Assembly: GCF_010500615.1 (NCBI RefSeq) | Contig: NZ_JAAGNX010000001.1 | Location: forward strand, 1,069,531-1,133,530 | Length of the DNA: 64,000 nt | DNA from: Oceanipulchritudo coccoides | GTDB lineage: Bacteria; Verrucomicrobiota; Verrucomicrobiia; Opitutales; Oceanipulchritudinaceae | Direction of reading: 5' to 3' | Shown here: piece by piece, positions 1-64,000 of the stretch | Layout: the number at the start of each line of letters is the position of its first letter | Position numbering within the stretch: position 1 is the stretch's first letter | Position numbers and translations under genes: made by a program | The notes under the pieces: model-generated | Told to the model about the DNA's origin: nothing | Database searches by the model: none | The model's input: the letters and a program-made list of their open reading frames with translations, nothing else

Positions 1-1
1 G

Positions 2-265
2 GCGGCTGTGGAAAGCCTTACCCAGATCATGTCGCGTGAGCTGGCGCCGAACGGGATCACCGTCAACGCAGTTGGCCCGACGCCCGTGAAGACCGACCTG
101 ATCCGCGGGGTTTCCGACGCGGCGATTGAGCGGCTTCTTGAGCGTCAGGCAATTCACCGCCTTGGGGAGTTCGACGATGTCATCAACGTGGTTGATTTTT
201 TCCTCCTTCCAAAAAGTGACTTTGTAACCGGCCAGGTGATTTACCTTGGTGGCGTGGAAGGCTGA
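2..265 (+). CDS. Short-chain dehydrogenase/reductase, C-terminal part (cut by window edge)
   Basis: Only the last 88 codons are in the window and the reading frame is open to the left edge. The segment MSRELAPNGITVNAVGPTPV, followed by a T-D-L-I stretch, is the classical short-chain dehydrogenase region after the catalytic YxxxK helix, where the substrate loop begins. The tail GQVIYLGG is the typical C-terminal strand of FabG-like 3-oxoacyl reductases (known: GQvi.vdGG). It ends 3 bases before the next gene, a ketoacyl-ACP synthase III, so the two are very likely co-transcribed and may make or modify an acyl chain together. The catalytic residues and Rossmann glycine motif lie outside the window, so the substrate cannot be judged. 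Confidence 0.85.
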   Translation, partial: AAVESLTQIMSRELAPNGITVNAVGPTPVKTDLIRGVSDAAIERLLERQAIHRLGEFDDVINVVDFFLLPKSDFVTGQVIYLGGVEG

Positions 266-268
266 TCG

Positions 269-1336
269 ATGGGCTTGTTGCGGATCAGTGGCGTGCGTAT
301 TGGCGGATTGGTGACAGTCGTGCCAAAAAACGAGGTCAGCCTGAGCGACGAGGCTTATCTTTTTGACAACAACCACGCCCAGATCGACCGCCTCAAGGCA
401 ACCATCGGACTGGACAAGCGCAGGGTCGCACCCCCGGGGATGACGGCCAACGACATGGCGGAAGCCGCGGTGAGGAAACTCCTTGAGGAAACCGAAACAG
501 ATCCCGAATCAATTGACGGCATCTTCATGGTCACGCAGACGCCCGATTATCTTCAGCCGGGGAATGCCGTTCTCCTGCAGGGACGTATTGGTCTGCCCAC
601 TACATGCGCTGCGATGGATTTTAATCTTGGCTGCTCGGGATATGTCTACGGACTATGGGCGGCCCATAGTTTTATCGCGGGTGGCGGTTTGAAGCGCGTC
701 ATTCTTGTTGTTGGCGACACCATCAGCCAGATTGTTTCAAAAGACGACCGCGCCCTGCGGCCGCTTTTTGGCGATGCGGCCTGTGCGACTCTTCTGGAGG
801 CGGACCCGTCAGCACCTGAAGCCCTGTTTGATCTGCAATCCGACGGAACAGGCTACGAGTCGCTCTGGCAACCCGGAGGAGCCTTCCGTGAACCGTGGTC
901 AGTTGAGAGCGCGGAAGTGAAGACGCTGGGTGAAGGTATCCAGCGCAGCCGTTGTAACCTTCACATGGATGGGGCGGAGATTTTCAATTTTTCCCTGAAA
1001 GTTGAACCGAAGGCGATCAGTGACATGTTCGCTGCTACCGCTTGGGAACCCGAGTCCGTTGAGGGAGTTGTCTTCCATCAGGCAAATCGCTACATCATCG
1101 ACAACATCCGTCGGCGCTTGAAACTGCCTCCGGAGCAGGTGCCTTCCGGGACGGTTGAAAGATTTGGCAACCAGAGCAGTGCCAGCATACCGGCAACGCT
1201 GACCGATCATTACGGGGATAAACTGACCAAGGCCTCCCACCGGTTTTTCCTTTCCGGATTCGGGGTGGGGCTGTCATGGGCCACCTGTGCCGTTGAGTTG
1301 CCCCCGCTTGCCTGCAATTCCCTGCTGGAGATTTAG
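269..1336 (+). CDS. 3-oxoacyl-ACP synthase III family protein (FabH-like)
   Basis: A 355-residue ketoacyl synthase III, the usual family length. The full catalytic triad is visible: Cys about residue 122 in NLGCSGY, His about 269 in FHQAN, and Asn about 301 in FGNQSS. Family members condense an acyl-CoA or acyl-ACP with malonyl-ACP, or transfer acyl groups in secondary or glycan pathways. Its start is 3 bases after the stop of the short-chain dehydrogenase, so it is probably translationally coupled to it. The context (reductase plus FabH-like enzyme, no other fatty-acid genes visible) fits a dedicated side pathway at least as well as core fatty-acid initiation. Its stop overlaps the stop of the convergent RND gene by 4 bases. 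Confidence 0.88.
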
Positions 1337-4300
1337 GAATTTTTCGATTCTGACATGAAGTAAAGGACGGGCACGGCCATCCGGCTGATCAGGAGCGAGG
1401 CAATTTCCCCGAACATCAGGCTGATCGCAAGGCCTTGGAAAATCGGGTCGGCAAGGATGACGCTGGCTCCCACGACCACGGCCAAGGCGGTGAGGAGCAT
1501 TGGACGAAAGCGGACCGCACCGGCCTCAACGACTGCATCGCGAAGGGAGAGTCCCTGTTCCCGCCGCAGCTCAATAAAGTCAACGAGGATAATGGAGTTC
1601 CGCACCACAATGCCAGCGCCGGCCATGAATCCGATCATGGAGGTGGCGGTGAAAAATGCCCCCATGGCCCAGTGGGCGGGAAGAATCCCGACAAGGGAAA
1701 ACGGAATGGCCGCCATCACGACAAGCGGGGTCTTGTAACTGTGAAACCAGCCAACCATGAGCATGGCGATCAGGACAAGAACGGCGGCAAAGGCAATTCC
1801 CAGATCCCTGAAGACCTCGAGCGTGATGTGCCATTCGCCATCCCACTTCATTGCCGGTTCTTCATCATCAAAGGGCAGGTTCAGATTGTAGATGGGAAGA
1901 CTTTCGCTGTTTCCTCCAAAGTCCGCAGGATTCAGATCGGCCAACTTTTTGTTCATCTTGAACAGCGCGTAAGCCGGGCTTTCAATCGCCCCGGCCACGT
2001 TGGCCGTGACATAGGTCACCGGCTTGAGGTTTTTCCTGTAGAGCGATTGCGGAGCTGGCTCACTTGCCAAGGTCACCAATTCGGATAGAGGAACAAGAGG
2101 CGCACCGGGTTGCTGCGGTGAACGGATTTGCAAGGCAAGCAGATCCTCGGGCTTGGACTTTCCGGAATTCGGAATCTCAAAGCGGATCATGACATCTTCC
2201 ACTTCCCTGGGAAGGTGGATCAGCCCGGCGGGAATTCCACTGGCGCCCATCGCGAGGGCCTGGCTCACTTCGGCCTCTGAAAGGCCGTGAAGGGCGGCTT
2301 TGGCCTTGTCCACGACAAACCGGTCCTTGCGTTGGGGATCCTGCACATACCAATCGATATCGACGACACCCTCCGTCTCCTCCATGATGGAGCGAACGGC
2401 TTTAGCCAGCTCGAGGCGCTGTTGCGGATCCGGGCCATAGATTTCCGCGACAATTGTCTGCAGCACAGGAGGTCCCGGTGGAACCTCGGCGATGGCAATG
2501 GCTACTTCGTGGGCATGGGCAATTTTTGCCAGCATGGGCCGCACACGATTGGCGATGTCATGGCTTTGTTCACTTCGTTCTTCCTTGCTGACAAGGTTGA
2601 CTTGCAAGTCTGCCACATTGGGTCCACTGCGTAGAAAGTAGTGCCGGACGAGACCATTGAAATTGAAAGGGCTGGCTGTCCCAGAATAAACTTGGATGTC
2701 CTGGACTTCCGGTTCTTTCCGGAGGGCATTGGCCATTGCCAGTGCAATATCGGTCGTCTCCTCGAGTGTTGTTCCTTCGGGTGCATCGATAATCACCTGG
2801 AACTCTGACTTATTGTCAAAGGGAAGCATTTTGACTTCCACCTTTCCGATAAGAACCAAGGCAACACTTCCCAGCAGAAGCACCGCGATTCCCATTAGAA
2901 AGGACCATCGCCAGATGGACTTATCGAGCATCGGTTCCATGACCTTGTGGTAGAGACGGGTGAAAAAGTCATCGGGGACTTCATGGTCCTCCGTATCCAC
3001 GGGTGCACTGGCCTCGCCAGTCGGTTCCTCCTTCGCCGGAAGATGGCGCTTGAGGACCCGCAGGGCGGCCCACGGTGTGATGGTGAAGGCAATGACGAGG
3101 GAAAACAACATGGCTGCCGTTGAGCCAATCGGAATGGGACGCATGTAGGGGCCCATCAATCCACCGACAAAGGCCATGGGAAGGATCGCCGCTATGACTG
3201 CCCAGGTTGCAAGGATTGTCGGATTTCCCACTTCATCGACTGCTTGGAGGGCAACCTCGGTAACTGACCGGTTCCGGTTCCTTTTCATCCGCACATGACG
3301 GACGATGTTTTCCACGACGACAATGGCATCATCAACGAGAATCCCGATGGAAAAGATCAGGGCAAAAAGCGTAATCCGGTTCAGGGTGTATCCATAGAGA
3401 TAGAATACGAGGAGCGTGAGGGCGAGGGTGGAAGGGATGGCCAGCAGGACCACCAGGGATTCGCGCCAGCCAAGGAAGAAGAGGATCAATAAGGCGACCC
3501 CGAACACGGCAATCCCCATGTGCAGGAGAAGCTCGTTGCTTTTTTCCGCGGCGGTGTGGCCGTAGTCACGCGTGACCGTGATCTCCACTTCATTGGGAAT
3601 CAGGCTGCCTTTCAGGCTATCAACTTTCTTGAGGACTGAATTGACCACATCAATGGCATTGGCGCCCGGCCTCTTCGCCAAGCTCAGCGTGACAGCTGCT
3701 TCCAGCTTTCCTGAATTATCCTTGTGCAGTACGTAATTTGACGGCTCGGATGCGGTGTCATGGATTTTCGCTACATCCCTCAGATAAACCGGACGATCGG
3801 CAAACACCCCGACCACGATGGACCCGACATCTTCCGCGCTGGTCAGGAAGGTGCCCGTCTCCAAAAGAACGGAGTTGTTGTCAAAGGGCAGGGCGCCCAG
3901 CTGGATGCTTCGGTTGGTCCGTTGCAAGGCGGGTATGAGGTCCAATGGATTGATCTGGTGTGCCGCCAGGGCGGCGGGATCCAGCTGGACACGAATTTGC
4001 CGGGTGCTGCCTCCAATCAAGGTCGTTTCCGCGACCTGCTCGATTGATTTGATGGAATCATCCACTTGCGCGGCAAGGCGCCTCAGGGTCAGGTGATCGT
4101 ACTCGGAACTGTGAAATGTGAGGGCCAGGATCGGCACATCATCAATCGTTCGCGGCTTCACCAAGGGCTGGCTCACATCCGGCGGAATTCGATCAAAATT
4201 TGTCTGCAATTTCTGGTTCAGCCGGACAAGGGCCGATTCAATATCTGTTCCCACTTCAAAGCGGACAATGACCATTGCGCCGCCCGGGTTGGATGTGGAA

Positions 4301-4569
4301 TACAGGTATTCAACACGCGGTATCTCCCAGAGGAGCTTTTCCATCGGACGGGTAATCCGGTTCTCGACTTCCTCCGGGCTGGCCCCCGGCATGGAGACGA
4401 ATATGTCAATCATGGGCACCTTGATCTGTGGCTCTTCCTCCCGGGGAAGCTGCAGGACGGCAAAGATGCCCATGAGAATCGAGGCAATGACCGCGATCAA
4501 TGTCAGTTTCGAATTGATAAAGAGCGCGGCAAAGCGCCCGGCGTTTCCAAGTGGTGGAGTCGTGTTCAC
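1333..4569 (-). CDS. RND-family efflux permease (AcrB/HAE1-like)
   Basis: A 1,078-residue inner-membrane RND pump subunit of normal family length. The N-terminus has a first membrane helix followed by LPREEEPQI, a signature of one branch of these pumps. The duplicated RND plan is visible: periplasmic loops after helix 1 and near the middle, a charged helix segment [20 protein letters not shown] (the proton-relay Asp pair) and a C-terminal set of helices with [15 protein letters not shown]. It should export small molecules by proton antiport together with the adjacent adaptor. The GTG start overlaps the adaptor stop by 4 bases, showing translational coupling. No outer-membrane factor is encoded nearby. 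Context (next to DUF2892 and a persulfide-sensor-like repressor) suggests a role in sulfide or thiol stress, which is inference. Confidence 0.93.
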
Positions 4570-5588
4570 GGTGTTACAATAATTTGTTGACCATCCTTAA
4601 GCTGTCGGGTGGGGGACATGACCACCTGTTCGCCCGCCTCAAGACCGGCGAGAACTTGCACCATGGAGTTTTCTCTCAATCCCGACTTGATGAGCCTCAA
4701 TTCAGCCCGGCCGTCCTCTATCGTGAAGATCCGCTCCATCTGGCCCATCAGGGAAAGTGCGGATTCCGGAATCCAGATGGAAAGGGTTGTTTTAACCGGC
4801 CAATCAACCCGCACGTATTGCCCGGAGCGGAGGGTGGTTTCCTCCGGCAATTCAAGTTTCGCGAGGCGCGTCCGGCTGGCCGGATCCGCCGCAGGTGACC
4901 ACTCCACCAGACGGGCCTTTTCCGGAATGCCTTTCGCCATTAGATTCACCTCTGCCCCGTAGGGCAGTGGCATCAGGGAATCGGGCACCTGTACATGCAC
5001 TTCCAGACTTCCGATACCTTCAATTGTCAGGAGAGGTACTCCGGGAATCGCCAGATCTCCCCGGCGCACTTTCTTTGTCGTGATAATTCCGTCATAGGGT
5101 GCGCGGATGCTGATATAGCTTTCCATCGTCTGCACTTCCAATAAGCGCGCTTGCGCCAGGCGAATTTCGTCCTCCAAAGTCCGAACGGATTCCGCTGTGG
5201 TCGCCCGTTGCGCCAGAAGGGCCTTCTCCCGCTCAAGGTTGCGCGTCAGCTGCGCCAGACGGGCCTCCGCCTGCTCGACTTGTGCTTCAATCTCTCCCGC
5301 GCTCAGGGTGATCAGCAGCTCACCTTCAGAGACCCGCTGGCCAATATCCACATCCGCTTGTGCCACCGTTCCCATCAGCTTCGAGGCGATGATTGCCTGG
5401 TCAGCCGGATTGACCGTGCCAGGCAGCCCTTGCCGCTGCAGATGCTCCTTCGCTTCAACGGTGAAACTCCTAACTTCCAATGCCGGTAAGCGTTCCTCCT
5501 GCCCAGGGGCGTCTCCATGACCCCCACATCCCGCCAGAAAAATCGCCACCACACATGGCCACACTATCCCTTTTACTCGCATCCTCAT
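4566..5588 (-). CDS. RND efflux periplasmic adaptor (membrane fusion) lipoprotein
   Basis: 340 residues with an N-terminal lipobox (FLAGC, Cys about residue 21), so it is probably anchored by lipid in the periplasm. The order is signal, a lipoyl/barrel-sandwich half ([20 protein letters not shown]), an alpha-hairpin with heptad pattern ([20 protein letters not shown]), the second lipoyl half (IRAPYDGII) and a beta-barrel plus membrane-proximal domain (GLEAGEQVV). This is the standard MFP plan. A strong Shine-Dalgarno (AAAGGGG) precedes the ATG at 5588. It lies 6 bases after the DUF2892 gene and overlaps the pump gene, so the three form one operon. Confidence 0.92.
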
Positions 5589-5594
5589 TCCCCT

Positions 5595-5825
5595 TTACTT
5601 GTTGAATACACAGCCCCCGCGCAGGCCCAGCTTCGCAAATACCATCGCTGCCGGGCAAAACCCCGTGAAGGCCGCCTGCAACAGGTTCGCTCCCACAAAT
5701 AGCGTGAACCCAAGTGCCCATGGTGTCCAGATTATCCCCAGAATCACGCTCACTAGCACAAAGCTCCCCGCCATCGCCATTACCCCTTGTTCAATACTCA
5801 GCTTTTTTTCTGTTTTTCCTTGCAT
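5595..5825 (-). CDS. DUF2892 / YgaP-like small membrane protein
   Basis: A 76-residue protein with two hydrophobic helices (about residues 16-36 and 39-58) and a conserved tail containing TGFCPAAM and GGC, the cysteine-bearing form of the DUF2892 family. In E. coli the same domain is attached to a rhodanese in YgaP, whose gene is next to the persulfide-responsive repressor gene ygaV (family knowledge). Here it is the first gene of an operon with the RND adaptor and pump, and it is divergent from a two-Cys ArsR repressor. The Cys residues may face sulfur species. Its exact biochemical role is unknown. Confidence 0.85.
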   Translation of the reverse strand: MQGKTEKKLSIEQGVMAMAGSFVLVSVILGIIWTPWALGFTLFVGANLLQAAFTGFCPAAMVFAKLGLRGGCVFNK

Positions 5826-5848
5826 CCCTCCATAACTTTAGCATTTTC

Positions 5849-5870
5849 TAATTTAGTCAAATCTAAATTA
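5849..5870. promoter_or_regulatory. Perfect AT-rich inverted repeat between divergent genes, likely ArsR operator
   Basis: Two 8-bp arms, TAATTTAG and CTAAATTA, are perfectly complementary across a 6-bp spacer (TCAAAT). The palindrome lies between the start of the DUF2892-RND operon (5825, minus strand) and the start of the ArsR gene (5880, plus strand), exactly where an autoregulating repressor would bind. BigR-type repressors use AT-rich inverted repeats. Binding by this protein is inferred, not shown. Confidence 0.65.
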
Positions 5871-5879
5871 AAGAAAAAC

Positions 5880-6212
5880 GTGAACCGCGAGGAAACAATT
5901 GGGAGCGAGCTATTGGACGGGATGGCGCAATCGGAGGGGGTGCAGATGGCCTCGACGATGATGCGGTTATTGAGCCATCCTGAGCGGCTGAAGATATTGT
6001 GTCACTTGGGGGTTGAGGGAGAATTGAACGTGGGGGAGATCCTGAAGCGGATTCCCCTGAGCGGCTCGGCGCTGTCACAGCATCTGGCGAAGTTGCGCAA
6101 GGAGGGCCTTGTGCAGACGCGGAAGGACCGGCAGACAATATATTACCGGGTGGGGCGCGAAGACGTGATGGAGATTCTGGCGACCCTTCACGGGTTGTAT
6201 TGCGAGAACTAG
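5880..6212 (+). CDS. ArsR-family repressor of the BigR/SqrR/YgaV persulfide-sensor type
   Basis: From the GTG at 5880 the protein has 110 residues: a winged HTH with LSHPERLKIL, the recognition helix SGSALSQHLAKLRKEGL and the wing RKDRQTIYYRV. Two cysteines fall at residues 41 (ILCHLG) and 108 (GLYCEN), nearly the same positions as the redox pair of BigR and SqrR that forms tri/tetrasulfide links with persulfides (family knowledge). The open frame continues upstream to 5787 but that would overlap the divergent DUF2892 start and the operator. An ATG at 5922 is a shorter alternative. It is divergent from the DUF2892-RND operon, which it probably represses. No metal-binding ArsR motif (ELCVCDL) is present. 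Confidence 0.85.
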   Translation: MNREETIGSELLDGMAQSEGVQMASTMMRLLSHPERLKILCHLGVEGELNVGEILKRIPLSGSALSQHLAKLRKEGLVQTRKDRQTIYYRVGREDVMEILATLHGLYCEN

Positions 6213-7036
6213 ACCTGTTGGTTACCGGTCGATGAAGCGGGGCATTCGAGGCGGACTCCCTGAGCCTTGGCAGCGTCTGCAAACGGGCCTGGTGGGAAGC
6301 GAGTGGAGATGAGGGCCTCGACATCCTTCAGGGTGGCGAAGGTGAGGAGGGAATCATCATTAAATTTCTTAGGCATGGCGAGGATGATGGTGCGTCTTGA
6401 ATGCTCGATCATGACCTGCTTGAGGAGGGCTTCGCCGGGATGGGCCTCCATGAGCTCCATTTCGGATGACACGCCCTCGACGCCTAAGATTGTCAAATCT
6501 GACTTATAGCGGTTGATCATGATGCAGGCGCTCTCGCCGACGACGGTATTGGCGTTGGACCGGAAATGGCCTCCTGTGCAGAGAATCTCTCCGGGAAAAT
6601 TGCTTTTTCTAAGCTCGGAGATAATGGAGAGATTATTGGTGATGATGCGGAGTTTCTGGTTGGCGATGAAAGGGATGATTGCCTTTACCGTTGTGCTTCC
6701 ATCGAGAAATAGTGTCATGCCCTCTACGATATATTTCTCGGAAGCTAGAGCGGCGATGATTTCCTTACCCTGAACGTCCTCCTTTAAGCGCTCATCGTAG
6801 GACTTTTCCCCATGATAGCGCTCGAGAGTCAGGCCGCCCTTTGCGGTACGCTTGACCAAACCGCGCGAGGAGAGTGTCGCAATATCCTTCTCGATGACGC
6901 TGGGTTTGGCGTCCGTCTCTGCAATGATATCGCTGATATGGATGACATGGCGGTCTTCAAGCAGGTCAAAGATTTTCCGCCATCGATCCCAACGGCTCGC
7001 CTTGCTGGCGTCAGAGTACTTTTTAAAAAGGTGCAT
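6209..7036 (-). CDS. DeoR/GlpR-family transcriptional regulator
   Basis: 275 residues with an N-terminal winged HTH (about residues 15-70: IFDLLEDRHVIHISDIIAET, then PSVIEKDIATLSSRGLVKRT) and a C-terminal DeoR sugar-phosphate sensor fold (LFLDGSTTVKAIIPFI, IITNNLSI, CTGGHFRSNANTVVG). Family members sense phosphorylated sugars or similar metabolites and usually repress an adjacent sugar operon. No obvious target operon adjoins it here: its stop overlaps that of the convergent ArsR gene by 4 bases, and the gene upstream is a divergent outer-membrane protein, which is the best candidate target. Confidence 0.88.
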   Translation of the reverse strand: MHLFKKYSDASKASRWDRWRKIFDLLEDRHVIHISDIIAETDAKPSVIEKDIATLSSRGLVKRTAKGGLTLERYHGEKSYDERLKEDVQGKEIIAALASEKYIVEGMTLFLDGSTTVKAIIPFIANQKLRIITNNLSIISELRKSNFPGEILCTGGHFRSNANTVVGESACIMINRYKSDLTILGVEGVSSEMELMEAHPGEALLKQVMIEHSRRTIILAMPKKFNDDSLLTFATLKDVEALISTRFPPGPFADAAKAQGVRLECPASSTGNQQV

Positions 7037-7186
7037 ATTTGGTGGGAATATTGTGGGGAAAATTATGCTTCCATTTCGGGAATAGCAAAAGCAATTTGAG
7101 GAAAATTCGGGGATAGGATCCTGAAGGCTGGGGTAAAAGCATCTGCCTGCCTTGCCATTTCCATTTAGATGGAAAATCTTTCATTC

Positions 7187-8086
7187 ATGTCGAAGTATTT
7201 CAGCAAAAGAGTTCATCTCAGTCTAATTGCCAGTTTGTTCTGGGCCTGTTCTTTAGTCGGCTCAGAGACCCGGACCGAATTCTCGGTCACGCAGAGTTGG
7301 ATCAGCGAGGCGGATCTGGATCAGGGCGGTGAACTGGGAGTGGATCAAACCGATCTTGAGGTCGGGGTCGACTGGTCCCTCGGACGGGGTTCAAACCTCG
7401 GTCTCTCGATTGGAGCAAGCTTCCAGGATTACGACTTTGGACAGGCTGGTTCGGCCGACTTCGTGGCTCCATGGGGGGATGTGGTCAACTATTCAATCGG
7501 ACTGGGCTGGCGCCGGCCTATCGGGGATGACGGTGTCCTCTTCATTGCACCAAGCATGGAAATTGCGCGGGGTAAGGGAGCTGACTGGAGCAAATCTTTC
7601 ACATTCGGGACAATCCTCAGCTACGGATACCGGGTTTCAGAGACCCTGACAATTGGAGTTGGTGCCGGCGTATTTACCGGGCTGGAGGAAACTTCAGCCT
7701 TTCCCGTCCTGCTGGTTGACTGGCAGATCAACGACAACTGGCGTGTAGGCAATCCATTCCGCCCAGGCCCTGCGGGACCGGCCGGCCTGGAAATGGTCTA
7801 TTCCCCCAATACAGATTGGGAGGTTGCCTTGGGTGGCGGCTGGCGCTCAAACCGGTTCCGCCTGGATGAAGATGGAACGAATCCGGACGGCATTGGTGAA
7901 ATCGAGGGAATTCCGGTTTTTCTGCGGCTCACCTGGATGGCCAGCGAATCTGTCTCCATAGATCTCTACGCTGGCCAGTTCATCTCCGGTGAAATCACCG
8001 TTGAGAATCGCAAGGGCAAAAAGATCGGCTCGGACGACTTGGATTCAACTCCCGTGGCCGCATTGAGCATCTCGTCGCGGTTTTAG
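7187..8086 (+). CDS. Predicted outer-membrane beta-barrel protein
   Basis: 299 residues starting at the ATG at 7187, which opens directly into a signal peptide (MSKYFSKRVHLSLIASLFWA, cleavage near GSET). The mature part alternates hydrophobic and polar residues in many short strands rich in G, W and aromatic residues, and ends in SSRF with a C-terminal Phe, the usual signal for beta-barrel assembly. An in-frame ATG at 7169 would add 6 residues but sits inside a TTTCCAT-TTAG-ATGGAAA palindrome (7158-7175) that could be an operator. The protein resembles DUF6268-type barrels, which is a weak call. Cargo or function is unknown. Confidence 0.7.
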   Translation: MSKYFSKRVHLSLIASLFWACSLVGSETRTEFSVTQSWISEADLDQGGELGVDQTDLEVGVDWSLGRGSNLGLSIGASFQDYDFGQAGSADFVAPWGDVVNYSIGLGWRRPIGDDGVLFIAPSMEIARGKGADWSKSFTFGTILSYGYRVSETLTIGVGAGVFTGLEETSAFPVLLVDWQINDNWRVGNPFRPGPAGPAGLEMVYSPNTDWEVALGGGWRSNRFRLDEDGTNPDGIGEIEGIPVFLRLTWMASESVSIDLYAGQFISGEITVENRKGKKIGSDDLDSTPVAALSISSRF

Positions 8087-8104
8087 GGCACAGGCCCCTC
8101 CGAT

Positions 8105-11100
8105 TTACATCGGAGGAACCAGCTGCAATTCCACACTCGCATCGACTTCTCCCTGTCCAAAGAGCAGTTTCTGGGTTGATCCCATATAATCCACCCCGGG
8201 AACCGGTGCGAAGACGCCTCCTCCCTCCATGAAGAGGGCGACGACGACATGGTATTCGCCGGTCAGGCCAACATCCTCGAAGGCGAGGGTGAGGTCCGTT
8301 GAGGTGTTGAGAATATTATCCACATCCCCGATTCCATCTCCATCGACATCTCCATTCTGGATCTGGGCAAGAACCGCTGCGGGCGGACCCATTACCGGAA
8401 GGCTTCCTGCCAGCGTGACCATGAGCTGACTGATATTTCCAGAGAACCCATCGGGTAGTGAGATATTCACGACAAGGCTTTCCTCGGGATGGATCTGTTC
8501 CATAATGAAGGCCTTTCCGTATGACATGGAGGTGCCCACCCAGTCGGTGTCGCCATCGCTATCCATATCCACCATCGCGAAGTCACCCGGGAGGCGGATA
8601 TTCCGGAAGATGAGGTTTGGTTTCCACATACCCGTCCCGGCCAATCCGGGATTCTTGTGCCAGAATCCCCGGTGAGCGGTGTGATCGGCGCTGCAGACAT
8701 CCATCAGTCCATCCATATCCATATCGGCAAGCCACATGTCGCTGGGCGAGGTCAGGTCATCGATTATGACTTCAGGTGTCCAGGCCTCAGTAAGTGTGCC
8801 ACCCGGATTCCAGTAGCGGGTGACGGTTTGGTTGAAGATCTGGTTGGCGATCAGGTCCGGGTATCCGTCGTTATCGAAGTCGTGGACCCACATGTCTGCG
8901 GCGGCCCAGTTATCATCATCAATGACCACCATTTCCCATGGGCTGTCCCAGCCACCGGGTCCCGGATTGATAGCCATCCAGATTTCCCCGCGGTATCGGG
9001 GCGGATTGGTATCGGCAATGTCAAACATGGCATTGTAGAAGACCTCCGGGTAGCCGTCACCATTGAGATCGGCACTCTTGTAGGCGAGGGTACCGCGGAT
9101 GTACGGATCGGTACCGGGAGCCATCGGCTGCAGGTGCTCAATCCACGGGTTTGAAGGATCGCCTGTATTCTCCAACCAACTACCAACCGAAGAGGTCGCG
9201 AAAGCGCCACTCATGGCGAGATCCTCATCCCCGTCTTGGTCGATATCCGAGGCTACGACGATCATGGCATTGTAATTTGTCACCAACGGGTTCGGATTGC
9301 TTCGCACTGCCGAGCGGACCCAGTTATCGCCGACACGACGATAGGAAAGGACGGCGCCCGATCCATCCTCCAGCGGAGCCAGTTCAGGAATGTTGCACCC
9401 GACAATAATCATTGGTGCGCCACTGTGTTCGATCACCTTGACACCCCACGGGCTGTAGAGCACGGGATCGGATTCCGACCAGGAATCAATTATTTCCTGA
9501 TCCTTGATGGTCATGTCTGGGTTCATGTAGTAGACCCCGAGTTTCAGGACTGTCAAAGGCAGCTCTGGCATTTCAAAGTGGGGCTCGCCGACCATGATGA
9601 TGTCCTTGACGCCATCATCGTCGAGATCGGCCACATCCAGGTAAATGGCTCCCGGGACAAAGTCATCCGTTCCGAGCATGTGTTCGGTCCACATGAGGGG
9701 ACCGGACAAGCGATGCGGATGGTACGGGTTCAGGTCGCTGGGATTGCCGAGCGGAATGGTTAGTTCGATTTCCCCAAAGTCCATTGCTTCACCGGGCACA
9801 TAGATCATTGTGCCTGCTGAAAATCCGCGTGCATCCGTCGCTTCGACGACGAAGTTGGCTGCGACTCCTGTCACGACGACCAAACCCAGACGTTCGCCAA
9901 TCAGTTCCTCTCCCGAGAAGGTAAAGAGGTTACCTTCCAGCGGAATGTGAATTTCCACCGGGGAAGTATCCGGAACGGGAACGGTTTGTGTGACCACTGC
10001 AGTCGGGGTTGGGAGGGTGATAAAGTCCTGTGGCCATTCGCCCTCAGTTGTCTTGTACAGCATCAGCTTGAAGTCGGGACCCGTTACCTCATCCGCATAA
10101 ACCGTGACACAGACATCTCCCGGTTGACACGGAGTTCCCGAGCTGGGCAGGGACAATTCCACCCGGCCAAAGTCGATTCCCGTTTCGGCGTTGTATGTGC
10201 CCGTGAGGGTAGAGAATCCACGGAGATCCTCGTCAGTCGGGGTGATCGAATCCGATGCCAGGACGACAAGGCCCAGCTGTGCGCCGTTGAGGTCTTTTCC
10301 TGTGAGGGATGTCAGGTTGTCTTGTAGTGAAATCATCATACGCGATGTGGAGTTACCGGAAGCGGACGGAGGATCCGTCAGTACCCAATCGGGCATAGGG
10401 ATGCCTTCATAATCCGCAGGCCAATTACCATCGGTGATTTCATAGAAAAGGAATTGCAGTCCGGTGCCTGGATCCATTTCCGAATCGAGGATCATGAACA
10501 TCTCCCCGGGAGGAAAGTGGGTTTCCTCATAAATATCCGGCGGGGATTTCTTGAGTGCTTCCATGACGGCTATTCTTCCAAGGAAGGCCAGACCATCACG
10601 AAACTCACTCACGCCGGGTTCTGCGTCAGCAAAGCCCCTTGAAGTATAGTGTACTCGCATTCCGGAAAACCGCTCATGCGTGACAACACCTTCTTCGGGA
10701 AGAACAGCCCGCTCCATGGCAGCACTGGCCACATCATACATTGTATGAATGGCTGCGGTCGGAAATGCCGACGGCACAACGATCACATCGGTATATCCCT
10801 CCGCTTCAAAGTCAGCCAATGCATCCTCAATGGCAGGCTCGGAATAGTTCATCCGGCCCGTCTTGGAGGCCCATGGAAGGGATTTGGCAATTTCCTCGTG
10901 GAAGGCGTCTTCCGTGGGAATGAGTTCGGAAAAAATTTCTCCCTCTACCCATCCGAACTCGGGCATCGGTGGAACATAAGGAGTCCCATGGGAAGCAAGG
11001 ACGACACCAATGTTGTAATCCTCGACCTCCATCGGGATGTGGTCAGCCAGTTGGAAAGCCATTGCAAGGATGCTGTCCCTCAAGCTCTTCCTCATATAGG

Positions 11101-11899
11101 GAACTTCGAAGAATGGCTCGGCGACGAGAATCTCAATCCCTTCCGCGAGGTGCCCGACTTCTTCAATCATCCCGGTAATTTCCTCCGTGTGGGTGGAGTT
11201 TGCCACGAGCATCGGAACGACTACGAGTTCATCATAGTCACCGGCTGCAATTTCATAGACGACGTCGGGAATTCTCGGAATATCATCAAGATAGGCCAGG
11301 AAGGTATCGACTTTGGCTCCGTTGACCTGGACGTCTACAGAATCAAAGTGAGCGCGAATAACATCATTATGCGGGCTGTAGTTATTTACCAGTGCATAAT
11401 GCTCGTAAATGGATGCATGGAATGCCTCCCATGTGAAAAATCCGGGAACGTCACCATGTGGAACAATACCCACTTCGTGCGGGATCCCGTTTCCATTGAT
11501 GTCCCAGAAAATGTAGCTCATCGCTGTAGCGATTTCCTCATACGCAGCAGCCCATTCGGTGTACTGGTATGCCTCGGGGACATTGAGTTCAACCGCGTGG
11601 GGACCGAATGGTGATCCATCGGGAAAGACAATAATTTCATCGCCATCCTCGACCGTCGCCGGCTCGCCGTGAGCCACGTACATCAAGGCAACACGCTTGA
11701 ATCCGTTGGGGGGATTCTTGTCTTTATAAAACCCTTTTGCCACTGCCACGGAGGGGAGCTGCAGCTCGGCAGGAGGACCTTTGACAAGCTGGCTACCATC
11801 GCCTTCGGGCAGGATGGGGCTTTTAATCTTTGCTGGATATGCCTGAGGGACACCACCCAGTAATGCGATAGTGAGGATTGCGACAACGGGGTATTTCAT
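8105..11899 (-). CDS. Secreted chelatase-like protein fused to Ig-like repeats and an FG-GAP/VCBS propeller
   Basis: A 1,264-residue secreted protein with a signal peptide (ILTIALLGGVPQAYP) and a strong Shine-Dalgarno (AAAGGAGA). Residues about 65-450 look like two lobes of the ferrochelatase/CbiX fold: VALMYVAHGEP and VVVPMLVANSTHTEEI in lobe 1, then VVLASHGTP and DVIVVPSAFPTAAIHTMYDV in lobe 2. The His of the ferrochelatase HG motif is kept, but the Glu expected in the hiETLyE motif is replaced by His. Residues about 465-690 hold two similar domains of about 110 residues (FLFYEITDGNWP and KLMLYKTTEGEWP). Then come six clear calcium-type FG-GAP repeats (DLDDDGVKD, DIDQDGDED, DLNGDGYPE, DFDNDGYPD, DMDMDGLMD, DMDSDGDTD), probably a seven-bladed propeller, and a final beta domain. 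Substrate is unknown. The chelatase link is from motif reading only. Confidence 0.7.
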   Translation of the reverse strand: MKYPVVAILTIALLGGVPQAYPAKIKSPILPEGDGSQLVKGPPAELQLPSVAVAKGFYKDKNPPNGFKRVALMYVAHGEPATVEDGDEIIVFPDGSPFGPHAVELNVPEAYQYTEWAAAYEEIATAMSYIFWDINGNGIPHEVGIVPHGDVPGFFTWEAFHASIYEHYALVNNYSPHNDVIRAHFDSVDVQVNGAKVDTFLAYLDDIPRIPDVVYEIAAGDYDELVVVPMLVANSTHTEEITGMIEEVGHLAEGIEILVAEPFFEVPYMRKSLRDSILAMAFQLADHIPMEVEDYNIGVVLASHGTPYVPPMPEFGWVEGEIFSELIPTEDAFHEEIAKSLPWASKTGRMNYSEPAIEDALADFEAEGYTDVIVVPSAFPTAAIHTMYDVASAAMERAVLPEEGVVTHERFSGMRVHYTSRGFADAEPGVSEFRDGLAFLGRIAVMEALKKSPPDIYEETHFPPGEMFMILDSEMDPGTGLQFLFYEITDGNWPADYEGIPMPDWVLTDPPSASGNSTSRMMISLQDNLTSLTGKDLNGAQLGLVVLASDSITPTDEDLRGFSTLTGTYNAETGIDFGRVELSLPSSGTPCQPGDVCVTVYADEVTGPDFKLMLYKTTEGEWPQDFITLPTPTAVVTQTVPVPDTSPVEIHIPLEGNLFTFSGEELIGERLGLVVVTGVAANFVVEATDARGFSAGTMIYVPGEAMDFGEIELTIPLGNPSDLNPYHPHRLSGPLMWTEHMLGTDDFVPGAIYLDVADLDDDGVKDIIMVGEPHFEMPELPLTVLKLGVYYMNPDMTIKDQEIIDSWSESDPVLYSPWGVKVIEHSGAPMIIVGCNIPELAPLEDGSGAVLSYRRVGDNWVRSAVRSNPNPLVTNYNAMIVVASDIDQDGDEDLAMSGAFATSSVGSWLENTGDPSNPWIEHLQPMAPGTDPYIRGTLAYKSADLNGDGYPEVFYNAMFDIADTNPPRYRGEIWMAINPGPGGWDSPWEMVVIDDDNWAAADMWVHDFDNDGYPDLIANQIFNQTVTRYWNPGGTLTEAWTPEVIIDDLTSPSDMWLADMDMDGLMDVCSADHTAHRGFWHKNPGLAGTGMWKPNLIFRNIRLPGDFAMVDMDSDGDTDWVGTSMSYGKAFIMEQIHPEESLVVNISLPDGFSGNISQLMVTLAGSLPVMGPPAAVLAQIQNGDVDGDGIGDVDNILNTSTDLTLAFEDVGLTGEYHVVVALFMEGGGVFAPVPGVDYMGSTQKLLFGQGEVDASVELQLVPPM

Positions 11900-12107
11900 C
11901 TTGTATTCTCCTTTGAATGAATTCGGCTTTTATCCCGCAGTTGCCCAAGGCCAGACGACAGACAGCTACGGCCTGTTGGAATAGTACTGGTTCTGTAAAT
12001 ATAAGGTAAAAACCCTAGTGTCAAGTCTGATAAAAATGCCGCATTCAAGCGATTAAGGGACTTTGGCTGCTTGAGAATCACCGAAAACTCAATTTGCTTA
12101 GGGGTTA

Positions 12108-13544
12108 ATGCAAAGGATATGCCTAGTGGTAAGTCTGTTCCTTCTGGCGTGCAACCTGCCGGCGCAGAGCCGAATAGGGACGGGCGCCGTCGTCGACCTG
12201 TACGAGCAGCATTGTCTCGCTTGCCATGGTCAATCCCTTGAGGGCGGCCTTGGCTCAAATCTGGTCGATGATGAGTGGATCCACGGGGATAGCGATGCGG
12301 ACATGGCGCGGGTGATCCGGGAAGGCGTTTTGGATAAAGGCATGGTTCCTTATGAGGGAGTGCTCTCGGACGAGGAAATCCAGTCCCTGGTGATTTACAT
12401 ACGCGAGATGAGGCAAATTGCCCTCGCAGAGACAGCTACCCAAGCCCGCGAACCGGTTGAAGGCGTTTTCACTTCCGAACATCATTCCTTCACATTGGAG
12501 GAGGTGCTGAAGTTGGAGGGAGACATTTTCTGGTCCATCAGTTTTCTTCCGGATGGCGGCATGTTGCTGGCGAAATTTGGTGGTGAACTATTCGTTGCGC
12601 GGGATGGCCAGCTTGGTGAGCCGATTAAAGATCTGCCCGAAGTGGATCGGTACGGGCAAGGCGGTTTACTGGAGGCCCAAGCCCATCCAGACTACGAGGA
12701 AAACGGTTGGATATATCTCGGGTATTCTGAGAGATCAAAAGCTGCCTCCGGCCAAAATGCTTACATGACGGTAATCGCCCGGGGGAGAATCAAGGATGGT
12801 CAATGGATTGATCATGAGGATATCTTTCGTGCGCCCGATAAATTCTATGGCCGGTCCGGGGTACACTTTGGAACGCGTTTTGTTTTTCAGGATGGTTACC
12901 TGTATTTTTCAATCGGTGATCGAGGGGTCATGCAGGAGGCTCAGGATTTGGGTTTTCCCAATGGCAAAATCCATCGCATTCACGAGGATGGCCGCATTCC
13001 GTCGGATAATCCCTTTCTTGAAGAGGAGGGCGCGATTCCTTCTATCTGGAGCTATGGTAACCGGAACGCCCAAGGGCTTGATCTGCATCCGATAACCGGT
13101 GAAATCTGGTCGACAGAGCATGGACCGCGCGGCGGGGATGAGTTGAATCGCATTGAGCGAGGGGTCAACTACGGCTGGCCGGCTATCAGCTACGGTATCA
13201 ACTACAATGGAAAGCCTATTACAGGCCGTACCGCTGCTCCCGGAATGGCGCAGCCTGTTCATTACTGGACACCGAGTATTGCGGTATGCGGGATTGATTT
13301 CTACGAGGGAGATGCCTTTCCGAAATGGAAAAACGATTTGTTTGTCGGCGGCCTGAGATCGGAGCAGCTTGAACGCTTCAAACTGGATGGGGACAAGGTG
13401 GAAGAGCACGAGATTGTCCTTCAGGGGCAGGGCAGGGTGCGGGATGTTGCGACGGGTCCGGATGGGGCACTCTATTTAATTCTTAATGAAAACCGTAACG
13501 GTGGTCCAAGCCGGGTTGTCCGGTTGGTGCCGTCCAACAACTGA
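12108..13544 (+). CDS. Cytochrome c domain fused to PQQ-type soluble sugar dehydrogenase
   Basis: 478 residues with a signal peptide (about 1-20). A class I cytochrome c domain follows with the heme site CLACH at residues 36-40 and a distal Met candidate in DKGMVPYEG. Residues about 125-475 form a six-bladed propeller of the YliI/soluble aldose dehydrogenase family (WSISFLPDGGMLLAKFGGEL, GGLLEAQAHPDY, GVHFGTRFVF, WSYGNRNAQGLDLHP, WSTEHGPRGGDELN). Such enzymes oxidise sugars in the periplasm with PQQ, and the fused heme domain could pass electrons to the respiratory chain. The start has a close Shine-Dalgarno (AGGGGTT). It is divergent from the chelatase-like gene across a 208-base promoter region. 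Confidence 0.88.
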   Translation: MQRICLVVSLFLLACNLPAQSRIGTGAVVDLYEQHCLACHGQSLEGGLGSNLVDDEWIHGDSDADMARVIREGVLDKGMVPYEGVLSDEEIQSLVIYIREMRQIALAETATQAREPVEGVFTSEHHSFTLEEVLKLEGDIFWSISFLPDGGMLLAKFGGELFVARDGQLGEPIKDLPEVDRYGQGGLLEAQAHPDYEENGWIYLGYSERSKAASGQNAYMTVIARGRIKDGQWIDHEDIFRAPDKFYGRSGVHFGTRFVFQDGYLYFSIGDRGVMQEAQDLGFPNGKIHRIHEDGRIPSDNPFLEEEGAIPSIWSYGNRNAQGLDLHPITGEIWSTEHGPRGGDELNRIERGVNYGWPAISYGINYNGKPITGRTAAPGMAQPVHYWTPSIAVCGIDFYEGDAFPKWKNDLFVGGLRSEQLERFKLDGDKVEEHEIVLQGQGRVRDVATGPDGALYLILNENRNGGPSRVVRLVPSNN

Positions 13545-13593
13545 GCAGGTCGTTTGGAATTAACCCGATGGCTTATCGGGATTGATTCCCGGA

Positions 13594-13637
13594 TAAAAAG
13601 AAGCCCCCCTGACAGGTGTGTCAGGGAGGCTTCTTAA
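13594..13637. terminator. Bidirectional rho-independent terminator
   Basis: A long hairpin at 13598-13635 pairs AAGAAGCC.CCCTGACA with TGTCAGGG.GGCTTCTT around a short loop. It has AAAA on the left, so the minus strand reads a T run after the stem. It lies between the convergent sugar dehydrogenase and glucanase genes and can serve both, most clearly the minus-strand one. Confidence 0.85.
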
Positions 13638-13668
13638 AATAAACCGAGAGTTCAGTGCGATGGATTGA

Positions 13669-16600
13669 TCACTCAACCCGAATCACGAAGAACTGCTTGT
13701 CGGTGACGGCACCGGTGGGCTGGATCACCATTCGTGTGAAACTCAGGTCGTCTGTCTGGGACTCCATTGTAAACGGAGCCGCTGGCCAGCTAGAGACGCT
13801 GGTGGAGAGATCCGGGCTGCTGTACAAGTCCCACGAGTAACCAGTCGCGTAGCGATTGATATCGAAGGCCAGACTCACGGTTGACGCTGGCCCCGGGAAA
13901 ATGGTCAAGATGTCGGGATCCAGATTGAGGGGATCCGTCAGCAGGACGTACTCCTCAAAATTGGTCTTACCATCATTCTCGGGATCATCCCCAGCGAGCA
14001 CGGCGGTGCCTCCGGGAGCGCCTTGGAAAGCGTAGATGCCCCAGTTTTCATAAGTGCTCGGCAAAAGGGCCGGGACACACCACCAATGGTAGAATTCCCC
14101 CGGGCTTGCATTGGCCTGAATATGGATCCCCGAGAGATCGGAGTATCGCAGATGGCTTCCGGTCGAGCGGTTTGTAATCAAGTACCAACCAAATTCCACC
14201 TGGCTCCATGACCATTGGGCGTCGGTGCCTGTCGTTGAGGGCGAGGCCCATTCGACTGTCGAGGCACTGGACTGGCGCAGGCGGCTGCCGTCGATGACCG
14301 AGGTAATGTAGTAAAAGCCATTACCAATGTCCTCAAAGACGACTTGCGCGGATGGTCCCCCGGTGCGGATATCGGCTTGGTCAACGACCGCTGATCCATC
14401 GTTATGCACCCGCATGTCAAAGCCACGGTTGTGCAGGATGTAGGGCTTGTCGGCCAACGGGCTGAGCGTGCCGTCCCAGCCCATGTAGAGCTCACCGATT
14501 GAAGTAAAGGTGCCATCCGAGTATTTCCAGTTACTGCGCCGCAGGAGCCCGGTGGGATCAACCGGCATGCTGAAATCCTTGGTTGGGTCAGCATCGCTCA
14601 CCTCCTTGAATCCAAACATTGAATAGCGCTTTACAACCGGGTTGTTTTCCAGACGCCAGAGCAGTTCAAGCATGGCATGGTAGAGATCGTTTTCGGTCCA
14701 TGAAACCGTATTGGCAAATGCGGAGAACCCGAATTCCGACAGGATGACTGGTTTGTCAGCATAAGTTGCGGAGAGATCATTGATATTCAAAATGATTTGG
14801 CTGGGATCGTTGTATTTTCCGCTGCTCAAGTCCGGTCCGCGGTAGGAGTGCATGCCAAGGTAATCAATCTTGAAATCCCGGGCATCCGCCTCGGCCATGA
14901 AATTCTGCATCCATGTGTTGTTGTATTGGGCTGTTGCCGGGCTGAGAAGCGGGAGCGAACCGGCCATGACCTGCGGCCAGAGCTCCACTGCTTCGCTAAC
15001 CGGAATATTGGATTGCTCCGACTTGTCCGGTTCGTTGAAGCCCATGAGAATAAGCGGATAACCGCGCGTGGCCCAGTCTGGAAAACGCAGTGTCAAGGGC
15101 AGCTGGGTTGCCGCATTGTAATTGTCCACGTCGAGATTGGCTTTGCCCCATTGCATGGGCGTATAATCCGTCTTGGTGGTATCGAGTGTGACAAAGTCAT
15201 TGGCGGTCCAGCCGTACCACCAGTTGGCACCCATGTCGTCGCCAAGGGTAGGCGAGGCAGGTGTATTCACATTTTCAGTACCGGCCATTCCCTTCTTGGG
15301 AAAAATCCTGACAAAGCTCACATCCCATCTTTGGGCATCGATAGCTGCTTCAGCGCGTTGCACGACCGTGCCGGCATCTGCCTCAAGATAGAGACCCGAA
15401 AATACATTCCTGAATTTAACAGAGCCACCGCTGGCGCTTTCGAGAATCCATTGCTGGCTCTGAAATCCAGTATACGGTTCCTCAATGACGGCCGCATCAG
15501 CTGCCTTGGAGGCATCCGCGACAGCGAGTACCTCCCGGCTTCCCTCGTTGAATATCCGGTAATTTTCAGATCCGGCATTGAGGAGGACATTATAAAGCTG
15601 CGCGTCGTCCTCAGTGTCTGGAGTCACCACGCTGGCGCCAACCGAATCGGCAGTCATTGCGTTGCCATCGACGACGGATAGGAGCTGGTAGAAGCCGTCA
15701 CTGTAGTCCTCATATGACTCAGCTGGCGGGGTGCTGCTTTTGGCATTTATGTCGAGCGGGTATCCGCTGGCGCCATTGTCCGGGAAAACCTGGAGTTCAC
15801 GGATGGCCACCTGGGCGGTATCGCTAATATTGACCCGGACCGCGTTGGCTCGCACGGCAGAGGTAAAGTCGACGACCAGATCGGTCTCCGTGTTGCCCGT
15901 GATGGTTGCTCCCGGGGCGGCTTTCCAAAGGCCGTCGGCGTCGTCACGGTACTCAATATCAAAGTCGGCAATCGGCGTGCCGGAGGATGAAGTCCCCGAA
16001 TGCAAGTGCACCGACTTGATGTCAATCTCATCACGGATGTAGACCTCAAAGGTGTGGCCTCCGGTCGCTCCGGACAACCAGTAGCTTCCGAGGTAACCAT
16101 CGACTCCAAGGCGCGGGGCCTGTCCGACTGCGCTTCCGCTGACTTCTGTGCGGCCATCCTTGGCCATATTGAGCGTGACCCCGGTCCCGAGCGGATATCC
16201 GACACCGGCGTTGAACGGGAAGAGTGCCCACTCGCGTATTCTGGGACGGCCATCGCCGTAGTTTTCAAGAATCGTGAGGCGAAACTTTTTGGCGGTAATG
16301 GGTGAGAAGATGATGTTGTGCTCGGAGTCCGCTGTTGAATTGTCCTTGTATGAGCCCGGAATGATGACCCAGTCGACAAGTCCCTCATCGTAATAATCCA
16401 TGCGGAACTTGCGAGTTGTCTGGCCGTTATTGACGCCGTGGAAAAGGTGGTAGCTACCAATTTCGACCGGCCCCGGAAATTCAATTTCAAGCGTCTGCGG
16501 GGCTGAAAAGCTTGGTGCGGGCTCAGTATTGGGCATGATCCATTTGAAATCGCTTCCAACAACTCCGTCGGTTGCGTAGCGGGCAAGACTTTGTCCGGAT

Positions 16601-17664
16601 GAAGCGGTTACATTGGCGAGGCGGGCAAGGTTTTGATTGATTGGATTGATAGGCTTCGAGGTGCCGGCAAGGCTGAGTTTCGGAGCAAAATCAATGCCCT
16701 TGTAGCGAATGTTGCCGTCGGCCGCGATATAGATGCGGAATTCGGGTACGGAGCCGTCGATCGTTCCGGTCAGCGGGTAGTCAAAGGCCCAGAAGTATTC
16801 ACCTGCCCCGGCAAAATTGAAGGCTGCGGTATGGGTCCCAAAATCAATATCGTCACCTGTGCCGTAAGTGCCATCGGCGCCCAGGTAGGTTATTGTAACG
16901 GTTGCTTCTGTTGCGGTTGTTGCAGCAGCCCCGGCGCAGGCCCAGCCGATGCCCGTGATAGTGACTTCACTGCCATCGATACCTTGATTGACTCCGAGAA
17001 CACGCTTGGCAAAGAGATCGCTGGTCGTGGTGTCGGTCCCGCCTGTGGCGGCGTCGTCCAGAAGGAAATCGGGTCCGAGCTGTGCGGTCACATCGCCCAG
17101 GTCAATCTCTGCCGGCGTATAACCCGAGGGATTAATAGCCGTCGATGTTCCGGCGGCGCTGAGTTTTGGGACAAAGTCGACTCCCTTCAGGCTGAGGGGC
17201 GCGTTGGCCGTCAGCTTGAACCGGAAATCCCGGGTGGAGGACGTCACGATTCCAGATATTGGTGTGTCAAAGGTCCAATAATATTCACTCGCTCCGGAAA
17301 AGCTGAGCGTATCGGTCTGGCTTCCGAGCTCGATATCGTCAGCCGTGCCGAATACGGCGTCAGCACCCAGATGGGTGATTGTCACCGTGACTTCCGTCGC
17401 CGTGGTGCCGGTGCCCGAGGAAGCCCAGCCAATGCCGGTGATAGAGACATTGCTGCCATCGGGTCCTTGGCTCAGGTCGAGAGTCTTTCGAATGTAAATG
17501 TTGCCGGATCCGTCCGAGTTGGTGTCGGTTCCGCCGGTGGAGGCACCATCTATCAGGAAATCGGGCCCGAGGAGCGCGGTCACATCGCCAGCTTGGATGG
17601 TGGCGGAATGCATGACGAAGGGCGCAAGGAGGATCGTCAGGGAGGCGATTAATCGGAATTTCAT
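13669..17664 (-). CDS. Large secreted GH128-like glycoside hydrolase with discoidin and ricin-like lectin domains
   Basis: 1,331 residues from the ATG at 17664, which begins a clear signal peptide (MKFRLIASLTILLAPF). The open frame extends to 17778 but the extra residues are not signal-like. Two tandem repeats of about 160 residues follow (GDVTALLGPDFLIDG and GDVTAQLGPDFLLDD), of unknown family. Then come two discoidin/CBM32-like domains (NLARLANVTASSGQSLARYA; LNMAKDGRTEVSGSAV), a ricin-type lectin stretch (FYQLLSVVDGNAM), and the catalytic barrel with WWYGW, GFNEPD (Glu about 873, predicted acid/base), GMHSYRG and ILSEFG (Glu about 973, predicted nucleophile), which matches GH128 beta-1,3-glucanases. 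A second lectin-like domain and a Verrucomicrobia-type C-terminal tail (DPENDGKTNFEEYVLLTDP) end the protein. It probably attacks beta-1,3-glucan such as laminarin. Confidence 0.82.
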   Translation of the reverse strand: MKFRLIASLTILLAPFVMHSATIQAGDVTALLGPDFLIDGASTGGTDTNSDGSGNIYIRKTLDLSQGPDGSNVSITGIGWASSGTGTTATEVTVTITHLGADAVFGTADDIELGSQTDTLSFSGASEYYWTFDTPISGIVTSSTRDFRFKLTANAPLSLKGVDFVPKLSAAGTSTAINPSGYTPAEIDLGDVTAQLGPDFLLDDAATGGTDTTTSDLFAKRVLGVNQGIDGSEVTITGIGWACAGAAATTATEATVTITYLGADGTYGTGDDIDFGTHTAAFNFAGAGEYFWAFDYPLTGTIDGSVPEFRIYIAADGNIRYKGIDFAPKLSLAGTSKPINPINQNLARLANVTASSGQSLARYATDGVVGSDFKWIMPNTEPAPSFSAPQTLEIEFPGPVEIGSYHLFHGVNNGQTTRKFRMDYYDEGLVDWVIIPGSYKDNSTADSEHNIIFSPITAKKFRLTILENYGDGRPRIREWALFPFNAGVGYPLGTGVTLNMAKDGRTEVSGSAVGQAPRLGVDGYLGSYWLSGATGGHTFEVYIRDEIDIKSVHLHSGTSSSGTPIADFDIEYRDDADGLWKAAPGATITGNTETDLVVDFTSAVRANAVRVNISDTAQVAIRELQVFPDNGASGYPLDINAKSSTPPAESYEDYSDGFYQLLSVVDGNAMTADSVGASVVTPDTEDDAQLYNVLLNAGSENYRIFNEGSREVLAVADASKAADAAVIEEPYTGFQSQQWILESASGGSVKFRNVFSGLYLEADAGTVVQRAEAAIDAQRWDVSFVRIFPKKGMAGTENVNTPASPTLGDDMGANWWYGWTANDFVTLDTTKTDYTPMQWGKANLDVDNYNAATQLPLTLRFPDWATRGYPLILMGFNEPDKSEQSNIPVSEAVELWPQVMAGSLPLLSPATAQYNNTWMQNFMAEADARDFKIDYLGMHSYRGPDLSSGKYNDPSQIILNINDLSATYADKPVILSEFGFSAFANTVSWTENDLYHAMLELLWRLENNPVVKRYSMFGFKEVSDADPTKDFSMPVDPTGLLRRSNWKYSDGTFTSIGELYMGWDGTLSPLADKPYILHNRGFDMRVHNDGSAVVDQADIRTGGPSAQVVFEDIGNGFYYITSVIDGSRLRQSSASTVEWASPSTTGTDAQWSWSQVEFGWYLITNRSTGSHLRYSDLSGIHIQANASPGEFYHWWCVPALLPSTYENWGIYAFQGAPGGTAVLAGDDPENDGKTNFEEYVLLTDPLNLDPDILTIFPGPASTVSLAFDINRYATGYSWDLYSSPDLSTSVSSWPAAPFTMESQTDDLSFTRMVIQPTGAVTDKQFFVIRVE

Positions 17665-17741
17665 AGGGTTTGCTTTTGGGGGTTGGGTAGCCGTTGGGTT
17701 GTTAAAGCGTGGATATTGTAGCACAACTGGGAAGGAGATGT

Positions 17742-17748
17742 TTGTCCC
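17742..17748 (-). promoter_or_regulatory. GGGACAA motif upstream of the glucanase gene
   Basis: On the minus strand the sequence reads CTGGGACAAACA, about 80 bases before the glucanase start. The same core occurs upstream of the PEP-CTERM gene (18740-18767) and the TonB receptor gene (59294-59320). It may be a regulator site, though a 7-bp match is weak alone. Confidence 0.3.
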
Positions 17749-17831
17749 AGTGTATCGAATGCCTTGTCCATTCATCACAAGTGACTGGCCAGTGGCACAA
17801 GGGGTAGAGGAATCAGGGTATATGGATTAAA

Positions 17832-17865
17832 CAAAAAAAAAGAGCCCCGGGGTATCCGGAGCTCT
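17832..17865 (-). terminator. Rho-independent terminator of the PEP-CTERM gene
   Basis: On the minus strand GAGCTCCGG pairs with CCGGGGCTC (one mismatch) around a 5-base loop and is followed directly by a run of ten T interrupted late by G. It lies 25 bases after the stop of the PEP-CTERM gene. Confidence 0.85.
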
Positions 17866-17889
17866 CGATAAAAAGAGGTTGAATGGTCC

Positions 17890-18648
17890 TTACTTCAGCC
17901 GCCGGCGGATGAGCACAAACCCGAGGGTGAGGAATCCGCCCAACAGGGCATACATGGAAGGCTCAGGGACAGCGGTTATGCTGACATCGTCCACCCATGC
18001 GGCATTGGAGAAGGTCACGTCCCTGTCGAATCCGAAGAAAACCACTAGATCAAACGATGAATCTGACCGGGTGAAGGAGATTGTCTGGTCCAATAAACCA
18101 GAAGTTCCGCCAGCCGTATCTGCATCAGTATAGGTGACAGTAGTCCCCAGTTGGTTGAAAGAGGCATCAGATGCCGCAAATTTACCTACAGATCCATTTA
18201 CACCTGCTGCAGTGACCACATCCATGTAGTAGGCATTTGGAGAGCCCACACCGAATTTAGCCTCAAACACAGAGACGTAGAGTGTGGATCCCGCGGCGTT
18301 ATTGATATCGAGAATGTCAAAATTTAGTTCGAATGTATTCAATCCGGTCAATCCATTGATGGTGGCGGAATTGATGAACATAGCGGCCGACCGATTACTG
18401 CCATTTTCGTGTCCCTTCAAGGTAAGAGCCGCACTTCCTTTTGTCGTGGTGATGTCCACCGCACCCGAGGCTAAAGCTCCCCAAGTGCCCTCACCGGTGA
18501 ATTGGCTCTTATAAAGTAGCCCACCATCCGTGTTATCATCGAATATCAGCGTGTCAGAGCTGAAATCGGTGGAGTAAATGGTTACTTGGGCGTGGCTTGC
18601 CAGACCAGCTATGCTTGCCGCAAGCAGAGTGAGAATGAGTTTTTTCAT
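17890..18648 (-). CDS. PEP-CTERM-anchored secreted protein
   Basis: 252 residues from the ATG at 18648, which opens a signal peptide (MKKLILTLLAASIAGLASHA). The frame continues 25 codons upstream without signal character. The C-terminus carries VPEPSMYALLGG, a hydrophobic helix and the basic end RRRLK: a complete PEP-CTERM sorting signal, which an exosortase would cut to release or anchor the protein at the cell surface. The body is beta-rich with FELNFDILDI and WVDDVSIT, like carbohydrate-binding or adhesin-type jelly rolls, but no family can be named. No exosortase gene is in the window. Confidence 0.87.
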   Translation of the reverse strand: MKKLILTLLAASIAGLASHAQVTIYSTDFSSDTLIFDDNTDGGLLYKSQFTGEGTWGALASGAVDITTTKGSAALTLKGHENGSNRSAAMFINSATINGLTGLNTFELNFDILDINNAAGSTLYVSVFEAKFGVGSPNAYYMDVVTAAGVNGSVGKFAASDASFNQLGTTVTYTDADTAGGTSGLLDQTISFTRSDSSFDLVVFFGFDRDVTFSNAAWVDDVSITAVPEPSMYALLGGFLTLGFVLIRRRLK

Positions 18649-18739
18649 ATTAATTCGACTTCGGGGTGTTATTCCAAGGGTTAGACTTAGTTTTGGACAA
18701 CCTAGTATGTCATTTTCCACCATAATTTGCCCGGTGAAA

Positions 18740-18767
18740 TTGTCTCATAGGGGTGGAATTTTGTCCC
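18740..18767 (-). promoter_or_regulatory. Paired GGGACAA / GAGACAA motifs upstream of the PEP-CTERM gene
   Basis: The minus strand has GGGACAA (18767-18761) and GAGACAA (18746-18740), spaced 21 bases start to start. The TonB receptor gene has a comparable pair 22 bases apart. The pair lies about 92-119 bases before the start codon. Role as an operator or activator site is inferred. Confidence 0.35.
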
Positions 18768-18926
18768 GGTCTGCGGGATACTAGTGTTTTTTACTTTTCC
18801 TGCAGTCAAAGCGGTCAAGCTGCGGGAGGAACATGGTTTATCATGCGATGGGGAAGCACGAACGCTTGATAAGCGCCTTTTCCCTTCGTATCTTGGGTAT
18901 GGTAAACCCTCAATTCAGGAAAAATC

Positions 18927-19142
18927 ATGTCAGATCATATATATAAAAAAGTGGAAATAGTTGGTTCATCGAAGGAATCGGTGGAAAAGGCCGTTGAGAA
19001 TGCAGTCAGTCGCGCATCCAAGTCCCTGCACAACCTGCGATGGTTCGAGGTTCAGGAAATCCGTGGACACATAGACAACGGCAAAGTCGATCATTGGCAG
19101 GTAGGGGTGAAGATCGGGTTTACCCTGGATGAGAACGACTGA
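18927..19142 (+). CDS. Dodecin family flavin-binding protein
   Basis: 71 residues matching dodecin over the whole length: [11 protein letters not shown]-type first strand, one amphipathic helix ([20 protein letters not shown]), then [17 protein letters not shown] and [12 protein letters not shown]. Dodecins form hollow dodecamers that store or buffer flavins. A CAGGA Shine-Dalgarno-like stretch precedes the ATG. The last codons overlap the start of the phosphopantetheinyl transferase gene by 14 bases, so the two are co-translated. Confidence 0.93.
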
Positions 19143-19812
19143 TCAAGCGCTGCTGCAGGGCCTCTTTCCCCCTGAGATAAGCACTTCCTGTTCCGAGCCC
19201 GGAATCTTCCGGGACCAGGTCTTTCCCGAGGAATGGGCATTGGTCGAGTCCGCTGTTGCCAAGCGCCAGGCTGAGTTTTGCGGGGGCCGGGTCAGTGCAC
19301 ATCTGGCGTTGGAAAAGCTTGGCATAGCCAAGACGCCCATTCTTTCAAATCCCGACCGGTCGCCATGCTGGCCTGCGGGGGTTGTTGGCACGATATCCCA
19401 TACAAAGGGTTTTTGTGGGGCAGCTGTTTGCCAAAGAGGGGAGATAATCGGCCTGGGGCTGGATATTGAATTGGCTGAGCCACTTGATGAGAAGTTGATC
19501 CGCAGGATTTGTACTGCGGGGGAACAGGGTTGGTTATCCGGTTACCCGGTTGGGCAGGCAGGTCTTTTTGCCAAACTGGTATTTTGTATCAAGGAGGCAG
19601 CCTACAAATGCCAGTATCCCATTACCCGTCAGTTTATTGAATTCCACCAGGCGGAGGTACGGCTCGATCCGGGGGCAAAGACCTACGAGATTGTTTTCAC
19701 GGGTTTGAAATCCGGTACGCCTCAATATTGTGCCCAAATTGGAGGGAAGTACGACATGACGGATACCCATGTCTTCGCAAGCGCAGTAATTCGCCGGGAA
19801 TCGCCCGAATAA
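19129..19812 (+). CDS. 4'-phosphopantetheinyl transferase, EntD/Sfp type
   Basis: 227 residues with the Sfp/EntD motifs in order: [17 protein letters not shown] (the R..EF..GR..A motif), [25 protein letters not shown] (metal-binding Asp and Glu) and [10 protein letters not shown] (the KE..YK motif). These enzymes attach the pantetheine arm to carrier proteins. The gene is 2.2 kb from the NRPS end and is the likely activator of the T domains of the NRPS and the free carrier protein in this window. It overlaps the dodecin gene by 14 bases. Confidence 0.93.
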
Positions 19813-19828
19813 ACCGAAGGAACGATTG

Positions 19829-20533
19829 TTATTCTGAAACAGGCGGTTTTTGCGCCTCTATGACGATTGTTTCCAATTCAAAGAATTCCCTTGGTTTGCG
19901 GGTGGTGTTTTCCAACTCGCAAAGGGCAGGCTCGGAACTTTCGCATACTGGGAGTTCCCGGACTTCAATAAACCCTGAATCAGCCAGCGACCGGGACAGG
20001 GATTCGCGGTCATAGATGAATTGGTGCCCCCAGTCCCTGACAAAGTTATTGATGTAATAAACCGGATCATCGGCAGGTGCCCATGGCATGCTGCTTTTGT
20101 GCTGGTGATCAAGGTAAGCCTTCGTCAGCTCATCGGGCTCGGCGAAATAGGTGCCAATGACAAAGGCAAGATCTGGCGTGGCGGTGCGGATGACTCCTCC
20201 CGGTCGCAGGACCCTGAAACATTCGTCAAGCATGACCCGCCCCTGGGAATAGGAGAGATGCTCGATCAGATGTTCACTGAAGATATAGTCAAAGGCGTTG
20301 TCCGGATATGGGAACCGCCTTGTCGCATTCAGGTAGAACGAATTCTTGCTGGCCAGATGCATGTCTGTATTCAGCCAGGAATCCAACGGATGATGTCCGC
20401 AACCGATATGCAATTTCGGGGAAGTAGACTGCTTGAGGTATCGGGCCTCCGGGCTCCAGCTTGGCAAGCCGATTCGCTGGTAGACAAGACTCGCGTATCT
20501 TCGAAGACGTAACTGAATGCCGAGGGGTGTCAT
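19829..20533 (-). CDS. SAM-dependent methyltransferase (class I)
   Basis: 234 residues from the ATG at 20533; a TTG at 20569 would add 12. Motif I is KLHIGCGHHPLDSWLNTD, then YPDNAFDYIFSEHLIEHLSY and the post-motif ECFRVLRPGGVIRTATPD, typical of family 11 methyltransferases related to those in polysaccharide and natural-product clusters. The gene is convergent with the phosphopantetheinyl transferase and divergent from the glycosyltransferase. Its location suggests it may tailor the NRPS product or a surface glycan, but the substrate is not deducible. Confidence 0.85.
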   Translation of the reverse strand: MTPLGIQLRLRRYASLVYQRIGLPSWSPEARYLKQSTSPKLHIGCGHHPLDSWLNTDMHLASKNSFYLNATRRFPYPDNAFDYIFSEHLIEHLSYSQGRVMLDECFRVLRPGGVIRTATPDLAFVIGTYFAEPDELTKAYLDHQHKSSMPWAPADDPVYYINNFVRDWGHQFIYDRESLSRSLADSGFIEVRELPVCESSEPALCELENTTRKPREFFELETIVIEAQKPPVSE

Positions 20534-20652
20534 GAAAATGCAGGGTAGGGCCGACCCGTCTTTAAGCAATTCTATAAAAGAAGGGAGGCCTCAATGGACA
20601 TTCAATAATTGAATTGTTGCCGCACCCCCTGATCCTTCCATAGAAACAGATA

Positions 20653-22008
20653 ATGGCTCACATTCTTTGCATGTCGACCGGCACATCCGGAATCCTGAAT
20701 TCCAGTTTGCAGTTGGTGGCGCGGTTACAGGCATTGGGGCACCGGGTCACCTATGCGAGTCCCCGGCCGGTTGGGGACATTATTGAAGCGGAAGGGGTTG
20801 AATTTCTGCAATTGCCAGCTGTTACCGGCCAAACGGAGCCTCCGTTGCCGGAGGGAATCAAACAATTGGGCGACTTCCGACGTTTCCTTTGGAAGGTCCG
20901 TCGTAAAGGAATCCGGCAAGCAGAGGCAGTTGACCGACTGGGTGTGGGATCCTTCTCCGGCATGTTGGACGATCTCTCTCCCGATGTGGTGCTCGCCCAT
21001 GTCGAATTGCACGAATTTATCATCACTTCGGTAGCGAAAAAGTTCAACGTTATCCTGTTCTGCTCATGGTTCAGCATTTGGAATCGGCCGGGTCTTCCAC
21101 CGATCGAATCAACAATTGTTCCCGGTAACGGATTCAAGGGAAGCCGGCTGGGAATCCGTCTGGCTTGGGCCAGGAGAATGATGAAGCGATGGAAGGAAAA
21201 CCAGTCTTCGGCATGGTCATCGGGATTCACGGATCGTCGTTCGGCCCTGCGTTGCTATGCCAAGTCCATTGGCTTTCCACGCAGGCTTCTACAGAATTAT
21301 AATTGGCCTCCGCCGTTTACTTACAGTGAACTTCCCGTGCTGAGCATGACTGCCGGTGAGCTGGACTTTCCTCACTCAGTACGTCCAAATTTTCAATATA
21401 TCGGCCCAATGGTAAAAACCCGACGGGCGGAAGCGCGCGTTGATGAAGGGACTCGAGAAAAAGTCACACGCGTACTTGAGGATTGTCGGCAAAACGGAAG
21501 AAGGCTCATCCATCTTGCGGCAACGTCAATGCATGCAGGTGATGTCAGCTTCCTTGCCCGTATCCTCCAAGCTGTGGGCTCCCGGCCTGACTGGGTTCTG
21601 ATTGGCGGCCTTGGGCATGCCTCGACTCTCGAGGAGTTGAAGGATATCCCGCCGAATGCCCACGTTTTTGAAATGATTCCGCAGCTGGCGGTGTTAAGGC
21701 AGGCTCATTGCTCCATCAACCATGGTGGCATCAACTCCATAAACGAGTGTCTTGTATTCAGGGTTCCGATACTTGTCTACTCCGGTGGGATGTTCGACCA
21801 GAATGGATGCGCTGCCCGCGTTGCTTACCACGGCATCGGCCTGCGGGGAGATAAATCAGATAGTGTTGAGGCAATCGTGCAACGCATCGAGGAAATCCTG
21901 ACGGACGAATCAATTGCCCGGAAACTGCAGGAAACCGCCTCACAGTATGAGGGCGAAGAGGCAGGCAAGCGCTTCAGTCAATTGATGGACAAGTTGATAT
22001 CCACTTAG
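20653..22008 (+). CDS. GT1-family glycosyltransferase (UGT/MGT-like)
   Basis: 451 residues in a GT-B fold: the N-terminal Rossmann start HILCMSTGTSGILNSSLQLV with LQALGHRVTYASP, and the C-terminal nucleotide-sugar site INHGGINSINECLVFRVPIL with DQNGCAARV, matching the HGG..S..E pattern of GT1 enzymes that glycosylate lipids, macrolides and glycopeptides. It is convergent with the NRPS, the stops being 12 bases apart, so it belongs to the natural-product neighbourhood and might attach a sugar to the NRPS product. A role in glycolipid synthesis is the alternative. Confidence 0.85.
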   Translation: MAHILCMSTGTSGILNSSLQLVARLQALGHRVTYASPRPVGDIIEAEGVEFLQLPAVTGQTEPPLPEGIKQLGDFRRFLWKVRRKGIRQAEAVDRLGVGSFSGMLDDLSPDVVLAHVELHEFIITSVAKKFNVILFCSWFSIWNRPGLPPIESTIVPGNGFKGSRLGIRLAWARRMMKRWKENQSSAWSSGFTDRRSALRCYAKSIGFPRRLLQNYNWPPPFTYSELPVLSMTAGELDFPHSVRPNFQYIGPMVKTRRAEARVDEGTREKVTRVLEDCRQNGRRLIHLAATSMHAGDVSFLARILQAVGSRPDWVLIGGLGHASTLEELKDIPPNAHVFEMIPQLAVLRQAHCSINHGGINSINECLVFRVPILVYSGGMFDQNGCAARVAYHGIGLRGDKSDSVEAIVQRIEEILTDESIARKLQETASQYEGEEAGKRFSQLMDKLIST

Positions 22009-22020
22009 CCGTGGTCTGCC

Positions 22021-25000
22021 TCAGGCTTTGGTGTGTATTTGATCCAGGAGCCTGACAAGAGCTTTGGCGACTTTCCCGATTCGGGCTTCCTCCATCATCT
22101 GCGTGTGCTCGACATCGACAATTTCCCGGTAAAGGCGACCCTTCGCGAATCGGTCCCAGCCAACCCATTTGTCATTCCTTGAGTAAACCGAATCGGACAA
22201 CAGCAAGGCGACATCCCCATAGTAGGGTTTTGGCTTGGTGGCATCCAAGAGGAAAAAATTCGCCTCGATTTGCTGGCGGGTGGCTTCCGGGAGTTCCGGC
22301 AATTCAAAGTGGTCTTCAATATCCCGCTCAAGTCCTGTTCCTTTTGAATTGAAGAGCCGCTTCAGGCGTTTCCCGATCTTGTAACTCCAGCCTCGTATCC
22401 GCTGGGTGAGGCTATGCAGGTTTTCGTCGCGCAGGAGTTTCAGAAGATATCTCGGACGGTAGCGGACCAGGTTCAAGTACATGAAGTCGATGGCCACAAG
22501 CGGATACAGCTTCAGGCCCTGCTCGCTCATTTTATGCAGCATCTGGAGTGCGACCCCCGCTCCGAAGCAATAGCCACCCAGAAGAAATCGCCCGTCCGGA
22601 AAATTCTGAAGGACAAGGTCAGTATAATGTTCAGCCATTTCATCCACGTTTGTGAATGTCCTACTTGGTGCGCGAATGGCATAAAAGGGCTGATCATCCG
22701 GCAAATGTTGTCCGAGAAGATGGTACTGGTAAATATCCCCATCCAGCGGGTGAATCATTATCAGGGGGATCTTGTCACCCATTGCCTTGATTGGAACAAG
22801 CAGGGAGTCGTCTTTTGCATTATTGCTTGCAGAGGATTTGGTCTGAACAAGATTGGCTAGTGAGCGGATTGTCGGGGCTTGGAAAATTGCGTCCATGGCA
22901 ACTTCTTGATCGAGGGCATCGTTGAGCTCCGCGATCAGGTAAGTGGCCAGCAGGGAGTTTCCTCCGATGGAAAAGAAATCGGCTTCGAGTCCCAGGGGTT
23001 TCCTCTGGAAGACTGCCTGCCAGATTTCCTGAATGTGTGATTCAACGGGGTTTCCGGGAACTGTTCCTCCTGTCAGAAATGCACTCTCGGGCTCAGATTC
23101 CAGCGGATCAACGCGTTTGAAGGGACTGGGAGCGCATTTCAAGTCTGCAAGCGACTGGTCCAAGACCTTGTCCAAGCCTGAGAAAATGTCGCTAAAGCGT
23201 GAAGCAAGATGATCAGCCACAGCAGGATCGATAGCCTCCCGGTCAACAATGACATCAATGTAGAATCCATTCCAATTCCGGAAAATGACCGTCAACGGGT
23301 AACCCGAAGTGAATCCTCCCTTGATATCCGATATGGAAAGCGAATCTGGATCATCCTCTTTATTCTGATCAATTGGCTGGTTTGCAAAAATAAAAAGGCA
23401 ATCAAACAACGGGAGAGTCCGCGGAAGGTCTGTCCATTCAAGTATCTGTTTTTCACTACAGTAATCAAACTCCCGGTACTTTTGGAGTTGTCCGAAGAAT
23501 TCGCGGCACCACTCCTTGAATGTCAACCTCCTGTTTAGATGGGCGACAACCGGGATTGTATTGGCGAGCATTCCAGCCATGTTTTCCTCCCCCGGAACCC
23601 GGTCGTACCTGCCGGAGACCGTTAAGCCAGTTACGACCCGGTCAGTCTCGAGCAGCTCGGACAGAAGAACTGTCCAAGTCGAGAGCAAGACGGCGAACGG
23701 TGTGATGCGGCATTCTCCGGCGACCTTTTCCAACCCGCCCTGCTCAAGACTTTCCATCCTCAAGGAGACCCTGTGCCGCTCCCTGGGTTGGTTGTCCGTA
23801 TCTGCTTCAAGTTGCAGGGTGGCTGAAACGAGCGGGCTGTTTTTCATTCCCTTGAATTGGGACCTCCAGAACATGCGCGCCCTCGTATGTGACCTTGAGA
23901 AAAGCCATTCGCAGTAATCCTTAAAAGGAGCGCTTTCAACCCTTTCAGGAGCCACTCCGGAAAGCAGTTGGTTATAGGCCTTCACCATCCTCCGGAGGAT
24001 CAGTGCACTTGACCATCCATCGAGGATGATATGGTGGCAGGTCCAGAGCAGCCATGTGGATGTTTCCGATGCCCGGAGAATGGACAAGCGGAAGGTCGGG
24101 GCCGTGGCCAATTGTAACGGAGTGGCCACCTCCTTTTCCGTGATCGATGCCAATTGTGATGCGGTCTCCTCATCTGAACAATTCATGCAGTCGACAATCG
24201 AGACGTCCCACTCCACTTTTTGGTGAACAAACTGCACGGGTTCAGACAATTCTTCCCAATGGACAGTTGTCCGCATTACAGGGAATGTCTCGACGACGTG
24301 TTGCCATGCCTCGCGGAACAGGGACTCCTTGAAAACACCCGTCAGGGCAAGCTTTAGCTGAATTTGACCCTGGTCCTCAGAGTTCTTCTGGAGGTGATGG
24401 GCGAGGAGGGTTGATTGCGCATTGGTCAGCGGATAGGCCAGTTGCCCGCTTTCCTGTTGGAGAATGGTATCAGTCGCTTGTGAAAGAAATGCGCGGGTAT
24501 CATCCGCGAGTTTTGTGATCGTGGACTTTCGGTGGAGGTTCCTGCTGAAAGACCAGTTTGCGACCAACCTGTCAGCTGACAGGAAAGCGTTTACCTCAAT
24601 GATGGCCGTTCTTGGTGATTCCTTCTTTCGATCATCTCCTATCGACCATTTTATTACGCTGAGGGGCCCTTTATCGACGGCCGTTTCCAGTCTTCCAAGG
24701 TAGTTGAGGGTGACCTCAGCATCAGGAACCGCGGAAATTTCCGGGTCGTTCCGTGCAAGGTACTTCAATATCCCAAATCCCACGCCTCGATTCGGGATAT
24801 CATCCAGTTCAGCTTGGATGCCCTTGAAAAAGACACGGTCAGAGGAGGAATTCCGGGCATTCAGAACTACCGGAAATTGACTGGTGAACCAGCCGACGGT
24901 GCGTGTTGTATCGAGAGGTTGAACACAGTCTTCCCGGCCGTGTCCCTCGAGGTCGACAAGGATCGAACTGGAAGAGCACCATTTCCCCAAGGACCGAATA

Positions 25001-28000
25001 ATTCCGCCGTATAGGATTGCCTGTACAGTGACGCCAAGCTTGCTGGCAACTTCAATGATTTGCCCAGTTTCCTTTTGATTGAATTCCAGTTGGAGGATTT
25101 CCTCACTGCCCTCCAGATTATCCTCAGGAGTTCCTGAATCGAGAGGGATCTTAGGACATCTTCTATAGGCCTGGTTTTTCCAAAAATTAATTTCCCCTTG
25201 AATGGCCTTGCTTCCCGAGAAATCCGCGAGGGCCTTTGCCCATGTCCGGAAGGGGGCCGTTTTTGGAGGAAGGGCAGAGGGGGCGCCAGGGCTGATATCG
25301 AGCAATGATTGAAGATCCTCCAGAAGGATCTTCCAGGAAACCCAGTCGACAGCGATGTGGTTAATGATCAGGAGGAGTTGGTTTTCTTCCCTGTCCTCGC
25401 TGTGAAAGAATGCCCCTCTGACCAGCTCACCTTTCTCAAGATTGATTGACTTGTGAAGCTCGTCTGCAGTGCGTCGGATGATGGATTGCCTGTCCCCGTC
25501 GGGGCAATGGACAGATTCAAGTTGGAAGGACCTGCCATTGTTGGGAAGAATAACCTGTTTCCATTCAGAGTCTTTTTTGCAGATAGCAGTCCGGAGCGCA
25601 TCATGGTGGTCAATCAGCTTAAGGATGCTTTCCTGTATGTCCTCAATTTTAATGACAGCATCCACTTTCAAGAGGACGGAAAGGTTCCAATGACTGGGGT
25701 CCAAGTTTTTCTTTTCGAGCAGCCACGATTGTATGGGCGTCAATGGAGCTTCGCCGATCGGTTTATCTTTAAGTGTTTTTGGTGGAGTGGCAGGGTTGGC
25801 TAAATTAGCCAGTTCGCCGATGGACTTGGATGCGAGGAGTTGTCCAACCGTAATGGATAGCCCAGCCTCCCGGGCGCGGGCTACTGCCTGGATAGCCAGA
25901 ATGGAATCGCCGCCGAGATTGAAGAAATTGTCCTCGTGACTTATTTGTTGAATTCCCAACACTCCCTTCAGGATTTCCGAAATTGAATCTTCTCTCTCCT
26001 GTCTGTGTTCGAGATCACTGCCGGGAACCGATACCTGCACTTCAAGCTGAAGGTGGGATTGAAGGGCCCTCAGATCGACCTTGCCATTGGGCAGGCAAGG
26101 GAGCTGGGCCAAGGCGATTAGCCGAGCCGGAATCATGTATTCAGGGATCCTCGTCGCCAAATGTGCTTTTAAATCCTGCGTGATGGATGATTCGGCCTTC
26201 TCCTTGGTTTCGACAAATCCAACCAAGTAGCTGGGGGCATCCTCACGCTCAACGATGATTACCGCAGCAGCTGTAACATGGGGATTTGATAGTAATGCCT
26301 CCTCAATCTCACCTGTCTCAATACGGTAGCCCCTGACTTTCACCTGATTGTCCAGACGGCCTAGAAAATGCAGGTTTCCGGATGAGTCCCAGATTCCCTG
26401 GTCACCTGTGCGATAGATTCGGCCGATCGGGGGAAGCTCGTGGAAACATTCCGCGGTGGATTCTGGTCGATTCAGGTAGCCCGGCGTGACCCCTTTGCCC
26501 CCAATGCAGATTTCCCCGGGCAATCCGGGAGCCATCAGGCGATTGTGCCTGTCAACAACATGAACAATGGAATTCGGAATAGGCTTCCCGATTGGAATTC
26601 TCCCAGTCGCTGATTCAACCCTATCAATGGCATGTACTGTCGACCAGACTGTTGCCTCGGTTGGACCGTATTCATTGTATAGACGGCAGTCCGGAAGATT
26701 CTCGAAATGGGCCTCCACAAGTGACGGGGGACAGCTTTCCCCAGCCACAATGGCCATCTTCAAACTCTGGAGGTTTGACCCGTTCAATCGCAGGATTTCC
26801 CTGTAGTAGCTTGGCACGCACAGAAGGGATTTTACCTTGTGTTCCCGGATGAAGGCACCCAGTTGCTCAGGATCCTGAATCATTTGACGGTCAGGAAGAC
26901 ACAGGGTCCCGCCGCTCATCAAGGTCCAGAAAACTCCCGCAACGGAGCTGTCGAATGACAGACTGGGAATCAAAAGAAAGTTTCCAGGATTCTCCGGATA
27001 GTAGTGGAAGCGGGCTCCGGTTGAATGCATCAAGCAGGCTGATGGGACCGATACGCCTTTGGGTTTCCCCGATGAGCCCGAGGTGTAGATAATGTAGGCA
27101 GCCTGTTCTTCCGCAGGTAGGGGAAGAGAAGCTCCGGAATCCGCATCGGCAACGAGGACGGATTCCGTCAATACCTCAATGGATGATCCGTAAGCAATTG
27201 TTCCAGCCAAATCGGGGGTGGTAATAACCATACCGGCTCCCGAATCTTCAACCATGAAGCGCAACCGCTCATCCGGATAGTCTGGATCAAGCGGCAGGTA
27301 CGGCCTTCCCGCCCTTTGCACGGCCAGCAGGGCGACGATGGCATCGGCTGATCTTGGGATTAGCACGCCAATGGGTTCATCCTGTCCGCCGCATCGCTGC
27401 AAAATGGCCTTGGCCAGCGCGGTCACACGGCATTTTAGATCCGCATAGGTGAGTGAATCTTCCGGTCCAATGATCGCCAGCGATTCGCCGCCGGCTTCGT
27501 GTGATTCCAGCTGGAGGGAACCAATGCCGGAGTTAAGGATTTCGGGAATAACGGCTCCCTGACTAAAGGTATCGACCTGACTGATGTCTTCATCAGTCAT
27601 GTAGTTTATTTTGGATACAGGGGTTCCCATATTAGAAACGAGTTCCCTGAGGATGACAGAGTATCTCCCAAGCAATCTTCTTATCGAGTCCGCGTTGAAG
27701 AGGCAGGACCTGTATTCGATAGCCAATTCAAAGCTGTCTTTGCCTTCAATCACGAAGAGAGTCAGGTCAAACTTCGATCTTTCCCCTTCAACCCATTTCG
27801 TGGTTGAAGTTGAATCTCCCAAGCGGACCGATGGTGAAACGTCGTCTTCCTGCTGGAAAACAAACATGTGTTGAAAGAGTGGATGGCGCCCGGAAACACG
27901 CTCGTAATCCACTTCCTTCAAGACCCGGTCAAGCCCGACGTCCTGGTTTGCAATAGCCTCAAGGTAGGCCTCTCGCACGGCCTGAAGGGCTTCACGGCAA

Positions 28001-31000
28001 GTGGGATTGGAAGAGAATTCCTGCCTTAGACACAGTGTGTTCAGGAAAAATCCAATCATGCCACCGGTTTCACGGTAACGTCTGTTGGCAACCGGTGTTC
28101 CAATGAGGATATCATCTGTCCGGCTGTACAGGCTGAGGAGGAGTTGGAACCCGAGAAGGAAGACCGGGAAGCTGGAGGATCCCCCGCTTGTGCCGAGTTC
28201 CTTGATGGCGTCGACAAGCTGACCTCGCAGGATGATCTTTTCCGTCGATCCAATGTCCGTCAGTTCAGCTGGGTACGGCCGGTCTGTGGCAAGAGTGAGT
28301 GGGCCTGGTGGATTCTCAAGGACGCCTTTCCAGTATGCCAATTGCTGATCCAGCTTTCCCGACTGGTTATCCAGAATCTGACTGTAGGCAAAATCCGTAT
28401 AGTCGAACTGAGGCTCTGGCAATCCGTGTCCAGCCCCTTTACAGAGGGCATTAAAGATTCTGCTGAACTCCCTGAAAAAGATTCCAGAGGACCACTCATC
28501 AAAGATGATATGGTGGAAAGAAAACCCGATGAGAGTTCTTCCATCCGAACTTCCGCATACCAGCCGGTAAAGGGGACCTTCTTCAAGGTCGAAGGGCAGG
28601 AGAAGAGATTCGGATACTTTAGCCTCGAGCAGTTCAGCATTATCCCCCTCAACGATATCCATCCGGGCGGGCGTGCTCTGATCGATAACCTGCACGAGTT
28701 GCCCATCTTGAAGCGTGAAGGTTGTTCTCAACACAGGGTGGCGCCGGAGCATCTCATCCATGGTTTGACGGATCCGCTCAACCTCAATGGTGTCGACGGG
28801 GTATTCCAGATACTGGGCGATGTTATAGTTAGGCGAGCTTGGCTCAACCTGGTGCAGAAGCCATATCCGCTGCTGCCCAGGGGAAGCCAGAGCCGGTTCA
28901 TTGGCGGGGCGCTTAATGATGCCATCAACTTGTTTGTGATCCGCCCGGAGTGACCCCTTTGCCTTTGGTTCCGTTTCCTCTCCCGAAGTCGATGATGCTT
29001 TCCGCCTGATGGCTTCTTTAACCTTTTCGGAGATGCGAGTGATCGTGCTCTCCTGGAAGATGGTTTGTAGTGGGAGGTCCACTTCAAAGGCATTGCCGGT
29101 CAATAACATTGCTTCCATGGCGGCCAGCGACGTCCCGCCCAATTGGAAAAAATTACTGGTGGCGCTTATGCGTTCCGCTCCAATCACGGATTTCCAGATT
29201 TCGGCCACCTGTTCCTCAACCTCTCCGGAAGGCGCGATAAACTGTCCAATGTCCTCAAGGTCTGCCTCGTCTGGATTCGGGAGTGCACTGAAGTCAGTCT
29301 TGCCATTCGGGGTGAGGGGAATGCTCTTGAGAGGAATGAAGCGGTGGGGAATTAACTCATCAGGGAGGCGGTTCGATAGATAGATTCGCAGGTCTTCCTC
29401 CCTGAGAGGTTCCACTGCAACATAGTAGCCGACCATCCGACCGGGTTGGTAACTGCTGACGACACAGGCTTCAATTCCGTGATGTTGCAACAGCGAGCGT
29501 TCGACCTCACCCGGTTCAATTCGGAAGCCGGAAATCTTTAGTTGCCGGTCGATCCTTCCCAAGTACTGAAGGAGCCCGCGCTCATTGAAGCGCACCAGAT
29601 CGCCTGTCCGGTATAGTCTCTGCCCTTCCTGCCAAGGGTGGGGGACAAATTTCTCAGCATTGAGTTCATCCCGTCCGTGGTAACCGCTGGTTAATCCGTG
29701 CCGGGAAATGCACAGTTCCCCAGGTATTCCCGGAAGGACAGGATTGAGCCTGCCATTGAGGACGTATAATTGCACATGATCAGCAGGCTTCCCTATCGGA
29801 ACACTGATTTCCCGGTCGGCCTTCGAATCGAATTTATGTATCATGCACCCCACTACAGCTTCGGTTGGTCCGTACTCGTTGAAAATTTCAACCGGCTTGG
29901 GAAACTGTCTGGAGATAGTATCGGCAAGATGGACCTTCAGGTCTTCACCACCGAGGATCATCCTCCGAATGCGGGAAGTCGAGAGATCCAGTTGCTGCAA
30001 CAGGGACAAATGGGATGGCGTCAGCTTGATCAGATCGACTTGGTTATCCCTGATCACGTCAACGACAGCTGAGTCGACTGGTCCGTCACTTTCCTCGTAA
30101 ATGACAAGCGTACCGCCGGTCATGAGGGGAAGGAACAGGCTGGTGACGGTCAGGTCGAAGGAAAGGGAAGTAAACAGGGGAAAGGCCAGTTGTTCCCCGC
30201 GGACATACTGACGTTCCGCCCATTCGAGGTAATCCGAGAGCCCATCATGGTTTATCGGGACACCTTTTGGCTGACCTGTCGAACCGGAGGTATAGATCAT
30301 GTAGGCTTGGTCTGAAAGCGATGGCATGCTTCTTTCCGTGGTGGCAACCTTGTTCCTTGGCTTGTCGAGGTCCAAGACATTCCCCTCAAACCCGTGGAGC
30401 TTCTCCTGTAGTCCGCGGTGTGTGAGGACCAACTTGGCACCGCAGTCGCCGAGGATGTAGGCAAGTCGTGAAGGTGGGTATTCCGGATCAAGCGGGACGT
30501 AAGCCGCACCGGAGTTGAGGACGGCAAAAATCCCGGTCACGGCATCAATTGAGCGCCGCATGCAGACCGCAACGACTGTTCCCGAGCCAACGCCTCGCTC
30601 AATCAAGAGCGCGGACAGGGAGGCAACCCTCTCACCGAGCTCAGAGTAGGAAAGGCTCTCTTGACCCTCTCGGACTGCAATCCTGTCGGGCGTAGTGTCT
30701 ATCTGGGCTTGAAAATGTTCAACGACCGTCTTCTCCGGAAACGGTTGTTCATCCGTTGAATTGAAGTTGAAAAGGAATGCTTCTTTATCAGCTTCAGAAA
30801 GCGTAGGGACTTCTCCAATACAAGTATCGCAATTCTCAAGAAAGGCGTTGATAATGGAACGCATGAGGAAGGTTCCCCGTTCCTGCTCGGTAGTGGAGAA
30901 GCACGACTTGTTGAAATCCAGGTACAACGTGAATGCTCCTGTTCCATTGTAATCATGGATCTGCATCTGGAATCCGTGAACGCTGTCGCAATGTCCGGAA

Positions 31001-32127
31001 TGTATCCACTCAGATTCCAGGGCAATGCCGTCAACCTTCTTGAATGGCTGGGGAGAATAGTTCAGGATGGCGCTGCTTGCGTTGCGTTGACCGACAAAAC
31101 TGCTGCCGGGCCCACAGGCTTTGAGCAGGGATTGCGTTTCTGCGAGGCAGTTTTTCCCAAGCGTCGCAAAGGTGTCCTCCTCATCAATCTCCACGCAGAA
31201 AGGCAACATTTCGAGAAACAGTCCGAGTGATTTTCTCGATACAGGGCTCGGACGGTTCGCCATTGGCATGTCAAAACGAAAGGTTCTCTGACCACAGACA
31301 TGGTAGAGCCATGCGGATAGGATGGCCGAGAAACCACTTAGCACGGACAGTTCCTGGAAGAGGCTGGCAAACGGAGGCGTTGAAATGACCTTCCGGAATT
31401 TATTGGATTCTTCGGGGGTCAGTTGAATGACAATGCGCTCGGTTTCAGTTGTTTCAGATAGCTTGGGCCGTCCCCAGAACAGGGGCTTGGTAAAAAGGCT
31501 TTCAGGACGTTTATCGAAGTGTCCCTGGGCAGACTCCAGCCTCGCATTTGCCTTATTCTGGATGGAATTGATCGTATCCAGATAGTCAGGTCCGTCCGCG
31601 GAAGTTGCTGACCCCTCCAGAAGGCTTTTGTAGGTTTGAAATACCAGATCGACCAGATTGATTGTCGAAACGGCATCGGTGATCAAGTGATGTTGGTTAA
31701 GATACCAGCCATGGCAGTCTTCATCCAGTTTCAGCAGGACCGAATCCACAAGCTCCCCGTCCAGTGGTAAAACCCTTGAGGCCCGTTCTTCGGACCAGCG
31801 CTTGAATTCCCCTTGGGGATCCGCCTTCACGGTAAGGTCCATCCTTTTCAAGCTGCACGAACCTTCCGGATTTGTTGCGGCCCTGGGCCTTGCTTCCTCA
31901 ACCCGGATCTTCAGGCGTAAAATCGGGTGGTTGTCCACGACTGCCTGCCATGCCTGGGAGAAAGCATCAGGATCAAGCCGTCCGGTAACTTTAAAGGCAA
32001 AAACCGTATTGTAGAGAGGGCTCTCAGGACTGAGATGTTGCCCCATCCAGAAAGGGATCTGGTTGCGGCTCAGGCCGGAATCCTTTTGCAGCTTTTCGTG
32101 CAGGAAATCTGGTTGGGGTTCAGTCAC
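22021..32127 (-). CDS. Three-module nonribosomal peptide synthetase, C-A-T-C-A-T-E-C-T-TE
   Basis: 3,368 residues from a GTG start; the ATG at residue 28 is too late because the C-domain motif SRNQIPFW begins before it. Domains read by motif: C1 (HHLITDA about 146), A1 (YTSGSTGQPKG about 610, NEYGPTE about 750), T1 (LGGTSL about 1000), C2 (HHIIFDEWS about 1208), A2 (YTSGSSGKPKG about 1680, NEYGPTE about 1818), T2 (LGGDSI about 2074), an epimerase domain (NHIAVDWVSW about 2255; EGHGRED about 2393), C3 (HHIILDGWS about 2698), T3 (IGGNSL about 3054) and a thioesterase with GGYCFGAG (about 3183). Module 3 has no A domain. The A1 pocket reads D-L-T-K-I-G-E-V-G-K, one change from the known Asn code. 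A2 reads D-S-A-L-I-A-E-V-W-K, which I cannot assign. Predicted product: starter-L-Asn-D-Xaa-third unit. It follows the ligase gene by 57 bases. Confidence 0.93.
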   Translation of the reverse strand: MTEPQPDFLHEKLQKDSGLSRNQIPFWMGQHLSPESPLYNTVFAFKVTGRLDPDAFSQAWQAVVDNHPILRLKIRVEEARPRAATNPEGSCSLKRMDLTVKADPQGEFKRWSEERASRVLPLDGELVDSVLLKLDEDCHGWYLNQHHLITDAVSTINLVDLVFQTYKSLLEGSATSADGPDYLDTINSIQNKANARLESAQGHFDKRPESLFTKPLFWGRPKLSETTETERIVIQLTPEESNKFRKVISTPPFASLFQELSVLSGFSAILSAWLYHVCGQRTFRFDMPMANRPSPVSRKSLGLFLEMLPFCVEIDEEDTFATLGKNCLAETQSLLKACGPGSSFVGQRNASSAILNYSPQPFKKVDGIALESEWIHSGHCDSVHGFQMQIHDYNGTGAFTLYLDFNKSCFSTTEQERGTFLMRSIINAFLENCDTCIGEVPTLSEADKEAFLFNFNSTDEQPFPEKTVVEHFQAQIDTTPDRIAVREGQESLSYSELGERVASLSALLIERGVGSGTVVAVCMRRSIDAVTGIFAVLNSGAAYVPLDPEYPPSRLAYILGDCGAKLVLTHRGLQEKLHGFEGNVLDLDKPRNKVATTERSMPSLSDQAYMIYTSGSTGQPKGVPINHDGLSDYLEWAERQYVRGEQLAFPLFTSLSFDLTVTSLFLPLMTGGTLVIYEESDGPVDSAVVDVIRDNQVDLIKLTPSHLSLLQQLDLSTSRIRRMILGGEDLKVHLADTISRQFPKPVEIFNEYGPTEAVVGCMIHKFDSKADREISVPIGKPADHVQLYVLNGRLNPVLPGIPGELCISRHGLTSGYHGRDELNAEKFVPHPWQEGQRLYRTGDLVRFNERGLLQYLGRIDRQLKISGFRIEPGEVERSLLQHHGIEACVVSSYQPGRMVGYYVAVEPLREEDLRIYLSNRLPDELIPHRFIPLKSIPLTPNGKTDFSALPNPDEADLEDIGQFIAPSGEVEEQVAEIWKSVIGAERISATSNFFQLGGTSLAAMEAMLLTGNAFEVDLPLQTIFQESTITRISEKVKEAIRRKASSTSGEETEPKAKGSLRADHKQVDGIIKRPANEPALASPGQQRIWLLHQVEPSSPNYNIAQYLEYPVDTIEVERIRQTMDEMLRRHPVLRTTFTLQDGQLVQVIDQSTPARMDIVEGDNAELLEAKVSESLLLPFDLEEGPLYRLVCGSSDGRTLIGFSFHHIIFDEWSSGIFFREFSRIFNALCKGAGHGLPEPQFDYTDFAYSQILDNQSGKLDQQLAYWKGVLENPPGPLTLATDRPYPAELTDIGSTEKIILRGQLVDAIKELGTSGGSSSFPVFLLGFQLLLSLYSRTDDILIGTPVANRRYRETGGMIGFFLNTLCLRQEFSSNPTCREALQAVREAYLEAIANQDVGLDRVLKEVDYERVSGRHPLFQHMFVFQQEDDVSPSVRLGDSTSTTKWVEGERSKFDLTLFVIEGKDSFELAIEYRSCLFNADSIRRLLGRYSVILRELVSNMGTPVSKINYMTDEDISQVDTFSQGAVIPEILNSGIGSLQLESHEAGGESLAIIGPEDSLTYADLKCRVTALAKAILQRCGGQDEPIGVLIPRSADAIVALLAVQRAGRPYLPLDPDYPDERLRFMVEDSGAGMVITTPDLAGTIAYGSSIEVLTESVLVADADSGASLPLPAEEQAAYIIYTSGSSGKPKGVSVPSACLMHSTGARFHYYPENPGNFLLIPSLSFDSSVAGVFWTLMSGGTLCLPDRQMIQDPEQLGAFIREHKVKSLLCVPSYYREILRLNGSNLQSLKMAIVAGESCPPSLVEAHFENLPDCRLYNEYGPTEATVWSTVHAIDRVESATGRIPIGKPIPNSIVHVVDRHNRLMAPGLPGEICIGGKGVTPGYLNRPESTAECFHELPPIGRIYRTGDQGIWDSSGNLHFLGRLDNQVKVRGYRIETGEIEEALLSNPHVTAAAVIIVEREDAPSYLVGFVETKEKAESSITQDLKAHLATRIPEYMIPARLIALAQLPCLPNGKVDLRALQSHLQLEVQVSVPGSDLEHRQEREDSISEILKGVLGIQQISHEDNFFNLGGDSILAIQAVARAREAGLSITVGQLLASKSIGELANLANPATPPKTLKDKPIGEAPLTPIQSWLLEKKNLDPSHWNLSVLLKVDAVIKIEDIQESILKLIDHHDALRTAICKKDSEWKQVILPNNGRSFQLESVHCPDGDRQSIIRRTADELHKSINLEKGELVRGAFFHSEDREENQLLLIINHIAVDWVSWKILLEDLQSLLDISPGAPSALPPKTAPFRTWAKALADFSGSKAIQGEINFWKNQAYRRCPKIPLDSGTPEDNLEGSEEILQLEFNQKETGQIIEVASKLGVTVQAILYGGIIRSLGKWCSSSSILVDLEGHGREDCVQPLDTTRTVGWFTSQFPVVLNARNSSSDRVFFKGIQAELDDIPNRGVGFGILKYLARNDPEISAVPDAEVTLNYLGRLETAVDKGPLSVIKWSIGDDRKKESPRTAIIEVNAFLSADRLVANWSFSRNLHRKSTITKLADDTRAFLSQATDTILQQESGQLAYPLTNAQSTLLAHHLQKNSEDQGQIQLKLALTGVFKESLFREAWQHVVETFPVMRTTVHWEELSEPVQFVHQKVEWDVSIVDCMNCSDEETASQLASITEKEVATPLQLATAPTFRLSILRASETSTWLLWTCHHIILDGWSSALILRRMVKAYNQLLSGVAPERVESAPFKDYCEWLFSRSHTRARMFWRSQFKGMKNSPLVSATLQLEADTDNQPRERHRVSLRMESLEQGGLEKVAGECRITPFAVLLSTWTVLLSELLETDRVVTGLTVSGRYDRVPGEENMAGMLANTIPVVAHLNRRLTFKEWCREFFGQLQKYREFDYCSEKQILEWTDLPRTLPLFDCLFIFANQPIDQNKEDDPDSLSISDIKGGFTSGYPLTVIFRNWNGFYIDVIVDREAIDPAVADHLASRFSDIFSGLDKVLDQSLADLKCAPSPFKRVDPLESEPESAFLTGGTVPGNPVESHIQEIWQAVFQRKPLGLEADFFSIGGNSLLATYLIAELNDALDQEVAMDAIFQAPTIRSLANLVQTKSSASNNAKDDSLLVPIKAMGDKIPLIMIHPLDGDIYQYHLLGQHLPDDQPFYAIRAPSRTFTNVDEMAEHYTDLVLQNFPDGRFLLGGYCFGAGVALQMLHKMSEQGLKLYPLVAIDFMYLNLVRYRPRYLLKLLRDENLHSLTQRIRGWSYKIGKRLKRLFNSKGTGLERDIEDHFELPELPEATRQQIEANFFLLDATKPKPYYGDVALLLSDSVYSRNDKWVGWDRFAKGRLYREIVDVEHTQMMEEARIGKVAKALVRLLDQIHTKA

Positions 32128-32184
32128 GAGGGAGTAAAGGGTATTGATTGAGGGGGACTTTAAGGACGGTTTCCCAAGGAGGAT

Positions 32185-33789
32185 TCAATTTTCAAAATTC
32201 GAGGAATCCACGAAAGATGAAAGCCTTCGCCGGTCGATTTTTCCGGTTGAGGTCCGTGGCAGGTCGTCAGCAAAGACGGTCCTTTGAGGGATTGCATAGG
32301 CCGGAAGAGCCTTGGCGAGGTGCTTGTGCAGTTGCCCGGGTTCGACTGTCGCGCCTTCCTTGAGGCGCAAAACAGCAACGAGAGCCTTCTCTCCGGATGG
32401 CAGATCATGCAAGATAGCACATCCCTCCTGGACTTGGGGAATGCTGTGCAGGGCATGTTCAACTTCATCCAATTCAAGGCGGTAACCACGAATCTTTATC
32501 TGCCGGTCACGCCTTCCGTGAAAGTGAAGGAGCCCCTCCTTATCAAGTTGGACCAGGTCGCCGGTCTTGTAGAAGGCAATGGGAATACCGGGTACTTGTT
32601 CCCTCATGACAATCCCTTTTGCCGTCAGCTCTGGCCGCCCCCAATATCCTTTCATCATTGTCTTGCTGTGGATCAGCAACTCCCCGATTTCTCCGGGTGG
32701 GGTCAGGGAACCGTCGGGATTCTCAATCCGGCCTGTGGCCCCATCCCACACCTTCCCGAGGGGAATGGGCTTATTTGGATTCAACTTTCCGGGATCGATA
32801 TGGAATACGGTACACTGATTAACTTCAGCGGGACCGTATACATTCGAATACCTCGCCTTGGGCCAGATCTTCATCAACCGGATCATGTGCTTGGTCGGAA
32901 ACGGTTCCCCGGCGTAAATGACCCAACGCAAAGCAGGCTGTGGTCGGCTCTTCAAATCCACATTCGTTATCAGCTGGACCAAGGCCAGGGGGACCGAATA
33001 CCAGATTGTCAGGGCTTTTTCCTCGATCAGCTGGGCAAGGCTTGAAGGAAACAGCATCGCATCCTCTGGAATGATCACGGTTGTAGCACCGCGTGAGGGG
33101 CCCGTAAAGAACTCGAAAAGGGCCATGTCAAAGTGTAGCCGGGAATGGTTTCCCATACGGTCCTCGGGAGTTATTCCGTAGGTAATTCCCGAATACAAGG
33201 CGTAAGCCACCCCACTGGAATGGGTGTGCATCATGCCTTTAGGTTCCCCGGTGGACCCCGATGTATACAAAATGTAGGCAAGGTCGTGGTCCTTGACTTT
33301 ATCTGATGGAGCAGTGTCGGGAAAGTCCTGCAAGCTGCGCCAAGGAAGGCACCGGGTATCACTGCCTGCCAGGGCGTTCTCGTCCAATCCAACAACAACC
33401 TTGAGCTCAGCACCCTCGTCCAATGCCTTGTTTAGGGATTTCCGGCGTTCGGGTCGTGTTATGAGATGGGTGATCTGGCAATCCTTGATGATGAAGGCCA
33501 CCCTTGCTGGTGGCGCACCCGGATCTATGGGCACAAACACTGCCCCGGCCTTAAGGATGCCATAGACAGCAACCGGGATCTCCAAGCTCTTGTTCAGATA
33601 AACCCCAACACAGTCTCCCGCTTTGACACCTTCCTCGACTAATAAATGGGCCAGCTTGTTAGCCTGTTTTGCCGCTTCGGCGTAAGTGAGGTGCTGTTCG
33701 GAAAATTCAAATGCGACTTTGTCCGGCAATTTGGCTGCCGACTTGTCCAGAAAATGGTGGATCAGTGATGGAGTATTTTCCGCAGGCAT
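32185..33789 (-). CDS. Free-standing amino acid:carrier-protein ligase (PltF/DltA-like A domain)
   Basis: 534 residues: one adenylation domain without a fused carrier. Core motifs: YILYTSGSTGEPKG (P-loop), NVYGPAE, YKTGDL, GRRDRQIKIRGYRLE and the catalytic Lys in TSTGKIDRR. The segments LHFDMALFEFF, IWYSVPLALV and YAGEPFPTKH closely resemble free-standing ligases such as PltF that load proline on a separate carrier. The pocket reads D-M-F-Y-I-A-V-Q-C-K; the PltF-type proline code as I recall it shares the D, Y, A, C and K. A small or nonpolar amino acid is likely. Its start overlaps the stop of the carrier protein gene by one base (TAATG), a strong sign they act together. Confidence 0.88.
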   Translation of the reverse strand: MPAENTPSLIHHFLDKSAAKLPDKVAFEFSEQHLTYAEAAKQANKLAHLLVEEGVKAGDCVGVYLNKSLEIPVAVYGILKAGAVFVPIDPGAPPARVAFIIKDCQITHLITRPERRKSLNKALDEGAELKVVVGLDENALAGSDTRCLPWRSLQDFPDTAPSDKVKDHDLAYILYTSGSTGEPKGMMHTHSSGVAYALYSGITYGITPEDRMGNHSRLHFDMALFEFFTGPSRGATTVIIPEDAMLFPSSLAQLIEEKALTIWYSVPLALVQLITNVDLKSRPQPALRWVIYAGEPFPTKHMIRLMKIWPKARYSNVYGPAEVNQCTVFHIDPGKLNPNKPIPLGKVWDGATGRIENPDGSLTPPGEIGELLIHSKTMMKGYWGRPELTAKGIVMREQVPGIPIAFYKTGDLVQLDKEGLLHFHGRRDRQIKIRGYRLELDEVEHALHSIPQVQEGCAILHDLPSGEKALVAVLRLKEGATVEPGQLHKHLAKALPAYAIPQRTVFADDLPRTSTGKIDRRRLSSFVDSSNFEN

Positions 33790-34022
33790 TATGGGTGCTT
33801 CAATTTCCCCTCGATGTAGCCAGCAATAATCTGGAGTGAGCGGAAATTATCCGGAATCAATTCATCGTGGGGAACAGTCACTTGGAATTTATTTTCAATG
33901 AAGGCAATGGCTTCCATCATGGAGACCGAATCTACCTGGCCACTGCTGAAAAGGTCTTCCTCCGGATCAAGGTCCAAGCCATTTTCCGCGAAGTGTTCCG
34001 AGATGGACTGAAGAACGCTCAT
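33789..34022 (-). CDS. Free-standing acyl/peptidyl carrier protein
   Basis: 77 residues, the usual carrier size, with the pantetheine site Ser32 in GQVDSVSMMEAIAF and the acidic four-helix pattern (ENGLDLDPEEDLF; FIENKFQVTVPHDELIPDNF). The ATG at 34022 has a good Shine-Dalgarno (AAAGGA). The same frame is open to 34346 but that part overlaps the HupE-like gene and has no carrier character. It sits 38 bases after the HupE-like gene and its stop is fused to the start of the ligase. It probably delivers an aminoacyl group to the NRPS, either to C1 as starter or to the A-less third module. Confidence 0.88.
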   Translation of the reverse strand: MSVLQSISEHFAENGLDLDPEEDLFSSGQVDSVSMMEAIAFIENKFQVTVPHDELIPDNFRSLQIIAGYIEGKLKHP

Positions 34023-34060
34023 TTCCTTTGACCGGTAAAATTGGTGGACTGATGGACGGA

Positions 34061-35251
34061 TCAACCCAGACCGAACGCCCTCTGGACAAACCAGAAGCCG
34101 GCGACCAGTGTGAGGACTGCCGATCCGCCTTGGAGAATGACAGGCTGGTAGGAAGGATGCTTCCGCAGGAAGAAAAGCAATGGGAAGATGGCTGCGACGA
34201 TCACCATCTGGCCAAGTTCGACACCGATATTGAACCCAAGGACAACCTTCAGGGCATCCTGCATGCGGAACGGGAGTTCGCCCATCACGGAGGCAAAGCC
34301 CAGTCCATGGAACAAGCCGAGGATGACGATCATGATTGAGGTCCAACTTCCGACCTTGAAGAAAATATTATTCACCCCGACGATGATGATGGAGAGGGCA
34401 ATGATCGATTCAACCAGCCGGCTGGATATGGATATAAAATCAAGGGCGGCCAAGGCAAGGGTGATGGAGTGCGCAATGGTGAACAGGGTCACGATTTTAA
34501 ACACCCTCCAGAGGACGCTGTGAAATTTTTCCACTGGAATCACTTTGTCATCCTTCCTGATCAGGACAGTCGGCAGTAGCAGGCAGAGGAGGAAAAGGAT
34601 GTGGTCAATTCCTATCCAGATATGAAGGACTCCCTGCGGAACCATGGCACGGGCTCCAAGCATTGAAGGAATATTTGTCAGATCAAGTTCCTGCACGGAG
34701 GTGCTGGAGCCGAAAATCATATGGGCCGATTCGTCCCCGTGTTTCATGCCCGTATGATAGTTGTTCATGATCCCGACAAGTCCACGATGAAGCCTGCCCG
34801 TTTCCTGAAGCATCGTGTTCTCAATCGTTATGACATTGGGAATGGGGTTTTCCGCCTTCATCACAAAGTCATACTTGGCAAACCGCATGAATCCCAGATC
34901 CCGCAGCCCGACTTCCTTGAATTCCAATGGGTAGGATTCACCAGCCCCGCTGATTTTGAAGTGTTCGGGGATATAGGCTTGGACTACTTCCGCGTTCTCC
35001 TGAACAACAGCCAGCCAGTCCTCCTTTTTCTCGGACTTGATACCGAACTTTTTCTCAAGGTCGTCGGTATTGATCTCAAATGTGCCGACCAGACGGTCTT
35101 CGTACACATCAAAAAACACGTAATTCTCACCGCTGGTGTGTGCCCTTAACGGATTCGTCACGAAGAGAAGCGTCATCACGAAAAGAGGCAGAATCGTGCG
35201 GGAGGTGAACTGTTGGACTCTTGTCCAAGAAAAATAGGGTAAACTACTCAT
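34061..35251 (-). CDS. HupE/UreJ-like membrane protein with secreted N-terminal domain
   Basis: 396 residues from the ATG at 35251 (AAGG upstream); a TTG at 35275 is the alternative. A signal or first helix is followed by a periplasmic domain of about 170 residues (YVFFDVYEDRLVGTFEINTD...). The second half has about six helices with WIGIDHILFLLCLLL, TIAHSITLAL, VESIIALSIIIVGVNN and GLFHGLGFASVM. The His- and Asp-rich helix motifs G.DHILF and FHGLGFA are those of HupE/UreJ proteins, some of which move nickel or cobalt. It is the first gene of the carrier-ligase-NRPS operon, so export, uptake or metal supply for the product are all possible. Confidence 0.82.
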   Translation of the reverse strand: MSSLPYFSWTRVQQFTSRTILPLFVMTLLFVTNPLRAHTSGENYVFFDVYEDRLVGTFEINTDDLEKKFGIKSEKKEDWLAVVQENAEVVQAYIPEHFKISGAGESYPLEFKEVGLRDLGFMRFAKYDFVMKAENPIPNVITIENTMLQETGRLHRGLVGIMNNYHTGMKHGDESAHMIFGSSTSVQELDLTNIPSMLGARAMVPQGVLHIWIGIDHILFLLCLLLPTVLIRKDDKVIPVEKFHSVLWRVFKIVTLFTIAHSITLALAALDFISISSRLVESIIALSIIIVGVNNIFFKVGSWTSIMIVILGLFHGLGFASVMGELPFRMQDALKVVLGFNIGVELGQMVIVAAIFPLLFFLRKHPSYQPVILQGGSAVLTLVAGFWFVQRAFGLG

Positions 35252-35356
35252 ATTGCCTTGAAAAACTACAATCAACGCCTCGTCAAGGATTTACCTGCTT
35301 CCGTTATTGCCACGGATTTAGCAGCTGCTTATGGATTTCCATAGTCAAACACGCTT

Positions 35357-36268
35357 ATGAAAAAACCCTGTTTCACACTATTCGCCCTCGTTCTAATCAG
35401 TCACTGGGCCTACCCGGAGACTTTAAAGCCTTATATCATGGCGGGAGAGGAGCAGGGAACCTTGTCCGAAGTTCAGCTTTCCGTCACAGGAAAATTGGCC
35501 GTCTCGGGGTTTGAAGTTCTCAACAGTTACAGCCCGGCGGATGATCCCAGCCTGAGTGTCATTTGCGTAACGCATGCGGATTTGAAACAGCTGGCAGCTG
35601 AAAAGGGCGGCCTGACTGGCTTCGCGATGGTCCTCCGGGTGGGCCTGGAAGCGACGGACACAGGTATCAGCGTATCATACATGAACCCGGTCTACTGGGG
35701 TGCGGCATATCTGCGGTCTGATTACGAATCGGTTGAATCGGTTTATACGGATCTGCAAGCAAAGTTCGAGGCGACCTTTTCGGACCTGTCCACTGTCATT
35801 GGGGAACCGTTTGGATCAAAGAAAGGGCTCAAGGACAGGAAACTGAAGAAATATCATTACATGATGGCCATGCCGTATTTCGATGATGTCAATGTCCTCT
35901 CCGAGGGTGTTCCTTACGAGCAATCCATCGCCGCCATTGAAGCAAATGCGGCCAGTGGGAATGCGGATGCAGTCATTGTCTACAAGATCGAGCTTCCCGG
36001 AATGAAGATGGCGTTATACGGAACGGGAATCACTGGCGAAAAAGGGGAGGCCACCTTCCTCCCGAAAATTGATTTCAATGAGCCGAGGCATGCAGCCTTT
36101 CTTCCCTACGAAATGCTGGTGCTGGACAACCGTGTGGTATCCCTGCATGGGAAGTACCGCATTGCCCTCTCATTTCCAGATCTGAAAATGGGCACTTTCA
36201 TGAAGATCATGTCGACCCCGGGCGATATTGCCAAAGCGCAGGAATCCTTGTTGCTGTCTGCCGAATAA
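35357..36268 (+). CDS. Secreted protein of unknown function
   Basis: 303 residues with a signal peptide (KKPCFTLFALVLISHWAYPE). After it comes a stretch GFEVLNSYSPADDPSLSVICVTHADLK, then MVLRVGLEATDTGISVSYMNPVYWGAAYL, which loosely recalls DUF302-like proteins, though I cannot support that name. The C-terminal third (AVIVYKIELPGMKMALYGTG, FLPYEMLVLDN) is beta-rich. No membrane helix or catalytic motif is evident. It is divergent from the HupE-NRPS operon over a 105-base gap and could share its control. Confidence 0.7.
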   Translation: MKKPCFTLFALVLISHWAYPETLKPYIMAGEEQGTLSEVQLSVTGKLAVSGFEVLNSYSPADDPSLSVICVTHADLKQLAAEKGGLTGFAMVLRVGLEATDTGISVSYMNPVYWGAAYLRSDYESVESVYTDLQAKFEATFSDLSTVIGEPFGSKKGLKDRKLKKYHYMMAMPYFDDVNVLSEGVPYEQSIAAIEANAASGNADAVIVYKIELPGMKMALYGTGITGEKGEATFLPKIDFNEPRHAAFLPYEMLVLDNRVVSLHGKYRIALSFPDLKMGTFMKIMSTPGDIAKAQESLLLSAE

Positions 36269-36344
36269 AGGCGGTCCGGTCCTTTGGTTTATTGAGTCGG
36301 GGAAAAACCTTGAGTAGTTAACTCACGGTTTCCTGCCCAGCTGG

Positions 36345-37811
36345 TCATTTATAAAGGTAAGTCCAGCCACCGGTGTCCGTCTGGCTTGCGGTGTAGGTTT
36401 CCTCAAGCAAATAGATCCAGGTTCCAAGCGTTTCCGAGTAGAGGAACCCGAACGCAGCAAATTCCACATTCAACCAGCCAAGGTAATCGCCGGTGTCCAC
36501 CCAACCGTCGACAACCGGGTGACCGCCCCAAAAACCATCGTCCACGGGTTCCGTGTCGAGGGCAAGGTAGCGGAGCATGGCCTCAACAAAGTAGAAATCC
36601 CCGAAGATGGTCCCTTCTTCAGCCTTGTTGTCGTATTTCTCCGAACCCTTGGTCAGGATGGACTCAAAACCTGGAGATGCCGACGCCAGATATGGCGGCG
36701 AAGTGAGATCCCCAAGGATGTTTTCAGCCGCCGTGAGGAATTTTTCATCCTGAGTGAATTCGTAAAGCTCGATTGCCGCAGACGCGACGATTGCCGAAGC
36801 AGAAGTATCCCGAGGGTGATTGGTGGACCCGCCGACAGCTCGGTCGAAATCCGAATACGCAACAAAGTCATCGGATTGGTTCGCTACCGCAGCCATGAAG
36901 TAATCGAAGCAGGCTACTGCCCGGTCGAGCATCCGGGATTCATTGGTGTAGCGATACATCATCGTGTATCCGTACACGGCCCATGCTTGTCCCCGCGACC
37001 AGGTTGTGTCGGTGTCCGCCCCCTGGTGGGTGCGCTTGTAGAGGACATTTGCAGATTCGTCATAGGCCACCACATGGAAGGTGCTGCCGTCCGGCCTGAC
37101 TTGATTCAGGAATGTCGCATCAGCATGGTTAATGGCAAAATCGTCGTAGTCCGAGTTTCCGCCGTTTAGCCCCACGTAGACGGGCAACTCCATGTTCATC
37201 ATCATATCGATGTTGACCTCAAAATACGGGTTGTTGTAGGGCGTGTTTGTGCTCGCAGTGATACTGGGACTGCTCACGGCAGTGGAAATGCTGGTACGCC
37301 TGTTGGTCCATGCGCGGTAGGATTCGATCGTCGGATGATAGCGTTGATTGGCAAAGGAATCAGCCGCCTGATTCAGTTTTGCAGTGTAAACAGAAATTTC
37401 CGCAGGACTCAAGGTGTCCGAAGCATGTCGAAGACCATAGCCATAGGCGCAGTAAATTTGAAATCCGGTGTCGTTGTCTGAGGCGGTTGCCCGGGCCGAT
37501 ACCGCGTTGGTCCAGTCCCTGCCGTAAGTAGCCCATACGTTTTCCCCGGTGTAGTCATACATCATCCACATCAAACCCGCAGGAAATCCGCTGCACCAGT
37601 TGCTGATCGACTGATTCTGCCAAATTCCGGATGTGTCGGTATAACTGACAAAACGACTCGACCCGGACCGTTGGGCCAGATCATCCAGCTGCAGCTTGGA
37701 AAACTCCAATGCAGTGGTGATTTTTTCGGTCAGCGTCTGGGCTGAAACCGGAAGAGTAGCCCATCCGAGAAGGGTTAAGAGGGCAATTAGAGGGGGGAGT
37801 TTCATTTTCAT
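36345..37811 (-). CDS. Unsaturated glucuronyl hydrolase, GH88 family, with C-terminal W-rich module
   Basis: 488 residues with a signal peptide (PPLIALLTLLGWATLPVSA). The alpha/alpha barrel shows W-C-S-G-F-P-A-G-L-M-W, FEVNIDMMMNMELPVYVG (catalytic-type Asp about residue 200), WSRGQAWAVYGY and RDTSASAIVASAAIELYEF (second Asp), as in GH88 enzymes that cleave unsaturated uronic acid ends made by lyases. The last 55 residues (GWVDTGDYLGWLNV ... GGWTYLYK) are an added module also found at the end of the HAF-repeat protein at 39952-41214. It is divergent from a GH2 enzyme over 215 bases, consistent with a locus for uronate-containing polysaccharides. Confidence 0.88.
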   Translation of the reverse strand: MKMKLPPLIALLTLLGWATLPVSAQTLTEKITTALEFSKLQLDDLAQRSGSSRFVSYTDTSGIWQNQSISNWCSGFPAGLMWMMYDYTGENVWATYGRDWTNAVSARATASDNDTGFQIYCAYGYGLRHASDTLSPAEISVYTAKLNQAADSFANQRYHPTIESYRAWTNRRTSISTAVSSPSITASTNTPYNNPYFEVNIDMMMNMELPVYVGLNGGNSDYDDFAINHADATFLNQVRPDGSTFHVVAYDESANVLYKRTHQGADTDTTWSRGQAWAVYGYTMMYRYTNESRMLDRAVACFDYFMAAVANQSDDFVAYSDFDRAVGGSTNHPRDTSASAIVASAAIELYEFTQDEKFLTAAENILGDLTSPPYLASASPGFESILTKGSEKYDNKAEEGTIFGDFYFVEAMLRYLALDTEPVDDGFWGGHPVVDGWVDTGDYLGWLNVEFAAFGFLYSETLGTWIYLLEETYTASQTDTGGWTYLYK

Positions 37812-38026
37812 AAGGATTACGATGGATCTTTAAAACCTTAATTTAATAATTATTACCACACAAAAAATAGATTTTCCGTAAAAAATACCCAGTATATGAG
37901 CTATTTGCGGGCCTTTTTCTATTAACGCACAATTTGGACCTCGCGATCAGCGTTTATATTTATTGGACAAGTTCCAGCAGCGTGGGTAAGGAGTCATTAG
38001 TTAGCCAATCTTTACAGAAAGCCCAT

Positions 38027-39850
38027 ATGAAATCATGCAACCTGCTCCTGCTTACACTCTTAACACTATTGGGGTCTGTATCCATGCAGGCTGAGGCTCT
38101 CATCACAAATGTCGATCACCGCGAGACGACTTCCCTCGCTGGAAAGTGGCGTGTGATTGTCGATCCCTTTGAAACGGGCTTTTACAGTTATCGCTACGAG
38201 GAAATCAAAAACAGGGACAACGGTTTCTCGATGGATGCCAAGGCGGCGGACAAGTCAGCCCTGCTGGAGTACAACTTCGATTCCAGTGGGACCCTGGATG
38301 TTCCGGGCGACTGGAACAGCCAGCGCGAAAAGCTCTTCTTCTACGAGGGGACGGTCTGGTACCGGAAAAAGTTTGATTACCATCTGCAGCCCGGTAAGCG
38401 CTTGTTCGCGTATTTCGGGGCGATCAATTATGAGGCTATTGTTTACCTGAACGGCCAAAAAGTGGGAACGCATACGGGCGGCTTTACGCCCTTTAATTTC
38501 GAGCTCACGAACTATCTCAAGGCCGGCGAAAACTCCCTTGTCATCAAGGCGGACAACAAGCGGCGGTCCACAGCAATTCCAACCGTCATGTCGGATTGGT
38601 GGAATTACGGTGGCCTGACCCGGCGTGTCCTCCTGATTGAGGAATCCAATACCTTCATCCGCGACTACCACATCCAATTGGCCAAGGACAGTATGGAAAC
38701 CATTGCCGGTTGGGTTCAATTGGACGGAGCAGAGGGTGCGCAACCGGTGACGGTCCGCATTCCTGAAGCCGGCATCACGCAAACGGTCCAGACAGATGAG
38801 CGCGGATATGCCGAAATTTCCTTCGATGCCGACCTGTCCCTTTGGTCGCCGGACAATCCCAAACTGTACCGTGTGGAAATATCGGCTGGTGAGGAATTGC
38901 TGGAGGATGAAATTGGGTTTCGCAGTGTTCAGGTGAGGGGGAATGACATCCTCTTAAACGGGAAGGCCATTTTCCTGCGCGGCATTTGCATCCATGAAGA
39001 ATCGCCTCTTCGTCCCGGAAGGGCCTACACACCGGAGGATGCCCGGATATTATTGGAATGGTCGAAGGAGCTTAATTGCAACTTTGTCCGTCTGGCCCAT
39101 TATCCACACAATGAATACATGACCCGCCAGGCTGACCGGATGGGTATTCTCGTATGGTCGGAAATTCCGCTTTACTGGACTATCTCCTGGGACAATCCGG
39201 AAGTGTACAGCAATGCCGTCCAGCAGCTGACGGAGATGATCACACGGGACAAGAACAAGGCCTCGGTTATCCTTTGGTCGGTGGCCAATGAGACGCCGGT
39301 CAGTGAGCAGCGTACGAAATTCCTCGCGGACCTGACCAAGGTTGCCCGGTCGCTCGATCCGACACGCCTTATCACAGCGGCTTTGGAAGCTGAATGGCCC
39401 AAGGAGGGAATTGCCATCAACGATCCTTTGGGTGCCTATCTGGATGTCCTCGGATGCAATGAGTATCTCGGCTGGTACGGCAGTACGGATCCCCGCAACT
39501 TCGACAAGACATGGTTCACAAAATATGAGAAACCGCTTATCATAAGCGAGTTTGGGGCAGGAGCCCTCCAAGGATACCATGCTGATCCGGATACGCGCTG
39601 GAGCGAGGAATTCCAGGCACAGGTCTACGAGCGTCAAATTCCCATGCTGGACCGGATTCCGTTCCTCAGGGGCACTTCTCCATGGATTCTCAAGGATTTC
39701 AAATCCCCCCGCAGACCCCTTCCGTATTTCCAGGATTATTTCAACCGGAAGGGCTTGATCTCGGATACTGGAGAACGCAAGCAGGCCTTTTACATCCTTC
39801 AGGATTATTATCGCCAAATTGAGTCAGGCGAGGGCGATAGCGCTCGATAA
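38027..39850 (+). CDS. GH2 beta-glycosidase, probably beta-glucuronidase-like
   Basis: 607 residues from the ATG at 38027, where a signal peptide starts (MKSCNLLLLTLLTLLGSVSM); the frame is open to 37934. Domain order is the GH2 sugar-binding jelly roll (VPGDWNSQREKLFFYEGTVWYRKKF, YLNGQKVGTHTGGFTPFNFE), an Ig-like domain and the TIM barrel. The acid/base Glu is about 421 in WSVANETP and the nucleophile Glu about 508 in IISEFGAG. The binding of uronate is plausible: the enzyme is the size of beta-glucuronidases and its neighbour is a GH88 uronyl hydrolase, but galactosidase activity cannot be excluded. Confidence 0.9.
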   Translation: MKSCNLLLLTLLTLLGSVSMQAEALITNVDHRETTSLAGKWRVIVDPFETGFYSYRYEEIKNRDNGFSMDAKAADKSALLEYNFDSSGTLDVPGDWNSQREKLFFYEGTVWYRKKFDYHLQPGKRLFAYFGAINYEAIVYLNGQKVGTHTGGFTPFNFELTNYLKAGENSLVIKADNKRRSTAIPTVMSDWWNYGGLTRRVLLIEESNTFIRDYHIQLAKDSMETIAGWVQLDGAEGAQPVTVRIPEAGITQTVQTDERGYAEISFDADLSLWSPDNPKLYRVEISAGEELLEDEIGFRSVQVRGNDILLNGKAIFLRGICIHEESPLRPGRAYTPEDARILLEWSKELNCNFVRLAHYPHNEYMTRQADRMGILVWSEIPLYWTISWDNPEVYSNAVQQLTEMITRDKNKASVILWSVANETPVSEQRTKFLADLTKVARSLDPTRLITAALEAEWPKEGIAINDPLGAYLDVLGCNEYLGWYGSTDPRNFDKTWFTKYEKPLIISEFGAGALQGYHADPDTRWSEEFQAQVYERQIPMLDRIPFLRGTSPWILKDFKSPRRPLPYFQDYFNRKGLISDTGERKQAFYILQDYYRQIESGEGDSAR

Positions 39851-39951
39851 AGGCAGATCCGTCAGGGCTTGCTGCCCCAATTAACCTTGCCTGAGAAGGC
39901 ACGCGTTGATATGAATATTCATGGTTCAACTATTCAAATGGGGGGAGAATC

Positions 39952-41214
39952 ATGAAGGTATTATTTGGGGGAATTGTTCAATTTCAGCCCTGCAAATTGC
40001 TGTTGTCGGTTGGCCTCTGTCTATTCGGCATTATCACGCTGGCTGAGGTGACACTGACAGTATTGCCAGATATTCCGGACGATGAGGGTGGCGGAGTCGC
40101 GAACGCCATCTCCAGCAACAAGGAGATTATTGCCGGAGGCGGATACACAGCGCAGGGGACGGAGGCATTCGTTTGGGACAAGCTGGTGCCGATGGCCTTG
40201 GGCGACTTGCCCGGTGGCTTGCTTTTCAGTGGGGCAACCGCTGTTTCCAGCGATGGCCAGCGTATTGCCGGATTTGGCAATACGGGTTTCGGGACCCAGG
40301 CAGTGCTCTGGGAGGGTTCAAGCCTGACCCAGTTGCCCGACATCGGCGGAGGTGACAGTAAATGCGGTGCACTCGGTATTTCTGGTGACGGAACCGTCGT
40401 TGTCGGCTGGGGCACAAACTTTAATAACCGATTCGAGGCCGTGCGCTGGGTCAACGGGGTACCGGAGGGACTGGGCAACATGTCCGGTGGACTTGCCATG
40501 AGTTATGGTCGAGGTATTTCGACAGACGGTCTTGTAGTTGTCGGCTGGGTACAAGTCACAGGGGGACAAGAGGCGATGAAGTTCACAGGTGGCACAATGA
40601 CCACCCTTGGCGATTTTGAAGGTGGATCCCTTGAGTCCTACGCCAGTGACGCCGATATAGATGGTTCGATCATCGTGGGCCGGGGAGCGTCCGCTGACGG
40701 ATTCCATGCCTGCTATTGGGACAGCACGGGTATCCACGCGCTGGAGGATCTTCCGGGAGGACCGCTCTCATGTGAGGCGTGGGCGGTGGATGGTGATGGT
40801 TCGGTGATCGTGGGATACGGCACTGGCGCAAGTTATTGGAAGCAGGCCGTGGTATGGCTGAAGGACAATAACTACGCACCTGTCACATTGGATGAGCTCC
40901 TCGACAACGCTGGTGTGGACCGGCAGGGATTCAGTTGCTGGGAGGCCCTCGGGGTCAGTACGGACGGATCGGCTGTTGTGGGATATGGGTACATTGATCA
41001 GACAACCCAAGCCGCCTTTGTAGTGGATTTAGGTGGTCCGGCATCATGGGGACCTTACATCATATCCAATGGCTGGGCAGATACTGGAGCCTGGTTGGGT
41101 TGGCTCAAGGTTGACAACGATCCGTGGGTTTGGAGCGACTCCCTGCAATCCTGGATGAATCTTCCCCCGGATACGCTTGAGGCCGGGGAGGGCTGGGTTT
41201 TTGTCCCGCGGTAG
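39952..41214 (+). CDS. Secreted HAF-repeat propeller protein with C-terminal W-rich module
   Basis: 420 residues with an N-terminal signal (CKLLLSVGLCLFGIITLA). At least six HAF-type repeats of about 48 residues follow, each with a variant of A.aIS.dG..VVG.G......EAv.W......LGDLPGG, which should fold as a beta-propeller; such repeats occur in extracellular proteins of unknown function. The last 50 residues (GWADTGAWLGWLKV ... GWVFVPR) match the C-terminal module of the GH88 protein at 36345-37811. A strong Shine-Dalgarno (GGGGGAGA) precedes the start. It is 101 bases downstream of the GH2 gene and could be co-transcribed. Confidence 0.8.
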   Translation: MKVLFGGIVQFQPCKLLLSVGLCLFGIITLAEVTLTVLPDIPDDEGGGVANAISSNKEIIAGGGYTAQGTEAFVWDKLVPMALGDLPGGLLFSGATAVSSDGQRIAGFGNTGFGTQAVLWEGSSLTQLPDIGGGDSKCGALGISGDGTVVVGWGTNFNNRFEAVRWVNGVPEGLGNMSGGLAMSYGRGISTDGLVVVGWVQVTGGQEAMKFTGGTMTTLGDFEGGSLESYASDADIDGSIIVGRGASADGFHACYWDSTGIHALEDLPGGPLSCEAWAVDGDGSVIVGYGTGASYWKQAVVWLKDNNYAPVTLDELLDNAGVDRQGFSCWEALGVSTDGSAVVGYGYIDQTTQAAFVVDLGGPASWGPYIISNGWADTGAWLGWLKVDNDPWVWSDSLQSWMNLPPDTLEAGEGWVFVPR

Positions 41215-41305
41215 AGCAGCTGGCTGGCCAGCGCTATTCCGGAGTGTAATTCTCCGGCATGAAAGACTCTTATAGCGTGAGAATGGCCTCAGTCTGGGCC
41301 TTTTA

Positions 41306-41959
41306 TCAAGTCATAGTGTCTTTGCGGAGCTTGTCCATATCGGCAAGCAGCTCATCGAGCTTATTGAGGACCCGGCCATAAAAGGCATTGAGTTCCATCC
41401 GGTAAAGACGATCCCCGAAGTACCACAGCAAGGCGGCCATGAAGAGTATTGGAATCATCAATACGCCGGGAATGCCATTGATTACCCATCCGTTCCCGGG
41501 CGCTCCCGCCAGCCATCCATACAGGAAGGGTCCATGTGGAGAAAACCAAATCCCCAGAACCGTTCCAAGAAAGATGGCAGGGTAATAGATCTTGGCCATC
41601 CTTGCATTCAAGGCGATCTGCTCATGCATCCACGAGTCGAAGGCTTGGAGATATGCGTAACAACTCTGGCTCTTGTCGACATTTTCTAGCCCATTCAGCA
41701 CTCGTTTGTTGACTATGTAAACTACCGCCAAGACCGTTGCCATGACAAAAGCCGTCAAGGGAAGCTGCATCAGTAACAGGCCGGCGAACCCGAGAATCCC
41801 GCCAATGGCGATCGCCGTCAGGTTGAAATGAAACATTCGCTTGAACTTCTCAACGATGTGTTCCGATTTCCGGGTGTAGAGATCGTTCACTCGCGGGGCA
41901 ACAAGGGCTTTGCTATCGAGAAAGCCGGTTTTCCAAATGTCTTCAATTGATTTTTCCAT
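41306..41959 (-). CDS. Membrane protein, partner of the ECF sigma factor
   Basis: 217 residues with four predicted helices (about 46-64, 66-83, 124-141, 163-183) and a charged N-terminal cytoplasmic stretch. The start overlaps the sigma factor gene by 17 bases, so it is tightly coupled to it and may act as its membrane-bound regulator. No known anti-sigma motif (zinc anti-sigma, DUF4880 and others) is visible. Similar sigma plus small membrane protein pairs are common in Bacteroidetes. Function is therefore inferred from position only. Confidence 0.75.
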   Translation of the reverse strand: MEKSIEDIWKTGFLDSKALVAPRVNDLYTRKSEHIVEKFKRMFHFNLTAIAIGGILGFAGLLLMQLPLTAFVMATVLAVVYIVNKRVLNGLENVDKSQSCYAYLQAFDSWMHEQIALNARMAKIYYPAIFLGTVLGIWFSPHGPFLYGWLAGAPGNGWVINGIPGVLMIPILFMAALLWYFGDRLYRMELNAFYGRVLNKLDELLADMDKLRKDTMT

Positions 41960-42434
41960 CTAACAATTTCCTTAAGCGTAGTTTAATACGTTGAATGCGG
42001 ACACCGATATTGTTGGCATTTGTACCGGTGATGTCGGCAATCTCCTGATACGATTTTTCTTCCAGATACAACAGGATGACGCCACGATCGATCTCCGAAA
42101 GCTGGCGGATGGCCTGATAAAGTTGATTCAGTGCCTCATTGTCGAAAGCCTGACTTTCTTCCACTGCGATCTCGGGCAGGTAATCAGAAGCAAAGTGCTC
42201 CTTGGAGCGTTTATGCTTTTTCAACAGGGTCAGACAGACATTGAGCGACAATCGGTAAACCCAGGTCGACCAGGAGGATTCCTTGCGGAAATTGTTCCGG
42301 CTCTTCCAGATCTGCAGACAGACTTCCTGGTAATAGTCCTCAAAATCTTCCTGCGTGTTGGTATACGCCCGGCACAACTTGATGATGATGCCCGCATAGG
42401 GAAGAATGAATGCCGTATAGAAGTCGCTGCTCAA
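41943..42434 (-). CDS. ECF RNA polymerase sigma factor
   Basis: 163 residues: sigma region 2 (EDFEDYYQEVCLQIWKSRNN, then TWVYRLSLNVCL) and region 4 (LSEIDRGVILLYLEEKSYQE, then IADITGTNANNIGVRIQRIK). The only good start is a TTG at 42434; the frame has a stop further upstream and no ATG or GTG between. A weak start may keep the level of the factor low. It is followed by an overlapping membrane protein gene and preceded by a small glycine-rich membrane protein gene, all on the same strand. Confidence 0.88.
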   Translation of the reverse strand: MSSDFYTAFILPYAGIIIKLCRAYTNTQEDFEDYYQEVCLQIWKSRNNFRKESSWSTWVYRLSLNVCLTLLKKHKRSKEHFASDYLPEIAVEESQAFDNEALNQLYQAIRQLSEIDRGVILLYLEEKSYQEIADITGTNANNIGVRIQRIKLRLRKLLDGKIN

Positions 42435-42494
42435 GGTTCGACAATGGTGAAATTCCGCAGCCCGTGGTGGGCTGTAGGCAGTTCGTGACAGTGT

Positions 42495-42968
42495 TTACCG
42501 TGTACTGGTTACAAGTACACGGTTTTGTTTCCGCGCTTCAATATCCAAATACCGGGCAACAATGGAACCGATTACCAAGCCGATCCCTATTCCCAGGCCG
42601 GTAGATGCGTTCCCTAATGGCGCCCCAATAAACACAATTAAATAGGATCCAAGGACCGCCCCAAAGGCGACTCCCATTCCCAGTCCCAGAGTCAGGTAAT
42701 GATCTTCGGAAACCAGCGAGAGCGCTTTCATTACTTCCTTCTGGAACAGGTTGCTGCGGTTCTTGAGCTCCTTCACGCTCATATTCTCAGCATGATCCAG
42801 TCGCAGTCTCTCAAGGAGTTTCTCGACGACCTGGCGCTCCTCGCTGCTCAGTTCCCGCTCCTTCAGGTTGTTCACTGCTCCCAGGAGCTGTTGATAGATC
42901 TTTTTGGACTTCTTGTCGCTATGGGACAAAAGGCCCTCAAGGGTCGTGTATGCGTCGTTTATTTTCAT
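42495..42968 (-). CDS. Small membrane protein with glycine-rich helices
   Basis: 157 residues: a charged helical N-terminal half (about 1-90, with ERELSSEERQVVEKLLERLRLDHAE) and two C-terminal helices with a glycine-zipper look (LGLGMGVAFGAVLGSYLIVF and GLGIGIGLVIGSIVARYL). It lies 60 bases before the sigma factor gene and probably shares its operon. No family is recognised with confidence. The charged half could interact with the sigma factor or another cytoplasmic partner. Confidence 0.7.
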   Translation of the reverse strand: MKINDAYTTLEGLLSHSDKKSKKIYQQLLGAVNNLKERELSSEERQVVEKLLERLRLDHAENMSVKELKNRSNLFQKEVMKALSLVSEDHYLTLGLGMGVAFGAVLGSYLIVFIGAPLGNASTGLGIGIGLVIGSIVARYLDIEARKQNRVLVTSTR

Positions 42969-43177
42969 AGTGTATGCCTGATTAGTGGCGGAAATCAGGA
43001 TTTATTACAGGGCGTGGTAACTTTTTTCATGCAGCTTGGTGAATTTTCCTCCTGAAGCCAAAGCGTGATGGAGCACGACCGGGAGCAGGTCGCAAACCGA
43101 ACGGTCGAGAGGCGAAGCGGATCGATGTCGTCGGTGATGTTTTTAGAATTTGAAAATTTCAAAATCTAGAAGAGGAT

Positions 43178-44017
43178 ATGGGAATGAATTTTGAATTACC
43201 GGTTGATCCAACAATCATTGAAGCTCTGGAGAAAAATCTGTGGGCTTTGTGGCGGCGCTTTGGTCTGGGGAGCGGCTGCTCCCTGCATGAGGATGAGGGT
43301 GCGACCTGGTTCGAAACGCCTATTGGTCATTTGCCCTATAATGGTGTGCTGCGGTTCCGGTCGGACGAGGCCTCGGCGGAAATTGATCAACAGATTGACG
43401 CTGTATTCGACCACTTCGGAAGGCGGGATGTGCCGTTCTTCTGGTTGGTCCATCCTACGGCGCTTCCCACTGACCTGGACCGACGGCTTGAGGCCCGCGG
43501 GCTGGTGGAAGTGGAGTCATTTCCCGGCATGGTGGTTGCCCTTGACGCTGTTCCACAAGCGGTTGGCGATGCACCCCAAGGCATTGAGATCCGGGAGGTG
43601 ACCGACCCAAAGGACCGGGACAGCATTCTTGAGCTGATTGCCTGGAGGTGGGATGTTCCGCAAGAGGCGAGGGGCCTCCTTCCCGATGTCAGCAGCGATT
43701 TCGATGTCGGGCAACCCGGTTCCAGCATTCGTTGCTGGCTGGCCTGGAAGGACGGTAAACCCGTTTCCAAGGTGGTCCTCAACATCACCGGAGAGGTGTG
43801 TGGTATCTATGGAGTTGCTACGCGTCCGGAGGCCCGCGGCCTCGGCCTGGCCCGTGAAATGACCTTGTTGGCCTGCCAGGCGGCCCGTGGGGCAGGTAGC
43901 CGCTTGTGCGTCCTGCACTCCACCGAGATGGCTCTCAACCTCTACCGCAAGATCGGGTTCCGGGAACAGAATGCAATCTTCCGGCTCTTCTGCCGCCCGG
44001 GATCGCTTCATATGTGA
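43178..44017 (+). CDS. GNAT-family N-acetyltransferase
   Basis: 279 residues; the C-terminal 140 form a GNAT fold with GIEIREVTDPKDRDSILELI, GIYGVATRPEARGLGLAREM (acetyl-CoA loop R-G-L-G) and LHSTEMALNLYRKIGFREQN. The N-terminal half is a second degenerate domain as in many two-domain GNATs. A Shine-Dalgarno (AGAGGA) precedes the ATG. Substrate unknown. It is the last chromosomal gene before the integrated island. Confidence 0.88.
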   Translation: MGMNFELPVDPTIIEALEKNLWALWRRFGLGSGCSLHEDEGATWFETPIGHLPYNGVLRFRSDEASAEIDQQIDAVFDHFGRRDVPFFWLVHPTALPTDLDRRLEARGLVEVESFPGMVVALDAVPQAVGDAPQGIEIREVTDPKDRDSILELIAWRWDVPQEARGLLPDVSSDFDVGQPGSSIRCWLAWKDGKPVSKVVLNITGEVCGIYGVATRPEARGLGLAREMTLLACQAARGAGSRLCVLHSTEMALNLYRKIGFREQNAIFRLFCRPGSLHM

Positions 44018-44042
44018 AGGGCCCTCTTTTTGTAGATGGCAA

Positions 44043-44061
44043 AACAGGCGGGACGCCTGTT
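44043..44061. repeat. Small palindrome, REP-like candidate
   Basis: AACAGGC-GGGAC-GCCTGTT forms a perfect 7-bp stem with 5-base loop in the gap after the acetyltransferase gene. Without a T run it is not a convincing terminator. It could be a copy of a dispersed palindromic repeat; only one copy is visible in the window. Confidence 0.35.
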
Positions 44062-44118
44062 GCACGACGTGGACCTTCGAGAATATACTTAGTCCCCACT
44101 TTTAGCGGTCTTGATCAA

Positions 44119-44168
44119 AAAGTGGCACGCGGCAAGGGAGTCGAACCCCTAACCTCCTGATCCGTAGT
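44119..44168. repeat. Left attachment repeat (attL), copy of tRNA-Arg 3' half
   Basis: 50 bases identical to 54256-54305. They cover the last part of the tRNA-Arg gene from the anticodon loop to the encoded CCA plus 3 bases beyond. The 5' half of a tRNA is missing here, so this is an attachment-site copy and not a tRNA gene. Confidence 0.93.
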
Positions 44169-44275
44169 TTTATAATTTTCGTTTCATACCGATTCATTCG
44201 CATTCGCTAAAAATACCATAAAAATATGGACAACAGGTATTTACAAAGCGATTATGTGCTTCAGTGCGAAACGGT

Positions 44276-45577
44276 ATGAAAAAGAAAATCAGTACAAAAA
44301 CAGTACAGTCGACTGAAAAACCAGTACAAAAACAGTACAATAAAACCGACGCCCGCTATTGGCAGGACCGTATTTTAAAGCGGACCGACCAGGGAGCCTA
44401 TCAGGTGCGCCTGCAAATGCAGGGAAAGCAAATCTGGTTTAATCTTGGGAGCGGGATTGCCAGTGAAGCAGCTGCCAAGGCCAAGGAAATTTATTTCTAT
44501 GCAAAGTCGAACGGGGTGGATGCAGCCATTGAGCGGTTCAAGTTTACGGCACCAGAAGGATCGGAAATTCAGACAGTCGGGGAATTCATTCGCGAAACGC
44601 TGGAATTGAATCCACGGCACAAGCCCTTGACGCTTCAGCAGTATGTCGGCTGCTTCCGGCAGTTGGCTTTTGAAATCGCCATCCCGAAAAAGGAGCGGAC
44701 CAAATGGGAGAAAGCAAAATTTGATTACCGGGGAGAGGGAAGGGCTCAATGGCTTAAACTGGTGGACGGCATCCGGCTGGAGGCAATCAACCCTGAATCG
44801 GTGCGAAAGTGGAGGGTAGGAAAATCAAACTCCACAGCAGCCAGCCAGATTCGACAGGCTAAGGCCTTCGCTGCAATTGCCAAATCGGATGATGCTTTGG
44901 TCAGGAAAGTTGGAAGACTGCCTTTCTCAGACATCAAAACCGCCGCTCCTAGGACGAAACGCCACAGTTCCCTTGTCAGCGCCTCCGGAGAGAAGTTGGC
45001 GGTCTCTGCCAAGGCTCAATTGGCCGAAAAGGATTTGGAGGCTTGGAAGGCCTTCCTGCTGGCCTTCTTTGGCGGATTGCGGAAGGAGGAAATCGATTCC
45101 CTTCTTTGGGAGCAAATCAACTTGGAAGAGGGAGTTGTCCGAATTCGGGAACACACATGGTTCACGCCTAAAAGTGAGGAAGCGATCAGGGATGTAGATT
45201 TGTCGGATTCAGTCAGGAAGGAAATTGCCGCACTTCGGGCTTCTAGCAGGGGAAAGTTTTTTCTCAAAGGAGTGAGAGCGTTGCCGGTTAAGAAACAGTA
45301 TAAAGGGTATTACCGTGCCAAGCCGACCTGGGCACGCCTGAATGCCTGGCTGAAAAAACAGGGCGTTTCGGTTCAAAAGCCCGTTCATTATCTAAGGAAG
45401 GAGTCGGGGTCCTTGATTTCCTCAAACTTTGGGATAGAAGCGGCTCGACGCCATTTAGGCCATGCGGATATCGCGGTTACCAGTGCGCATTATTCCGATA
45501 AAAAGAATAAGGTGACTGTGGATATTCCGACGGCTCCTATTTCAGAAGAATTCACGGAGAATACCGTCAGTTCATAA
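44276..45577 (+). CDS. Tyrosine-type site-specific integrase
   Basis: 433 residues from the ATG at 44276 (a GTG at 44264 is possible). The N-terminal part has an arm-binding type domain (YQVRLQMQGKQIWFNLGSG), then a core-binding region and the catalytic domain with GLRKEEI (catalytic Arg), HYLRKES (the H..R box), LGHADIAVTSAHY (His and the nucleophilic Tyr). It should integrate and excise the island at tRNA-Arg. The first 25 codons are built of ST-K-V-Q repeats because the gene starts inside the CAGTAC repeat array at 44290-44342. Confidence 0.93.
   Translation: MKKKISTKTVQSTEKPVQKQYNKTDARYWQDRILKRTDQGAYQVRLQMQGKQIWFNLGSGIASEAAAKAKEIYFYAKSNGVDAAIERFKFTAPEGSEIQTVGEFIRETLELNPRHKPLTLQQYVGCFRQLAFEIAIPKKERTKWEKAKFDYRGEGRAQWLKLVDGIRLEAINPESVRKWRVGKSNSTAASQIRQAKAFAAIAKSDDALVRKVGRLPFSDIKTAAPRTKRHSSLVSASGEKLAVSAKAQLAEKDLEAWKAFLLAFFGGLRKEEIDSLLWEQINLEEGVVRIREHTWFTPKSEEAIRDVDLSDSVRKEIAALRASSRGKFFLKGVRALPVKKQYKGYYRAKPTWARLNAWLKKQGVSVQKPVHYLRKESGSLISSNFGIEAARRHLGHADIAVTSAHYSDKKNKVTVDIPTAPISEEFTENTVSS
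44290..44342. repeat. Repeated CAGTAC boxes, likely left integrase arm sites
   Basis: Two copies of CAGTAC-A5-CAGTAC at 44290-44306 and 44322-44338. The second with its AATA tail (to 44342) is identical over 21 bases to 54189-54209 at the other island end; both of these are preceded by ACTGAAAAA. They overlap the 5' coding part of the integrase gene. Confidence 0.65.
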
Positions 45578-45889
45578 GAAAATAGGGGCTGATTACTTTC
45601 AGGATTAACCGGGAATATCGGACCCGTATTTTTTATTGCCGAGATTGGGCTGAATATCCGGGTAATTTTAAAATAGCTACGTAGCCAGTTACACTCCCGA
45701 TAATGAAATTGGCACCAAAACGCACCATCTGGTGCCAATTGACACCAATCGGCGCGCTTTGACTCCGATCGGCGCGCAATCTTTTGAATATCAATATTTT
45801 ATGTTGACGGTGACTAAAATGTTATGGCTCGAATATAAGTGTAACACGGCAAATCGTGTCACTTTGATTCACTACAAACATAAGGAAAT
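45578..45889. promoter_or_regulatory. 312-base gene-free control region with palindromes and iteron-like repeats
   Basis: No gene is visible between the integrase and the HTH gene. It holds an inverted repeat TTGGCACC ... GGTGCCAA (45709-45716, 45731-45738), two direct repeats with 20-base period ending in ATCGGCGCGC (45739-45757 and 45759-45777) and a second palindrome before the HTH gene. AT-rich sequence follows the repeats. The layout fits an operator array or a small replication origin for the HTH and DUF3987 proteins. Confidence 0.55.
45841..45862. promoter_or_regulatory. Inverted repeat before the HTH gene, possible operator
   Basis: GTAACACG and CGTGTCAC, 7 of 8 positions paired, across a 6-base spacer, 28 bases before the HTH start codon. 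Position suggests autoregulation by the HTH protein or control by an integrase-side regulator. Confidence 0.45.
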
Positions 45890-46078
45890 ATGAAAACAAA
45901 AGAAGCACTATGGAGCCGGAAAGAGGTCGCCGAGTACGTTCAGCGTTGCCCGCATTGGGTACGTCTTCAGGAGCGTAAAGGCCTCCTTCGCCGGATTGAA
46001 TTAACCCCCCGGACCATCCGTTATCGCCCGGAAGATGTTCGCAATCTGGTGGAGAATCACCTGATGGGAGGTTTTTAG
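45890..46078 (+). CDS. AlpA/MerR-like helix-turn-helix protein (excisionase-type)
   Basis: 62 residues: SRKEVAEYVQRCPHWVRLQERKG is a winged-helix excisionase/MerR type HTH and RTIRYRPEDVRNLVENHL is its end helix with the R-Y-R-P-EDV pattern. A Shine-Dalgarno (AAGGAAA) precedes the ATG. Small HTH proteins next to an integrase usually act as excisionase or as activator of it. One base separates it from the DUF3987 gene, so the two are one operon. Confidence 0.82.
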   Translation: MKTKEALWSRKEVAEYVQRCPHWVRLQERKGLLRRIELTPRTIRYRPEDVRNLVENHLMGGF

Positions 46079-46079
46079 T

Positions 46080-47576
46080 ATGCCGGACAAAAAAATAGGC
46101 CCGTCGTGCGCCAACACGACAGGCCCTGAAATTGACCCCACCACAGAAGTGAAATCACCGGGAACAGATCATGACGGTCATTTGCCGTCAACGATAATTC
46201 CTTCACCAGGACCATTCCCGAATCAAAGCTTTCCCCCATCCCTGAGGGGGATCGCTTTGGAATTGGCTGAGGTCTACAGCGTGCCAGTTTGCCTTCCCGC
46301 GATGTCAGCCTTGGCCTTTTTGGCTGGGGCCGTAGGGAAAGCGTTTGTGGTCATTGATGCCTACAGGGACAAGCCGACCTTCCTGAACCTCTATACAATC
46401 CAAGTCGTCGAGAGAGGACTCGGAAAAGGAAATATTGGAGGTGCATTGAGCAAACCGATTCTCGAACTTGAGAAAGCGTTGCGGGATGGATGGAGCCGAG
46501 ATTGCTCAAAAGCCAGGGCTGACATTGAACTGCTTCGTGAAAAGTTTAAATCTGCGAAGCATTCCGCCAAGAAGGGCGATCCTGAATCGAGGGATGCTAT
46601 GATTAGCCATCAATCAGACATCGATGCAGCGGAGGTCTTCCTTTCCGCTGCTCCTGCCATTCTAATTGACGACACTACCAGCGAAGCTCTCGCAGATCGA
46701 TTGGCAACGAATGGTGAAACGCTGCTGTCCTACTCCTCCGAAGCCGGAAATTTGCTCAAAGTTGCGATGGGCAAATATTCCGACCAGGGAGATTTCGATT
46801 TGCTATTGAGTGCCTACTCGGGAGACGGCTACAAATCCGATAGAGTAGGGCGTGGCTCCCGTAGTTTGAGCAATCCCAGATTGTCAGCCCTCTGGATGGT
46901 TCAAAGGACTGTCTTGGATTCGCTCCTGAGCGACAAGGACGCTTTTAATCGTGGCCTGACAGCCCGGTTTCTCCTGGTCAATACCGGTGCCCGCCGTACT
47001 AAGGACAATGGAGCAGAAATGGTTTTTGCCAAAGGAGAGCTCTGGGACTCAATCCTTGCTCCATTTCTGAAATTGAGAAGGCAAGGGCCCTCCGAAGTCG
47101 AGCCTATCCCGGTCAGATGTTCCGGGGAGGCCAAGGAGGTCTTCAGGCAGTTTCACAACGAGTCAGTTGATATCGAAGAAACCTTGCCCGAGGAATTGCA
47201 GGGCGAATGCTCCCGCTGGCGTGAAAATGCCATCAAGGTCGCGGGATTGTTTCAGTTGGTCAGCGATAAGGATCGCATGATAGACGAGAGGACAGCTGAG
47301 GCCGCGTGTGCGGTCGTTCGATGGTGCGGGAGGGGTTATCTTCGCCTTTTGCAAGGAAAACGCCTTGAGGTCTTGCAGGCTGAGGCCGACAAGCTAGTTG
47401 ATATTTGCAGGGAGCATGGAGGGGAAGTCTCTGTGGGGGAATTGCAGTCTCGACATGGACTCCGGAACGGTAGGCTGAAGGAAGTTCTTTCACTTGTCCG
47501 GACCTTTCCAAACTTGCTCAGCTTCGAGACCAGGCTGACTTCCACGAAGCCTCGGCAGGTCCTAGTAGCCCAGTAA
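46080..47576 (+). CDS. DUF3987 protein (YfjI-like, mobile element replication/helicase type)
   Basis: 498 residues. The central part matches DUF3987: LNLYTIQVVERGLGKGN (degenerate P-loop G-L-G-K-G-N), APAILIDDTTSEALADRLATN, LLSYSSEAGNLLKVAMGKYS, LLLSAYSGDGYKSDRVGRGS, RLSALWMVQRTVLDSLLS, DAFNRGLTARFLLV and LPEELQGECSRWRENAIKVA. Such proteins are frequent in satellites and integrative elements near integrase and AlpA genes, where they are thought to help replication. The Walker A serine/threonine is replaced by Asn, so ATP hydrolysis is uncertain. The C-terminal 100 residues look like winged helices. Confidence 0.8.
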   Translation: MPDKKIGPSCANTTGPEIDPTTEVKSPGTDHDGHLPSTIIPSPGPFPNQSFPPSLRGIALELAEVYSVPVCLPAMSALAFLAGAVGKAFVVIDAYRDKPTFLNLYTIQVVERGLGKGNIGGALSKPILELEKALRDGWSRDCSKARADIELLREKFKSAKHSAKKGDPESRDAMISHQSDIDAAEVFLSAAPAILIDDTTSEALADRLATNGETLLSYSSEAGNLLKVAMGKYSDQGDFDLLLSAYSGDGYKSDRVGRGSRSLSNPRLSALWMVQRTVLDSLLSDKDAFNRGLTARFLLVNTGARRTKDNGAEMVFAKGELWDSILAPFLKLRRQGPSEVEPIPVRCSGEAKEVFRQFHNESVDIEETLPEELQGECSRWRENAIKVAGLFQLVSDKDRMIDERTAEAACAVVRWCGRGYLRLLQGKRLEVLQAEADKLVDICREHGGEVSVGELQSRHGLRNGRLKEVLSLVRTFPNLLSFETRLTSTKPRQVLVAQ

Positions 47577-47597
47577 GTTCTTCTGAAATCAAAAAAA

Positions 47598-47697
47598 CTG
47601 GAATAACTGTAATTACTGTTCACCGACTCCATTTCTGTTCTGCGATTTTAATTCTTTCCGCGGATGGTATCGAGTTCAGTAATTACAGTATTCCCAG
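47598..47697. repeat. Inverted repeat of 21-base arms between island operons
   Basis: The arms 47598-47618 and 47677-47697 both contain ACTGTAATTACTG in opposite directions and pair over nearly all 21 bases with one-base gaps. The 58-base loop has no gene. Each arm is itself nearly palindromic around TAATTA. It lies in the 288-base gap between the convergent DUF3987 and kinase genes. Confidence 0.6.
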
Positions 47698-47864
47698 TTT
47701 TTAAGTTCCCACTGATTTTGATCATCTGGACCGGAAGAGTTTGATTTCCGGTGAATTCTTTGAGTTGCCCACTGAAATTATAAGAGTCATTCATTTAGGC
47801 AAAATTCGAGTGCATACGCGGCTGCGAGTGCGGAGAGCTGGCGGGAGAGGAATGGTACGACTCT

Positions 47865-49169
47865 TTATGAATTATTATAACTATTTATGGTTTCGGCTAT
47901 TTGTGGGTGGTAGTGGTTGATGGTGCGACTTATTCTTTCAGCGCATGCTTGGAAATCGTGTGATCTTTCTTCTATGGATATTTCCATGGCTATTCTTTCC
48001 GCAATATCATCTTCAAGACTGTGGCCAGTTATCCTCAATAACCGTTCCATGACAAACCAGCGGTTATGGCTACTACCTAGTGCCGCTAATGCCAGGACTG
48101 CATAAGATTTTGTATCAAGTTCGCCTAGATCAAAAATCTTCACTAGTTTCATGGCTAGAACGTCGCAGTATGCAAATATGAACGTTCCGTGAGCCCAATT
48201 GCAAATGCACTCAGCGAGTGCCGAAAAAATCTCGTCGCTTATGTTTTTAGCTGATTCCAAAGCGTCTTCGTCGATCTCCTTTAGAAAAGGATTCTCCGAA
48301 TTGAGATCAAAATCTTTATTTATAAAGTATACAAAATCATCTATGCTTTCCTGATTCCAACTGGCTTCCTCCTTCAACCTGCGTAACCACTCATCTGCAT
48401 TGGCGGTGAGATTTGTGGTAACTCCAGTCTTCGAAAGTAGCGTGAGTAGATTGTTTCGTAGGTTCGTAATAGAATTGAACCTTTTAGAAGGTTCTACTTC
48501 AGTGCATTTTCTAATTATCCTTCCGACAGGGCCAATAGCGTCGTACTGCTGAAAAGGTATTCGGCTTCCCGATCCGAAAATGTCATGGAGAATACAACCA
48601 AAGGCGTAAATATCTGCCTCTGGCCCAACCTTCTTGAAAGCAATTGCTTGCTCGGGAGCGCAGTAGTTTTGGCTACCCCAGTTAGAATCATATGATGTGA
48701 GTTTCGTGGTTTCTCCTTTAGGCGGTAGAACCAAGCCAAAATCTGAGAGTTTCCATCTGCCATCGTGGAACAAGACGTTGCCAGGCTTTAGATCGCGGTG
48801 AACATAGCTTCTTTCGTGCATATACTCCAGTGCGTTTAGAATATCTGCAAGAGCTTCGACTGGAATCGTAGAATTGTTTTTGGACTCAGATATTTCGTCT
48901 ATTAGAGTCTTCGACGCTAATGGCATTGCATACCAAGGTGGGTCTATTTTAAGATCATGTTCGATTATCGGAATGAATAGTTCGCGTGGCATTTGGGATT
49001 GGGTCCTGACCTCGCGAACGAATCGTTTAGTAAGTTTAATCTTCTCGGCAAGGGTCGCTATCGTAAAATTAGGAGAGAACTCTTTCAGCGCAACGATTTC
49101 GCCATTTGCGTTTGTCGCTTCATATACTGCACCGAAGCCGCCTTGATGTATTTTTCGATTCTTTTTCAT
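47865..49169 (-). CDS. Serine/threonine protein kinase with unknown C-terminal helical domain
   Basis: 434 residues from the ATG at 49169; a TTG at 49220 would add 17 and overlap the restriction-modification gene by 29 bases. Kinase motifs are complete: GGFGAVYEA (glycine loop about 10-18), Lys29 in VALKEF, HRDLKPGN (124-131), DFG (143-145), APEQAI (substrate lobe) and DIYAFGCILHDIFG. Residues about 260-434 are helical with no membrane segment, of unknown family. It follows a type IIG enzyme in the same direction. Kinases paired with phage-limiting methyltransferases occur in the Pgl/BREX type 2 systems (PglW), which offers a model for its role. Confidence 0.88.
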   Translation of the reverse strand: MKKNRKIHQGGFGAVYEATNANGEIVALKEFSPNFTIATLAEKIKLTKRFVREVRTQSQMPRELFIPIIEHDLKIDPPWYAMPLASKTLIDEISESKNNSTIPVEALADILNALEYMHERSYVHRDLKPGNVLFHDGRWKLSDFGLVLPPKGETTKLTSYDSNWGSQNYCAPEQAIAFKKVGPEADIYAFGCILHDIFGSGSRIPFQQYDAIGPVGRIIRKCTEVEPSKRFNSITNLRNNLLTLLSKTGVTTNLTANADEWLRRLKEEASWNQESIDDFVYFINKDFDLNSENPFLKEIDEDALESAKNISDEIFSALAECICNWAHGTFIFAYCDVLAMKLVKIFDLGELDTKSYAVLALAALGSSHNRWFVMERLLRITGHSLEDDIAERIAMEISIEERSHDFQACAERISRTINHYHPQIAETINSYNNS

Positions 49170-49191
49170 GACATAGACCGCGGGCGCGGCG

Positions 49192-52100
49192 TTAGCCGTT
49201 ACCTGTCGCGCCTTGTTCAACTAGCTGAATCTCATCGGAGGTCAGCCCGTATAATTCGTATACCAAGCGGTCAATCTGCCGGTCGGTTCCGGTGATCTGC
49301 GTTTCAATTTGCTTGAGCGTGTTCGGGTTACTCTCTCCGGTCCTCTGTTCGTGTAGCGCAAGCATCCGCTCGACCAGTGACACCATCTTGTCGTGCCTCG
49401 CCACGTCGTCGGGATTGTCGAAATCGATCGGGCGAATCGGAAATTTTTCCAAATATTGTCCAAAGAACCGAAGGTACGTTTCATTCCCGCCTTCAAGCCC
49501 TGCGCATAACTCCTTAAAAATGGTATATCCTAGCTTTGAATTTAAGATCCCAAGCAAGAATTTATCTGCTTTAGCAATAAAGTAAGCTGTGTTGGCAGTG
49601 TAGTAACCATCTTCATCAAGCATGAATCGCGGAGAAACTGCCATGTCTGGGAAGATAATTTTTGGTTGTTCTAGTAGATTCGAATATTTGAGCTGTGGTT
49701 GTTGAAGCTCATACCAAGCCTGCTTAGTAGCTCTAGATTCCAATTTATCTTTAAAGGGTTTTAAGTATTCCAGCAAGTTAGATAAATTCGAAGTATCAAT
49801 TCCATGATGCATATAGAGGAGAAATGTTTCTTTTGGGTTCAATTCATAACGACGAATTTCTCGACCATTAACAAATGGCTTTATTACCTCGGCACATTTG
49901 CCGTTCTCCGAAATCAGTTTTTCACGCACCTCGGATGAAATCAAAAATGCTTGGTTGCAACCAGATTTTATACCCATTCCTACAAGGCCTTTTGCATACT
50001 CGCCAAGACTAGGAAGCAAGTTGCTTACCCTATCCATAAGGGCAGAAATGCGAGGATTAGATAAAGTCCAAGGCTGGGAACCCAAGTGATCGATATTTAA
50101 CTGGATTTTGTTGTCAGATGCCCATGCGCAATAATCGATTGATCCTGAATTTATTAAGTTAAAAGTCTCAGTATCTGGAACCGGCACGTAATCAAAATTA
50201 TTTAAATCATCTTTTGAACTTATATAGGATACAGTCCGAACGGTTGCTCCTTTGAATACTTTTTTCCCTGCAAAATCAGCTATGATCGAAGGCTTGAAAT
50301 TCCCAAGTAGAAAGCGGCGTAGTGGAGTTCCGTAAGCAGCCCGAAGAAATTTATTGGAAACTATAAATCCAAAACGCCCACTCGGACTTAGTAGGTTATG
50401 CCCCTTCTCCATGAAATACGCGTATAAATCGGAGCGTTCATCGTGACATTTGTAACGCGAGCGAAGATAAATTTTAACCTCTTTAAACAGTTCCATCCGC
50501 ACATACGGCGGATTACCGATCACGCAGTCGAAGCCGCCCTGGTTGAAAACTACCGGGAAAGCACTTTCCCAGTCGAAGACGTTTATGCGGTATTTAGCCT
50601 CATCCTCGAGAAGCTGCAATTGTTCGTCCTCGTAGAAGTCGGGACCAATGAGAGAGTTGCCGCACTGAATGTTGTCCCCGAGGTCGGGAAGGATGCGCTG
50701 GCGCTCGCTGATGAAGTCGCGCTGGAGCTGCTGCTGAGTCTCGCCTTCGAGGACTTTGAGGAGGAGGGAGAGCTTGGTCACCTCGACGGCCTGGCTGTCG
50801 ATATCGACTCCGTAGATATTATTGAGGAGGATGCGCTTTCGCTCGGGAGTGGTTAGCTTCCAGCCACCGCCATTTGCCTGGTAGATATTGGGGTTTTTAC
50901 CGGCACTGTGACGCTTGATCTTGCCCTCGTCCTCCTCGCCGGTTTCCGGGTCCAGCGTGTATTGGTCACGGTGCCAGTCTAACAGGTATTGGTAAGCCAC
51001 GATGAGGAAGGAGCCGGAACCGCAAGCCGGATCGCAGACTTTGAGCTTGGCAGCCTGGGAAACCGGGATGGGCCTTTTGTTGTTCGGTTCGTCGCCATTG
51101 AGGAGGCAGCCGAGGGTGTTGGCCACAATGTAGTCAACGATATACGTGGGGGTATAGTAAACGCCGCCCGCTTTGCGCACTTCTGGCTTTTCCTCGATCT
51201 TGGCCTGGTGACTGCCGGTCAGGCGGATCGTCTTGCCAAGGAACTGCTCGTAAACCTGGCCGAGAATGTCGGCCGGGAGCACGGAAAACTCGTAAGGCGA
51301 GTCCGGATAGTAGAGGTGCTTGATAATGTCCTTAAGCACTTTGTCGTCGAGGGCGAGACCGGGGGTTAGACGGTCAGGGGCGTCGTTGCGATTTTTCTCC
51401 TCACTGAAGTGAAAGAGGCCGGAGTTGTAGCGTTCGTCGGCACGCCGGAAAAGTTCGTTGAGGCGTGGCCAAGCGTTTTTGCCATTTTGAAGGATGTTGA
51501 GCCGCCCGTAATCTTCGGTGCCGCGGTCCTCGCAGATGCGGAGGAAGATTATCCGGTCAATCGTCTTCTGCACGGCATAGTTGAGGTCGCGCACGGAAAG
51601 GTTTGGATTTCGAAGGGCAAAGTTACGCGCCAGAACATCCCGCCAGCGCTCAATCTCTTCGAGAAAGGCATCATCCACTTCGGCAGTGCCGCGCTTTTTC
51701 TTTGAGGTGTCGGCGTACTTGTCAAAGGAGCCCTTGAGCACAGCCTCGCGGGAGAAAATGGCGGCGATCTCGTCCCACTTCTCGATATAGTCCTCGTAGG
51801 TGCAGAAGAAAGTGCGCGCCTTGGCCGGACCGTCTTTCGGATATGGGCGGATACGTGTATCGTAAACCGCTAGTTCCTCGAAGTCGGAAAGCACCGAAAG
51901 CGGGAGCTTGGCGCTCCAGGCGTAGCGGCGGAGCTGGTAGGCGGGCTTGTCGTCGGATTTGATGGAAACGGAGGGCTTTTTGGCTTCGAGGAAAAACTTG
52001 CGGGTGCCGCCGATCCGAAAGCAATAGTCAGGCGCTTTGGTGTAGCCGCCTACTTTGATCGCGTCTTCGTGGATAACATCCTTGTAGGCATCGGCATAGC

Positions 52101-52254
52101 CCTGTTCGTTGTCGATATCCCAACCAAGAGCTTTCCAGAAAGGATCAAGGTATTCACGCCGCAATTCCGTCTCATTGTAGCCGGATGACTTGTAGTGCTC
52201 AATATGGGTTGAGAAATTCTCGACCAGTTTATGAATCGCTTCGGGGGGTGGCAT
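49192..52254 (-). CDS. Type IIG restriction-modification enzyme (Eco57I-like)
   Basis: 1,020 residues combining nuclease, methyltransferase and specificity parts. The N-terminal nuclease shows PD at 75-76 and E-A-K at 90-92 (PD-ExK). The methyltransferase has DPACGSGSFL (about 406-415), NIYGVDIDSQAVEVTKLSLL and NPPYVRM (about 580), the order of gamma-type N6-adenine methyltransferases. The C-terminal third is a TaqI-type target-recognition part (KIIFPDMAVSPRFMLD ... TAYFIAKAD) and a helical spacer (LVERMLALHEQRT). It should methylate and cut DNA with one polypeptide. Upstream is a pair of membrane proteins, downstream the kinase, all minus strand. Confidence 0.93.
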   Translation of the reverse strand: MPPPEAIHKLVENFSTHIEHYKSSGYNETELRREYLDPFWKALGWDIDNEQGYADAYKDVIHEDAIKVGGYTKAPDYCFRIGGTRKFFLEAKKPSVSIKSDDKPAYQLRRYAWSAKLPLSVLSDFEELAVYDTRIRPYPKDGPAKARTFFCTYEDYIEKWDEIAAIFSREAVLKGSFDKYADTSKKKRGTAEVDDAFLEEIERWRDVLARNFALRNPNLSVRDLNYAVQKTIDRIIFLRICEDRGTEDYGRLNILQNGKNAWPRLNELFRRADERYNSGLFHFSEEKNRNDAPDRLTPGLALDDKVLKDIIKHLYYPDSPYEFSVLPADILGQVYEQFLGKTIRLTGSHQAKIEEKPEVRKAGGVYYTPTYIVDYIVANTLGCLLNGDEPNNKRPIPVSQAAKLKVCDPACGSGSFLIVAYQYLLDWHRDQYTLDPETGEEDEGKIKRHSAGKNPNIYQANGGGWKLTTPERKRILLNNIYGVDIDSQAVEVTKLSLLLKVLEGETQQQLQRDFISERQRILPDLGDNIQCGNSLIGPDFYEDEQLQLLEDEAKYRINVFDWESAFPVVFNQGGFDCVIGNPPYVRMELFKEVKIYLRSRYKCHDERSDLYAYFMEKGHNLLSPSGRFGFIVSNKFLRAAYGTPLRRFLLGNFKPSIIADFAGKKVFKGATVRTVSYISSKDDLNNFDYVPVPDTETFNLINSGSIDYCAWASDNKIQLNIDHLGSQPWTLSNPRISALMDRVSNLLPSLGEYAKGLVGMGIKSGCNQAFLISSEVREKLISENGKCAEVIKPFVNGREIRRYELNPKETFLLYMHHGIDTSNLSNLLEYLKPFKDKLESRATKQAWYELQQPQLKYSNLLEQPKIIFPDMAVSPRFMLDEDGYYTANTAYFIAKADKFLLGILNSKLGYTIFKELCAGLEGGNETYLRFFGQYLEKFPIRPIDFDNPDDVARHDKMVSLVERMLALHEQRTGESNPNTLKQIETQITGTDRQIDRLVYELYGLTSDEIQLVEQGATGNG

Positions 52255-52338
52255 TGGTTTATCAGGATATTTTTGGATATTCTTTGATCGAGCGTTATAA
52301 CTGATCCGAGGATTTACGCTTTTGCATCCAGCGACTTC

Positions 52339-53223
52339 CTAGGCCAGATTTTTCGTGATGAGTTTCATATTGTCGACAAGCCTATGTCGTTCTAAAAACC
52401 TTTTGAATTCAGTAGAAATTGCGAAGTCAGAGTAATCCTCTTTCACCAACTTTAAAATCTTCTTACTGTCTGTCCTCTGAAATTCATGCCCAAAGTCGTT
52501 TAGAAAACTGATGATGATAAGGTGGAGTGCCCAGAGCATGTTCATACTCTTGTTATTGGATTCGTTCCTTGTTTGACTCAAGAACTGAAAAACCTTCGCA
52601 ACAGGTTTAATGTCATTTTTTATCTTTTCTTCAAATTTATGAAAGGCGACTACATCAGAGTCGCTATGGATGAAATCCGAAAACCTTGAAAGGTCGTCGA
52701 TATAAAAATGGTTAGTGGTGTCAGTGCTCACATATCCAAGCGACTGAATCAGCAGTCTATCGCAAAGGCAAAATTTGATCGCTTTAACATATTTCAGATA
52801 AAGCAAGTCCTCTTCGGTTGAAAGGGTTGCATCATACCCACCAACTGACTTTTCAGCTTTGAGAATCCAATATATCAAGCTGATCCACTTATAGGCGAAA
52901 CTCCTGATGTAATGATGCGGTGGCTTATTCCATTCCTCAGGAGTACGATAAAGCCAGTCTTCGTTCCTATGAGAAAGGAGGTTCCATAACCTGTAGTTCA
53001 GATTCTCGGTAGCTTGGAGCAGTGGCGTTTTGGATTTTGATATTTCCTCTTTAATGCTCTTCTGTTGCTCAAAAGTATATTCGAGCCTCAATTTCTGTTT
53101 AATGGAATGTCGGTCGTAGAATAATTTCCATACCCAGGTTAGGAAAAGAACAATAATTGTGGTGCACCCACTTATTAATACACTTTGTAGTCTCGGGTCG
53201 AATTTCAGAAAAGCCTCAAGCAT
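52339..53223 (-). CDS. Unknown single-pass membrane protein of the island defence block
   Basis: 294 residues with one N-terminal helix (about 13-34, VLISGCTTIIVLFLTWVWKLFY) and a long helical, charged, probably cytoplasmic part (RLEYTFEQQKSIKEEISKSK; FEEKIKNDIKPVAKVFQFLS). No enzyme motif is evident. It sits 84 bases before the type IIG gene and 81 after the next membrane protein gene, in the same direction. Base composition is visibly more AT-rich than the flanking chromosome, in line with acquisition. It may be a membrane effector or sensor for the defence block. Confidence 0.65.
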   Translation of the reverse strand: MLEAFLKFDPRLQSVLISGCTTIIVLFLTWVWKLFYDRHSIKQKLRLEYTFEQQKSIKEEISKSKTPLLQATENLNYRLWNLLSHRNEDWLYRTPEEWNKPPHHYIRSFAYKWISLIYWILKAEKSVGGYDATLSTEEDLLYLKYVKAIKFCLCDRLLIQSLGYVSTDTTNHFYIDDLSRFSDFIHSDSDVVAFHKFEEKIKNDIKPVAKVFQFLSQTRNESNNKSMNMLWALHLIIISFLNDFGHEFQRTDSKKILKLVKEDYSDFAISTEFKRFLERHRLVDNMKLITKNLA

Positions 53224-53304
53224 AGAGTATTATTTTTGCAGATGGATCAGGATGGGTACGGGGTTAGCACCGGCAAATGGTATCACCAATAGTAAATGTT
53301 TAGA

Positions 53305-53940
53305 TCACAGTTTAGTTTTTCCAGACTCATCGAATTCGGCCAAAATCTTAATTTTTCGATAGAAGGAAAGTAGGATTTTCAGTGTAGCTAATGGATTCTT
53401 TGTAAGCCTGTTTATTTGTTTGATGTTTTCGAAGCCCATAAGCCGACTCAGCTTATCTGTTGATTTCACTGCAAAATCTAGCTGTTCTTTAGATAGTTTC
53501 AGCGACTCTCTTTTTGCTTCGAGCTTCATCATTTTTCGCTCGTGCATACCTTCATATATTTCCTTGTAGAGTGAATTCAATTCAGAAGCAGAACCGACAA
53601 AGCAACTGACAATTCTCTTGATTTGAGTTGCTACGACGAGAATGACACCTAACTCGATCCATCCAGGAGAGGCATACTGGATGGTTATCACTGAAGGTCT
53701 CTCCTTCGCCGGAACAATGTATTTTAAGTTCTGATAGAAGTTAAGAGAACTAAACCCTCCTTTCCATGGATGAGCTGAATATGTGATTACCAGTCTGTCG
53801 TCTAGATCGTCGAACGTTTCAATCGGGCGTAGAAAGCTATACATGAATGAGTAAGCATCAATGTATGTGCGCGGGAGGATGTAGAGATCTTCTAAGCTCC
53901 ATTCGCCATCCATAAGTATCTTATAGCATTCTGTTTTCAC
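53305..53940 (-). CDS. Unknown membrane-associated protein with a central helix
   Basis: 211 residues from a GTG at 53940 with a good Shine-Dalgarno (GAAGGA); ATG at 53913 is the alternative. Residues 1-88 are a beta-rich domain (DLYILPRTYIDAYSFMYSFL, WKGGFSSLNFYQNL), then VITIQYASPGWIELGVILVV (about 83-102) leads into a membrane helix to about 112, and a charged coiled-coil-like tail follows (EGMHERKMMKLEAKRESLKL). The SPG-helix pattern resembles membrane proteins seen in mobile defence clusters, but I cannot name a family. First gene of the minus-strand block. Confidence 0.62.
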   Translation of the reverse strand: MKTECYKILMDGEWSLEDLYILPRTYIDAYSFMYSFLRPIETFDDLDDRLVITYSAHPWKGGFSSLNFYQNLKYIVPAKERPSVITIQYASPGWIELGVILVVATQIKRIVSCFVGSASELNSLYKEIYEGMHERKMMKLEAKRESLKLSKEQLDFAVKSTDKLSRLMGFENIKQINRLTKNPLATLKILLSFYRKIKILAEFDESGKTKL

Positions 53941-54188
53941 TTCCTTCTCTACCTGCCTGTTAGTTAGTTAACTGGTGACATTGTCCACTCTTCGGAAACA
54001 CGAATATTTCCGTTTTGTGGGAATGCAATGGTTTTCTAAATTGTAAAAACCCTCAACCTGGCGTTTTAGCGCCCGATTTGGGAAAACTCGGACCCTGTTA
54101 TGTGAACAAAACCCGGTTTTTAAAAACCGGACACGGAAAAGTCGGGGACTGCCGGGAAATGCGGGGAATGAAATCGCGTACTGAAAAA

Positions 54189-54209
54189 CAGTACAAAAAC
54201 AGTACAATA
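54189..54209. repeat. CAGTAC repeat near right island end, likely arm site
   Basis: Identical over 21 bases to 44322-44342 and preceded by the same ACTGAAAAA. It lies 47 bases inside the right attachment repeat, in a 319-base stretch (53941-54259) with no gene. Confidence 0.65.
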
Positions 54210-54255
54210 GCCGATTTTTTGAAAGGTACCCGATCCGGCGCGAGGCCACTGTTTT

Positions 54256-54305
54256 AAAGTGGCACGCGGCAAGGGAGTCGAACCCCTAACCTCCTGATCC
54301 GTAGT
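54256..54305. repeat. Right attachment repeat (attR) within tRNA-Arg
   Basis: 50-bp perfect copy of 44119-44168. It overlaps the tRNA gene from its anticodon loop to 4 bases past the 3' end. Because it matches the tRNA exactly, integration leaves a working tRNA. Confidence 0.93.
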
Positions 54306-54336
54306 CAGGTGCTCTATCCAATTGAGCTAGCCGCGC
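54260..54336 (-). tRNA. tRNA-Arg (anticodon ACG)
   Basis: 77 nucleotides with encoded CCA. Minus strand: acceptor GCGCGGC pairs GCCGCGT (first pair G-T), D arm GCTCAATTGGATAGAGC, anticodon stem CCTGA/TCAGG with loop CTACGGA (anticodon ACG), T arm AGGGG-TTCGACT-CCCTT, discriminator G, then CCA. It reads CGU, CGC and CGA codons. The gene is the integration target of the island on its left. Confidence 0.96.
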
Positions 54337-54435
54337 ACGGTTGGGAAAGGGGAGATGACACGGAGAATTCGGGATGGGGCAAGTATTTTCGGAAAAAATT
54401 TCCCGAATTGTCCGATGTCTGGAAATGGGCGGGAA

Positions 54436-54822
54436 TCAGGCCCCCAATTGGGCCTTCACGTGGTCGACAACCGCGCAGTGCTCATGCTGGGGACTGAAGA
54501 GGATCACCTCGGAATCGGCGGTGATCCGGATGGTGTGTCCAGGGGGCCAGTAGAAGAGGTCGCCGGTGCCGACCGTTTCCTCGCTGCCATCGGCGTAGGT
54601 GACAACGATCTCGCCGGCGATCAGGTAGCCCCAGTGCGGGGAGTGGCAGAGGTCATTGTCCAGACCCTTGAGGAGGGGGGCGAAGTCCACACCCGCGTTG
54701 AGGGAGAAGTATTCACCCGCCATGTTGCCATAATCGGAGGCGTCTCCAAAGTTGAATTCCTGCCGGGCAGTTGCTCCCGGAACGCTGATTTTGACGGGGA
54801 CGTCGTTCTTGTTGATCCGCAT
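54436..54822 (-). CDS. Cupin-domain protein
   Basis: 128 residues with a good Shine-Dalgarno (AAAGGA). The cupin box 1 area SPHWGYLIAGEIVVTYADGS and GDLFYWPPGHTIR fit a small single cupin; metal ligands would be from HSPHWG and the later PGH and PQHEH residues. Enzyme activity cannot be deduced. It stands alone next to the tRNA, facing the island. Confidence 0.82.
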   Translation of the reverse strand: MRINKNDVPVKISVPGATARQEFNFGDASDYGNMAGEYFSLNAGVDFAPLLKGLDNDLCHSPHWGYLIAGEIVVTYADGSEETVGTGDLFYWPPGHTIRITADSEVILFSPQHEHCAVVDHVKAQLGA

Positions 54823-55039
54823 GATGATTCCTTTCTTTTTGGGGTTTTCTACGCGGGTTCACCGTTACCGCATGTCATACCTTGTCGGCTGGCTTCGGGC
54901 GTCGCAAGTCAGAATTAATGACTGCTATTAGGCGTGCTTATTCAGGTGGGCATGAGGCCCGCTTCAGGTAATGGGCGTGCCTGAATTCAGGCAGAGTGGG
55001 GGATTGAGTGCCTTTTTTACTGAATCAGGCTGGGGGTTG

Positions 55040-55432
55040 ATGGAGAATGATCGACAAGCCACTGGCGAATGGGGGGAACGCGTTGCGGAGCGGTATTTAC
55101 GGAAGCGTGAAGGGATGCGTTTTCTGGAGCGGCGCTGGATTCATGAACACGGGGAGCTGGACCTGGTAATGCGGCGGGAGACGGTGATGGTGTTTGTGGA
55201 GGTACGGGTACGGACCGGGGAGGCGAATGCCTTGGCGGCGTACCAGAGCATTGGGCGTCACAAGTGGCGGGTGCTGAGGCGGACGGCTTTGGCGTATTTG
55301 CGGCAGTGTCGGTGGCGTCCGGAGGCGGTACGGTTTGACGTGGTGGGGATCCGGCGGACTGGGGCGGGGAAGTTTCAGGACCTGACGCACTGGGAGAACG
55401 TGGGGACCTTCGGACCGAGGTTCCGATTCTGA
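55040..55432 (+). CDS. YraN/UPF0102 family nuclease-fold protein
   Basis: 130 residues from the ATG at 55040 (GGGGG upstream); the frame is open to 54971. The family pattern is visible: GEWGERVAERYLRKREGMRFLERRW, HGELDLVMRRETVMVFVEVRVR and VRFDVVGI. The usual active-site lysine of V-E-V-K is Arg here. Members are thought to have a restriction-endonuclease-like fold and act in DNA repair or Holliday structures. The GxxExxY unit begins 4 bases after its stop. Confidence 0.88.
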   Translation: MENDRQATGEWGERVAERYLRKREGMRFLERRWIHEHGELDLVMRRETVMVFVEVRVRTGEANALAAYQSIGRHKWRVLRRTALAYLRQCRWRPEAVRFDVVGIRRTGAGKFQDLTHWENVGTFGPRFRF

Positions 55433-55436
55433 GAAT

Positions 55437-55472
55437 TCTCGCACAAAGGCACAAAGAAACAAAGGCACAAAG
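55437..55472. repeat. Left terminal inverted repeat of the GxxExxY unit
   Basis: 36 bases made of CACAAAG-type repeats. 34 of 36 match the reverse complement of 55891-55926. Begins 4 bases after the yraN-like stop. Confidence 0.88.
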
Positions 55473-55479
55473 GGAGGTT

Positions 55480-55878
55480 GTGAAAGTGGAGGTAATTTTG
55501 AATGAGAATGAGATTGGGAAGATTGTTGTGGATGCGGCTGTAAAGCTTCATATGGCGACGGGACCGGGATTGTTTGAAAGCGTTTACGAGGTTCTTCTGA
55601 GTCAAATGCTTGCAGAGCGTGGGCTTAGGATTGAACGGCAGGTCATTATCCCGATTCAGCTTGATGGGCTCTTCTTTAAGGAAGGCTTCAGGGCGGACAT
55701 TATTGTGGAAAAAAAGGTGATCATTGAATTGAAGTCTGTAGAAAAAACATGTCCCGCCCACAACAAGCAGCTACTCACCTATTTAAAATTATCAGGAGTT
55801 AAACTTGGATTCCTTCTGAACTTCGGAGAACCCCGAATGAAAGACGGAATAACCCGCCTCATTAACGGGAGTCTTTAA
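55480..55878 (+). CDS. GxxExxY family protein (PD-(D/E)xK nuclease-like)
   Basis: 132 residues from a GTG at 55480 with a good Shine-Dalgarno (GGGAGG). The naming motif is GLFESVY (G..E..Y) and the nuclease-like core is FRADIIVEKKVIIELKSVE with D and E-L-K. The conserved end KLGFLLNFG is present. Function is unknown; these genes occur in many copies in some genomes. The gene sits wholly within an inverted-repeat pair, between yraN and zwf. Confidence 0.92.
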   Translation: MKVEVILNENEIGKIVVDAAVKLHMATGPGLFESVYEVLLSQMLAERGLRIERQVIIPIQLDGLFFKEGFRADIIVEKKVIIELKSVEKTCPAHNKQLLTYLKLSGVKLGFLLNFGEPRMKDGITRLINGSL

Positions 55879-55890
55879 CTTAAAAAAAAT

Positions 55891-55926
55891 CTTGGTGCCT
55901 TTGTCTCTTTGTGCCTTTGTGCGAGA
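55891..55926. repeat. Right terminal inverted repeat of the GxxExxY unit
   Basis: Inverted partner of 55437-55472 with 34 of 36 matches, 12 bases after the GxxExxY stop. Confidence 0.88.
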
Positions 55927-55988
55927 TTGATCAAATTCCTTGCGTGAACAGTCGGAATGCCGGAGAAATAGGACATTAATGGTAAGTT

Positions 55989-57542
55989 ATGCAAGAAGCT
56001 GAAGAACGACATCCTTTTCTGGAGGGCCTGAGCCGGCACCGCGGGGCCGCACCGACCATTCTCGTAATCTTCGGGGCCTCCGGCGACCTGACCGCGCGCA
56101 AGCTGATCCCGGCGCTGTTCAACCTCGGTCTGGACAGCCTGCTGCCGTCGGACTTCCATCTGATCGGTTTTGGCCGTAAGCCGATCGAGGATGAGGCATT
56201 CCGGAAAATCGCCCGGGAATCCATCGAGGAGTTCTCGCGTCGCCCGATGGATGAAGAGCTCTGGGGTGACATTGAACCAGGAATTCATTACCATTCCGGC
56301 GGGTACGATGAGGCTGAGGTGTATCGCTCCCTTGAGAAGAAAATAAAGGGCATTGAAAGCTCGGCTGGCCGGGAAATGCAGCTCGTATTCTATATCTCGA
56401 CCCCGCCCACCGTTTTTGAACCGATTATCGAAAACCTTGGCGCCAGCGGCCTCTCGACCCATCTGGTCGATGGCAAACCGGGGGCCAAGGTCATCATTGA
56501 AAAGCCCTTTGGCCGGGATCTGGAATCGGCCCGGAGGCTGAATCAAGTGATCGGGAGGAATTTTGACGAATCCCAGGTGTATCGGATCGACCACTACCTT
56601 GGGAAGGAGACCGTCCAGAACCTCCTCGTGGCGCGCTTTGCCAACGCCATTTTTGAGCCTATCTGGAACCGGGAGTTTGTGGACTGCGTGCAGATCACGG
56701 TAGCTGAGTCGGTCGGGGTAGGGAGCCGTGGCGGTTATTATGACGAAAGCGGTGCCTTGCGGGACATGATCCAGAATCACACCATGCAGCTCCTGTCACT
56801 CATTGCCATGGAGCCACCAGTTTCGCTGGATCCCGAGTCGATTCGTGACGAAAAGGTGAAGGTCCTGAAGGGGATCCAACCCCTTGCGCTGGATCCGGCC
56901 GACAAGGCGGATGTCGTTCGGGCCCGCTATACGGAAGGCCTGATGAGCGGAAAACAAGTCCCCGGGTACCTGCAGGAGAAAAATATCCCGGGTGATTCCT
57001 CGACGGAGACGTATGCCGCGATGCGTTTGATGATCAACAACTGGCGTTGGAAAGGCGTTCCCTTTTATCTCCGCTCGGGCAAGCGATTGGCCCGGCGCGT
57101 ATCGGAGATTGCGATACAATTCAAGCGACCGCCCGGTATCCTGTTTTCTGAGAGCAAAAAGTATGACGTGGCCCACAACACGCTCGTCATCCAGGTCCAA
57201 CCGGACGAGGGAATGACCCTGCTCACGAATTCCAAGGTGCCCGGACTGGAAACCCGCACCCAGCCGGTGAAAATGCACTTCCGTTATGCGGCAACCTTTG
57301 GTTCCAACACCCCCGAAGCTTATGAGCGGCTGATCCTCGATGCAATGATTGGTGACAGTACCCTGTTTATCCGCGGGGATGAGACAGAGGCGTCGTGGAA
57401 GCTGATGACTCCCGTCCTCGAGTCATGGAAGAGCCTCGGACAGCATGGCCTTGGGGCGTATGCCGCGGGTTCATGGGGCCCTGCTGAGGCAGAGCGCCTC
57501 CTGGGAATGCACGGCCACGAATGGCGTCAAACGGGAATATAA
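55989..57542 (+). CDS. zwf: Glucose-6-phosphate 1-dehydrogenase
   Basis: 517 residues, normal length. The NADP fold has FGASGDLTARKLIPALFNLG (about 28-47), the substrate site RIDHYLGKETVQNLL (about 198-212) and the C-terminal VPFYLRSGKRLARRVSEIAI. It makes 6-phosphogluconolactone and NADPH, the entry to the oxidative pentose phosphate pathway. It heads an operon: 6 bases to opcA, then 9 to pgl. Confidence 0.97.
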   Translation: MQEAEERHPFLEGLSRHRGAAPTILVIFGASGDLTARKLIPALFNLGLDSLLPSDFHLIGFGRKPIEDEAFRKIARESIEEFSRRPMDEELWGDIEPGIHYHSGGYDEAEVYRSLEKKIKGIESSAGREMQLVFYISTPPTVFEPIIENLGASGLSTHLVDGKPGAKVIIEKPFGRDLESARRLNQVIGRNFDESQVYRIDHYLGKETVQNLLVARFANAIFEPIWNREFVDCVQITVAESVGVGSRGGYYDESGALRDMIQNHTMQLLSLIAMEPPVSLDPESIRDEKVKVLKGIQPLALDPADKADVVRARYTEGLMSGKQVPGYLQEKNIPGDSSTETYAAMRLMINNWRWKGVPFYLRSGKRLARRVSEIAIQFKRPPGILFSESKKYDVAHNTLVIQVQPDEGMTLLTNSKVPGLETRTQPVKMHFRYAATFGSNTPEAYERLILDAMIGDSTLFIRGDETEASWKLMTPVLESWKSLGQHGLGAYAAGSWGPAEAERLLGMHGHEWRQTGI

Positions 57543-57548
57543 GCTGCC

Positions 57549-58547
57549 ATGAAACGCTTGATCGACACATTGCCCGGAGTCTTCATGTCAGTGGATGAGG
57601 TGACAGATACCCTCAGCCACATGTGGGATACCGAGGCTGGGGCGGAGGGTGGTCGAATGGACTTCCGGGCCTCCCAGATGAATCTGATCCTGCATTTCGG
57701 CCTCGAAACCAGTGCCGCGGAAGCCCTTGAGCAGTTCAACACCGCAATTGTTTTCGCCCAGAAATATCCCTGCCGCCTGGTCGTCCTTTGCCCCTATTCG
57801 GAGAGTGACAGCGAGGTCAAGTTCGAGGGAAAGCTCTTTAGCCAGTGTTACATTGGCAAGCACCTGCGGGATGTATGTTGCTGTGAGGCCCTGATTCTGG
57901 GCTATTCTCCCGAGCAGTCGGATTTTCTGGAAAACCAGGTCTCGATCTGGCTTGAATCAGATTTGCCGATTTACCACTGGCTGCACCGCGTACCGGCAGA
58001 GCGTATTTCCAAACATTACCTTGGCTTTTTTAAACGTTGCCGGCGGGTTCTCTATGACGGAAGTGTCGAGGGGGATGTCTATGACTTGATTGAATGGCCT
58101 GATCCGGACCGCGTGATCGACCTTACCAAGGCTCGGTCCCTGCCTCTCCGGCAGCATTTGGGGCAGTTTATCAGCCGCTTTTCCCCGTCAGAGCTGGTCG
58201 ACGGTCTCCAAACATTGAATTTTCGCTACAGCAAGAGCATGCGCCGAATGGCCATGCAGCTCATGGGCTGGCACAAGACCGCGCTTTCCAAGTGCTTCGA
58301 CCGTCCTGCTGATATTGATTCAGTCATTTTATCATTGGAACCGCTTTCCGCGGATGACCATGACTGCTGCCTGCGAATCGATTGGCAGTTTGCCGATGCG
58401 GAAAAGACCCTCAAACTCGACTACAACCGGTCCCGCAAATCTGGAATCATCCGGACAAACCTTTCCTCCGGCCAACTGGAGCATCCCCTGCACGTGGAGC
58501 CACTTTCCGCGGAAGCCGTCCTTGGGGAAGCCCTTTTCTTCGGCTAA
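57549..58547 (+). CDS. opcA: OpcA-type glucose-6-phosphate dehydrogenase assembly protein
   Basis: 332 residues. The features AIVFAQKYPCRLVVLCPYSE, DVCCCEALIL and LPIYHWLHRVPAERISKHYL match OpcA, an allosteric activator of G6PDH known from cyanobacteria and actinobacteria. Directly after zwf and before pgl, which supports the call. It probably tunes flux into the pathway in response to redox state or light-independent signals. Confidence 0.87.
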   Translation: MKRLIDTLPGVFMSVDEVTDTLSHMWDTEAGAEGGRMDFRASQMNLILHFGLETSAAEALEQFNTAIVFAQKYPCRLVVLCPYSESDSEVKFEGKLFSQCYIGKHLRDVCCCEALILGYSPEQSDFLENQVSIWLESDLPIYHWLHRVPAERISKHYLGFFKRCRRVLYDGSVEGDVYDLIEWPDPDRVIDLTKARSLPLRQHLGQFISRFSPSELVDGLQTLNFRYSKSMRRMAMQLMGWHKTALSKCFDRPADIDSVILSLEPLSADDHDCCLRIDWQFADAEKTLKLDYNRSRKSGIIRTNLSSGQLEHPLHVEPLSAEAVLGEALFFG

Positions 58548-58556
58548 ACAATTTCC

Positions 58557-59273
58557 ATGAGACACGAGAACACACCCTACGGTCGCCTTTGCATCGGCTC
58601 ACTGCCAGAGCTTTACACACGCCTGGTCGATCATTTTGAAACGACCGCCGGCTCATCCGGGGATGCCTTCACGGTTGGTTTGACCGGAGGCTCCACGCCG
58701 AAGGCATTTTACGAATGGGCGGTTGCCAGCAAGGCCCTGAGCGATGTTGTTCGGCGCCATGCTGTCTGGTCAGTGAGCGATGAGCGGATGGTCCCACTGA
58801 GCGACTCCGAGAGCAATTTCGGGACGGCTGACCGGCAGTGGCTTACTCCAATGGGCGTGGCCCCCGAGCGCAAGTTTCCCTGGCCGGTAATGGTCGATCC
58901 GCACAGTGCCGCCGCGGCCTTCCAGATGCGCTGGCAGGAACGATTCGGCAGTGAGCGCGCCTTTGATTTGTGCCTCCTTGGGATGGGGGATGACGGACAC
59001 ACCGCATCAATCTTTCCCGGCAGTCCCTTGCTCATCGTCGATTCGGGCGACTATTTCGCCCCGGTGGATGTGCCCGGCAAGGGCTGGCGGCTCAGCATCA
59101 CGCCAGATGGATTGGCTGCCTGCGGCAAAATTGTTGTCATGGTGACCGGTGCTGCCAAAGCGGAGCGCCTGAAGGCAGTCCTTGAGGGCCCGGAGGGTGT
59201 TTATCCCGTGCAGCTACTTTCTCGCTTTTCGGAAAAAGTTGAGTGGCTGGTGGACGAGTTGGCCATGGCCTGA
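58557..59273 (+). CDS. pgl: 6-phosphogluconolactonase
   Basis: 238 residues of the DevB/SOL family: VGLTGGSTPKAFYEWA, WSVSDERMVPLSDSESNFGT and LLGMGDDGHTASIFPGSPLL (about 139-158) and KIVVMVTGAAKAERLKAVLE. It hydrolyses 6-phosphogluconolactone, the product of zwf. Last gene of the operon. No clear terminator seen after it. Confidence 0.95.
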   Translation: MRHENTPYGRLCIGSLPELYTRLVDHFETTAGSSGDAFTVGLTGGSTPKAFYEWAVASKALSDVVRRHAVWSVSDERMVPLSDSESNFGTADRQWLTPMGVAPERKFPWPVMVDPHSAAAAFQMRWQERFGSERAFDLCLLGMGDDGHTASIFPGSPLLIVDSGDYFAPVDVPGKGWRLSITPDGLAACGKIVVMVTGAAKAERLKAVLEGPEGVYPVQLLSRFSEKVEWLVDELAMA

Positions 59274-59293
59274 ATAGGCCTTTTTCCCGCTTT

Positions 59294-59320
59294 GGGACAA
59301 TAACCCACCTAGACTGGGAC
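59294..59320 (+). promoter_or_regulatory. Paired GGGACAA / GGGACG motifs upstream of the TonB receptor
   Basis: TTTGGGACAATAACC (core 59294-59300) and ACTGGGACG (59316-59321) repeat at 22 bases, about 150-170 bases before the receptor start. A similar pair precedes the PEP-CTERM gene and one core precedes the glucanase gene. Confidence 0.35.
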
Positions 59321-59466
59321 GTTTTTCCATAGGCAAATCCATGGAATTTCGGGTATGATCCGGGAAAGCCCAAACGCTTTTTTAAGGACTTGAAGCAATA
59401 AGCTCCTGAAAGTATTCTTCGAGTCAGCATCCCAATCATTCTTATAAACCCAAACTCCAAAACTAT

Positions 59467-62400
59467 ATGAAAAGATTGCTCATAACCCTTATGGCGGGAT
59501 CCGTTGTGGGATCTCTGGCTTTTGCCCAAGATTCTGATACGACTGAGAACGGCGAAGAAGCTGTTTTTGAACTGAATCCCTTTATTGTCGAATCCAGTGG
59601 TGACAGCGGTTATCTGGCCACAAGTACCCTGGCCGGGACCCGCATCAACACGGAACTGAAAGACGTTGGCGCCTCGGTTTCCATTTACACTGAGGAGTTC
59701 CTCAAGGATATCGATGCAACGAAAATCGAGGACATCCTGACTTACACGACTTCTGGTGAAGGCGGTGGCTCCGAGGGTAACTTCGGCGGCTTCACTGGTG
59801 AATCCAGCGATGAAGTGCGCGGGAACCCATCCGGTGTGAACCGGTTCCGGGCGCTTGCTCCAGCCACGCGGACGCGCGACTACTTCGAATCGACCATTCC
59901 TTCCGACGGCTACAACTTTGGCCGGGTGACGGTCAGCCGTGGTCCCAATGCCATTCTTGGAGGAACAGGATCTGCCGGGGGTATCGTCAATGTGACGCTG
60001 AAGCGCGCTGTCTTCAATGACACTAACCAGATCAAGTTCCAGTATGGAGAGCACGGTACACGCCGCGGTGAGATACATCTTAACCGGGTCCTGATTGATG
60101 ACGTCCTGGCCTTCCGCGTGGATGCCCTGGCCGAAGATGAGGAATTCCGGCAGGAGCCTGCGTACAACGAGGATCGGCGTGTGTATGCCGCCGCAACTTG
60201 GAGAGTGCGTAAAGCCAAACCAAACGCCTTCTTTGGCAGAACCACAATCCGGGCGAACGTGGAAGTGGGAAGTATTGAAGGTGTTCCGCAAAACATGCTT
60301 CCTCCTCCCTTAAGCGTTGACTCCTGGTTTGAAGGAATTGATCCCCGCGACGGTGAGCCATGGGCGTTTCCGAAATGGACTTATCCGGGAGTGGTGAACC
60401 AGGCTTATGACAGCAATGGATATCAGCTTGGCAATGGCACCAAAGTCACCCCGAACAACAGCATCGTCCAGAATTTCCCCCTTTATCGCCAGTGGGGCCT
60501 GATTTTCTCGGATCCGAATTCCCCCGAGGCCTCCGTGGGCCTTTCGGGTGAGTTTGCCGGGGTTCAGGGCATCCAATCGGTCATTCCAGGTAAACTCGGC
60601 TGGTTCCGAAGTTCCGGTGACCTGAACCGATTCCGTGTCCTCCAACAAGGATATTATACCACGCGTTTGCAGAACCGTGAGGTTTTCGATTACTACAAAA
60701 ACCTGATTACTGGCGGGCTGGACTTCCGCGAGCAGAGCTTTGATGCCGTCAATGTTCGCTTGGACCAGCTCCTGATGGGCGGCAAGGCCGGTTTCGAAAT
60801 TGCCTACGACAAGCAGGACTTTTCCCGGTCTCGTGATTTCCCAATCTCTGGCTGGGATAACTTCATCGCCATCGACACGACGGAATTCCTTCCTGTTCGT
60901 ACAGATGCCTACAACACAGGCGGCCCCCTGGCGGATCAATTGATTCCAAACCCGAATTTCGGGCGGCCCTTTATTGTGACCCGCGACGTCTTCCGTGACC
61001 AGAGCAACACGAACCTCTTCGAATCCTTCCAAGCCAATGCCTTTATCCGGCATGATTTCAGTAATTCGGATTCAAGCATCGTGAAGTGGCTGGGCCGTCA
61101 CACCTTGAACGGTCTCTTCTTCAAGTCCACCCAGAGGAACATGAACCGGACTTTCCGAAGCTCATGGTCCCCGCAGAGTGAACTCAATTTGACCGATTCC
61201 CTGGCACAACCTCCCGGTGTTTTCGGGACCCAGGTAAACGGTCTCTTCTATCTGGGTGGATCCCAAGTTGGAGCACGGACTGTGGATGATCTACGGCTTC
61301 AGCCAATCACGGCAAACCGGCCTGCTTTCGACGAAAGTTATACGCTGCGTATTTTCGATACGGATAATCCGAGTGATCCGGACGATTTCTCGGGCTTTAC
61401 CACCGGTACAGCAACCGCGCTACGCGTCTTTGATGATTCGACCCGTGACGAAAAGGAGGAACTTGAGTCTAAGGCCATTTTCCTGAACAGCCACTGGCTA
61501 AAGGATTATGTCATCACAATCGTCGGTTTGCGCCGGGATAATTCGGACACCTTTACCTCGGTGAATCCGGAGCGCGATCTCGCGACCGGGCAGCTGGATG
61601 TGAAGGGCTTCGATCTCCGGCCCGCTTCCTCACAGCAGAAGGACTCATGGTCATACAGTGTTGTGGCTGAGTTTCCGGAAAGATACCTCTTCGATCTTCC
61701 ATTTGATTCAGACCTCCGCGTCTTCTGGAATTATTCTGAGAATTTTGACCCCGTTGGTCAGCGCCGGAATGTCTACAATGAAGAGGTGGGATCGCCCGAA
61801 GCGGAAACCGAGGAATTCGGGTTCTCTCTCACCATGTTTGACGGGAAGCTGGATCTCCGCGTGACCAAGTTTGAGACAAAGGTCATCAATGCCGGTATCG
61901 GCGGGATCAAGAATCCCTACCAGTACATAAATGCCATGATCAACCGTATGGTCGGGGCAGACCTGGATGGCTTTAATCCACAGGATCCTGCCTTCGATCC
62001 GAACGATCCCGATGGCCTGGAGTGGTCGAATGGTCCGAATTCCTACCAGTCCTTCGAAGAGGTTGCCCGCGACTTCTATGCAGCTATTCCCGACCGTTTG
62101 CGTGACCGGATAGGACCGGAGTTCAATTTCAATCCGCGCTTCGTCACGGTTGACGGGCAGGTTAGCTGGGAAAGTGATGGGATCACCAACCTGTCTTCCC
62201 TTAGCGATGTAGTCTCGGAAGGCTATGAGATTGAAGTGGTTTACAATCCAACACGCAATTGGCGCATTGCCCTCAATGTTGCCCAGGCCGAAGCGGTCAG
62301 GGCCAATATTGCCGCTCTCGAACTCCAGTTTGTTGATGAGTTCTTCGCCAACGTGGATTCAATTCGTGATGGAGAATTGTACAACTTCGTGCGCAACCCT

Positions 62401-62883
62401 GGTTCCAGTTACGACCCCTGGCGGCAACAGTACCTGGGTGAAACGGTTTACGGCCTTCGCGCGGACGCTGCCCAGTCGGGTACGGCCACTCCGGAAATCC
62501 GTGAATGGCGGGCCAACATGGTCACCCGGTACGAATTCTCCGACGGGTTCCTTGATGGATTCAGAATTGGCGGTGCTATTCGCTGGCAGGACAAGGCTGC
62601 TCTCGGTTATCCGACGATCAGGGACGAGAACAACCAGCAGATTGCCGATCTCGCGAACCCATACTACAGCGACGATGACACCTTTGTTGATTTGTCTCTC
62701 GGTTATCGTCGGGACATCAAGGTCTTCGGCATGGATGTCACCTGGAACATCAACCTGAACGTGCGGAATATCTTCGCCGATGACGAGTTGGTTCCGGTCA
62801 AGATCAATCCCGACGGTTCGTATGGCACGGTTCGTGTCCCGCCCGAGCGGACTTGGAACCTGACCAACTCCTTCGTGTTCTAA
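59467..62883 (+). CDS. TonB-dependent outer-membrane receptor
   Basis: 1,138 residues with a signal peptide (KRLLITLMAGSVVGSLAFAQ). It then has the Opitutae-type N-terminus LNPFIVESSGDSGYLATSTL, a plug domain (VGASVSIYTEEFLKDIDATK ... YNFGRVTVSRGPNAILGGTG) and a large 22-strand barrel rich in aromatic residues, ending in the terminal Phe (TNSFVF). It should take up a large substrate, such as a glycan or a siderophore, with TonB energy. Next to it is a hybrid two-component regulator facing it, common for glycan loci. The substrate is not deducible. Confidence 0.93.
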   Translation: MKRLLITLMAGSVVGSLAFAQDSDTTENGEEAVFELNPFIVESSGDSGYLATSTLAGTRINTELKDVGASVSIYTEEFLKDIDATKIEDILTYTTSGEGGGSEGNFGGFTGESSDEVRGNPSGVNRFRALAPATRTRDYFESTIPSDGYNFGRVTVSRGPNAILGGTGSAGGIVNVTLKRAVFNDTNQIKFQYGEHGTRRGEIHLNRVLIDDVLAFRVDALAEDEEFRQEPAYNEDRRVYAAATWRVRKAKPNAFFGRTTIRANVEVGSIEGVPQNMLPPPLSVDSWFEGIDPRDGEPWAFPKWTYPGVVNQAYDSNGYQLGNGTKVTPNNSIVQNFPLYRQWGLIFSDPNSPEASVGLSGEFAGVQGIQSVIPGKLGWFRSSGDLNRFRVLQQGYYTTRLQNREVFDYYKNLITGGLDFREQSFDAVNVRLDQLLMGGKAGFEIAYDKQDFSRSRDFPISGWDNFIAIDTTEFLPVRTDAYNTGGPLADQLIPNPNFGRPFIVTRDVFRDQSNTNLFESFQANAFIRHDFSNSDSSIVKWLGRHTLNGLFFKSTQRNMNRTFRSSWSPQSELNLTDSLAQPPGVFGTQVNGLFYLGGSQVGARTVDDLRLQPITANRPAFDESYTLRIFDTDNPSDPDDFSGFTTGTATALRVFDDSTRDEKEELESKAIFLNSHWLKDYVITIVGLRRDNSDTFTSVNPERDLATGQLDVKGFDLRPASSQQKDSWSYSVVAEFPERYLFDLPFDSDLRVFWNYSENFDPVGQRRNVYNEEVGSPEAETEEFGFSLTMFDGKLDLRVTKFETKVINAGIGGIKNPYQYINAMINRMVGADLDGFNPQDPAFDPNDPDGLEWSNGPNSYQSFEEVARDFYAAIPDRLRDRIGPEFNFNPRFVTVDGQVSWESDGITNLSSLSDVVSEGYEIEVVYNPTRNWRIALNVAQAEAVRANIAALELQFVDEFFANVDSIRDGELYNFVRNPGSSYDPWRQQYLGETVYGLRADAAQSGTATPEIREWRANMVTRYEFSDGFLDGFRIGGAIRWQDKAALGYPTIRDENNQQIADLANPYYSDDDTFVDLSLGYRRDIKVFGMDVTWNINLNVRNIFADDELVPVKINPDGSYGTVRVPPERTWNLTNSFVF

Positions 62884-62933
62884 GTTGAGGGCTATTCCCC
62901 CTCACTGGCATTTACATTCAATTGCCCACAGAT

Positions 62934-62962
62934 GGACCCGGTTTTCGGACCGGGTCCTTTTT
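62934..62962 (+). terminator. Rho-independent terminator of the TonB receptor gene
   Basis: Perfect 9-bp stem GGACCCGGT/ACCGGGTCC with loop TTTCGG, followed by TTTTT, 50 bases after the receptor stop. Confidence 0.93.
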
Positions 62963-62995
62963 GTGTGGCGGTCTCGCTGGCGGTGCCGTCCAGCG

Positions 62996-64000
62996 TTAAT
63001 TCCGGGCGGTTTCTTCCTCCTGCGAATCAATGCCCCCCTTTTTGCGGGCAAATGCGGATGGCGAGCATTTGTATTCATCCTTGAATACACGGCTGAAATA
63101 ACCGGCATCGGAAAAGCCCACATCGTACGCAATTTCGGAGACGGGCTTGCCTCCCTCGGCAAGCCAGAGGGCGGCCCGGCGGAGCCGCTTTGTACGGATA
63201 AAGGCGGCCGGGCTCAGGTCGGTCAGGTTGCTGAACTTGCGATAGAAGGCACTACGGCTGAAGCCCATTTTTTCAGCGAGGGTATTCACGTCGAACTGCT
63301 CTTCCGACATGTGCTCCTCGACCAGTGTCTCGGTCTTTTCCACGAAGACCTTATCCTCTCCGGAAAGGCCTGCGAGGCGGTGATCATCGACAAACTGTTC
63401 GCGGACCCGTTCGCGAGAGCGCTTTTGTGTGGAAAGGAGATTCCGGATCTTCAGGCGGAGGATCTCCGGCGAGACAGGCTTTGTAATGAAATCGTCAGCA
63501 CCGCTATTGAAGGCCTTGAGCCTGTGTTCTTCCGAGCGGAGGGCAGTCAACAGAATGACCGGAATGTGGGAGGTGTGGGGATCCTTCTTGAGAACACGAC
63601 AGGTTTCAAAGCCGTCCTTCCCGGGCATGACAATGTCCGAGATAACAATATCGGGAATGAGTTCCTGTGCCTTGGCAAACCCTTCGTCACCGTTGGTCGC
63701 CATTTCGATTTGGAAGGCCCCTCTCAATTCTCCGCCAATAAATTCGCGCAGGTCGTGGTTGTCCTCAATGAGCAGGATGACACTTTGATCCTGTTCTGCA
63801 GTCACAGCAGGGGCGACGTGGTCCGACGATGAGACAGGTTGGGTGTTCAGGGCGTCTTGCGTTTTCTTCCTGCCGGGGAGCGGGAAGCTGATCTGGAAGC
63901 AGCTACCCGGGCGCTCCTTGTCATGCGGATTGACAGGACTGATCACGCTAACCGTACCATGGATGGCCGTCACGATCTCCTTGACGAAGGCCAGGCCGAT
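62996..64000 (-). CDS. Hybrid two-component regulator, C-terminal part (kinase G-box, receiver, AraC HTH), cut by window edge
   Basis: 335 residues are visible and the frame is open to the right edge. It starts with GLAFVKEIVTAIHG, the G2 box of a histidine-kinase ATPase domain (the real start is beyond the window). Then comes a receiver (LLIEDNHDLREFI, phospho-Asp in IVISDIVMPG, switch Thr in LLTAL, Lys in ITKP) and a C-terminal AraC-type HTH pair (VNTLAEKMGFSRSAFYRKFS; VSEIAYDVGFSDAGYFSRVF). This order is that of hybrid two-component systems that sense oligosaccharides and switch on their uptake genes. The convergent TonB receptor gene is a likely target. Confidence 0.9.
   Translation of the reverse strand: MGLAFVKEIVTAIHGTVSVISPVNPHDKERPGSCFQISFPLPGRKKTQDALNTQPVSSSDHVAPAVTAEQDQSVILLIEDNHDLREFIGGELRGAFQIEMATNGDEGFAKAQELIPDIVISDIVMPGKDGFETCRVLKKDPHTSHIPVILLTALRSEEHRLKAFNSGADDFITKPVSPEILRLKIRNLLSTQKRSRERVREQFVDDHRLAGLSGEDKVFVEKTETLVEEHMSEEQFDVNTLAEKMGFSRSAFYRKFSNLTDLSPAAFIRTKRLRRAALWLAEGGKPVSEIAYDVGFSDAGYFSRVFKDEYKCSPSAFARKKGGIDSQEEETARN

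What the first reader, a model, noticed from the sequence alone, without database searches (positions are those of the whole stretch)
22021..32127. NRPS with an A-less third module and separate ligase-carrier pair
The order C-A-T-C-A-T-E-C-T-TE leaves T3 without its own adenylation domain, while a free ligase and free carrier lie directly upstream in the same operon. An N-terminal C domain also needs a donor. The product would be starter-Asn-D-Xaa-third unit, with in-trans loading at one or both ends; I know no named product of this design.
Basis: partly seen in the sequence, partly recalled or inferred. Interest (0 to 1): 0.66.

Follow-up and report, generated by a model that had tools for sequence, protein, structure and literature searches.

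The report
Likely metal-scavenging peptide NRPS operon
This is an operon for a small peptide made without ribosomes, built around asparagine and histidine; it belongs to an uncharacterised gene cluster family found in many bacterial phyla and most likely makes a compound that captures copper, nickel or another metal.

Summary
One 3368-aa NRPS (22021-32127, minus) reads C1-A1-T1-C2-A2-T2-E-C3-T3-TE, with 30 residues between C3 and T3. Upstream in the same operon lie a free ligase, a free carrier and a HupE/UreJ-2 permease. Codes read Asn/Asp for A1 (DLTKIGEVG) and His for A2 (DSALIAEVW).

The operon is a trimmed member of a family seen in 66 loci from about nine phyla. Relatives often add a prolyl-carrier-dehydrogenase-like gene, an AMDH-type insertion in A1 (known from albicidin and cystobactamid) and a TonB receptor. 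All 14 "short" relatives, whose NRPS ends C-A-T-TE, still keep ligase and carrier. So that pair most likely loads a proline-like starter for C1, not T3. T3 is probably charged by A2 with a second histidine (inferred).

The permease resembles copper-binding "anglerase" HupE/UreJ-2 proteins: the His at its apparent mature N-terminus is kept in 48 of 48 aligned sequences, and its model best matches PDB 9gce. Best reading: Pro-Asn-D-His-(His?), a peptide for transition-metal uptake. Metal, product and T3 loading are unproven. My searches found no described product. The A-less C-T-TE design itself is known from syringomycin.

The parts
34061..35251 (-). HupE/UreJ-2 permease with an N-terminal anglerase-like domain; His at the apparent mature N-terminus
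   Evidence: PF13795 150 bits, cut-off 24.5; His column 48 of 48; model best match 9gce, Z 11.6. The reference used in the calls starts at 35236, five codons after the ATG at 35251; signal peptide judged by eye.
33789..34022 (-). free carrier protein, 77 aa, DSVS phosphopantetheine site
   Evidence: PF00550 30.4 bits, cut-off 20.8
32185..33789 (-). free adenylating ligase, PltF/PigI type; pocket read by eye D-M-F-Y-I-A-V-Q-C
   Evidence: PF00501 and PF13193; highest-scoring PDB chain matched in one stretch is 6o6e, an L-proline--[prolyl-carrier protein] ligase, which also ranks first for the pocket fragment; pocket
22021..32127 (-). NRPS, 3368 aa: C1-A1-T1-C2-A2-T2-E-C3-T3-TE
30826..32073 (-). 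C1, N-terminal condensation domain that needs a donor
   Evidence: aa 19-434; 58 of 58 C1 domains form one clade, support 0.69
29248..30714 (-). A1, code DLTKIGEVG = Asn/Asp; no AMDH insertion
   Evidence: code in PMC12283262
29023..29235 (-). T1
   Evidence: HMM match aa 971-1008; outer limits approximate
27583..28887 (-). C2
   Evidence: aa 1081-1515
26053..27495 (-). A2, code DSALIAEVW = His
   Evidence: DSALIAEVWK discussed among His-activating domains in PMC12283262
25813..26010 (-). T2
   Evidence: HMM match aa 2046-2096; outer limits approximate
24505..25755 (-). E, epimerase; first His of the HHxxxD motif is Asn here
   Evidence: aa 2125-2541
23131..24423 (-). C3, groups with C domains that follow an E domain; HHIILDG intact
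   Evidence: aa 2569-2999
22846..23043 (-). T3, no A domain of its own; GGNS intact
   Evidence: HMM match aa 3029-3071
22051..22779 (-). TE with a Cys at the nucleophile position (GYCFG)
   Evidence: aa 3117-3359
20653..22008 (+). GT1 glycosyltransferase, convergent; homologue in 8 of 66 related loci
   Evidence: 30-41% identity in those eight
19129..19812 (+). phosphopantetheinyl transferase (PptT-like), probable carrier activator
   Evidence: no BLAST match among the ORFs of related loci

Best explanation
A biosynthesis and uptake operon for a short histidine-containing peptide that binds a transition metal (Cu, Ni or Zn). The ligase adenylates a proline-like amino acid and loads the free carrier (inferred from family). 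The carrier is the donor for C1, which joins it to Asn on T1. C2 adds His, loaded by A2 on T2; E makes it D-His; C3, which groups with C domains that follow an E domain, passes the chain to an amino acid on T3. T3 is loaded across modules, most likely by A2 with a second His (inferred). The Cys thioesterase releases the product. Starter-Xaa-His puts His third, the spacing of an amino-terminal Cu/Ni-binding (ATCUN) motif (recalled chemistry). The product would be secreted and the metal recovered through a TonB receptor and the HupE/UreJ-2 permease of the same operon. Shown: gene order, domain order, codes, family conservation, permease fold match. Inferred: substrates, order of chemistry, metal, transport.
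For: Operon and domains. Codes; A2 reads DS[AVT]L..A.EVW in 47 of 47 readable sequences (48 aligned). The ligase's pocket fragment matches the prolyl-carrier ligases 6o6e and 7thn first. The dehydrogenase of the same-genus relative scores best against PigA and RedW, prolyl-carrier dehydrogenases, below both cut-offs. In 45 related loci of at least 17 kb: carrier 45, C1 45, HupE 40, dehydrogenase 38, TonB receptor 28; in 14 control loci: dehydrogenase 1, the others 0 (limits of this control are in the full report). Ligase and carrier kept in 14 of 14 short clusters. Permease His 48 of 48, TonB HxHGQGY 32 of 32. Permease model: top hit 9gce, Z 11.6, rmsd 3.4, 136 of 168 residues, then Zn-binding ZrgA and PA4063. 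RbAng-1a binds Cu at 74 nM and Ni at 220 nM (PMC12537917, section 8 part 1). C3 groups with all six C2 domains sampled from loci whose first module ends in E.
Against: No match at Rfam gathering thresholds other than a tRNA in the window and nine loci, so no metal riboswitch support. The genome's one TonB match lies on another contig, and that receptor family occurs in 12 of 177 genomes of the order, ten of them without a ligase match: receptor and NRPS are not strictly linked. In 38 of 45 long related loci a dehydrogenase would probably consume the starter amine that ATCUN binding needs, so that reading fits the window better than the family. The window's genome lacks the dehydrogenase, cyclodeaminase and AMDH domain of relatives, so its starter may differ. 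Ligase position 330 is Gln, Val in PltF/PigI. E has Asn for its first His. No exporter appeared among the scanned neighbours; the genome was not searched for one.
Confidence: 0.55

Rival explanations
1. One reading: the ligase-carrier pair loads T3 in trans, as SyrB1 does for the last module of SyrE; C1 gets its donor elsewhere.
For: A-less C-T-TE plus a separate loading protein encoded upstream is the SyrE/SyrB1 pattern (PMC8949500, passages).
Against: All 14 short clusters keep ligase and carrier without an A-less module. The ligase resembles starter-loading PltF/PigI. None of the neighbours given a Pfam scan was a SyrC-like transferase, though the genome was not searched for one.
Confidence: 0.12
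2. Starter as in the best explanation, but T3 receives no amino acid, or one from an A domain outside the cluster (for example the T-TE-A protein on contig 3), so the product is a tripeptide or has an unrelated last residue.
For: Short clusters end after His, so starter-Xaa-His can be a complete product. A T-TE-A protein exists elsewhere in the genome.
Against: HHxxxD is present in 9 of 10 and GGxS in 10 of 10 C-T-TE proteins examined, window included. The T-TE-A gene lies on another contig, with no part of this cluster beside it in the 7 kb read.
Confidence: 0.25
3. The peptide is an antibiotic or signal, not a metal carrier; the metal genes are neighbours for another reason.
For: AMDH-bearing Asn modules are known from the antibiotics albicidin and cystobactamid (PMC7966384, abstract and passages). 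The GT1 gene has matches, all below cut-off, to macrolide glycosyltransferase models including a self-immunity one. The TonB receptor is not strictly linked in the window's order.
Against: HupE in 40 of 45 long related loci from about nine phyla against 0 of 14 controls; a His module throughout.
Confidence: 0.2

Closest known systems
Syringomycin SyrE/SyrB1 (A-less last module)
   Same: last module C-T-TE without an A domain, amino acid supplied from elsewhere (PMC8949500, passages)
   Different: there a dedicated A-T protein lies upstream; here the upstream ligase-carrier pair most likely loads the starter
PltF-PltL / PigI-PigG-PigA prolyl-carrier starters (partner names recalled)
   Same: free PltF/PigI-like ligase and free carrier; the same-genus relative adds a PigA/RedW-like dehydrogenase
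   Different: no dehydrogenase match in the window's genome; ligase has Gln at 330; the acyl group would go to an NRPS C domain
Albicidin AlbIV / cystobactamid CysH (AMDH in an Asn A domain)
   Same: 30 of 30 AMDH-bearing A1 domains of relatives read Asn, as those authors report for AMDH homologues (PMC7966384, passages)
   Different: the window has the Asn code but no AMDH; neighbours differ. I could not fetch AlbIV or CysH, so homology is by fold type, PP-loop and literature, not by direct comparison
Ang-1 HupE/UreJ-2 anglerases (RbAng-1a, PDB 9gce)
   Same: His after the signal peptide, beta-sandwich, then HupE/UreJ-2 permease (PMC12537917, section 8 part 1 and passages)
   Different: 8% identity over the aligned domain; no NRPS is mentioned there ('NRPS' 0 occurrences in the main text)

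Membership tests
[quoted passage not shown]
   150 bits, cut-off 24.5
Anglerase HupE/UreJ-2 permease | His directly after the signal peptide | tested here: met
   aligned His in 48 of 48 sequences; cleavage site judged by eye, no signal-peptide predictor run
Anglerase HupE/UreJ-2 permease | Ang-1-like beta-sandwich domain | tested here: met
   9gce is the top hit, Z 11.6, rmsd 3.4, 136 residues; a sequence-profile search of the PDB did not find it
Anglerase HupE/UreJ-2 permease | binds Cu or Ni | not testable with these tools
   needs purified protein
PltF/PigI prolyl-carrier ligase | sequence closest to this ligase type | tested here: met
   6o6e and 7thn rank first and second for the pocket fragment
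PltF/PigI prolyl-carrier ligase | same substrate pocket | tested here: inconclusive
   Gln for Val at 330, variable 322; the remaining PltF code letters are recalled
AMDH-bearing Asn module | PP-loop domain inserted in A1 | tested here: not met
   absent from the window NRPS and no match in its genome; present in the same-genus relative
NRPS with A-less terminal module (SyrE type) | C-T-TE without A, active-site motifs intact | tested here: met
   30-aa gap, HHIILDG, GGNS
NRPS with A-less terminal module (SyrE type) | dedicated trans-loading protein for the last carrier | tested here: inconclusive
   ligase and carrier present, but kept in 14 of 14 clusters without such a module
Peptide metallophore pathway | metal-binding product and metal-responsive uptake | not testable with these tools
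   needs product isolation and expression data

The most novel reading that the evidence does not exclude
The family makes nonribosomal ATCUN-type metallophores: starter-Xaa-His peptides whose amine, amides and third-position imidazole grip Cu(II) or Ni(II), recovered through an HxHGQGY TonB receptor and an anglerase permease. In the long form one His-specific A domain charges two carriers, giving starter-Xaa-D-His-His.
Probability: 0.3. Interest if true: 0.8.

Novelty: new variant of a known kind. Interest (0 to 1): 0.6.

Why it matters
If true, it would link a widespread class of uncharacterised NRPS clusters, including many with the AMDH domain, to transition-metal uptake, pair a nonribosomal peptide with the recently described anglerase permeases, and give a testable example of one A domain serving two carriers.

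Tried and rejected
Ligase loading T3: lowered, because short clusters keep the pair. Asp amidation by the PP-loop (AMDH) domain, my first idea: rejected, since AMDH-bearing A1 domains already read Asn, 30 of 30, and the literature gives dehydration or aminomutation. Thioamide or amidine formation by that domain: considered, not needed. Metal riboswitch: no Rfam match but a tRNA at gathering thresholds in the window and nine loci. Window methyltransferase 19829-20569 as part of the cluster: no BLAST match among ORFs of related loci, left out. TonB receptor as a strict partner in this order: not supported. A sequence-profile search of the PDB with HupE gave no relevant hit; the fold search did. 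Ten paper searches (held open-access library only) gave no described product of this cluster; I saw listings and abstract starts, and opened five papers by passages or one section (PMC12283262, PMC12537917, PMC4771312, PMC7966384, PMC8949500). MIBiG and antiSMASH comparison was not possible.

Limits of the counts. The 66 loci are those at 36% identity or more among the best 80 that the scan kept of 146 confirmed (it used two peptide patterns, so it samples). Many are metagenome bins, where contamination is possible. The 14 controls are at 27-29%; 10 of 14 are at least 17 kb; most are Actinobacteria by title, which have no outer membrane and so no TonB receptors (recalled), and 9 of 14 also pass my ligase threshold. 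HMMs were built from members of the 66 loci, which favours the 66. The E column is not used, since that model also hits C domains. AMDH with Asn: 30 of 30 against 4 of 22 complete A1 without AMDH, one of the 22 with an unreadable code (Fisher p 1.7e-10); the test ignores relatedness.

Full report
The observation. ORF 22021-32127 (minus) encodes a 3368-aa NRPS. Pfam finds four condensation-type, two adenylation, three carrier and one thioesterase domain, and domain HMMs built here order them C1-A1-T1-C2-A2-T2-E-C3-T3-TE. C3 and T3 are 30 residues apart, so module 3 has no A domain; its HHIILDG and GGNS motifs are intact. Upstream in one operon lie a free ligase, a free carrier whose stop overlaps the ligase start by a base, and a HupE/UreJ-2 protein. 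No other PF00668 match at E up to 0.001 exists in the genome.

Specificity. Codes were read from an alignment of 166 adenylation domains. Window A1 reads DLTKIGEVG and A2 DSALIAEVW. A published survey discusses DLTKIGEVGK under Asp/Asn domains, adding that it also fits beta-cyanoalanine, and DSALIAEVWK under His-activating domains (PMC12283262, passages). Across relatives A2 is uniform: 47 of 47 readable sequences of 48.

A family. A scan of one genome for each of 84,980 species with the ligase pair gave 80 loci, the best of 146 confirmed. Sixty-six (L031-L096, 36-54% identity) share the neighbourhood; 14 (L097-L110, 27-29%) served as controls. By record titles the 66 come from about nine phyla: Bacteroidota, Verrucomicrobiota, Cyanobacteria, Chloroflexi, Acidobacteria, Actinobacteria, Gemmatimonadota, Calditrichaeota and Proteobacteria. 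In the 45 loci of at least 17 kb: carrier 45, C1 45, HupE 40, dehydrogenase 38, TonB receptor 28, PP-loop (AMDH) domain 26, cyclodeaminase 18, GT1 8; in the 14 controls: dehydrogenase 1, the others named here 0. This control is weak for TonB, as most controls are Actinobacteria, and 4 of 14 are under 17 kb. In the window's order the ligase at E up to 1e-100 occurs in 2 of 177 genomes, so the cluster is patchy there.

The same-genus relative. Genome G007 (contig C163, the same length and identity as L031, record CAJXMX010000163.1) has HupE, carrier and ligase (54%), then on the other strand a dehydrogenase and a cyclodeaminase, then C1-A1 with a PP-loop insertion; contig C209 holds the end of an A domain and a T domain, then a second NRPS, C-A-T-E-C-T-TE. 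Searches of the window's genome found no dehydrogenase, PP-loop domain or cyclodeaminase of these kinds.

What the ligase does. The highest-scoring PDB chain it matches in a single stretch is an L-proline--[prolyl-carrier protein] ligase (6o6e), which with 7thn also leads for the pocket fragment. G007's dehydrogenase scores highest against PigA (411 bits, cut-off 500) and RedW (385, cut-off 650), prolyl-carrier dehydrogenases. Among the 66 loci, nine show a C-T-TE or C-TE protein and 14 a C-A-T-TE protein; ligase and carrier are present in all of both. The pair is therefore not tied to the A-less module, and C1 is its likely client.

T3. In 13 loci C-A and the next T-E or T-TE are separate proteins; the first ends at window residues 1958-1983, inside A2, in 13 of 13, and the best match of the second resumes at 1958-1985 in 10 of 13. 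In 12 of the 13 a further gene of about 263 aa (cluster c7) lies between them; it is methyltransferase-like by eye, with no Pfam family and a weak sub-threshold NCBIfam match. Work across chains is thus usual for A2. In the nine long loci no A domain beyond ligase, A1 and A2 is seen in the stretches held, some of which are cut. I infer that A2 also charges T3 with His; this is not shown. C3 groups with C2 domains of loci whose first module ends in E: all six sampled fall in its clade, as do four others without that arrangement.

The thioesterase. The nucleophile position is Cys in 21 of 27 aligned thioesterases, window included, and Ser in 6.

The metal link. The HupE protein has a DUF6702 match under cut-off and a strong HupE_UreJ_2 match. 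A His directly after the apparent signal peptide is present in 48 of 48 aligned sequences. Its model (pLDDT 86) is most like the copper-bound Ang-1 domain 9gce, then Zn-binding ZrgA and PA4063. RbAng-1a binds Cu and Ni at 74 and 220 nM (PMC12537917, section 8 part 1). All 32 TonB receptors examined, one from this genome, carry HxHGQGY; that receptor lies on another contig, and the family is in 12 of 177 genomes of the order, ten without a ligase match. HupE matches at E up to 1e-40 are in 6 of 177 genomes: full length in the two NRPS genomes, and over the membrane part only in four, whose 382-407-aa frames may hold a diverged N-terminal domain. So neither receptor nor permease type is confined to NRPS genomes.

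Known and new. A-less C-T-TE modules with trans supply are known from syringomycin (PMC8949500, passages). The PP-loop insertion corresponds to the AMDH domain of cystobactamid and albicidin, whose authors noted many homologues in Asn A domains of unknown clusters (PMC7966384, passages); I could not compare the sequences directly. What I did not find in the ten paper searches listed is the combination with a His module and an anglerase permease. ATCUN chemistry is recalled, and in relatives with the dehydrogenase the starter amine it needs would probably be lost.

Noticed in passing
L031:8793-9827 (+) and related loci: PP-loop (AMDH) domain inserted in Asn-specific A1; 24 of 24 aligned copies keep C10, C13, C30, C33 and C146, C149, C272. 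C146xxC149 aligns with a CxxC of 8cnz, named mmLarE-[4Fe-4S]: a possible Fe-S site. The CysH authors saw a dark brown protein but no CxxCxxxC motif.
   Followed up: partly
L056:2522-8232 (-) and 12 similar loci: C2-A2 and the next module part are separate ORFs, split inside A2 near the place where AMDH enters A1, with a weakly methyltransferase-like gene between them in 12 of 13.
   Followed up: partly
L040:14829-20000 (+): Pelagicoccus NRPS with a C-terminal part that is 49% identical over 152 aa to a separate methyltransferase-like gene (by eye) beside the NRPS in G007 (L027:1-474).
   Followed up: no
L028:1036-3732 (+): T-TE-A protein (read by eye) elsewhere in the window's genome, beside ORFs that look like an ATP-grasp protein and a glycosyltransferase.
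   Followed up: no
window 44264-54336: Phage-integrase-family gene (44264-45577), low GC at 48-50 kb (0.436) and 52-54 kb (0.412), and a tRNA-Arg at 54260-54336: possible island.
   Followed up: no
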